From positions 1-38,397 of the forward strand of contig JAJZNI010000105.1 in NCBI GenBank assembly GCA_021847925.1: a stretch of DNA of 38,397 nucleotides, read 5' to 3'. The DNA is from a bacterium. GTDB taxonomy: Bacteria; Chloroflexota; Dormibacteria; Aeolococcales; Aeolococcaceae. Numbering within the stretch: position 1 is the first letter of the stretch; each line of letters starts with the position of its first letter. Both the position numbers and the translations under genes were made by a program. The notes under the pieces were generated by a model. The model worked only from the letters and a program-made list of their open reading frames with translations. It was not told where the DNA came from and did not search any database. Positions 1-38,397 of this stretch are shown in pieces.

Positions 1-1
1 C

Positions 2-2179
<2,178 letters not shown>

Positions 2180-2285
2180 CCCGGGATCGGCAGAGCGGCC
2201 TCCGTGCCGCCGCTGTGATCCGCGCCGCAGCTCCCGCCGGCCGCGTGTCCGGCAGTCCGTGCCCACCCGCACCTGAAGGTCAGTG

Positions 2286-6650
<4,365 letters not shown>

Positions 6651-6711
6651 TCCACCGCCCGCAACCCCGGGGCTGGGGCCCATCTCCCGCCCCGGGGCGG
6701 GGCGGGCACTC

Positions 6712-6732
6712 CGCCGGCGGTGGCCGCCGGCG
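6712..6732. terminator. Hairpin between convergent rpoC and small membrane gene
   Basis: A perfect 9-bp GC stem (CGCCGGCGG / CCGCCGGCG) with a 3-base loop lies 61 bases after the rpoC stop and 6 bases after the stop of the minus-strand gene ending at 6739. There is no clear T-run on either side. Termination function is inferred from position and stem strength. Confidence 0.4.
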
Positions 6733-6738
6733 AGGGGG

Positions 6739-6990
6739 CTACGCGGCCCCGGGGCGCCCCAGCGCGTTGCGCCGCAGGGTCTCCTTCCAGTGGTTGTGGA
6801 TGGCCCGCTGGACCTGCAGATTGGACCACCAGAGGGGGACCTCCGCGAACTGGTCGCGACGCACGTGGAGCCCACCGCTCATCAGCTTGCGCCGCACCGG
6901 GATCCCGAAATCGGGCCGGTAGAGGACCTTGTAGGCGAGGTAGACGATCAGCGAGGCGATCAGGCCGGTTGCGGCGAGTGCAGTGTCCAT
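6739..6990 (-). CDS. Small single-pass membrane protein, unknown function
   Basis: An 83-residue protein starting MDTALAATGLIASLIVYLAY. Residues about 3-22 form one hydrophobic segment, followed by a basic soluble tail with Trp-Trp and His residues (PLWWSNLQVQ). I do not recognise the family. I chose the ATG at 6990 because the hydrophobic segment begins there and the upstream in-frame sequence looks like intergenic DNA. There is no Shine-Dalgarno sequence; instead TATCGT sits 9 bases upstream, which fits a leaderless transcript. It converges on rpoC. The gene is isolated from the upstream HAD gene by a strong minus-strand terminator at 7086-7116. It is real by codon bias and composition; its role is unknown. 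Confidence 0.6.
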   Translation of the reverse strand: MDTALAATGLIASLIVYLAYKVLYRPDFGIPVRRKLMSGGLHVRRDQFAEVPLWWSNLQVQRAIHNHWKETLRRNALGRPGAA

Positions 6991-6999
6991 CGGTCGATT

Positions 7000-7005
7000 A
7001 CGATA
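7000..7005 (-). promoter_or_regulatory. Candidate -10 (TATCGT) for leaderless small membrane gene
   Basis: On the minus strand TATCGT lies 9 bases before the ATG at 6990, so transcription would begin at or near the start codon. No good -35 hexamer is seen at 16-18 bases. Several other genes in this window show the same arrangement. Confidence 0.4.
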
Positions 7006-7076
7006 ACCCGGCTCCGATCGGATCTCTCGCAACGATCCTGTGATGGCGGCGCCGGGGCCCCGGGCGGAGCTCCCGG

Positions 7077-7116
7077 AGAAAGAAAGGCCGCCGGCGACTT
7101 CGCGTCGCCAGCGGCC
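7077..7116 (-). terminator. Rho-independent terminator, minus strand
   Basis: Two 6-bp blocks (GGCCGC and GGCGAC with exact complements) form a stem at 7086-7116 with one internal mismatch and a 5-base loop. Read on the minus strand the stem is followed by TTTCTTTC, a good U-rich tail. It lies about 195 bases beyond the HAD phosphatase stop and should end that transcript before the small membrane gene. Confidence 0.75.
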
Positions 7117-7312
7117 CTTGGGAAGGGAGGGCTTCGGGAGGTGCCGGGTGGGCGTGGCGCCCATCCGACCACCCCTGCATCATCGGCTCCGGGTTTGACG
7201 GCGGAATCCCGGCGGGGTCACGGGTCGGAGACGCGCCTGCGCGGATTCGCCGAAGGTGCGGGGGCGGGTGCGGTGGCGCGCAGCCTCCGCGCCCGGGGGC
7301 GCCGGCGGCTTC

Positions 7313-8029
7313 TCAGCGGGAGTGCGCGGCCCCGGCGGAGGCGGGGACCGCGAGCAGGGTCGCGAGGTCGTCAGCCACGAGGTGCTCGGCGAGCCGGATC
7401 ACCCCCTCCCCGTCCGGAAGCGCCAGGACCAGGCGGGCGGCGGCCCGCACGGCATCGGGTGGGCTGCCGACCGCCACCCCGCACCCGGCCGCGGCCAGGA
7501 GCGGGATGTCGTTGTCGGCGTCCCCCACGGCCACGCACGCGGAGAGGCTCTCCCCCAGACGGCGCAGCGCCGCCCGGGTGCCGGACGCCTTGTCCACCCC
7601 GGCCGGGAGGATCATCAGGTCGCGCCGGTTCAGCGAAACCGCGAGGTCGAGCGGCACGGATCCCAGCACCGCGGTCACCGCACCCAGGTGCTCCACGCCG
7701 GTCCCGCAGAGGGCTCTGCCCACGTGGAGCGGCTCCACCCCGGCGTCGCGAAGCGCCCTGACGAGGGCCCCGGGGACGGGCGGGCAGAGCAGGGTGTCGC
7801 CCGCGCCTCCCGGCTCGACGAGGAGCGCCCCGTTCTCCAGGACCAGGAGGTCGAAGAGGTCGAGCCCGGCCGGCGCGGGCTCCAGCTGCGCCCGGGTCCT
7901 GCCGGTCACGAGGAGGAGGCGCCGGCCACTCTCCCGAACCCGGCCGAGGGCCCGCGCCACGGCCGGCGTGATCACACCATCCGAAGCGATCGTACCATCG
8001 TAGTCGCAGGCCAGGACACGGAATCGCAC
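7313..8029 (-). CDS. HAD-superfamily (Cof/sucrose-phosphatase-like) phosphohydrolase
   Basis: A 238-residue HAD hydrolase. All four catalytic motifs are present: motif I DYDGT with Asp9 (nucleophile) and Asp11; motif II VTGR with Thr42; motif III with Lys147 in DKASG; motif IV GDADND (Asp170, 172, 174) binding Mg. The cap lies between motifs II and III, giving the class IIB (Cof/trehalose or sucrose phosphatase) layout. The substrate is probably a sugar phosphate or similar small phosphoester, which cannot be fixed from sequence. The start is GTG at 8029; there is no strong Shine-Dalgarno, and GACAAT lies 6 bases upstream, again leaderless-like. It sits 51 bases downstream of the sensor kinase gene on the same strand and may be cotranscribed with it. 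Confidence 0.85.
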   Translation of the reverse strand: MRFRVLACDYDGTIASDGVITPAVARALGRVRESGRRLLLVTGRTRAQLEPAPAGLDLFDLLVLENGALLVEPGGAGDTLLCPPVPGALVRALRDAGVEPLHVGRALCGTGVEHLGAVTAVLGSVPLDLAVSLNRRDLMILPAGVDKASGTRAALRRLGESLSACVAVGDADNDIPLLAAAGCGVAVGSPPDAVRAAARLVLALPDGEGVIRLAEHLVADDLATLLAVPASAGAAHSR

Positions 8030-8080
8030 CGCCCCATTGTCTCAGGCTCAGGTCCCGCGACGAGGGCCCGCCCGGAGCGC

Positions 8081-9145
8081 TCAGTGCTCGAAGGTGACCC
8101 GGACCTCGGTGCCCTTCCCGATCTGGGAGCGGATCTCCAGCCGGCCCTTCTCGAGGTCGGCGCGCTCGCGCATCGAGATCATCCCCAGGTGCTTGCCCGC
8201 GTCCAGCCGCGCCTCCGCGGCGGCGACGTCGAAGCCCATCCCGTCGTCCCGGACGATCGCCGATACCGCGTGGGGCTGGAAGGAGACGACCACCTCGACG
8301 TTCTTGGCGTGAGCGTGCTTCCTGGCGTTGTTCATCGCCTCCTGGATGATCCGGAACAGGGTGGGCTCCAGCGCCCCGGGAAGGCGCACCTCCTCGCCCA
8401 GCACGCGGAGGCTGGTCACCGCCCCGCCCCGCTCGTAGTCCTTGGTGAACTTGCGCAGGGTGGGCACGAGGCCGAGATCGTCGAGGGTCATCGGCCGCAG
8501 ATCGAAGATCAGCCGCCGGGTCTCATCGAGGACGCCGCGGACACCGTCCTTGAAATCCGCCAGCTCGTTCACCACGAGCTGCGGGTCGCGGCTGATCAGT
8601 CGCTCGAGGATCTCCGCCTGGAGCACGAGGTTGGCCATCGACTGGGCGGGCCCGTCATGCATGTCGCGGGCGATCCGCATCCGCTCCTCCTCGATGATCT
8701 GGAACACCTGGCGGGAGGTGCTGCGCAGCCGGGCGCTCCCCGCGGGCGCCGAGGAGGCCGCGGTCGCCGCCAGGTCGTCGAGGCTGCGGTGGACCTGCCG
8801 GAGCACCTCCTGCTCGTGGCGGATGTCGGTCAGGCGGGCGGCGGCGTCACGGGTCCTCTCCTCCAGGGAGGCGAGGTCCGCACGCGTCGAGGAGACCAGC
8901 CGGAACTGCGTGTCCACGTCATCCGCGGAGAAGCGGTCAAAGTTCTTCAGCACATGGCTCCAGGCCACCTCGGCTTCCTCGAGCCGGTCGCGGAGCTGGT
9001 CGCGACGCTCGGTGGCGTCCGCCTGCCGCGCCTCCAGGCGCGCGGCCGCGGCATCGAGGTCCTCGATGCGCTTGGTGATCAGGAACCTGATGCCGGAGAT
9101 GGCGGACGGGTTGACCGCCCTTCCGTTCTCAGCGGTGACCGTCAT
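8081..9145 (-). CDS. DegS-like cytoplasmic sensor histidine kinase
   Basis: A 354-residue kinase with no membrane segment. Residues about 25-128 are long coiled-coil helices, as in the DegS sensor domain. The HisKA_3 phosphorylation site is ERMRIARDMHDGPAQSMAN with His163; the HDGPAQSMAN wording is typical of DegS/NarL-family kinases. The HATPase domain follows: N-box near 269-281 (QEAMNNARKH), G1 DDGMGF at 300-305, G2-like HLGMISM at 319-325. It would autophosphorylate and pass phosphate to a NarL/LuxR-type regulator, but no such regulator is visible here; the divergent neighbour at 9434 is receiver-only. The ATG at 9145 lacks a Shine-Dalgarno sequence and overlaps the stop of a possible 8-residue leader ORF (9142-9168). 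A HAD phosphatase gene follows. Confidence 0.88.
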   Translation of the reverse strand: MTVTAENGRAVNPSAISGIRFLITKRIEDLDAAAARLEARQADATERRDQLRDRLEEAEVAWSHVLKNFDRFSADDVDTQFRLVSSTRADLASLEERTRDAAARLTDIRHEQEVLRQVHRSLDDLAATAASSAPAGSARLRSTSRQVFQIIEEERMRIARDMHDGPAQSMANLVLQAEILERLISRDPQLVVNELADFKDGVRGVLDETRRLIFDLRPMTLDDLGLVPTLRKFTKDYERGGAVTSLRVLGEEVRLPGALEPTLFRIIQEAMNNARKHAHAKNVEVVVSFQPHAVSAIVRDDGMGFDVAAAEARLDAGKHLGMISMRERADLEKGRLEIRSQIGKGTEVRVTFEH

Positions 9146-9168
9146 GGCTGCGAGCGCTCACGGGACAT
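9142..9168 (-). CDS. Possible 8-codon leader ORF coupled to the DegS-like kinase
   Basis: On the minus strand ATG at 9168 opens an 8-residue frame (MSRERSQP) whose TGA overlaps the kinase start codon as ATGA. A TATGAT hexamer lies 9 bases before this ATG, so the transcript could begin at the leader itself. Since the kinase ATG has no Shine-Dalgarno, translation coupling through the leader is plausible. This is too short to prove by sequence. Confidence 0.3.
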   Translation of the reverse strand: MSRERSQP

Positions 9169-9177
9169 GCCGCGGCC

Positions 9178-9183
9178 ATCATA
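9178..9183 (-). promoter_or_regulatory. Candidate -10 (TATGAT) of the DegS-like kinase operon
   Basis: TATGAT on the minus strand matches the TATAAT consensus at five of six positions, in a very GC-rich setting. It lies 9 bases before the leader ATG at 9168 and 32 bases before the kinase ATG. No convincing -35 hexamer is present at normal spacing. Confidence 0.45.
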
Positions 9184-9353
9184 GCCACGCCTCCCCGGGG
9201 CGCCTGCCGCGTCATGGTGACAAAGGCGCCCCCCTCCGGTGAACCCGGCTCGCCCCGGCGGCCCCCTCGGGGGCCGGGCGGGGCCCGACGCGCCCGCCCA
9301 TCGGCTCTGTGACAAGCCGGTTGCGCCGTCACCTCTCGTTTACAGGCCGAGCG

Positions 9354-9359
9354 TATAAC
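9354..9359 (+). promoter_or_regulatory. Candidate -10 (TATAAC) upstream of the receiver gene
   Basis: TATAAC lies 74 bases before the ATG at 9434, inside a locally AT-richer patch (GTTTACAGG just upstream). No -35 match at 16-18 bases was found, so the sigma class is unclear. The 288-base divergent region also contains a perfect GC palindrome at 9259-9276. Confidence 0.3.
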
Positions 9360-9433
9360 CGCCTCAGGGCCACCTCGGGCGCACCGACCGCCGGCACGGT
9401 GCGGGGGCCGAGGGACCGACAGAGGACGAGACG

Positions 9434-9901
9434 ATGAGTGACACGCCGGGGCCGACACGCATCCTCGTGGCCGAGGACGACCCCGCGCTGCGGCGCCTCA
9501 TCGACATGCTGCTCACCAACCAGGGCTACGACGTGCGCACCGTGGCGGACGGGGCGGACGCGCTGGCCTTCGTCGAGAACTGGGCACCCGACGCCCTGGT
9601 CGTCGACGTGATGATGCCGCGAGTCTCCGGCCTCACCGTCTGCCGCGAGTTGCGCGCCTCGGCCACGTACGCGAGCGTGCCCATCATCCTGCTGACCGCG
9701 CGCGTGTTCGACGACGACATCCAGCAGGTGCTCGACCTCGGGGGCATCGAGTTCATGAGCAAGCCCTTCAACCCCCGCCAGCTCGTGGCGGTGCTGCAGC
9801 GTCTCACCGAGCCCGCGGCGGAGGGATCGCCGCGCACCCCCGTGGCGGTGGCCCGTCGCGCCGGGGAGTGGACGGGCGGCGGCGGATCCGGCCAGTCCTG
9901 A
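9434..9901 (+). CDS. Receiver-only response regulator (CheY/PilG-like)
   Basis: A 155-residue protein with one receiver domain and no output domain. The acidic pair is Glu15/Asp16, the phosphoacceptor is Asp58 in VVDVMMPRVSG, the conserved Thr is Thr88 in LLTAR, and the Lys is Lys110 in MSKPF. The last 35 or so residues form a Pro/Gly-rich tail. Such stand-alone receivers act as phosphate-dependent protein-binding switches or phosphorelay shuttles. The ATG at 9434 follows an AGAGGA ribosome site at 9421-9426. It is divergent from the DegS-like kinase and 16 bases ahead of the first GT-C-like gene, with which it is probably cotranscribed. Whether the nearby kinase phosphorylates it is unknown; DegS-type kinases usually use LuxR-type partners. 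Confidence 0.88.
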   Translation: MSDTPGPTRILVAEDDPALRRLIDMLLTNQGYDVRTVADGADALAFVENWAPDALVVDVMMPRVSGLTVCRELRASATYASVPIILLTARVFDDDIQQVLDLGGIEFMSKPFNPRQLVAVLQRLTEPAAEGSPRTPVAVARRAGEWTGGGGSGQS

Positions 9902-9917
9902 CCGGGCCGGTGCATCC

Positions 9918-11633
9918 ATGAGCGCGGTCGAGACCGCGGTGCCGGTCGTCCGCGCCGCTCACCCCAGCCCCACCCCCCGAGGCTGGCGGCAGCGCTGCGA
10001 GGATCTGGCCAGCCCCGGCGGCCTGCTGCTGGTGGGCGCGCTGGGGTTCGCCGCGATCGCGGTCACCTCCGGCGTCCATGACCCGGACTTCTGGTGGCAC
10101 CTTCGGACCGGCCAGCTCCTCATCGCCGACCGCTTCCGCCTCCTGGGGACCGCCCCCTACACGTACACCACCCCCGGCCATCACTGGACCATGCACGAAT
10201 ATCTGTTCGAGATCGGGGTGGCCGCGCTCTACGCGATCGGAAAGCTGGGCGCTGTCGTCGTGGCCATCAGCCTGCTCACCTGGATCGGCATCATCGTGCT
10301 CGCGCTCCGGGCCCGGATGCGGACGCGGAACCTGCTTGCCATCGGCACCGGGATCATCGTCGGCACGATCGCCGCGTATCCGATCTGGGGCCCCCGCGAC
10401 CAGATGATCGACTTCACGTTCAGCGCCGTCCTGCTGCTCGTGATCGAGCGCTACCTCGCCCGCGGTGGGCGCGTCCTCTGGGCCCTGCTCCCCTTCTTCC
10501 TCCTCTGGAGCAACCTGCACGGCGGGTTCGTGATCGGGCTGGTCTTCCTCGCCGCGGTGACCGCTGCGGAGGCTCTGGGGCCCAGGCTGGGCCTTCCCAG
10601 CGCCACCCCGCCGCGCCGCGTCGCCTGGCTCGCGCTCACGACCGTCGGCTGTGCCCTGATCTGCACCGTCAATCCCAACGGCCCGGGGATCCTGCTCTAC
10701 GCCTGGGGCACGGTCGCCTCGCCGGCGCAGCAGGCGCTGATCGCGGAGTGGCAGTCGCCCAACTTCCACATCGAGGACGCCCGGGGCTTCGCCGTGATGC
10801 TGATCGCCCTGGTCACCTTCATCGTCGTCAACCGGCGGCTGCGCGCCCGCGACGCGGTGCTGATCGCGGGGACCGTGGGGCTCTCGTTCGAGTCCGTGCG
10901 CAACATCGCCATCTTCGTGGCCGTGGCGACGCCCGTGTGGGTGGAGCAGCTCTCCCTGCTTCTCGATCGCATCCGCTCCGAGGCGGCCGCCCGCCACGCC
11001 CGGCAGGGTCCCGCGGCGCGCGGCACCGCCCCGGCGGCGTCGGCCCCGGGCTCGAGGACCCCACCCCCGCGCCGGCCGCGCTCCCTGCGCCTGCGTCTCG
11101 GGGTCGTCGGAGCGGTTGCCGCGCTCCTCGGGGCCGGCTATGCGGGGCTCCGGCTGGCGCCGGCCATGGCCCCCTCCCCCACGGCGCTGAGCTACGCCAC
11201 CACCTACCCGGTGTGCGCGAGCGTCTGGCTGCGTTCGGCGCCCCACGGGCTGCGCATCTTCAACCAGTACGGGGAGGGCGGCTACCTCTCGTGGAGCCTG
11301 GCCGGAACCGGCGACCGCATCTTCATCTTCGGCGACGCGGCGTTCATGGGCAACCGCATGCTCTACACCTACTCCGACATCGTGGACGCCCGCCCCGGAT
11401 GGCAGTCGCTGCTCACGAGGTACGGGACCCAGGTGGTTCTCTTCGACACCGGCACCACCCTGGACCGCCTGCTCCGCGCCAGCCCGCGCTGGGCCCTGGT
11501 CTACCACGACCCCCACAACGACGCCTTCGTCCTCAGGAGCGAGGAGGCGGCGCTGCACCTGCCACCGCCGCCTCGCCCGACCGGGACCTGCGCCCGGCTC
11601 ATGGCGCAGGGGGCCGCCTCAGGCTCGGCATGA
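9918..11633 (+). CDS. Polytopic membrane protein, GT-C-glycosyltransferase-like (copy 1)
   Basis: A 571-residue protein with about ten hydrophobic segments and a C-terminal soluble region. The first external loop carries DPDFWWHLRTGQ (Asp55, Asp57) and then HEYLFE (His93, Glu94). That acidic-pair loop followed by an aromatic/His motif resembles GT-C membrane glycosyltransferases acting on lipid-linked sugars. Other blocks are LWSNLHGGF and EWQSPNFH. A Pro/Arg-rich linker (about 355-390) precedes a last membrane helix and a C-terminal domain of about 150 residues. Its stop overlaps the start of the next gene (ATGA), and that gene is a paralogue with the same blocks. Start: ATG at 9918, 16 bases after the receiver stop, weak ribosome site. 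The GT-C role is inference from layout, not proven. Confidence 0.7.
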   Translation: MSAVETAVPVVRAAHPSPTPRGWRQRCEDLASPGGLLLVGALGFAAIAVTSGVHDPDFWWHLRTGQLLIADRFRLLGTAPYTYTTPGHHWTMHEYLFEIGVAALYAIGKLGAVVVAISLLTWIGIIVLALRARMRTRNLLAIGTGIIVGTIAAYPIWGPRDQMIDFTFSAVLLLVIERYLARGGRVLWALLPFFLLWSNLHGGFVIGLVFLAAVTAAEALGPRLGLPSATPPRRVAWLALTTVGCALICTVNPNGPGILLYAWGTVASPAQQALIAEWQSPNFHIEDARGFAVMLIALVTFIVVNRRLRARDAVLIAGTVGLSFESVRNIAIFVAVATPVWVEQLSLLLDRIRSEAAARHARQGPAARGTAPAASAPGSRTPPPRRPRSLRLRLGVVGAVAALLGAGYAGLRLAPAMAPSPTALSYATTYPVCASVWLRSAPHGLRIFNQYGEGGYLSWSLAGTGDRIFIFGDAAFMGNRMLYTYSDIVDARPGWQSLLTRYGTQVVLFDTGTTLDRLLRASPRWALVYHDPHNDAFVLRSEEAALHLPPPPRPTGTCARLMAQGAASGSA

Positions 11634-13327
11634 GCACCACCCTCGCCTCCGCGCCCGCACCGGCGGCCGCGCCCGCGCCCGCCGACCCGGCGGCGCACCC
11701 GTCGCGGCGCGCCGCCGCCCTCTGGCTCGGGGCCGCCTTCTGCGTCTCGCTGCTCCTCAGCGTCCAGCTCTTCCGCTACGGCGACGAGTGGTGGCACATC
11801 GCCCTGGGGCGCCTGATCCTTCAGAGCGGGATACCCCCCGCCGAACCCTTCAGCTTCGTCCCCACCCAGCACCCCTGGGTGGAGCAGCAATGGCTCTACG
11901 AGGTGGCGCTCGCGGCCCTGGTCCGGATCGGCGGCGACGGGCTCGCCTCGCTTGCCCTGGGTCTCGTCGGCAGCGCCGCGCTCCTGCTCGCCGCCCTCTC
12001 CGTGCCGCGCGCGGCGCGCTTCTCCCGGGGCTGGTCCGCGTTCGCCCTGCTGCTCGGCGGCCTGATGGCCGGGATGGCCCTCGGGGTGCGGGGCGAGACC
12101 GTGAGCGCGCTGGGGGTGGCGGCGACCCTGCTGATCATCCGCCGCTGGCGCGACGGCGCCGAACGCTGGGTCTGGCTGCTCCCTCCCATGTTCCTGGTGT
12201 GGGCCAACCTCCACGCGGGGTTCATCGCCGGCATCGGCGTGCTCGGGTTCACGCTGCTGATCCACCGGCCGGACGGGAGGCTCCGCGGCCGCACGGCGTG
12301 GCCCGGTGCCACCTTCGTGGCCGTGGTCGGCATCGGCTTCGGCGCCGCCGCGCTGGCCGCCGGGCTGGCGGTCGGAGCCGCGGTGCTGGTGCTCCTGTGG
12401 GCCCTGCTGCGCCCCGAGCCGCTCGAGCCCGGCACCAGGCGGAGGCCCCTCCTGCTCGCCTCCCTGCTCGCCGCCGCGCTGACCCTGGTGAACCCGGCGG
12501 GCCCGGGCATCTACGGCTACATCGCGGAGACGGTGGGCAACCCGATCCTCTCCCAGTTCGTTTCGGAGTGGCAGTCGCCCAACTTCCACGACACCCTCAC
12601 CCGCCTGATCGAGGTGGTCGCCGCGCTCCTGCCCCTCCTGTGGATGCTGTCGCGCCGGGTCCGCATCCCCGACGCGCTGCTCGCGGCCACCTTCTTCCTG
12701 CTCACCCTGCAGGCGGTCCGCAACGTGAGCCTCTTCGCCGTGGTCGCGATCCCCCAGCTCGCCGAGTACGGCTCGGCGGCGTGGGCCCGACATGCTCCGC
12801 GAAGCCTCCGGCTCCACCTCCGCACCCCCCGGCCCGGATGGCTCGCCGTGGTCGCCGCGGTCGCGGTGAGCGCAGCGGCCATCGCCGACGTGGCACCCGA
12901 GCTCACTCCGGCGGCGGCCGCCCGGTTCGAGAGCACCCACGAGCCCGCGGCGGCCGCCACCTACGTCGCCGCCCACTTCCCGAACCAGCGGCTCCTCAGC
13001 TCGGACGCCGACGCCGGGTACCTCGCCTACCGCTTCCCCCGGGGCCGGGTCGTCTTCGTCTACGACGAGATCGGGATCTTCGGCACCGGCCCGCTCACCA
13101 ACTACCTGGACATCGCCGACCTCGGCCCCCACTGGCGCAGCCTGATCAACCGCTACGGAATCCGGCACGCCATCCTCGGAGCGACCAGCCCGGACACGTC
13201 AGCCCTGCTCGAGCTGGGGTGGACCGTCAACTGCTACGACGGTCCGAGCGGTCGGGTCGTGATGAGCGCGGGAGGGTCGCCGCCGACCTCGGCCCCCCCC
13301 TCGCCCACCGCCGCGCCGGCCTGCTGA
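11630..13327 (+). CDS. Polytopic membrane protein, GT-C-glycosyltransferase-like (copy 2)
   Basis: A 565-residue paralogue of the preceding gene. Shared blocks in the same order: GDEWWHIALG (Asp52, Glu53) in the first loop; a Trp/Glu motif (EQQWLYE); VWANLHAGF; EWQSPNFH; and a C-terminal domain with YLDIADLGPHWRSLINRYG matching YSDIVDARPGWQSLLTRYG of copy 1. The N-terminus is Ala/Pro-rich before the first hydrophobic segment at about 30-47. The ATG overlaps the upstream stop by ATGA, showing translational coupling and fixing the start. A run of eight C (13293-13300) lies near the 3' end. Likely job: transfer of a sugar, or flipping-linked modification, at the cell surface, by analogy with GT-C proteins; no substrate can be named. 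Confidence 0.7.
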   Translation: MSTTLASAPAPAAAPAPADPAAHPSRRAAALWLGAAFCVSLLLSVQLFRYGDEWWHIALGRLILQSGIPPAEPFSFVPTQHPWVEQQWLYEVALAALVRIGGDGLASLALGLVGSAALLLAALSVPRAARFSRGWSAFALLLGGLMAGMALGVRGETVSALGVAATLLIIRRWRDGAERWVWLLPPMFLVWANLHAGFIAGIGVLGFTLLIHRPDGRLRGRTAWPGATFVAVVGIGFGAAALAAGLAVGAAVLVLLWALLRPEPLEPGTRRRPLLLASLLAAALTLVNPAGPGIYGYIAETVGNPILSQFVSEWQSPNFHDTLTRLIEVVAALLPLLWMLSRRVRIPDALLAATFFLLTLQAVRNVSLFAVVAIPQLAEYGSAAWARHAPRSLRLHLRTPRPGWLAVVAAVAVSAAAIADVAPELTPAAAARFESTHEPAAAATYVAAHFPNQRLLSSDADAGYLAYRFPRGRVVFVYDEIGIFGTGPLTNYLDIADLGPHWRSLINRYGIRHAILGATSPDTSALLELGWTVNCYDGPSGRVVMSAGGSPPTSAPPSPTAAPAC

Positions 13328-13357
13328 GCCGGCCGGCGGACCCGCGGCCCCGGCGGC

Positions 13358-14410
13358 TCAGGTCCGATCGGCGAGCAGGTCTCCGGCCGCTCGAAAGGCC
13401 TCGCCGCTCAGAGCCGCCGCGCCGCGGCGGCGCCCCTCCTCTCCAACCTCCCTGAGGACGGCGGCCGCGGCCCGGCGCTCGTCCGGGGTCCTGGCGGCGA
13501 GGGCGGCCTCGCGCGCGTAGGCGAGGGCGATCACCAGCCTCTCCGCGCTCACCGACACCCGGGCCAGGGTGCGCAGCGCCGCCCCACGCAGGTCGTCCGC
13601 CTCGATCTCCTCCGCCCCGCGGCGGGCCTCCTCCAGGAGGCGGGTCGCCGACTGGTGCCGGCCCAGGCGCCAGTGCACCACCCCGAGATCGTGGAGGGCC
13701 TCCACCGAGCCCCTCGCGTCCCGCGCCCGGCGGCGGAGCGGGAGCGCCTCCCGCAGGCGGGCCTCGGCGCTCTCCCAATCCGAGGCGGCGACGGCCTGGG
13801 AGGCGAGAGCGGCAAGCCCGTCCGCCACCACGGTGAGATGCGGGCCCCCGTCCACCGCCAGCGCGTCGGCGAAGAGGGCGAGCGCCGCCGGCCCGTCTCC
13901 GCGCGCGGCGGCAAGCCGGCCGAGGTTGGCCGCCGCCGCGGCCCGGCTCGCCGGGTCGCCCGAGGCCATCGCCGCCCTCCAGTCCCGGGCCGCGGCCTGG
14001 GCCTCGCCCCGCTCGGCCGCGGCGGCGCCCAGCTCGACGAGCACGCTCCCCAGCACGCCCGCGGGCTGCCCACCGGCAAGACGGCGGGCCGCCGACAGGA
14101 AGCCGGCGGCGCCGGGATCCTCCCCCAGCGCGCGACCCAGGACGGCGAGCGCGACCGCGCACCCTCCCGGGTCGGCGGCTGCCCACTCCGCCACGGCGCT
14201 GCGCACGCTCTCCCGCGCCGCCGCCGGCCGCCCGGCGAGCTCCTCGCAGAGGCCCCGTCCGAGGAGGGCGAGCGCTCGCCAGGTCGCGGGGGCCCCCGTC
14301 GCCCGCGCCCGCTCGAACTGGGCCGCCGCCTTCCCATGATCGCCGCGCGCCAGAAGGCTCACGCCCCGCATCAGCGGCGGGGGCGGCGCGGGGTCCGAGG
14401 CGGGGCTCAC
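13358..14410 (-). CDS. TPR-like helical repeat protein
   Basis: A 350-residue, Ala/Arg/Glu-rich all-helical protein with repeated helix pairs of TPR type, for example ALLGRGLCEELAGRPAAARE, EALHDLGVVHWRLGRHQSAT and NLGRLAAARGDGPAALALFA, spaced at about 34-40 residues. There is no signal peptide, membrane segment or enzymatic motif. TPR arrays bind proteins; the partner is unknown. It is convergent with the second GT-C-like gene (30 bases between stops) and divergent from the sensor kinase at 14523. The start is taken as GTG at 14410; a downstream start is possible since the first 12 residues are Pro-rich. Long plus-strand frames opposite it are shadows of its GC-rich codons. Confidence 0.65.
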   Translation of the reverse strand: MSPASDPAPPPPLMRGVSLLARGDHGKAAAQFERARATGAPATWRALALLGRGLCEELAGRPAAARESVRSAVAEWAAADPGGCAVALAVLGRALGEDPGAAGFLSAARRLAGGQPAGVLGSVLVELGAAAAERGEAQAAARDWRAAMASGDPASRAAAAANLGRLAAARGDGPAALALFADALAVDGGPHLTVVADGLAALASQAVAASDWESAEARLREALPLRRRARDARGSVEALHDLGVVHWRLGRHQSATRLLEEARRGAEEIEADDLRGAALRTLARVSVSAERLVIALAYAREAALAARTPDERRAAAAVLREVGEEGRRRGAAALSGEAFRAAGDLLADRT

Positions 14411-14483
14411 GCCGTCACACCTGCGCCATCGGGCGATGCGGCATCGTTACCGGAAGCGCTGCGGCCCGGTGCGCGCCGGCACT

Positions 14484-14489
14484 TAGGCT
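14484..14489 (+). promoter_or_regulatory. Candidate -10 (TAGGCT) of the kinase gene at 14523
   Basis: TAGGCT lies about 34 bases before the ATG, giving a leader near 25-30 bases that includes the GGAGG ribosome site at 14504-14508. The same TAGGCT hexamer is the -10 of the better-supported promoter at 27687-27715. No -35 match is seen here. Confidence 0.35.
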
Positions 14490-14522
14490 CATCGACGTGT
14501 ACCGGAGGATTGGTGCGGCGCG

Positions 14523-15884
14523 ATGAGCGTGACCCCGGGGGTCGCGGCCGACGCCCCCGCTGACCGCGCCCCGGAGCGGGTGACGCCGCAGGCCACGGCC
14601 CACACCATCCCCGATCTCCCGAGCGTCCTCGAGCACGACCGCAGGGCGGGCATCGAGCGGGTGATCGAGCTCGCCCGGTGGATGGTGCTGATCTTCGCCG
14701 CGGTCAGCATCAACATCCCCTACAACCCGACGGGGACCAGCGACGAGGTCAACCTCCTGCTCGGCATCTGGGCCCTCTTCACGCTCGCCACCACCATCGC
14801 TCTCCTGGCCAACCGGCTCCCGACCCGCCGGCTACAGTACGCCATGCTGGCCCTGGACATCGTGGTGGCCAGTGGCCTGGTCGACCTCACCGGCGGCTTC
14901 CAGTCCCAGCTCGGCATCGTCTTCTACCTGGTCATCATCGCCAGCAGCCTTCGCTTCGGCCTGGCCGGCAGCCTGATCTGCGCCTCGAGCATCAGCGCCG
15001 TCTACCTGGGCGTCGGTCTGCTCACCGGGGCCCCCCTGCAGGGCGCGACCCTCACCCTCTTCGCGCAGCGGCTCTTCCTCTTCATGGTCATCGCCCTCAT
15101 CAGCGGTCTGCTGTCGCGGGAGATGATCCAGAGCCGCGCCCGCCAGCTCACCCACACCTACGAGCTGGAGGCCGTGGCCTTCAACGAGCTGCGCGAGGTG
15201 GATCGGATCAAGAGCGATTTCATGATGCTCGCCTCGCACGAGCTGCGAACCCCGCTCACCAAGATCAAGGCCTGGATCAGCCTGATGCAGGATGCGGGGG
15301 ACCGGCTCCCGGCCAGCGCGCGCGACGAGGGCATCCGGGAGCTGCGTGCCGAGTCGGAGCACCTGGCCCGGCTCACCGACAACCTGCTCGCCATCGCCCA
15401 GCTCGAGAGCGGCGAGATCCGCCTCAAGACCACGGCCTGCGACCTCGAGGTGGTGGTGCGGGACACGATCTCCCGGTTCATCGAGTCCGCCGACCGCACC
15501 CGGTTCCTGGTGAACATCGCCCCCGAGGCGTCGCGGGTGATGGCCGACCCCGAGCGCCTGGCCCTGGTGCTGGCGTGTCTCGTCGACAACGCCCTGAAGT
15601 TCTCTCCGGACACCGAGCCGGTCACCATCGCAACCCGGCGCGACAGCGGGTACGTGCTGATGGGGGTCCGTGACAACGGGCGGCGCATCCCCGACGCCGA
15701 GGTGGACCGCGTCTTCGCGTCCTTCTATCAGGTCGAGGCGCCCCTGCTCCGCCAGCGTGGCGGCTTCGGGGTGGGCCTGTACCTCGCCCGCCAGCTCGTC
15801 GAACGGATGGGGGGAAGCATCTGGATCGACAACAGCCGCGCCCGCGGGAACACCTTCGTCATCGCGCTGCCCGCCCACGTCTGA
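14523..15884 (+). CDS. Membrane sensor histidine kinase (HisKA/HATPase)
   Basis: A 453-residue kinase. Residues about 50-200 hold five or six membrane segments with short loops, so it likely senses a membrane or intramembrane signal. The dimerisation/phosphorylation helix has SHELRTPLTKIKAW with His239. The ATPase domain shows the N-box VDNALKFSPD (Asn356), a G1 region DNGRRIP (384-390), the F-region and a G2 region GGFGVGLYLA (413-422). In the usual G1 box the second Gly is conserved (DxGxG); here it is Arg388, which is odd. The ATG at 14523 has GGAGG upstream. The OmpR-type regulator at 16059 follows on the same strand and is the obvious partner, though 174 bases and a strong hairpin separate them. 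Confidence 0.92.
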   Translation: MSVTPGVAADAPADRAPERVTPQATAHTIPDLPSVLEHDRRAGIERVIELARWMVLIFAAVSINIPYNPTGTSDEVNLLLGIWALFTLATTIALLANRLPTRRLQYAMLALDIVVASGLVDLTGGFQSQLGIVFYLVIIASSLRFGLAGSLICASSISAVYLGVGLLTGAPLQGATLTLFAQRLFLFMVIALISGLLSREMIQSRARQLTHTYELEAVAFNELREVDRIKSDFMMLASHELRTPLTKIKAWISLMQDAGDRLPASARDEGIRELRAESEHLARLTDNLLAIAQLESGEIRLKTTACDLEVVVRDTISRFIESADRTRFLVNIAPEASRVMADPERLALVLACLVDNALKFSPDTEPVTIATRRDSGYVLMGVRDNGRRIPDAEVDRVFASFYQVEAPLLRQRGGFGVGLYLARQLVERMGGSIWIDNSRARGNTFVIALPAHV

Positions 15885-15888
15885 GCCG

Positions 15889-15933
15889 CCCGGGGCCACC
15901 CCGGCCCGGCCGGGCGAGGAGGGGTGCCCCGGG
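15889..15933 (+). terminator. GC-rich hairpin between kinase and regulator genes
   Basis: CCCGGGG-CCACCCC pairs with GGGGTG-CCCCGGG with one unpaired base, enclosing an inner GGCCCGGCC region. It begins 4 bases after the kinase stop. There is no T-run after it, so it may be an attenuator, a processing site or a Rho-independent terminator of the GC-rich type. It suggests that the downstream regulator is not always made in fixed ratio to the kinase. Confidence 0.4.
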
Positions 15934-16058
15934 TCTCGGCCCGGTAAAACGGCGCAACTTTCGGGTAACCGGATCGGATCCTTCGCCATCAGCGTGGTAG
16001 CTTCGTGGCCAAGCAACGAGGCGCCCGCGGGGCGGCGCCGCTCCAGGGGAAGACCGGC

Positions 16059-16889
16059 ATGTGCCCCTTCACGGACTACAGCATCCTCAACCCGGCGGGG
16101 GCCGGGAACCGCGCCGGCGTCACCGAGGCGACCGTGCTGGTCATCGACGACGACCCCTCGATGCACGACATCCTCAGCGTGCTGGGGCAGCAGCACGGGT
16201 TCGGCATCCAGTTCGCCGAGGATGGGCTGGACGGGGTGCGCCTCGCCGAGTCCAGCGATGTCGACCTGATCCTCCTCGACCTCAGCCTCCCCGGGCTCAC
16301 CGGCTTCGACGTCTGCCGGCGGCTGCGCGGCGCCGGGGTCGAGGTGCCGATCATCATGGTCTCGGCCAGCTCCGACCCGGTGGACGTGGTGGTCGGCCTC
16401 GAGATCGGCGCGGACGACTACATCACCAAGCCCTTCGAGGTGCGCGAGCTCGCGGCTCGCATCAACGCCAAGCTCCGCCGCCAGCGGACCTCGCAGTCGC
16501 AGGTCCGGCCGGGCCGCCTCAAGTTCCCGGGGCTCATCGTCGACGTGGGACGCCATGAGGTGCTCCGTGACGGCAGGCCGGTCACGCTCACCCCCACCGA
16601 GTTCGACCTGCTGGCTCTCCTCTCCGCCTCGCCGGGCCGGGTGATCTCGCGCTCCGAGATGATCCAGAAGGTGTGGGGGCAGGGCGCGGACCTCGACCTG
16701 CGCTCCGTCGACGCCCACGTGTACCGGCTCCGCCGGAAGATCGAGCCGGAGGGTCCCCGCCCCACCTACATCCACGCCGTCCCCGGCATCGGGTACCGCT
16801 TCGAGCGCCGCGGCCTCAACGAGCGGCTCGCCAAGGCTCAGGATGGGGGCGTGGAGGAGAGCACGGCCCCGGTCGCGAACGGCACCTGA
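16059..16889 (+). CDS. OmpR/PhoB-family response regulator
   Basis: A 276-residue regulator with a receiver domain and a winged-helix DNA-binding domain. Acidic residues are Asp30-32, the phosphoacceptor is Asp74 (LILLDLSLPG), the switch Ser is Ser102, and Lys124 lies in ITKPF. The output domain (about 150-245) has the expected TPTEFDLLALL, SRSEMIQKVWG and VDAHVYRLRRKI segments and ends in GIGYRFERR. About 24 residues precede the receiver, more than usual, with a lone Cys2. I chose ATG 16059 because AGGGGAAG lies just upstream; an in-frame GTG at 16005 would add 18 basic residues but has no ribosome site. It is the likely partner of the kinase at 14523. Targets are unknown. Confidence 0.93.
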   Translation: MCPFTDYSILNPAGAGNRAGVTEATVLVIDDDPSMHDILSVLGQQHGFGIQFAEDGLDGVRLAESSDVDLILLDLSLPGLTGFDVCRRLRGAGVEVPIIMVSASSDPVDVVVGLEIGADDYITKPFEVRELAARINAKLRRQRTSQSQVRPGRLKFPGLIVDVGRHEVLRDGRPVTLTPTEFDLLALLSASPGRVISRSEMIQKVWGQGADLDLRSVDAHVYRLRRKIEPEGPRPTYIHAVPGIGYRFERRGLNERLAKAQDGGVEESTAPVANGT

Positions 16890-16893
16890 GCGG

Positions 16894-16916
16894 CCCCCTC
16901 CCGGGCACCGAGGGGG
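16894..16916. terminator. Hairpin between convergent genes
   Basis: CCCCCTC pairs exactly with GAGGGGG around a 9-base loop, in the 40-base gap between the regulator stop (16889) and the minus-strand stop at 16930. No T-run follows on either strand; bidirectional termination is inferred. Confidence 0.45.
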
Positions 16917-16929
16917 ATCGCCCCCCGGA

Positions 16930-17334
16930 TCAGAGGGTCCCGCCCTGAGGGCGGCGCGCGGCCCGGTGCCGCCGGGCACCCGCCGGCTGGAGCACCCACT
17001 GACCGTGCTCGTTCATCTCCGCCGGGCGCGCGTCGACGAGCTGGCTCGCCAGCAGCGAGAGGGTCCGCCCCTGGGGGAGCGCGAAGTCGAGGCAGGGCAT
17101 CAGAGCCCCGCCCCACACGCGCCGCTCGGCGAGCCCCGCGTAGACGGCAACGCTGCGCGTGACCCGCCTCTGGCTCGGACCGCCCACGGAGTACGAGATG
17201 CGGTACATGGCCCCGGGCTGGAGCGCGAAGTGGTCCACCGGGTTCGCGTAGCCGTCGCGCGAGCCGCCGTCCCTCACCAGGCGCTGGCGCCGCGGCATCT
17301 CGGGACCGCTGAAGAGAGAGGTTTGTACGGTCAT
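16930..17334 (-). CDS. Small soluble protein, unknown, beta-rich
   Basis: A 134-residue protein starting MTVQTSLFSGPEMPRR. The middle (about 38-105) is rich in predicted beta strands: YRISYSVGG, RRVTRSVAVYAGL, RRVWGGALMPCLDFAL, GRTLSLLASQLVDARPA. The order (tyrosine strand, Arg-rich strand, Trp strand, then an Arg-Thr-Leu strand and a residue pair like DA) faintly resembles WYL or other Sm-like barrels, but the match is too weak to name. The C-terminus is very basic (RRHRAARRPQ). The ATG at 17334 has no Shine-Dalgarno; GATAAT lies 9 bases upstream, fitting a leaderless transcript. It is divergent from parA at 17527. Nucleic-acid binding is possible from charge only. Confidence 0.6.
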   Translation of the reverse strand: MTVQTSLFSGPEMPRRQRLVRDGGSRDGYANPVDHFALQPGAMYRISYSVGGPSQRRVTRSVAVYAGLAERRVWGGALMPCLDFALPQGRTLSLLASQLVDARPAEMNEHGQWVLQPAGARRHRAARRPQGGTL

Positions 17335-17343
17335 CTTGGTGCG

Positions 17344-17349
17344 ATTATC
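17344..17349 (-). promoter_or_regulatory. Candidate -10 (GATAAT) for leaderless gene at 17334
   Basis: GATAAT on the minus strand differs from TATAAT only at the first base and lies 9 bases before the ATG. No -35 is recognisable. Confidence 0.45.
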
Positions 17350-17526
17350 CGGGGTGGGGGGCACGGAGCGGCGACGCCCTGTCACGCGCGGGTCACATCC
17401 GCGTCGCCGTTCACCGCCACCCCCCCGGGGGGAGGCCGGGCGAGCGGCCACGTCGCTGTCGCAGGCAAGATACGAAGGGGGCACTCGGGACGAGAGGCCG
17501 GCGTGGTTCAGCCAAGGTAGGGTGTG

Positions 17527-18312
17527 ATGGCATCGGCTCCGAGCATGGGTATCGGGATCGCCTGCGTCTCGGGCAAGGGCGGTGTCGGCAAGACCACCAC
17601 CGCGATCAACCTCGCGGCCGCCCTCGCGGAGGGGGGGCGCCGCGTGCTGACCGTCGACTGCGACCCGCAATCCAACCTCACGAGCGGCCTGGGCCAGGAT
17701 CCCTACGCGCTGACGACGAGCCTCGGCGATCTCCTGAGCGGCAGGGTCGCCGCCCGCGACGCGATCCTCGCCACCGGGTGGGACAACCTCGACCTGCTCC
17801 CCGCCACGCCCGACCTGACCGCGGTCGAGGCGGAGCTGCCCACCGGCCTGCACCGGGAGACCCTGCTCCGTGAGGCGCTGGCCCAGGACGGGGTGCGCCT
17901 CGCCTACGATTTCATCCTGTACGACACGCCGCCCAGCTTCGGCTTCCACACCGTCAACGCCCTTGCGGCCACCGACTACGTGATCGTGCCCCTGCAGATG
18001 TCGGGCTTCGCGGTCCGCGGCCTCAAGGAGGTCCTGCGCACGGTCCTTCTCGCCCAGGGCCGCCTGAATCCCGAGCTCCGGGTGCTCGGCATCGTGCCCA
18101 CGTTCGTCAACCTGCGCACCAACTTCAGCCGCCAGCTGCTGGGCGGCCTGGCCGAGCTGGCGGGCCTGCGCGTCTTCGAGAGCGTCATCCCCCCCACCGT
18201 CAAGATCCAGGAGACGTCTCTCGCCAGCGTGCCGATCACCGCCTACGCTCCCGGCTCGAAGGCGGCCGCCGCCTATCGCGCCCTCGCCGACGAGGTGGTG
18301 CGGAGTGTCTGA
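17527..18312 (+). CDS. ParA-family ATPase (first of two)
   Basis: A 261-residue ParA/Soj-type ATPase. The deviant Walker A is KGGVGKTT at 17-24 with the signature Lys17; the A' motif is VDCDPQSN (Asp44, Asp46); Walker B is FILYDTPPS with Asp133. The rest keeps the ParA fold, including a C-terminal region with several basic residues for non-specific DNA binding. ParA proteins dimerise with ATP on DNA or membranes and position cargo when stimulated by a ParB-like partner. The next gene, overlapping by 8 bases, encodes a ParB-like protein, so they form an operon. It is far from any recognisable origin region, and the neighbours are pilus genes, so cargo other than the chromosome is likely (inference). 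An alternative start is the adjacent GTG at 17524 or ATG at 17545. Confidence 0.93.
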
Positions 18313-18943
18313 GGCGCTGGAGCGGCAGCACCGCCCGCAGGCCCCGCCTCCGCTGGGGGCCACCCCCCTGGCCCGGTGGCTGGCACCGACCTCGGAGTCG
18401 CGGCTGGAGCGGATCGCCTGCGCCGACATCTCGCCGCGGCCCTGGCCGACCCACCCGGACGGCGACGACCGCCTGGTAGCCCTGGTCCGGAGCATCCGGG
18501 AGCGAGGGGTGGTCGAGCCCCTCCTGCTCCGGCCCGCCGCCGCCGGGCGCTTCGAGGTCGTCCTCGGTGCCCGTCGCCTGGAGGCCGCTCGCCGCGCCGG
18601 CCTCGCCGAGGTGCCCGCCATCGTTCGCGCTCTCGACGACGCCGAGGCCACCCTCCTCGCCGCATGGAGCCTGCTTCACCGGCTCCGGCCCGGCGAGATG
18701 GTCGAGATGGCGGCGCGGCTCGCCGCGGCCGGGGTGACCGAGGCCGAGGCCGCCCTCCTGCTGGGCACGGCCTCGCCGCCGTCGCGGGAGCCGGACCCGC
18801 CGGAATGGCCGCTGCTCGGCGGCTCGGCGGCGCTTCGCTTCGCGGGTGCGGGCTCGCCCGCCACCCTTCTCCTCCACGCGCTCGGGGACCGGCGCGCGGC
18901 GCTGCTCGCGCTCCGTGGCGGCGCCCCGGCGGGGCTCGGCTGA
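18305..18943 (+). CDS. Short ParB/Spo0J N-domain-like protein
   Basis: A 212-residue protein. Residues about 36-115 match the ParB/Srx nuclease-like N-domain: [20 protein letters not shown], then [18 protein letters not shown] (the GxRR nucleotide motif at 88-91) and [10 protein letters not shown]. The usual ENxQR box is replaced by [12 protein letters not shown] degenerate helix-turn-helix-like stretch follows ([20 protein letters not shown]), but the long DNA-binding and dimerisation parts of chromosomal ParB are missing; canonical ParB is about 280-300 residues. The GTG start at 18305 overlaps the parA stop by 8 bases. It probably stimulates the ParA and links it to its cargo, perhaps with CTP binding as in ParB. 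No parS-like palindrome was seen nearby. It might bind protein rather than a DNA site. Confidence 0.75.
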
Positions 18944-18965
18944 GAGCGTCCGGGGAGGACTCGGG

Positions 18966-19472
18966 ATGAGCAGCCCGCGGCAGCGCCCGGCGGCCCCCAC
19001 CGAGGAGGAGCTGCTCCAGCAGTGGGCCTTCCTGGACAGCCTGGTGGAGCGCCAGGCCGCGCAGCTTCGAGCCGGGGTTCAGGATGTCGAGGAGCCCGAC
19101 GAGCTCGAGGGCGCCCCCGAGCGGGCGGAGCTGGAGGGTCTGCGCACCTCCCTCGCCCTCCTGGAGGCGGAGCGCGACGATCTGCGGGGCCGCGTCGCGG
19201 CGGCCGAGAGGCAGCTCGCCCTCGCCCGTGCCCACACCGAGGCCACGGCCCAGGAGCGGGTGGCGGAGCGGGCCCGGAGCCAGGAGGCGATCGGTGCGCT
19301 GCAGCGGCGACTTCAGGCCGCCGAGGCCGCTCAGGCGCGCACGGAGGCCGACCTCGCGCAGACGCGGGCCGCGCTGGAGCAGGCCGAGCGGGAGCTCCAG
19401 GTGCTCCGGCATCGCGCGGGGCAACCGCACCGCGGCTTCTGGCGGATCGGCCGCCGCCCACCCTCGGGCTGA
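18966..19472 (+). CDS. Coiled-coil protein, unknown
   Basis: A 168-residue protein. After a short Pro-rich start, residues about 15-35 have an amphipathic helix (EELLQQWAFLDSLVERQAAQ) and about 50-150 form one long coiled coil rich in Glu, Arg, Ala and Leu. It ends with a basic tail containing HRGFWRIGRR. The ATG at 18966 has GGGGAGG at 18952-18958. It follows the ParB-like gene after 22 bases on the same strand and is likely in the same operon. Coiled-coil partners of ParA-type systems often act as adaptors or scaffolds; that role here is inference. It converges on the second ParA-like gene with only 31 bases between. Confidence 0.7.
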   Translation: MSSPRQRPAAPTEEELLQQWAFLDSLVERQAAQLRAGVQDVEEPDELEGAPERAELEGLRTSLALLEAERDDLRGRVAAAERQLALARAHTEATAQERVAERARSQEAIGALQRRLQAAEAAQARTEADLAQTRAALEQAERELQVLRHRAGQPHRGFWRIGRRPPSG

Positions 19473-19478
19473 TCCCCG

Positions 19479-19495
19479 CCGGCGCGGTGCGCCGG
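19479..19495. terminator. Short hairpin between convergent genes
   Basis: CCGGCGC and GCGCCGG form a perfect 7-bp stem with a 3-base loop in the 31-base gap between the coiled-coil gene and the minus-strand ParA-like gene. There is no T-run. Confidence 0.35.
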
Positions 19496-19503
19496 GACCG
19501 CGG

Positions 19504-20280
19504 TCAGGCCGGGACGGGCGAGGCGGCCCTCCGGCCCTGGGCCAGCGCGATGAACTGGCGGAGGGCATCGACGGGCACGTCCCGCGTGGCCAGCTCCTGG
19601 AGCAGCCGCTTCGCCTCCTCGAGGAGCATCGGTCCGGGCATCTCGCCCTTGCCGGAGGTGGCCGCCACCCAGCCCGAGCTGAACCACAGGACGGTCTGGA
19701 AGGCCAGCCCGTTGGCGGTGAGCCCGTACAGAAGGGACTCCGTGAGACGGGAGAGCGGCCGCTTGGCGTTGCTGACAACGATGCCGCGAATCCGGTGAAG
19801 CACGCCCAGCTCCTGGGCGAGCCCCACGCTGAGGGCGGCCGCGCGCAGCGAGAGGAGGTCGAGGGCCGTCGGGATCACGATCCGGTCCGCCACGGTCATG
19901 GGCCCGATGAGCGAGGGCTCGTGGGGGTGGGTGTCGATCAGGATCACATCGGCGTCGTCCAGCACCGGCTCCACGACATCGCGGAGCTGGCGTTCGTGGA
20001 GCGGCTCGTGGTTCAGGCTGCGATGCCCGGGCACGGTGCGTATGCCCAGGGGATGCTCGACCAGAGCCTGGCGCAGGCCGATTCGACCGTGCAGCACATC
20101 GGCGATGGTCACGGCGCGCTTGGCCTTCTCCAGGGCGTTGCTGAGACCCCCGGTCGGGTCCAGGTCGATGGCGACGACGCTCAGCCCGCTGGCCGCAGCC
20201 GCGGCGGCCAGCGCGTAGGTGGTGGTCGTCTTGCCAACGCCACCCTTCAGTGACGCGATCGTGATTATTTCGGCGGGCAC
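19504..20280 (-). CDS. ParA/MinD-like ATPase (second)
   Basis: A 258-residue ParA-family ATPase. Walker A is KGGVGKTT at 12-19 (signature Lys12), A' is IDLDPTGG (Asp39, Asp41), and Walker B is VILIDTHPH with Asp116. The sequence after Walker B (PSLIGPMTVADRIVIPT) fits the family. It is clearly different from the ParA at 17527, so it is not a recent copy. It lacks the N-terminal receiver domain typical of CpaE/TadZ, yet its place next to a Tad locus makes a TadZ-like positioning role worth considering. I chose the GTG at 20280 because the protein then starts MPAEIITIASLKGG as usual for the family. A TATTCT hexamer 6 bases upstream suggests a leaderless mRNA. An upstream TTG at 20325 is also in frame. 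Confidence 0.88.
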   Translation of the reverse strand: MPAEIITIASLKGGVGKTTTTYALAAAAAASGLSVVAIDLDPTGGLSNALEKAKRAVTIADVLHGRIGLRQALVEHPLGIRTVPGHRSLNHEPLHERQLRDVVEPVLDDADVILIDTHPHEPSLIGPMTVADRIVIPTALDLLSLRAAALSVGLAQELGVLHRIRGIVVSNAKRPLSRLTESLLYGLTANGLAFQTVLWFSSGWVAATSGKGEMPGPMLLEEAKRLLQELATRDVPVDALRQFIALAQGRRAASPVPA

Positions 20281-20285
20281 GCCCG

Positions 20286-20292
20286 TAGAATA
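20286..20292. promoter_or_regulatory. Overlapping divergent -10 elements (TAGAATA)
   Basis: The 7 bases TAGAATA give TAGAAT on the plus strand, 8 bases before the ATG at 20300, and TATTCT on the minus strand, 6 bases before the GTG at 20280. Both genes lack Shine-Dalgarno sequences. One symmetric -10 could therefore drive two leaderless, divergent transcripts, with mutually exclusive polymerase binding. Confidence 0.5.
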
Positions 20293-20299
20293 TCCCGCG

Positions 20300-21898
20300 A
20301 TGGCAACAACCGCGCCATTTGTCAAGCTCCTGCGACAACTCTCCGGGGCACGGGACGACTACCGGACGGGTGCCTTCGACATCACCTGGGACGGTGCCAA
20401 GGCGACCCTCTACCTCGTGTTCGGTCAGCCCAACCACGCCACCCTGCAGACCTCCGGGGGCCGGAGGATCGAGGGCGAGGAGGTCCTGGCCGCCCTCGTG
20501 AACCAGCTCCCCCCCCGGTTTCAGATCTCTCCGTGGCGCAAGGAGGTCGTCCGCACGGAGACGCTCCGGTGCAGCCTGGACGAGCTGATCGAACCGTTCG
20601 CCCAGATGGCGGGGGCCGCCTCGCCCCTGCCGGAGACGGCGGAGAGGGACGGCGGCGGCGGCGCGACGCCCGCAGCCTCGGACCTCGGCCTCGGTCTCGA
20701 CGACTTCCCCCTCCTGCCCCTCGGTCCCTCGCTCTGGGCCGACGCCTCGGCCACCGTCGTGCACCTCGACACCCTGGTGCCCAACCTCCCCGACGCGCTC
20801 ATCGTGGTCACCGGGCCGCGGCTGCGCGCGGCCGGCGTGGTCATCCGTCACCGCCTGGTCGACGCGGTCTGGACCGAGGATGGCGAGACGTCGATCGGAG
20901 AGACGGCGGTGATGGCGCTGATGGGCACGACCCAGGGCAGCGTGTCCGGATACCAGCTCGCCAGCCCGGAGCTGGCGGAGGCTCTGACGATGCTGTGGCG
21001 CTACCCGGTGGCGCACCGGACCGTCCCGGCCGCCTGGATCAGGCCCGAGGGCCTCATCGCGGACCTGGAGCGGCGCCGGCGCGATTGCGCCCTGGTGGTG
21101 AGCGGCCCGGCCAGGGGCGTGGCCCTCTTCACGGCGGGCAGGCTGATCGGCGCGTACGCGGAGGGCGACCGCGTGCCCGCCGCGCTCCCGGAGCGGGTGG
21201 TCACCCTCCTCGCCACCCCGGGAGCGACGGTCACCATCCGCCAGCACGCCGACGAGCCGCGACGGGAGGAGAACCTGCCGGAGACGGCGTTCCACGCCTT
21301 CGTGGGCCCGGCCGCCGCCGCGGTCGGGGCCTCCCCGATGCCCGAGAGCGTCCCCTCCGGCGCACTGGAGGCGGGCGCCGCCCCGACCGCCGGGCCGGCC
21401 TCCGGCCTCCCGGAGCTCCCCACCGCTCTCGCGGCCCCCTCCGGGACGCCCTTCACGGGCGGCGGTGACCTCCTCGCCGCGCTGCCGGACGCCCGCCCGG
21501 CCCCCCCACCACCTCCCCCGCCGCCACCGCAGGCACCGCCGCCGGGCGTGGCCGCCCCCGCGTGGTTCGCCGGCCTCGCCGGGCCGGCGGAGGGCGCGGT
21601 CGCCACCCCGCGGCCGCCCGGGCCGCCCCCGCCCCTCCCCGGCGAGCGGGCCGACGACGGGGCGGGCTACCAGGCGGTGAAGCGCGACCTGATCCAGATC
21701 GGAACCCTGTGGCTGGGCGACGCGGGAGGCGCGCAGGCCGCGGAGATGATCACCCGCGCGCGTCCCTCGGTCGAGGACATCATGAGCACGATCGACGCCA
21801 TCGCCGCGGCGGCCGTGCCCGACCACGAGCCGTCCGTGGTCCAGGCGATGGCGCGCGAGATGCGCTTCCACGCCGCCGAGCACCTGAGCGGCCTGTGA
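20300..21898 (+). CDS. DUF4388/PATAN-like multidomain protein
   Basis: A 532-residue soluble protein. Residues about 14-90 resemble the DUF4388/PATAN domain: a short beta unit in which GAFDITWDGAKATLYLVFGQPNHA reads like the family's 'small-change, written on surface' strands, then a helical part. Two further related units are likely at about 150-245 and 260-320 (ALVVSGPARGVALFTAGRLIGA). Residues about 330-450 are a Pro/Ala/Gly linker with a run of eight Pro. The C-terminal 75 residues (YQAVKRDLIQIG... to the end) are helical. PATAN-type domains occur with receivers and gliding or pilus regulators, where they are protein adaptors. It is divergent from the second ParA-like gene with a shared promoter and has no ribosome site. 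Domain naming is from pattern only. Confidence 0.6.
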   Translation: MATTAPFVKLLRQLSGARDDYRTGAFDITWDGAKATLYLVFGQPNHATLQTSGGRRIEGEEVLAALVNQLPPRFQISPWRKEVVRTETLRCSLDELIEPFAQMAGAASPLPETAERDGGGGATPAASDLGLGLDDFPLLPLGPSLWADASATVVHLDTLVPNLPDALIVVTGPRLRAAGVVIRHRLVDAVWTEDGETSIGETAVMALMGTTQGSVSGYQLASPELAEALTMLWRYPVAHRTVPAAWIRPEGLIADLERRRRDCALVVSGPARGVALFTAGRLIGAYAEGDRVPAALPERVVTLLATPGATVTIRQHADEPRREENLPETAFHAFVGPAAAAVGASPMPESVPSGALEAGAAPTAGPASGLPELPTALAAPSGTPFTGGGDLLAALPDARPAPPPPPPPPPQAPPPGVAAPAWFAGLAGPAEGAVATPRPPGPPPPLPGERADDGAGYQAVKRDLIQIGTLWLGDAGGAQAAEMITRARPSVEDIMSTIDAIAAAAVPDHEPSVVQAMAREMRFHAAEHLSGL

Positions 21899-22014
21899 CC
21901 CGCACCCATGCCTGAGCCCACCCCAGGCGCCGCCGGCGGGCCACCTCGGATCCGGCGCCTCAGCCCGCCCACCGGCTGGCCCGGGGCGCGATCCGGACGG
22001 AGGCCCGCGAGACC

Positions 22015-22311
22015 GTGAGCGGCCTCCTCCACGCCCTCACGGCCAACCTCGCCATCCTCCTCGCGGCGGTGGCGATCGCCGAGGGGATCCTCGCCGCCTG
22101 GCTGCTCCGGCGCAACGATGACCTCCGGCTCCGCCTGCGCCGGGCCCATGAGGCGGCGGAGGCGGCGGCGCGGGCCGCCGCCCTGGCCGCGCCGGGGGGC
22201 GTCGATCCCGAGATCGTGATCCACCTCCTCCGCACCGGCCAGTCGGTGACGCTCGACGTCGTCCACGACCTGATGGAGCGCCGGGACCGGACGGAGGTGC
22301 CGTCGCGCTGA
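22015..22311 (+). CDS. Small membrane-anchored protein, unknown
   Basis: A 98-residue protein with one N-terminal membrane segment (about 8-28, ANLAILLAAVAIAEGILAAW), then an Arg/Ala-rich coiled-coil-like helix (about 33-60) and a short C-terminal domain (VDPEIVIHLLRTGQSVTLDVVHDLM). The start is GTG at 22015, with GGAGG 11 bases upstream. It lies 116 bases after the PATAN-like gene on the same strand and is probably cotranscribed. The layout, one anchor and a cytoplasmic helical tail, would fit a membrane receptor for a ParA-type or scaffold protein, but this is inference. I do not recognise the family. Confidence 0.55.
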   Translation: MSGLLHALTANLAILLAAVAIAEGILAAWLLRRNDDLRLRLRRAHEAAEAAARAAALAAPGGVDPEIVIHLLRTGQSVTLDVVHDLMERRDRTEVPSR

Positions 22312-22330
22312 CCGCGGGCACGCGGGGACA

Positions 22331-22350
22331 CGGTCCCGGGGGGTGGACCG
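22331..22350. terminator. Hairpin between convergent genes
   Basis: CGGTCC and GGACCG form a perfect 6-bp stem around an 8-base G-rich loop, 19 bases after the stop of the small membrane gene and before the stop of the minus-strand gene at 22418. Confidence 0.4.
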
Positions 22351-22417
22351 GCGGCTCCCGCACTGGCGCATGCCGACGTCCGCCTCCACGCCGGGGCACG
22401 GGGTGGTCGCCCCGACG

Positions 22418-22936
22418 TCAGCGGTCGGTCTCGCGCAGCGCCGCGGAGGCCAGCCGCCAGGCCAGCTCCGCCGCCTCCTCACGCAGCCGGAGCAGTGTCT
22501 CCTCGGTGATGCGCAGCACCTGAACGCTCTGGCGGATGGCCCACCCCGTGCGGGGCGGCCCAGCCGGTCGAGCCGGTGGCGGCGGAGCGACCCTCGCCCA
22601 CCCGGTGGTCTCGGCCTCCTCGGCCGCCGGCTGGGAGGGCGCCTGGCGGGCCTGGAAGCTGGGCATGGCCGCGACCTGGAACTCTCCGGCGACCGGCTGC
22701 TCCGGCCTCGCCGCGGGCGCGAGCAGGGAGGCCGGCCCGGGGCCCGTCGCCGGCCGCGGGGGCACCGGGTCCGGGAGGGGCCGGCCCTCGACCGGCGTGG
22801 GCGGTGCGGCCCCGGCGAGGGCCAGCAGCGCATGCGCCAGCGCCTCGCCGCTCTCGAAGGCGGTGCCGTCAGCGAACCAGTCGTCGCCGAGCAGGTCGGT
22901 CTCGGGGATCACCGCCGACTCACGCGACGGCGACAT
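22418..22936 (-). CDS. Proline-rich protein with helical C-terminus, unknown
   Basis: A 172-residue protein. Residues 1-45 are acidic and mixed (TDLLGDDWFADGTAFESGE, then a helix), about 45-120 are Pro/Ala-rich and probably disordered, and about 128-172 form amphipathic helices (RITEETLLRLREEAAELAWR). There is no signal peptide or membrane segment. The ATG at 22936 is preceded by GGAGG 8 bases upstream, which fixes the start; the same GGAGG sits in the 3' arm of a small hairpin (22945-22957), so translation may be controlled. It is divergent from the CpaF-type ATPase gene at 23156 and between the ParA/PATAN cluster and the pilus motor genes, suggesting a linked accessory role. Function unknown. 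Confidence 0.6.
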   Translation of the reverse strand: MSPSRESAVIPETDLLGDDWFADGTAFESGEALAHALLALAGAAPPTPVEGRPLPDPVPPRPATGPGPASLLAPAARPEQPVAGEFQVAAMPSFQARQAPSQPAAEEAETTGWARVAPPPPARPAGPPRTGWAIRQSVQVLRITEETLLRLREEAAELAWRLASAALRETDR

Positions 22937-22944
22937 TCTCTCCA

Positions 22945-22957
22945 CCTCCGGGGGAGG
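22945..22957 (-). promoter_or_regulatory. Hairpin that would mask a ribosome binding site
   Basis: On the minus strand CCTCC-CCC-GGAGG forms a 5-bp stem whose 3' arm is the Shine-Dalgarno sequence of the gene starting at 22936. The stem is short with a tight loop, so it would give modest repression or thermal sensitivity at most. Confidence 0.35.
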
Positions 22958-23155
22958 CTGCAGCGAGGCTCATGCCGGTGATGCCGTCCCTCTGGTGACG
23001 ATCCGTTGACGCCATGGTATCCGCCACGCGTCACTCCAATGTGCAAAGAGCGTGTGACGAGGGTGTTGCCCCGGGTGTGGCGCGCGCTCCGGCCGCCAGA
23101 ATCGGCATGGGAGCGCGGCCCGCAGGCGGTGGCGCACCGATCAGGAGTCTCACCC

Positions 23156-24412
23156 GTGAGCGTCGCTCCGAGCACCCGTCTCGACAACCGGTACCTGGAT
23201 GCGCTGGGCCCGCTGCGCCCGCTGATCGAGGATGACAGCCTCACCGAGATCATGGTCAACGGCCCCGAGATGGTCTACGTGGAGCGCAAGGGCAAGATCC
23301 TCCTCACCGACATCCGCTTCGACGACGACGCCCACCTCCTGCGCGTCATCGACACGATCGTCGCGTCGGTGGGGCGGAGGGTCGACGCGCGCACCCCGCT
23401 CTGCGACGCCCGGCTGCTGGACGGCTCCCGTGTCAACGTGGCCGTCCCCCCGGTGGCGCTGGACGGCGCCCTCCTCACCATCCGCAAGTTCTCGAAGGAT
23501 CCCTACCAGGTCTCCGACCTCATCGGCTTCGGCACGATCACCCAGGAGGGGGCCTCCTTCGTCCAGGCGTGCGTGCTGGCGCGGGCCAACATCCTCATCT
23601 CGGGTGGGACCGGCGCCGGCAAGACGACCCTGCTCAACGTCTGCTCCAGCTTCATCCCCATCGACGAGCGCATCATCACGATCGAGGACGCCGCCGAGCT
23701 GCAGCTGCACCAGGAGCACGTCTGCCGCCTGGAGTCGCGTCCCCCCGACGCCAACGGCGAGGGTCAGATCCGGATCCGCGACCTGGTCGTCAACTCCCTG
23801 CGAATGCGGCCGGACCGCATCGTCGTCGGTGAGTGCCGCTCCGGAGAGGCGCTGGACATGCTCCAGGCGATGAACACGGGGCATGACGGCTCGATGACCA
23901 CGATCCACGCCAACAGCCCGCGAGATGCCCTCTCCCGGCTCGAGACCCTGGTGCTGATGGCGGGCATGGACCTGCCTCTCAAGGCCATCCGCCAGCAGAT
24001 AGCCAGCGCCATCAACCTCATCGTCCAGCTCTCGCGGCTCAAGGACGGGTCCCGCAAGATCACCGCCATCAGCGAGGTGGTGGGGATGGAGGGGGAGACC
24101 ATCACCATGCAGGACATCCTGCGGTTCGAGCCCAAGGGGGCCGACCCGCACACCGGCAAGATCGTCGGTGACCTCAACCTCAGCGGGATCCGGCCCAAGA
24201 TCATCGACCGGCTCTTCGACATGGGGATCCCCCTGCCGCCCCGCCTCGCCCAGCTCTTCCCCGACCGCCGCCAGCTCCTGCAGGGCGGGATCCAGGCGGG
24301 AAGCGCGGGCCCCGCGGCCAACGGGACGCCCGCCGGGGTGTTCCCCGGCGGCGGGCTTCCGCCGGGGATGCCGCCCGCGCCCGGTGAGCCGCCGCGCCCC
24401 TTTGGACGGTGA
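23156..24412 (+). CDS. CpaF/TadA-type secretion ATPase (short form)
   Basis: A 418-residue hexameric ATPase of the type II/IV secretion family, CpaF/TadA branch, which powers assembly of Tad (type IVc) pili. The N-domain contains [19 protein letters not shown]. Walker A is [10 protein letters not shown] at about 148-157, the Asp box is [10 protein letters not shown], and the His box and Walker B region are [20 protein letters not shown] and [14 protein letters not shown]. The C-terminus is a Pro/Gly-rich tail. The GTG at 23156 has GGAG 8 bases upstream. Compared with the second CpaF (25980-27623) it lacks the long Pro-rich N-terminal extension and its helical prelude. No other pilus gene is directly downstream on the same strand; the convergent gene is an EAL protein. 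Confidence 0.93.
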
Positions 24413-24455
24413 CCGGGACGCCCGCGACCTGAGCTGGCGATCGAGGGGGGAGGGT

Positions 24456-24488
24456 GGCCGGCGGCCCCATCTCCGGCGGGCCGCGGCC
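24456..24488. terminator. GC-rich hairpin between convergent genes
   Basis: GGCCGGCGGCCC pairs with GGGCCGCGGCC with one bulged base, between the CpaF stop at 24412 and the minus-strand EAL stop at 24505. There is no T-run. Confidence 0.4.
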
Positions 24489-24504
24489 GGCTCTGAGGTC
24501 GAGG

Positions 24505-25704
24505 CTAGGCTCCCCCGAGGGCGCGCTGTATCGCCCTCTCGTCGACGGGCAGCGCGCTGGGACGGGCGAGCAGGAACCCCTGGCCGTGGGTCACGCCGAG
24601 GTCGCGCAGCACCCTGAGCTCGGCTCCCGTCTCGACCCCCTCGGCGACGATGGTGCTCTGGGTCTCCCGCGCGAAGGCGACCAGGGCGAACGACAGGGCC
24701 CGCCGGGGCCGGTCGCTGTCGATGCCCCGGGTGAGCGAGATGTCGAGCTTGATGATCTCGGGGGCGAGCAGGAGGATGTGACGGAGGCTCGCGAATCCGG
24801 CGCCGGCGTCGTCAACCGCGATCCGCACCCCCGCCTGCCGGAGCGGTCGAAGGGCGCGCTTCAGCGCGTCGTAGTCGCTGACCGCGGCGTGCTCGGTCAT
24901 CTCCATGACCACCCGATCCAGGGGCACGGTGTCCAGCAACCGCGCGATGTCACGGCTCTGGAGGGTCGCCGGGGAGATGTTCAGCGACAGGTAGGCGCCC
25001 GGCGGCAGGGAGGGCAGACCGCAGAGCGCGGCCCGGATCGCCGCGGTCTCCAGCTCGGCGCGCAGCCCGACGGCGTCCGCGTCGTCGAACCACTGCTGGG
25101 GCGTGCCGGAATCGAAGCGGGAGAGCGCCTCCACCCCGCTCACGCGTCCCTGCGCGAGGTCGACGATGGGCTGGTAGACGGGGTGGACGTCCCCGCGCTC
25201 GGTCACCGACCGGATGCGCGCCAGCACGCGGTCCCGCGTGAGCTCCGCCTCCTCCCTGCCGGCGAGCTGCTCGGTGAGCTCGTGGACCACGGTGCTCGCC
25301 ACCTCCGCCGAGAACGCCGATTCGCCGAGCAGGACGCGCTGGATGGTCCGGGTCACCTCGTCCGGCATCGACCCCTTCACCAGGTACGCGCTGGCTCCGG
25401 CGCGGAGCATCTCGAGGATGCTGGCCCGGTCGCCATAGGCCGAGAGGGCCACGATGCGGGTGCCCGGGCTCCGGGCGAGGATGCCCCGTGCGGCCTGCGG
25501 CCCCCCCCCGCCCGGCATCTTGACGTCGAGGATGGCGACGTCGGGATGCTCGCGGGTGGCGGCCTCGATGGCCGTGTCGGCATCCTCGGTCACGGCCACG
25601 ACCTCGATGCCGCCCTCGGACTCGAGCAGCTCGCGCAGCGCGTCGCGGATGCTGGCGTCGTCATCGGCGATCAGCACCCGGGCCGTCACCTCCTGATCGA
25701 TCAT
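24505..25704 (-). CDS. Receiver-EAL c-di-GMP phosphodiesterase
   Basis: A 399-residue protein. Residues about 8-125 form a receiver with Asp14-16, phosphoacceptor Asp60 (AILDVKMP), Ser88 and Lys110. Residues about 172-390 form an EAL domain with the catalytic set intact: EALSRF (Glu192), Asn242 in LNIS, Glu268, the Asp pair 298-299 in DDAGAGF, Lys319, Glu355 in AEGVET and Gln375. It should therefore hydrolyse c-di-GMP to pGpG under control of receiver phosphorylation. A run of nine G codes for Gly-rich residues right after the phosphosite. The start is ATG 25704; the frame is open further upstream to 25857 but that part is Pro/Arg-rich and not family-like. It lies downstream of the second CpaF on the same strand, 275 bases away. 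Confidence 0.9.
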   Translation of the reverse strand: MIDQEVTARVLIADDDASIRDALRELLESEGGIEVVAVTEDADTAIEAATREHPDVAILDVKMPGGGGPQAARGILARSPGTRIVALSAYGDRASILEMLRAGASAYLVKGSMPDEVTRTIQRVLLGESAFSAEVASTVVHELTEQLAGREEAELTRDRVLARIRSVTERGDVHPVYQPIVDLAQGRVSGVEALSRFDSGTPQQWFDDADAVGLRAELETAAIRAALCGLPSLPPGAYLSLNISPATLQSRDIARLLDTVPLDRVVMEMTEHAAVSDYDALKRALRPLRQAGVRIAVDDAGAGFASLRHILLLAPEIIKLDISLTRGIDSDRPRRALSFALVAFARETQSTIVAEGVETGAELRVLRDLGVTHGQGFLLARPSALPVDERAIQRALGGA

Positions 25705-25979
25705 CGCGCCGGGCCCCGGTCGGGACGGGCACGGGCGCCTACCCCCGACGGTGGCCGCTCGGTCCCCGGGCGGAGGGCACCGCGCGGTCCCACGTCCACG
25801 CGGGCGCGGGCCCGGATCGGGCGGAGGGGGCGGCGGGACGCGCCCGCCGCTGCGCACGTCGACACGGTCGATGTGAGTCTAGGCGGGGCCCCCGGGCGCC
25901 GCCCGGACGTTCTCCGAACGGAACCGCTTGGTGAGCGGGCCGTCACCGCCTTGGCGGTCCCTTCACACGGAGGCCGGTC
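25705..25979. other. 275-base gap between CpaF and EAL genes
   Basis: This same-strand gap holds small inverted repeats (ACCGCC-AA-GGCGGT near 25944-25957 and TCCG-AA-CGGA near 25913-25922) but no supported gene. The repeats could be a weak terminator for the second CpaF gene or an operator for the EAL gene. A promoter for the EAL gene was not recognised; TAGACT on the minus strand near 25876-25881 is a possible -10. Confidence 0.4.
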
Positions 25980-27623
25980 TCAGCGACCGGCGGCGAAGAT
26001 CTCCTCGGGGACCGCCTCGCCCTCGGCACGAAGGGTGTCCAGCAACCTGGGCATCACACCCGTCGCCACCATCTCGCCGAGCACCCGACCGCTGTCCGCG
26101 TCCACGCCGCGCTGCCGGAAGGCGAACACCTCCTGGGTCTCGACCTCGCCATCCCTGGTCCCCAGCACCTCGGTGATGCTGACGATCTTGCGCGTCCCGT
26201 CGCGGAGTCGGGACTGGTGGACGATGAGGTGCAGCGCGGACCCGATCTGGTCACGGATGGCTCGCGAGGGCAGCTCCGCCCCGGCCATGAGCACCATGGT
26301 CTCGAGACGGCTGACGCAGTCCCGCGGGTTGTTGGCGTGCAGGGTCGTGAGCGAGCCGTCGTGCCCGGTGTTCATCGCCTGGAGCATGTCCAGCGCCTCC
26401 CCGCCGCGGCACTCCCCCACCACGATCCGGTCCGGGCGCATCCGCAGCGCGTTGATGACGAGGTCACGGATCGTGACCCGGCCACGCCCCTCGACGTTGG
26501 CGGGGCGCGTCTCCAGGGTCACCACGTGGTCCTGCCGAAGCTGCAGCTCGGCGGCGTCCTCGATGGTGACGATGCGCTCGTCCTCGGGAATGAAGCTGGA
26601 GAGGATGTTGAGGGTGGTGGTCTTCCCTGATCCCGTCCCCCCGGAGACGACCACGTTGAGACGGGCCCGGACGCAGGAACGCACGAAGGCCAGCATGTCC
26701 GGGGTCAGCGACCCGTAGCGGAGCAGGTCGTCGGCGGTGATCGCCTCCTTGGCGAACTTGCGGATGGTGACGGTGGGTCCGCGCAGCGCGAGCGGCGGGA
26801 TGATGACGTTGACGCGCGATCCGTCCTTGAGCCGGGCGTCGACCATCGGCGAGGACTCGTCCACGCGCCGGCCCACGCTGCTCACGATCCGGTCGATGAC
26901 CTGCATCAGCTGCTCGGTGCTCTCGAAGGCCACCGGGCTGCGGCTCAGCTTGCCGTGCTCCTCCACGTAGATCTGCTCGGGCCCGTTGACCATGATCTCG
27001 GTGACCTCCGGGTTGGCCAGCAGCTCCTCCAGCGGGCCGAGACCGAGAACGTCGTGCACGAGAGTCTCGGTGACGCGCTGGCGGTCCTGGCGGCTCAGGG
27101 TCATTCCCTGCTCCGCGATGACCTCGCTGACCAGCTCCGCGATCTTCTGCTGGACCACCTCGGCGGGGGCGGAGTCCGTGTTGCCGGCGAGCTCCTCCAC
27201 CAACCGCTGGTGCACCTGGGTGCGCAGCTGGCTGTAGGCCCCCGCCCCCATGCCCCTGCCGTGAGCCGGCCGGGAGATCCCGGTGCGGGTGAGGAGCGAC
27301 CCCGGACGCATCGGGTCGGTGGCGGTGCCGGCGTCGGTGCCGCGGCTCAGGAGGCCGGGAGCCGCCGGAGCCGGACGGGCATAGGCGGGCGGGGACGGGG
27401 GCTGCGGCCGGGGCGCGGGTGGGGCCGGCGCCGCCGGGGGGGCCAGCGAGGCGCGCAGCGACCAGGGGGGCTGCCCGGGAGCGCCCTCGCGGGACGCGCC
27501 CGGCGCCGGTCCGGCGGAGGCCGGCACCTGGGGCGGCGCCGCTCCCGGGCCGTCGCCGGCCCCGGGCGGCGGCGTGGCCGTGCCCTCCTCGGCCTTCCGC
27601 TGCACACGATCCAGAAGCGACAT
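25980..27623 (-). CDS. CpaF/TadA-type secretion ATPase (long form)
   Basis: A 547-residue CpaF/TadA ATPase. Residues about 1-120 are Pro/Ala/Gly-rich and likely disordered; about 125-200 form the helical N1 domain (QLRTQVHQRLVEEL...). The core has [19 protein letters not shown], Walker A SGGTGSGKTT near 325-334, [16 protein letters not shown], and [20 protein letters not shown] followed by NTGHDGSLTTLHAN. It is a paralogue of the ATPase at 23156 and is the more canonical CpaF. It starts at ATG 27623 with GGAGGTGGG just upstream and a good promoter at 27687-27715. It is divergent from the SipW-substrate operon. Together with the CpaB, TadB and TadC genes at 32604-35468 it likely forms the inner motor of a Tad-type machine. 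Confidence 0.94.
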   Translation of the reverse strand: MSLLDRVQRKAEEGTATPPPGAGDGPGAAPPQVPASAGPAPGASREGAPGQPPWSLRASLAPPAAPAPPAPRPQPPSPPAYARPAPAAPGLLSRGTDAGTATDPMRPGSLLTRTGISRPAHGRGMGAGAYSQLRTQVHQRLVEELAGNTDSAPAEVVQQKIAELVSEVIAEQGMTLSRQDRQRVTETLVHDVLGLGPLEELLANPEVTEIMVNGPEQIYVEEHGKLSRSPVAFESTEQLMQVIDRIVSSVGRRVDESSPMVDARLKDGSRVNVIIPPLALRGPTVTIRKFAKEAITADDLLRYGSLTPDMLAFVRSCVRARLNVVVSGGTGSGKTTTLNILSSFIPEDERIVTIEDAAELQLRQDHVVTLETRPANVEGRGRVTIRDLVINALRMRPDRIVVGECRGGEALDMLQAMNTGHDGSLTTLHANNPRDCVSRLETMVLMAGAELPSRAIRDQIGSALHLIVHQSRLRDGTRKIVSITEVLGTRDGEVETQEVFAFRQRGVDADSGRVLGEMVATGVMPRLLDTLRAEGEAVPEEIFAAGR

Positions 27624-27981
27624 CCCACCTCCACTCCTGCGGAGTCCACTCGGCCGCGGCGCTGGTGCTGCCGGGCCCCGTTCCGAAGCCTAGCTCTTCC
27701 AGGGAACACGTCCAACCAGCAGATTGCAACGATCATGTCGAGAGGCTCGTCATGGCTCCGCGCCAGGCCTCAGCCGTCACGGTTCTCCCGGCCCTCCCCC
27801 GGGACAACGCTTCATATAGATCAAGCGCGTTCACAGCTTCAGATGCCCCTCGTTACCCGGCTGTGGCCACTTCCGCCGGGAGATCGTGAGACCGCCCCCC
27901 CTAGCCTTCCCAGTGGCGTCTAGTGCATTTGAACTACCTGAACAGAACGGTCAGAAGGCACGGATAGAAGGAACGAGGATC
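27624..27981. other. 358-base divergent regulatory region
   Basis: This separates the long-form CpaF gene from the first SipW-substrate gene. Its middle part (about 27715-27850 and 27915-27980) is clearly less GC-rich than the genes. It contains the CpaF promoter, TTCACA at about 27829-27834, a TATAGAT-containing stretch near 27812, and GTTACCCGG near 27853. No plus-strand promoter with both hexamers and normal spacing could be fixed. No gene is supported here. Confidence 0.5.
27687..27715 (-). promoter_or_regulatory. Promoter of the long-form CpaF gene
   Basis: On the minus strand TTGGAC and TAGGCT are separated by exactly 17 bases. The -10 lies 63 bases before the ATG at 27623, giving a leader of about 55 bases that contains the ribosome site. 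The hexamers are imperfect but the spacing is ideal and the region is AT-richer than its surroundings. Confidence 0.55.
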
Positions 27982-28605
27982 ATGGAGAAGCGTACGAGCA
28001 AGCGATCCCTGAGGGTGGCCCTGGTCCTGGGCGCCGCCATCGCCGGCACCGCCCTGGTCGGCTGGGGCGGGTTGGCCGCCTGGCAGGCCTACAGCGACAA
28101 CGCCGGCAACAGCGTGAGCGCCGGCACCCTGAGCCACACCAACAACGGCTGCGCCTCGTCCAACACGCTGACCGCCGCGACCGGCAGCGGCGCGTGCAAG
28201 GCCATCATCACGGTGGCCAACGCCGACTACAACTGGGCGGGCCAGACCGGCACCGTCACCATCACCAACACCGGCAGCCTGACCAGCACCTTCTCGATGG
28301 GGCTCGCCAGCGCGCCGGCGGCCAGCCCCAGCACCAGCGGCATCTGCAGCGATCTCCAGGTGACCGTCGCCGGCAGCACGGGCCACTACTACGTGGGGTC
28401 CGCCACGGCCCCGGTGTCGCTGGGCAGCGTCGGCACGGTGGCCGTGGACTCGGCGGGCAACGGCGGAACGACCACCGCCACCTGGGCGGCCAGCGCCACC
28501 AACACCTTCACCTTCGACGTCACGCCCACCAGCGCCTGGAGCACCGACAGCACCGTCGCCGGCGCGTCGTGCTCCTTCGACATCCTCTGGACCCAGCAGG
28601 GCTAG
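27982..28605 (+). CDS. Secreted TasA/camelysin-like protein, SipW-type substrate (first)
   Basis: A 207-residue exported protein. A basic start (MEKRTSKRSLR) leads into one hydrophobic segment (about 11-36) ending GWGGLAAWQAYSDNAGNSVS, followed by AGTL: the pattern of SipW-dependent signal peptides (short h-region, then D/N-rich motif and GTL). The mature part is rich in Thr, Ser, Gly and Asn and looks all-beta, with TVTITNTGS and ATNTFTFDV strands. Four cysteines (57, 72, 122, 197) could form two disulfides outside the cell. The ATG at 27982 has a GAGGA ribosome site. A strong terminator follows. TasA and camelysin family proteins form surface fibres or matrix proteins; fibre formation here is inference. 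The next gene is a paralogue and the peptidase gene follows. Confidence 0.8.
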   Translation: MEKRTSKRSLRVALVLGAAIAGTALVGWGGLAAWQAYSDNAGNSVSAGTLSHTNNGCASSNTLTAATGSGACKAIITVANADYNWAGQTGTVTITNTGSLTSTFSMGLASAPAASPSTSGICSDLQVTVAGSTGHYYVGSATAPVSLGSVGTVAVDSAGNGGTTTATWAASATNTFTFDVTPTSAWSTDSTVAGASCSFDILWTQQG

Positions 28606-28626
28606 TCCTGACGCCATGATCTGAGG

Positions 28627-28664
28627 GGGCCGGGCGGAGCGCCTCCGTCCGGCCCTTCTCGTCT
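28627..28664 (+). terminator. Rho-independent terminator after the first SipW substrate
   Basis: GGGCCGGGCGGAG pairs with CTCCGTCCGGCCC (13 bp, one G-U) around a 3-base loop, followed by TTCTCGTCT. It begins 21 bases after the stop. As it lies inside the probable operon it may make the first protein more abundant than the downstream products. Confidence 0.8.
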
Positions 28665-28783
28665 CCACCGGCAACGACCGGGGCGAGCGCGGCGCCGCCC
28701 CTCCCAAGAGCGCCGCCACCGCCTCCTCCGAGCCCACGGCCCGCGAGGCAGCGCCGCCCACCACGTCATTCGGAGGTTTGCCC

Positions 28784-29434
28784 ATGTCCATCGTCAGCCG
28801 GAGCCCCAGGCGCGACCGCAAGGTCCGTGCCGGGATGGTCCTGGTCCTGGTGCTCGCCGGCACCGCCCTGATCGGGTGGGGCGGGTTGGCGGCGTGGCAG
28901 GCGGTGACCCAGAACAACGGCAGCACCGCCATCACGGACGGTGTCCACATGCAGAACGTGGCCACACCGACGGGTGGCACGAGCACCACCTGCACGGACC
29001 AGACCTCGCCGAGCGGGTGCGGCGTGATCTTCACGGTCAGCAACATCACGCCGGGTTACGGCCCGTCCGCCGTCGGCACCGTCGCCATCACCAACACCGG
29101 TAGCGAGCAGGCGACCTTCGACGTCTCCCTGAAGTCCGCGGCGGTGACCGGCGCCGACTCCTTCTGGAACGCGTCGACGGACACCACCCTCTGCTCCGAC
29201 CTGCAGCTCACCGTCACCGACGGCGAGACGAGCCCGGTCACGGTCTACACGGGGTCGCTGAGCGCCATGAGTGCGACCGGGATCGCCGTCAAGGACAGTG
29301 GCGGCTCGGCGATCTGGCCGTCGGGCGCCACCAACACCTTCACGTTCACGCTGTCGCTGCCGACCAGCAGCCCCAACACGGACGAGGACTCCACCTGCAC
29401 CGCCGACTACACCTGGGGTGAGAGCGGCGCCTGA
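28784..29434 (+). CDS. Secreted TasA/camelysin-like protein, SipW-type substrate (second)
   Basis: A 216-residue paralogue of the preceding protein. The signal region (about 16-41) ends in GTALIGWGGLAAWQA, nearly identical to the first copy. The mature part again has four cysteines (70, 79, 137, 205) at matching places, the shared blocks VAITNTGS, CSDLQLTV and GATNTFTFTL, and a Thr/Ser/Gly-rich beta composition. It has a longer acidic C-terminus (NTDEDSTCTADYTW). The ATG at 28784 follows GGAGG with a 7-base spacer. The gap before it (178 bases) contains the terminator of the first copy. It is probably a second fibre or tip/anchor subunit made by the same export route; which is major and which is minor cannot be read from sequence. 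Confidence 0.8.
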   Translation: MSIVSRSPRRDRKVRAGMVLVLVLAGTALIGWGGLAAWQAVTQNNGSTAITDGVHMQNVATPTGGTSTTCTDQTSPSGCGVIFTVSNITPGYGPSAVGTVAITNTGSEQATFDVSLKSAAVTGADSFWNASTDTTLCSDLQLTVTDGETSPVTVYTGSLSAMSATGIAVKDSGGSAIWPSGATNTFTFTLSLPTSSPNTDEDSTCTADYTWGESGA

Positions 29435-29485
29435 CGCCCTGCCCACCTGAGCCGAGGGGACGGCGGCCAACCCGCCGCTCCCACC

Positions 29486-29521
29486 ACGACCGCCGGACCG
29501 GGACGCCCCTCCGGCGGTCGT
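29486..29521 (+). terminator. Hairpin terminator after the second SipW substrate
   Basis: ACGACCGCCGGA pairs perfectly over 12 bp with TCCGGCGGTCGT around a 12-base loop, about 52 bases past the stop. The tail (CTCGCG) is not T-rich, so efficiency is uncertain. Confidence 0.6.
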
Positions 29522-29657
29522 CTCGCGTCCGGGCCCACCCGCTGCCGCAACAGCTTCGTTGCCCGCCGTTGCACGGGAGCCTCGGGATCGGGCACGACAA
29601 TTGAGGCGAGCTGGCCGGGCCGCCGTGGAGCCGTCGATCAGCCGCAGGGGTGTGCGC

Positions 29658-30836
29658 ATGGGCAACGCGGGGATGCTCCTCCCCGAGGAGCTGCAGGACC
29701 TGGTGAGGGACGCCGTGGCGGAGGTCTCGACCGCCGCCGGCGCCCTCGCCCGAGAGGTCCCGCGCCCGCGCCCGGGCGCAGCCGCGCGAGAGCGGCGGGG
29801 CGCTCCCCAGGCGACCATCCTGCGGCTGCCCGCCGCGCCCCCACCCCCCCCGCCGCCCCCGCCGGCACCCCCGGCGACCGCGCCGCCCTCGCCGGCTCCG
29901 GGGACGGCCGGCACGCCGCACGGCCGCGCCTTCCTGCATCGCCTCGCGGTGCCCGCGGCGGTGCCCGCGGTCCGCTACCCGGCCCGCACCCGCAGGGTGG
30001 CCGTGCCCTGCCACCGCCCGTCGCCGCTGGACGCACGGCGGGTCACCCGGATGCTCCGCATCGCCGTGCCCACAGTGAACCTGGGCACGCCCGCCTCGCT
30101 GGTCGTCAGCGCGGGCCCACCCGCACCGCCCCGGGCCGCGCCGGCGCCGTCTCCCCCCCCACCGCGCGCGCCTGCCGCGGCACCGGTGACGGCCGCCCCG
30201 CCGGCCAGGGCACCGCAGTGGCTCCCGGCCGCTTCGCCCGAGCCGGCGCTGGAGGAGCGCGCCGAGCCGCCGGCACCCAGCTGGCGCGCGGTCGGCGGCC
30301 ACGTGACCAATCTCCTGATCGCCGCGGCGCTCGGCCTGGTCGCCACCTTCTGCGCCATCGTGGTGGGGCTCGTGGTCACCGGCCACCACCTCGAGCAGGT
30401 GGTCACGGGCAGCATGCAGCCGACCATTCCGATCGGTTCCCTGGTGGTCACCGAGCGCGTGCCGGTGAGCCAGCTCCAGGTGGGGGACATCCTGGTCTTC
30501 CCCAACCCCGACAACGGCAAGCAGACGATCGTCCACCGCATCGTGTGGCTCAGCCACGACTCCCAGGGAGACGTCCTCGTCCGCACCAAGGGTGACTACA
30601 ACGCGCTCCCGGACAACTGGACCGTCAGCCGGCCCGCGGCCAGCGACGCCGACATCGTGCACTGGATCATCCCCGGAGGGGGGACCCTCGCCGCCGGGTT
30701 GCAGGACGCCGGCATCTGGGGCCTGATCGCCCTGGTTGCGGGCGGCATCGGCTGGTACGGGCTGCACAAGGTGCGCCAGATCCTCCGCGAGGATGACGAG
30801 CCCGACGCCGAGCCCGACGCCGGAGAGGCCTCATGA
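29658..30836 (+). CDS. SipW/ER-type signal peptidase I with long Pro-rich N-terminus
   Basis: A 392-residue membrane peptidase of the S26B (SipW, archaeal/ER) type. After a Pro/Ala-rich segment of about 210 residues with a run of nine Pro comes a membrane helix (about 217-243), then VVTGSMQPTIPIGS with the nucleophile Ser252, and IVHRIVW with His293 in place of the bacterial Lys, and TKGDYNALPD with Asp313. The Ser-His-Asp set is the SipW signature. A second helix lies near 355-375 and an acidic tail ends the protein. It should cleave the two preceding SipW-type precursors. SipW of Bacillus is about 190 residues, so the N-terminal extension is unusual. Start ATG 29658 is chosen after AGGGG; ATG 29673 is possible. 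It overlaps the next gene by ATGA. Confidence 0.88.
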   Translation: MGNAGMLLPEELQDLVRDAVAEVSTAAGALAREVPRPRPGAAARERRGAPQATILRLPAAPPPPPPPPPAPPATAPPSPAPGTAGTPHGRAFLHRLAVPAAVPAVRYPARTRRVAVPCHRPSPLDARRVTRMLRIAVPTVNLGTPASLVVSAGPPAPPRAAPAPSPPPPRAPAAAPVTAAPPARAPQWLPAASPEPALEERAEPPAPSWRAVGGHVTNLLIAAALGLVATFCAIVVGLVVTGHHLEQVVTGSMQPTIPIGSLVVTERVPVSQLQVGDILVFPNPDNGKQTIVHRIVWLSHDSQGDVLVRTKGDYNALPDNWTVSRPAASDADIVHWIIPGGGTLAAGLQDAGIWGLIALVAGGIGWYGLHKVRQILREDDEPDAEPDAGEAS

Positions 30837-32359
30837 CCGTGGACACGCTCGGCATGATCCGGCGGGGCTGGCAGGACAGTGCCGCCACCATCGCGCCCCG
30901 GGTCCCCGGGCTCACCGACCTGCTGGACAAGCGCCTCGCCGAGGCGGTGCGGCTCGGCACGCTGGACGAGACCTCGCTCCTCGCCATCGTGGACGCGGCC
31001 ATCCAGCTGACCGCGAACTCGGGTGCCGTCGAGCTGGTCCCGGCGCTCTCGAAGCGCCTGCGGCGTCACGTGTACGAGTACCTGCTCTCGCTCGACGCCG
31101 CAGCCGATGAGCAGGCGGGAGCGGTGTCCGCCTCCCAGCCGTACGCTCCCGAGGGGGGAGGTCTGCTCATCGGGGCCGACGAGGTCGCCGCCCTGCGTCG
31201 CGACGGCAGCGGGAAGCCGTCGCCCTCCGGGGCGCCCCCGCGGTCCATGGGCCTCGCTCCCGAGCGCGCGGCCGCCCGCAACGATGCCTCCGCCGAGCCC
31301 CCGAACCTCCCCTCCCCCGCCGCCGAGCATGGCAGGGGGGCGGTCCTGCCTCCCCCGGGCGGGTGGGCTCCGGCGCCCTCGCCCGCCCCGCGCTTCAGCT
31401 TCCACATCGGCGACCCCGAGGACCTGCTGAGCAGCAGGACACCGGCGAGAGAGGAGTCCGATGCGCCCACGCTGCCCGAGCTCTTCGCGCCCTCCGACCT
31501 GCAGCCGCCGGCTCCCGATGCGGCACCGCGCCGGGCCTCGTTCGCCGACCCCTCCACCTGGCCGCGCCCGCTCACCCCCACCCTGAGGGGAAACCGCGAA
31601 CAGCCGCCGGCGCAGGCCTGGGACGCCTCCGACGAGCCCTCGCCAGCAGCGGACCTGGAGCCCGAACCGCCTGCCGAGCCGGAGCCGGAACCCGACGCGC
31701 GGGGACTCCGGGACCTGGCGTGGCCCCCCCCCACGCAGGATCTCGCGGCCAACCCTTTCGACGACGGCCATGCGCTGCCCCAGCCACCTCCGGCATCGCC
31801 CGGGCCCGAGGCGGCGGCCGGACCCCGGCCGGCCTCGCCGGAGGACGGCAGGGATCCCGTGGAGCTGCACCTCACGCCGGCCGCGGACAGCACCGCAGGG
31901 TGGTCGCCCGCCCCGGCGGCGGAGCGCGACATCACTCCCCTGCGCGCCTCGGTCGAGGAGCGGCTGCGCAAGAAGCGCTGCGACGATGCGGCCGCCCTGC
32001 TCCAGCAGGCGGCACAGGAGCTTGGTGGCGAGGCCGTCGCGGAGCTGGCGCTCGACGCCGGCGATCGCTGCCGGACGCTGGGCAAGCGCAACGCGGCGCT
32101 CAACTGCTACCTTGCGGCGTCGCGGGCCGACCCGGTCTATGAGGCCCCCCTGGCACGGCTTGCAGACATCTGCATCGACGACCAGGACATCGACCTCGCC
32201 GTCTCCTACCTGGAGCGGATCGCACGGCTGACCCGGCTTCGCGGTGACCAGCGCGGGTCGATGCGCATCTATCGCCGGATCGCCTCCATCGCTCCCTACC
32301 GCGACGACGTGCTGGAGATGCTGATGCGGGCGCAGACCGGCGGCCACATCGACGGCTGA
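30833..32359 (+). CDS. TPR-like protein translationally coupled to the signal peptidase
   Basis: A 508-residue protein. Residues about 1-90 form a helical domain (WQDSAATIAPRVPGLTDLLDKRLAEAV...). About 100-360 are Pro/Ser/Glu-rich and probably disordered. The last 140 residues form TPR-like helix pairs (AAALLQQAAQELGGEAVAEL, RNAALNCYLAASRADPVYEA, DLAVSYLERIARLTRL, GSMRIYRRIASIAPYRDDVL). There is no signal peptide or membrane segment. Its ATG overlaps the peptidase stop (ATGA), so both are made together and probably act together; a cytoplasmic scaffold that links the peptidase to the motor is one idea. A C9 run lies at 31724-31732 in the disordered part. I do not recognise an orthologue. Confidence 0.65.
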   Translation: MTVDTLGMIRRGWQDSAATIAPRVPGLTDLLDKRLAEAVRLGTLDETSLLAIVDAAIQLTANSGAVELVPALSKRLRRHVYEYLLSLDAAADEQAGAVSASQPYAPEGGGLLIGADEVAALRRDGSGKPSPSGAPPRSMGLAPERAAARNDASAEPPNLPSPAAEHGRGAVLPPPGGWAPAPSPAPRFSFHIGDPEDLLSSRTPAREESDAPTLPELFAPSDLQPPAPDAAPRRASFADPSTWPRPLTPTLRGNREQPPAQAWDASDEPSPAADLEPEPPAEPEPEPDARGLRDLAWPPPTQDLAANPFDDGHALPQPPPASPGPEAAAGPRPASPEDGRDPVELHLTPAADSTAGWSPAPAAERDITPLRASVEERLRKKRCDDAAALLQQAAQELGGEAVAELALDAGDRCRTLGKRNAALNCYLAASRADPVYEAPLARLADICIDDQDIDLAVSYLERIARLTRLRGDQRGSMRIYRRIASIAPYRDDVLEMLMRAQTGGHIDG

Positions 32360-32603
32360 GCGCCGGTCGGCCCCGGCACAGGTGTCGTCGCGACGCGCCG
32401 GGTGCATGCGCGTGCACCGTGATGGCGCCGTGCGCGGGGCCACGCGGGGGGCGCGCGAAATCGCACCCATCTGTTACCGGAAGGCGACAGCCGCGTGGTC
32501 GGGGTGGATCACACTCGGCGTGCAGGCATCGCCTGAGACCGATCGCCGTCCGCGCCGGCGGTGATCGGGCGTGACCGCGGCGCAACCACCCAGAGGTCAG
32601 TAC
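32360..32603. other. 244-base intergenic region before the CpaB-like gene
   Basis: This contains a small perfect hairpin GGTGCA-TGCGCG-TGCACC at 32401-32418, a patch GTTACCGGAAG at 32473-32483 that is repeated exactly upstream of the kinase gene (14446-14456), and no recognisable riboswitch. I looked for c-di-GMP-I/II landmarks because of the EAL gene and pilus genes and did not find them. Confidence 0.4.
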
Positions 32604-33500
32604 GTGGCGATCCCTTCCAACAAGCCCCAGAACCGCATTTTGCTCGTTGGCGGCATCGTCTTTGCGCTGCTCGCCGGCGTCGTCGTCTTCCTTGCGGTCA
32701 ACAGGACCTCATCGAGCCCGGGCACCTCCGCGCCGAGCCTGTCGGTGGTGACCGCCCGGACCAACATCCCGGCGGGGAGCCTGATCAGCCAGTCCGACCT
32801 CGGGGTCACCTCCGTGCGCCAGGCTCCCGTGGCCGGATACTACCCGCTGACCAGCGAGATCGAGGGTCACACCGCCGCCCAGGCCATCGCCAGCGGAACC
32901 GTCATCACACCGGAGATGGTGAGCAGCGGGGCCGTGGGGACGGGCGGGACCGGGCCCGCCACCGGGGCCTCGGTGTTCGCCCACCCGATCCCCGACAACT
33001 ACGCGGCCCTCGCCATCCCCACGAGCCTCAACACCGCGTACACGTCGGTGGACCAGATGACCGTGGGCTATTACGTGCAGCCCGGTGACCAGATCGACAT
33101 CCTGGCTCGGGTCGGCGCCCCCGCGCCGGCCAGCAGCGCCAACTTCGGATACCTCTTCCAGGACGTCCCGGTGCTGGCCGTCGGCTACGCGTCGAGCACG
33201 GCCGCGAGCCCGAACGCCGGCGCCACCCACACCACCCTCCCGGCTCCCACCTACCTGGTCGTCGCCATGCCCTACAACGAGGCCGTGCAGATGACCGCCA
33301 TCCTCACGGGGGGCGTGGAGACCACCAACGGCGGACCCGCAGACATGGTCCTCAAGTACGTGCTGCGGCCCACCGACGAGTACGGCACCTGGGCCAACAA
33401 CACGAGCAAGACCGGCGTCACCTTCAGCCCCAAGACCCTGGGCGGCGTCGCCACGGTGAGCCTGTCCGGGTCCACCACGTACGTGGGCGCGGCCGGGTGA
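32604..33500 (+). CDS. CpaB/RcpC-like SAF-domain pilus assembly protein
   Basis: A 298-residue protein with a short basic start, one membrane segment (about 11-34) and an extracytoplasmic SAF domain (about 45-105: VVTARTNIPAGSLISQSDLG, then IEGHTAAQAIASGTVITPEM). The rest is a beta-rich domain (YVQPGDQIDILARV, YLFQDVPVLAVG, YLVVAMPYNEAVQMTAILTGG) typical of CpaB/RcpC. In Tad systems CpaB supports pilus biogenesis at the outer face of the inner membrane. I chose GTG 32604 because AGAGG lies 7 bases upstream; an in-frame GTG at 32571 has a weaker site. TadB and TadC genes follow on the same strand (45-base and 3-base gaps), forming an operon. There is no secretin gene with it. Confidence 0.82.
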   Translation: MAIPSNKPQNRILLVGGIVFALLAGVVVFLAVNRTSSSPGTSAPSLSVVTARTNIPAGSLISQSDLGVTSVRQAPVAGYYPLTSEIEGHTAAQAIASGTVITPEMVSSGAVGTGGTGPATGASVFAHPIPDNYAALAIPTSLNTAYTSVDQMTVGYYVQPGDQIDILARVGAPAPASSANFGYLFQDVPVLAVGYASSTAASPNAGATHTTLPAPTYLVVAMPYNEAVQMTAILTGGVETTNGGPADMVLKYVLRPTDEYGTWANNTSKTGVTFSPKTLGGVATVSLSGSTTYVGAAG

Positions 33501-33545
33501 CGCTCGGAACGGGCATCAGGGTATCCGTGGAGTAGGTCACAGCCG

Positions 33546-34529
33546 ATGACGTCGTTCCTGCCCCTGCTGGCCGCGGTGCTGGTCGCGTGCACCCTCCTCT
33601 GCTGGGTCGGCCTGATCATGGCCCGGGGAGGCTCCGAGGCTGACGAGGTGGCCCGCCGCCTGAGTGTCTTCATGGGCGGGGGGACGCAGCCCGCGGCCCC
33701 CGAGCGCCCCCGCACCGGCAGCCCGCTGCGCGACCTGCTCAACGCCTTCACCGACGCCGTCAACCCCCTGCTCGCCCGCGGCTCGTATGCGGGCCGTCTG
33801 GCGGAGGACCTCCAGAAGGCCGGGCTGCGCATGAAGACGTCCGAATGGATGCTGATGGTGGTCGGCCTCGGCGTGGCCGTGGGCGCCCTGATCGGGCTCC
33901 GCTTCGGCACCGTCTTCGCGTTCATTCCCGGGCCGATCGTGCTGTGGATCCTGAGCGGCTTCTTCCTGCGCTTCCGTCAGGCGCACCGCACCCGCGCCTT
34001 CGAGGCGCAGCTCGGTGACACCATCATGCTGCTGAGCAACGCCCTGAAGGCGGGCCTCTCCTTCGCCCAGGCCATGAGCACCGTCGCCAAGAACGGCACC
34101 CCGCCGATCTCCGAGGAGTTCGCGCGGGCCACCCGGGAGATCGCCCTGGGCATCCCGGTCGACGAGGCCCTGCAGCACATGGTGGAGCGCAACAAATCCG
34201 AGGACTTCGACCTGATGGTGACCGCGGTCCAGATCCAGCGCTCGGTGGGAGGCAACCTGGCCGAGATCCTCGACACCATTGCCTTCACGATTCGCGAGCG
34301 GGTGCGCATCCACGGCGAGATCCGCACCCTCACCGCTCAGGCCAGGATGTCAGGTCTGATCATCACCCTGCTTCCCGTCGGGCTCGGCGTCTTCATGTTC
34401 TTCCTCGAGCCGACGTACTTCAGTCCCATGGTGAACCAGACCCTCGGCTGGATCATGCTGGGGCTTGCGATCTTCAGCATCATGATCGGAAGCGCCCTGA
34501 TCCAGAAGATCGTCAGGATCAGGGTGTAG
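33546..34529 (+). CDS. tadB: TadB-like type II secretion F-domain protein
   Basis: A 327-residue polytopic platform protein. Hydrophobic segments lie near 5-25, 100-125 and 128-145, and two more near the C-terminus (about 270-290 and 302-322). Between them is the T2SSF domain with LGDTIMLLSNALKAGLSFAQ, DEALQHMVERNKSEDFDLMV and QIQRSVGGNLAEILDTIAFT. TadB pairs with TadC to form the inner-membrane base on which CpaF/TadA acts. The ATG at 33546 follows GGAG at a fair distance. It is 45 bases after the CpaB-like gene and 3 bases before tadC. Confidence 0.93.
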   Translation: MTSFLPLLAAVLVACTLLCWVGLIMARGGSEADEVARRLSVFMGGGTQPAAPERPRTGSPLRDLLNAFTDAVNPLLARGSYAGRLAEDLQKAGLRMKTSEWMLMVVGLGVAVGALIGLRFGTVFAFIPGPIVLWILSGFFLRFRQAHRTRAFEAQLGDTIMLLSNALKAGLSFAQAMSTVAKNGTPPISEEFARATREIALGIPVDEALQHMVERNKSEDFDLMVTAVQIQRSVGGNLAEILDTIAFTIRERVRIHGEIRTLTAQARMSGLIITLLPVGLGVFMFFLEPTYFSPMVNQTLGWIMLGLAIFSIMIGSALIQKIVRIRV

Positions 34530-34532
34530 GCG

Positions 34533-35468
34533 ATGCTCGCCGCACTCGCCGGCACCCTGACCGCGGTCGCGCTGCTCTTCATCGTGCTCTCGCGCCGGGC
34601 GGCACGCTCGCCCCAGGCCGACCTTCTCGAGGCCCGGCTATCCCAGTACACCGAGGCGGGGCGCATCGTCCACAGCCTGGCCGAGGTCGAGATGACGCTG
34701 CCCTTCTTCGAGCGCGTCCTCCGGCCCACGCTCGACCGCTGGGGACGGCGGCTCACCGCCCGCAACAGCGCCCAGCGCACGCAGGCGCTTCAGGAGAAGC
34801 TCAACCTCGCGGGCAGGCCCTGGGGGCTGACCGTGGGCGGCTTCCTGGTGCTGAAGATCATCTCCCTGATCGTGCTGGGCGTCATCGGGGTCGGGGGCAG
34901 CCTTCTCGTGCTCCATCCTGCTCAGCTCCCCCTCGTCCTGGTGGGTCCGGTCGTCGGTCTGGTGCTCGGCTACCTGCTCCCCGACGCAGCCCTCTCCCGG
35001 CTGATCCGCCAGCGCCAGACGGATATCCTGCTCGCGCTCCCATCGGCCCTCGACCTGCTCACCGTCAGCGTCGAGGCGGGGCTGGGCTTCGACGCCTCCC
35101 TCGGCCGGGTGGCCGAGAAGCAGCGCAACGCGCTCTCCGCCGAGTTCGTGCAGGTGCTCAACGAGATCCGGCTCGGCAGGCCGCGCGTCGAGGCTCTGGA
35201 TGACATGGCCCGGCGCAACAAGGTGGACGAGCTCAACGGCTTCATCCAGGCGGTGATCCAGTCGGAGCAGCTCGGCGTCGGCATCGCCAACGTCCTGCGC
35301 ATCCAGTCGGAGGAGATCCGCCGCCGCCGCCGGCAGCGGGCCGAGGAGGCGGGCCAGAAGGCGCCGCTCAAGATGCTCTTCCCCATGGCGTGCTGCATCT
35401 TCCCGACGCTCTTCGTCGTCCTGCTGGGTCCGGCCGTGCTCACCGTCATCCAGGATTTCGGCCACTAG
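34533..35468 (+). CDS. tadC: TadC-like type II secretion F-domain protein
   Basis: A 311-residue platform protein. Membrane segments are near 3-20, about 100-125 and 128-150, and a final one near 285-305. The T2SSF domain has LLALPSALDLLTVSVEAGLG, FDASLGRVAEKQRNALSAEF, ALDDMARRNKVDELNGFIQA and EQLGVGIANVLRIQSEEIRR, followed by KAPLKMLFPMACCIFPTLFV, the usual TadC ending. It starts 3 bases after tadB. Its stop lies only 2 bases from the stop of the convergent gene at 35471, within a perfect 10-bp palindrome. No TadD, TadE or pilin gene follows. Confidence 0.93.
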   Translation: MLAALAGTLTAVALLFIVLSRRAARSPQADLLEARLSQYTEAGRIVHSLAEVEMTLPFFERVLRPTLDRWGRRLTARNSAQRTQALQEKLNLAGRPWGLTVGGFLVLKIISLIVLGVIGVGGSLLVLHPAQLPLVLVGPVVGLVLGYLLPDAALSRLIRQRQTDILLALPSALDLLTVSVEAGLGFDASLGRVAEKQRNALSAEFVQVLNEIRLGRPRVEALDDMARRNKVDELNGFIQAVIQSEQLGVGIANVLRIQSEEIRRRRRQRAEEAGQKAPLKMLFPMACCIFPTLFVVLLGPAVLTVIQDFGH

Positions 35469-35474
35469 CGCTAG
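35465..35474. repeat. Perfect palindrome holding both convergent stop codons
   Basis: CTAGCGCTAG at 35465-35474 contains the tadC TAG (35466-35468) and, on the other strand, the TAG of the gene at 35471. The two coding regions end 2 bases apart, so transcripts of at least one must run into the other. Confidence 0.7.
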
Positions 35475-36319
35475 CCGGACCGGACGGCCTCGAGGGTGGT
35501 GATGGCGCTGGCGAGCCGGCGTTCGAATCGCGTCCGCCACCGAATCCTCAGGACCGGGCTGGAGCGATAGGCGGCGGGGCCGGGGAGGGCATCGCGGCGC
35601 ACCGCGTCCGCGAGTTGGGCCAGCTCGGGCTCGAGCTCGATGAGCCCGAGCTGCGCGGCGACACCCACCGCCGCGCCCACGCGGCTCAGCTCGCCGGAGC
35701 GCAGCCAGTCGTGCAGGGCGCCGACCAGACCCTCGCGGCCCTCGTCGATCACGGAACGCGCATAGGCGAGGAGCTCCGCCTCCAGCCGCTCACCCTCGGT
35801 CTCGCTGCGGCGCTCGAAGGCGGCCAGGATCGCGTCGCGCGCCCCCTGGTGCGCCAGGACGGCCGCCAGACCGGGGGACGAGCGGCCGAGCAGGAGCTTC
35901 TCGAAGGGCGTGAGCTCCACGTAGCCGATTCGCTCGGCGGCGATGGACACGATCCAGGGCGTGCCGTCGTGGCGAAGCAGGCAGAGGTTCTCGGGCCGGG
36001 ACGGCTGCCGCCACGCGTACAGACCGGGGGCTTCCACCAGGACCGTCAACGCCGCCGGACCGAAGCCGTAGCGCAGACGGCGGACGCCACCGCTCTGGGC
36101 CTCGGACCGCAGCTCTCCCCGGAGGCGGCTCAGCACCTCGCGGCCCTCGGCCTCCAGCTCGCGCGCCGTGTCGACGCTCAGGATCAGGGTCTCGCACTGG
36201 GAGCGGGCGCACGCCAGCAGGGCGCGATAGTCCTCCCCGGTGGGCTCGTCCACCAGGTCGTACGTCTTGCGGCCCGAGACGTCGACCCCGCCCAGGCGGG
36301 AGATGAAGCTCTTCTGCAT
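35471..36319 (-). CDS. Conserved-looking soluble protein, unknown
   Basis: A 282-residue protein starting MQKSFISRLGGVDVSGRKTY. The N-terminal half is mixed alpha/beta (LLACARSQCETLILSVDTA, RRLRYGFGPAALTVLVEAPG, PENLCLLRHDGTPWIVSIAA); about 150-250 are helical (TPFEKLLLGRSSPGLAAVLA and following); the end is basic. There is no signal peptide, membrane segment or nucleotide-binding motif. I do not recognise it. ATG 36319 is the first residue with convincing coding character; GTG 36334 is an alternative, and TACCAT (minus strand, about 36351-36356) may be its -10. It is convergent with tadC and divergent from the CvpA-like gene. A link to the Tad machine is possible only by position. Confidence 0.65.
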   Translation of the reverse strand: MQKSFISRLGGVDVSGRKTYDLVDEPTGEDYRALLACARSQCETLILSVDTARELEAEGREVLSRLRGELRSEAQSGGVRRLRYGFGPAALTVLVEAPGLYAWRQPSRPENLCLLRHDGTPWIVSIAAERIGYVELTPFEKLLLGRSSPGLAAVLAHQGARDAILAAFERRSETEGERLEAELLAYARSVIDEGREGLVGALHDWLRSGELSRVGAAVGVAAQLGLIELEPELAQLADAVRRDALPGPAAYRSSPVLRIRWRTRFERRLASAITTLEAVRSG

Positions 36320-36466
36320 CGCTGAGGCGAGCACGCTGGTGCCCTGGCGCGATGGTAGCAGGGGCAGGCGGGGGGCACGGCGGCGCCGGGCCGCGGCGCG
36401 GCGTGCCCCCCACAACACCTCCGTCACAAACCCGTTGACGCCCGCGTGATTCTGCCGGCGCCATGC

Positions 36467-36472
36467 TACGTT
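36467..36472 (+). promoter_or_regulatory. Candidate -10 (TACGTT) for leaderless CvpA-like gene
   Basis: TACGTT ends 7 bases before the GTG at 36480, in a short AT-richer patch. TTGACG occurs at 36435-36440 but is 26 bases upstream, too far for a normal -35. Confidence 0.4.
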
Positions 36473-36479
36473 CGCTGCG

Positions 36480-37067
36480 GTGACAGGTTACGGACTGGAC
36501 GAGGCGGCCGCCGATCTCGTCCTCATCCTCATCGTCGGCGTCAACAGCTACGTCGGGTGGCGCTTCGGGCTTGTGCGCCGCGCCATCGCGGTCGTCGCCG
36601 TCTTCGCCGGGGCGCTGGCAGCCACGTACATCGGCAACCCGGTGGCGACCCTGGTCAGGCCCGACGACCTCTACGCCAACGCCTGGTGCTTCGTCGGCAT
36701 CTTCGCGATCGTGCTGGTGATGATCGAGATCCTGGCGGCCCTCTACGGGGAGCAGCTCAAGGGGATGGTGACGCTGGTCTTCGATCGGGTCACCGGGCTC
36801 CTCGCCGGTGCCGCGGTCGGCCTTCTCGAGGCCGGCGTCCTCTTCCTGGTGGCCCAGGCCGTTGCCGACGTCCCGGCGACGGCGGCGATCCCCGTGCCCT
36901 CCGGCCACCAGCAGGTCGCGGTCGCCGTCGACCACGGGCTGCTCACCCAGCTGGTCGTGAGGCTGGAGCCCGGGATCCAGGCGCTCCTCGGGCCGGCGCT
37001 CCCCGGCAGCCTCTCCGGCCGGTTCGCCGAGCCCACCGCCGCCGTCACCGGCTCGCCCGCCCCCTGA
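36480..37067 (+). CDS. CvpA-like membrane protein
   Basis: A 195-residue protein with four hydrophobic segments (about 12-27, 32-51, 68-90 and 105-127) and a C-terminal tail of about 65 residues. The N-terminal NSYVGWRFGLVRRAIAVVAV fits the CvpA/colicin V production family pattern (Asn, Gly-Trp, Arg-Gly then a helix). CvpA proteins are conserved inner-membrane proteins whose biochemical role is not settled; they affect envelope integrity and colicin V export. The start is GTG 36480 with no ribosome site and a -10-like hexamer 7 bases before. The next gene on the other strand ends 60 bases downstream. Confidence 0.65.
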   Translation: MTGYGLDEAAADLVLILIVGVNSYVGWRFGLVRRAIAVVAVFAGALAATYIGNPVATLVRPDDLYANAWCFVGIFAIVLVMIEILAALYGEQLKGMVTLVFDRVTGLLAGAAVGLLEAGVLFLVAQAVADVPATAAIPVPSGHQQVAVAVDHGLLTQLVVRLEPGIQALLGPALPGSLSGRFAEPTAAVTGSPAP

Positions 37068-37127
37068 TGGTGGGGAGGGCGTCCGCCATCCCCCGGGCGG
37101 GAGGCGGCCCCGTCGCGCCGTCGCCGG

Positions 37128-37517
37128 CTACGCGGGGACCGTCTGATCGCTCGCGAAGAAGGACCTGACCACCGATCCCAGCCCCACGAGGTTGAACGGC
37201 TTGGTGATCAGATGGTTGGCACCCGCGAGGCGGGCCCGCTCGACGTCGTCATCACCCGAGAGGGCGCTGAACATCAGCACCGGGATGTCCGCGGTCGCCG
37301 GGTTGCCGCGGATGCGCCGGCAGGCCTCGAGCCCATCCATCCCCGGCATCATGATGTCCAGGATGATCAGATCGGGCCGCGCGGTCTCGACGTCGCGGAG
37401 GCCCTCCTCCCCGTTGGAGGCCGTGCGCACCTCGTAGCCCTCGATCCCCAGGTACATCTGCACGATGTGGAGCAGGCGCGGGTCGTCGTCGACCACCAGG
37501 ACGCGTCGCTGGCTCAT
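37128..37517 (-). CDS. Receiver-only response regulator (second)
   Basis: A 129-residue single receiver domain. The acidic residues are Asp10-12 (VVDDDPR), the phosphoacceptor is Asp54 in LIILDIMMPGMDG, the switch residue is Ser84 in MFSAL, and Lys106 lies in ITKPF. There is no output domain. Such proteins act as phosphate-dependent binding switches, for example on pilus motors or in phosphorelays. ATG 37517 has GGAG 9 bases upstream. It lies 110 bases downstream of the Cys/His-rich gene on the same strand and converges on the CvpA-like gene. It is distinct from the receiver at 9434. No kinase is adjacent. Confidence 0.9.
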   Translation of the reverse strand: MSQRRVLVVDDDPRLLHIVQMYLGIEGYEVRTASNGEEGLRDVETARPDLIILDIMMPGMDGLEACRRIRGNPATADIPVLMFSALSGDDDVERARLAGANHLITKPFNLVGLGSVVRSFFASDQTVPA

Positions 37518-37627
37518 CGCGTCCGCTCCGCGAGGGGCGGGCAGCGGCGAGCGGGAGAGGGGGTTGGCTTCATGTCGCGGTTGTCCATTCTGAGGGTCCG
37601 GGGCACGCTGGGCGTGGCGATCGCGGA

Positions 37628-38326
37628 TCAGGATAGTTGAGGAGGGGCCGCACCGGGCCGGGAAGCCGGCATGGAGGCCTCCTCCGGGCCCCGACCTCGC
37701 TCGCGGTCGATCCCCTTGCGGATTATGCTGCAGAGGCGCCGATCGAAGTCCCTGCGTCGCTGAGCGTCGACCTCCGCGGGCGGCTGTGCCCCGTGCAGCC
37801 GCTGCACGATCCACGGAGGGGCGAGGCGCTCCACGGTTCGCGAGTTGACCCGGACAGCGACCTCGGCGTCCGCGCACTCCTCGACGACGAGGGCGACCCG
37901 CAGCGACCATCCCGTCCGATCGACGACCTTCCAGGCACGCTCCCAGGCACGGCGCCGGTCGCTCCCCGTGAACGCCGGGTAGACGGGGTCGGTGACGATC
38001 TGCGCCTCGCCGCCCAGAGCGGCCTCGCCGAGGAGGAGGTCGCGCACATCGGCATCGACCTCCCGAGCGACCCAGCTGACCAGCGAGGGGGCCCGGTTCT
38101 CGAGGTCCGGCATCGGCGTCGCGCTGGAGACGAGCCCGACCGGCAGGGCGCTCACCACCCCGGCGTGCCGCCGGCAGTAGACGTGCCCCGCGATCACGAG
38201 GCGATGGTCCGGGCACCACGCCGTGCTGCAGGCGCGCCCTCTGCGGTCGACGTACTCGCAGCTCAGCCCCACGGAGCTGCCGCACCCCGGCTGCGTGCAG
38301 GGAAGCTCTCCCCGCCGCTCCGCCAC
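37628..38326 (-). CDS. Cys/His-rich (zinc-binding-like) protein, unknown, start uncertain
   Basis: At least 232 residues. The N-terminus has a Cys/His array: Cys10, 15, 23, 33, 38, His41, Cys51, His54, in the order C-x4-C-x7-C-x9-C-x4-C-x2-H-x9-C-x2-H, which looks like a cross-brace or B-box-type zinc module binding two metals. The next part (about 80-215) is mixed alpha/beta with WVAREVDADVRDLLLGEAAL and WSLRVALVVEECADAEVAVR. The tail is Pro-rich. No enzyme motif is seen. The frame stays open from GTG 38326 to the window edge, so the true start may lie outside. A receiver-only gene follows 110 bases downstream. Function unknown. Confidence 0.6.
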   Translation of the reverse strand: MAERRGELPCTQPGCGSSVGLSCEYVDRRGRACSTAWCPDHRLVIAGHVYCRRHAGVVSALPVGLVSSATPMPDLENRAPSLVSWVAREVDADVRDLLLGEAALGGEAQIVTDPVYPAFTGSDRRRAWERAWKVVDRTGWSLRVALVVEECADAEVAVRVNSRTVERLAPPWIVQRLHGAQPPAEVDAQRRRDFDRRLCSIIRKGIDRERGRGPEEASMPASRPGAAPPQLS

Positions 38327-38397
38327 GGCCCCGAGGCCCGCCTCGGCGGGCGGAGCCGCCCCGGCGAGGGTCCCCGGGCGGGGCGGTGTGCTCCACG

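Follow-up and report, generated by a model that had tools for sequence, protein, structure and literature searches.

Does the motor of a Tad pilus serve the substrates of a SipW-type signal peptidase, or do two surface systems share one stretch of chromosome? The question is raised by a locus in a MAG from a group of soil bacteria without cultured members; its named relatives are Candidatus Dormiibacterota. The window, by which we mean the whole stretch of 38,397 nucleotides analysed here, is the entire contig C59 of this 188-contig, 87% complete MAG. A first-pass annotation had described two SipW-type precursors, a peptidase, a TPR protein, CpaB, TadB and TadC, and a divergent CpaF, with neither Flp pilin nor prepilin peptidase in sight, and had proposed that the Tad motor serves the SipW substrates or that two surface systems are regulated together. 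We think it likely that the locus joins two systems, an ordinary Tad pilus and a separately controlled SipW module, with sipW coupled to tad.

Gene content of the locus and the probable position of the pilin gene

Gene calls, order and strands between 27,982 and 35,468 were all re-derived as noted in that annotation, whose gene content and order stand. The wider span 23006-38326 holds two TadA/CpaF ATPases, a response regulator with an EAL domain (RR-EAL), the two SipW-type precursors, the S26B signal peptidase, TPR, CpaB, TadB, TadC and three conserved locus genes (Table 1). The divergent CpaF is thus present, but the second ATPase of this type, TadA1, had been missed; its orthologues, 67-86% identical, adjoin tad genes in a tad neighbourhood conserved class-wide. 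An RR-EAL orthologue, 70% identical, holds the same position in G045. Elsewhere in the window, a 571-aa protein (9918-11633) with no family match has homologues that adjoin flp in members of the class from other genera and families, and may be tad-related. No relatives of the locus were found on viral contigs.

Table 1. Features of the locus, with positions in the window
Feature	Position	Strand	Evidence
TadA/CpaF-type ATPase, TadA1	23006..24412	+	PF00437 E 3e-62, TIGR03819 E 1.5e-91
Response regulator with EAL (c-di-GMP phosphodiesterase-type) domain	24505..25857	-	PF00072, PF00563
Second TadA/CpaF-type ATPase, TadA2, divergent to the substrate genes	25980..27623	-	PF00437 E 5e-66, TIGR03819 E 1.4e-100
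Conserved upstream element, model R1	27849..27936	+	Recurrence before substrate genes
SipW-type substrate 1, 207 aa from ATG, four Cys	27982..28605	+	Conserved Cys; AF2 model
SipW-type substrate 2, four Cys, without upstream element	28784..29434	+	Conserved Cys; AF2 model
Two strong GC-rich hairpins (29457-29482, 29486-29521)	29457..29521	+	Between substrate 2 and sipW
S26B/SipW-type signal peptidase	29658..30836	+	TIGR02228 66.7 bits, PF10502, conserved Ser/His/Asp
TPR protein of the tad locus	30833..32359	+	Upstream of cpaB also in relatives without SipW
CpaB/RcpC-like protein	32571..33500	+	SAF E 4e-10, TIGR03177 E 7e-14 (below cut-off), PF16976 E 1e-5
TadB (T2SSF)	33546..34529	+	PF00482
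TadC (T2SSF)	34533..35468	+	PF00482
Conserved tad-locus protein, function unassigned	35471..36427	-	Syntenic in relatives with or without SipW
ColV/CvpA-like membrane protein of the tad locus	36480..37067	+	PF02674 E 2e-13; syntenic
Cys-rich conserved tad-locus protein	37628..38326	-	Last gene before flp in g13 relatives, before the contig end here

Four related genomes (G022, G012, G017 and G045) preserve the gene order from the substrates through to the Cys-rich gene, and in each of them genes for a canonical Flp pilin and TadZ come immediately afterwards. The window stops right after the Cys-rich gene, just short of the flp position. Contig C37 of the same genome, read in reverse, starts a few hundred bases before a Flp pilin gene, and its order Flp-TadZ-RR-RR/EAL-rplA-rplK-nusG is the one that follows the window's last gene in G022. 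C37 is therefore very likely the contig following C59, a join drawn from synteny, since the two share no exact sequence overlap. Synteny with loci L026, L146, L147 and L154 likewise places flp in the same locus, across a physical join that is not sequenced.

The genome also encodes one A24 prepilin peptidase, a second Flp-like match and twelve TadE matches. TadA, TadB, TadC, Flp, prepilin peptidase, TadE and TadZ are thus all in the genome, and the system is a Tad (type IVc) system. The statement that neither Flp nor prepilin peptidase is visible holds for the window and fails for the genome, where both genes exist, flp on C37; it reflects an assembly edge, and a pilin-less Tad was rejected. 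When a contig ends where a pilin gene would be expected, the absence of that gene says nothing in favour of a hybrid machine. The first of the two systems would accordingly be a complete monoderm-type Tad pilus, with two TadA, TPR, CpaB, TadB and TadC, then Flp and TadZ past the contig edge, using its own Flp and its own prepilin peptidase encoded elsewhere.

Two other loci of this genome carry related genes. One is a second CpaB-TadB-TadC set (L170, region of G000:C181:47672), about 44% identical to the window's TadB. The other (L036:10686-12985, G000:C81) holds a third T2SSE ATPase, about 30% identical to the window's TadA proteins, with a weakly TadB-like neighbour, which would make it one more type IV filament or secretion locus, a divergent one.

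The SipW-type peptidase and its candidate substrates

The peptidase passes TIGR02228 (66.7 bits, cut-off 51.85) and PF10502 (31.4, cut-off 22.9). Ser252, His293 and Asp313, which the first-pass annotation named correctly if counting starts at the ATG at 29658, do not vary in any of the homologues aligned. The protein is an S26B (SipW/archaeal-type) signal peptidase. Against the Bacillus SipW equivalog model NF046067 (cut-off 190 bits) it reaches 47.1 bits only; judged by such scores, it belongs to the same superfamily as Bacillus SipW and is not the Bacillus equivalog. Ahead of its first TM helix lies a Pro/Ala-rich N-terminal extension of ~210 aa. The catalytic Ser is preceded by ~230 or more residues in tad-linked SipW proteins and by roughly 60-110 in those not linked to tad, the start of the G046 protein being uncertain. 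Homology between the extensions of the g1 (this genome) and g8 proteins was rejected, their similarity being no better than that of shuffles.

The two precursors are, as first described, paralogous four-Cys proteins; they are 38% identical to each other, and the four Cys are kept in every homologue aligned. AlphaFold predicts beta-sandwich cores for them with moderate confidence (pLDDT ~85 for the substrate 1 core, 77.9 for substrate 2). In the substrate 1 model a low-confidence segment follows the signal, which is compatible with donor-strand exchange but is not evidence for it. No Pfam or NCBIfam model was matched significantly by the substrates. Their identity as TasA or camelysin was rejected by sequence and fold: PF12389 (Peptidase_M73/camelysin) hit one of 20 substrate members, at E 0.18; Foldseek of the models returned nothing at E<=0.001, TasA and other solved structures included; and archaeal CanA came up only at E 0.05-0.16. 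In the absence of a significant match to TasA, camelysin or a solved structure, a fibre role is something that we infer. Nor do the substrates look like type IV prepilins: they have no Flp_Fap match, and with the class III signal model TIGR04205 the best E among members is 0.0036, substrate 1 scoring 6.9 bits against a 65-bit cut-off.

Of the genomes tested with a substrate profile, 11/11 that carry this SipW group had members, as against 0/7 that bear tad and lack the group. The occurrence of the substrates therefore tracks SipW and not Tad. Copies also lie far from tad, one on contig C31 of this genome and one or two per g13 genome. The C31 gene (L216:4880-5600, G000:C31) is a third, unlinked SipW-type substrate gene of this genome, and at three g13 loci (L174:6420-9755, L175:2793-6125 and L176:6432-9757) the substrates are tandemly expanded to four copies. 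In the second of the two systems, then, the peptidase would cleave a number of small beta-sandwich proteins that have four Cys and a SipW-type signal peptide; these proteins would be exported and would probably build a surface fibre or coat.

Conservation of the linkage between sipW and tad

TadB occurs in 98/110 genomes of the class and a related SipW catalytic domain, distant ones included, in 14/110, so that most of the class has Tad without SipW. A cassette of 2-4 substrate genes and sipW, placed between the divergent gene and TPR, is found in 9 genomes of 3 genera: this genome (g1), all seven g13 genomes, and G007 (g8), whose order was read across a contig break (substrate x3-sipW-TPR N-terminus ends C75; TPR C-terminus-CpaB-TadB-TadC starts C95). 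G006 and G046, from two other genera, carry a related substrate-sipW pair away from tad. TPR, CpaB, TadB and TadC stand together without SipW in g5, g6, g7, g10, g11 and g14. TPR is therefore a tad gene, and its membership of the SipW system was rejected; in g14 and g5, which lack the cassette, it adjoins a divergent EAL gene. G047 carries two similar versions of the locus (L152 on C92, L153 on C90), possibly a strain mixture.

The linkage is thus conserved but clade-limited. The conserved adjacency that the first-pass annotation had suggested searching for exists; it had also named two findings that together would count against a joint system, a tad set with Flp and prepilin peptidase, which was found, and the absence of conserved SipW linkage in relatives, which was not. 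The reported coupling of TPR to the peptidase gene takes the form of an ATGA at 30833-30836, where the sipW stop and the TPR start overlap. A four-base overlap was present at 9/9 junctions read in g1 and g13 (ATGA; GTGA in two), and in g8 the two genes do not overlap.

One explanation for such linkage is a chance neighbourhood, kept because too little time has elapsed. The TadB/TadC tree groups g1 with g13 in a single clade, with support 100 for its separation from the rest, and eight of the nine genomes may thus represent one event. However, g8, which stands apart in this tree with weak support and is weakly placed in the SipW tree, has the same order, substrate x3-sipW-TPR-CpaB, and gene order is unbroken between g1 and g13, whose TadB proteins have drifted apart to 78% identity. 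We regard chance as unlikely. The cassette may have been gained once, long ago, with later losses, or gained twice, histories that cannot be told apart.

The proposal that the SipW substrates serve as accessory or alternative subunits of a filament, exported or assembled by the Tad motor, draws on the adjacency kept in three genera, on the overlap at every g1 and g13 junction read and on the long cytoplasmic extension confined to tad-linked SipW. It has to contend with canonical Flp, TadE and prepilin peptidase genes in the same genome, with the scarcity of SipW among the Tad-bearing members of the class, with SipW and substrates that also occur away from tad, with orphan substrates on other contigs, and with substrates that reach no prepilin model at cut-off. 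The proposal went unsupported, and we hold it to be highly improbable.

Linkage in three genera and an extension seen only in tad-linked SipW could still mean more than neighbourhood, the extension being the sole hint of physical coupling to Tad. One may speculate that tad-linked SipW, with its extension and its tandem translation with TPR, is docked to the Tad base, and that SipW-type proteins matured there decorate or anchor the pilus. Such an arrangement, which strikes us as quite improbable, would, if true, combine a SipW fibre system with a type IVc pilus in one hybrid. Under the preferred reading of two systems at one locus, what joins SipW and Tad is operon architecture: the SipW module immediately precedes the tad TPR gene on its 5' side, an arrangement in which translation of sipW would run on into the first gene of the tad operon, and we infer that the two are co-transcribed.

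Control of the substrate genes and relation to known systems

Every substrate-1-like gene is preceded by a version of the ~90-bp stretch that lies 5' of substrate 1. In the window its core is the dyad-like TAGTGCATTTGAACTA at 27921-27936, 44 nt before the substrate 1 ATG. The core pattern TAGTGCATTTGnnCTA has 28 sites in eight genomes (g1 and g13) and 0 in the 102 others, and a reversed control pattern has 0 occurrences in 110 genomes. When positions were compared with substrate profile matches, 28/28 sites (for short, TAGTGCATTTG sites) proved to be immediately upstream of substrate genes, at a distance of 29-44 nt from the ATG where measured. Strong genome-wide matches to model R1 are confined to g1 and g13 as well, each directly before a linked or orphan substrate gene. 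The C31 gene has a perfect-dyad copy, TAGTGCA-TT-TGCACTA, and in the g13 tandem arrays each substrate-1-like gene has its own element. Substrate 2, the copy adjoining sipW, has none upstream, and in all 110 genomes the element is absent before flp, sipW and tad genes, TPR and cpaB included. Because covariation is almost nil, an RNA structure was rejected and the element is treated as a DNA site, best read as the promoter/operator of a putative substrate regulon.

The hairpins between substrate 2 and sipW are also present in g13 and have no T tract (z -2.4 in the window, -4.7 to -6.9 in g13). A sigma-70 promoter and a T-tailed terminator were looked for and not found, and no c-di-GMP riboswitch or other Rfam RNA was found at the locus.

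These data bear on the second idea of the first-pass annotation, that of joint regulation. Substrates, sipW and tad might form one surface-adhesion programme of separate machines answering to one signal, for example c-di-GMP. The sipW-tad overlap and the EAL genes divergent to the locus in the window, g13, g14 and g5 are consistent with this, and there is a precedent in Clostridium perfringens, where a type IV pilin controls sipW-bsaA expression (PMC7395162). Against it stand the private element, which marks substrates and is missing from flp, sipW and tad genes, the position of the hairpins between the substrates and sipW, and the lack of a c-di-GMP riboswitch at the locus. The idea is thus partly supported, shared regulation being possible in part only, and we regard a common programme as possible but doubtful. 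It would be a refinement of our two-system reading, compatible with it save for the common control. In the two-system reading the substrate genes would be under separate control, all except the sipW-adjoining copy carrying a private element, as do the unlinked copies. Against separate control, substrate 2, lying beside sipW without an element, could be read with sipW.

In the literature searched, no study turned up that ties SipW loci to Tad loci, and none devoted to the type IV pili of Dormibacterota. What is new here is the synteny history and the substrate element. The locus is an example, from an uncultured phylum, of a Tad operon to which a module for SipW-type secretion is joined. Dispersed over the genome and dedicated to substrates, the element offers a sequence handle with which to list them and to seek their regulator.

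Maturation by SipW of small secreted, polymerising proteins is established for Bacillus TasA. For C. perfringens BsaA the same is supported (PMC7395162). The module described here resembles the Bacillus SipW-TasA/camelysin operons and C. perfringens sipW-bsaA in having an S26B-type peptidase beside small secreted substrates, the SipW-type signal context GGLAAWQAYTQNAGN..AGTL and several substrates per peptidase. It differs in that its substrates have four conserved Cys and no significant Pfam, NCBIfam or PDB-fold match, in that sipW overlaps a tad operon gene, and in that the substrates are dispersed and share an upstream element. The pilus genes in turn resemble Gram-positive Tad/Flp (type IVc) loci (PMC3244431) in their TadA, TadB, TadC, CpaB/RcpC, TadZ and Flp, and in that TadE and the prepilin peptidase are encoded at other sites of the genome. 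Unlike those loci, they include two TadA ATPases and extra TPR, CvpA-like and function-unassigned genes, and in three genera they have a SipW cassette ahead of the operon.
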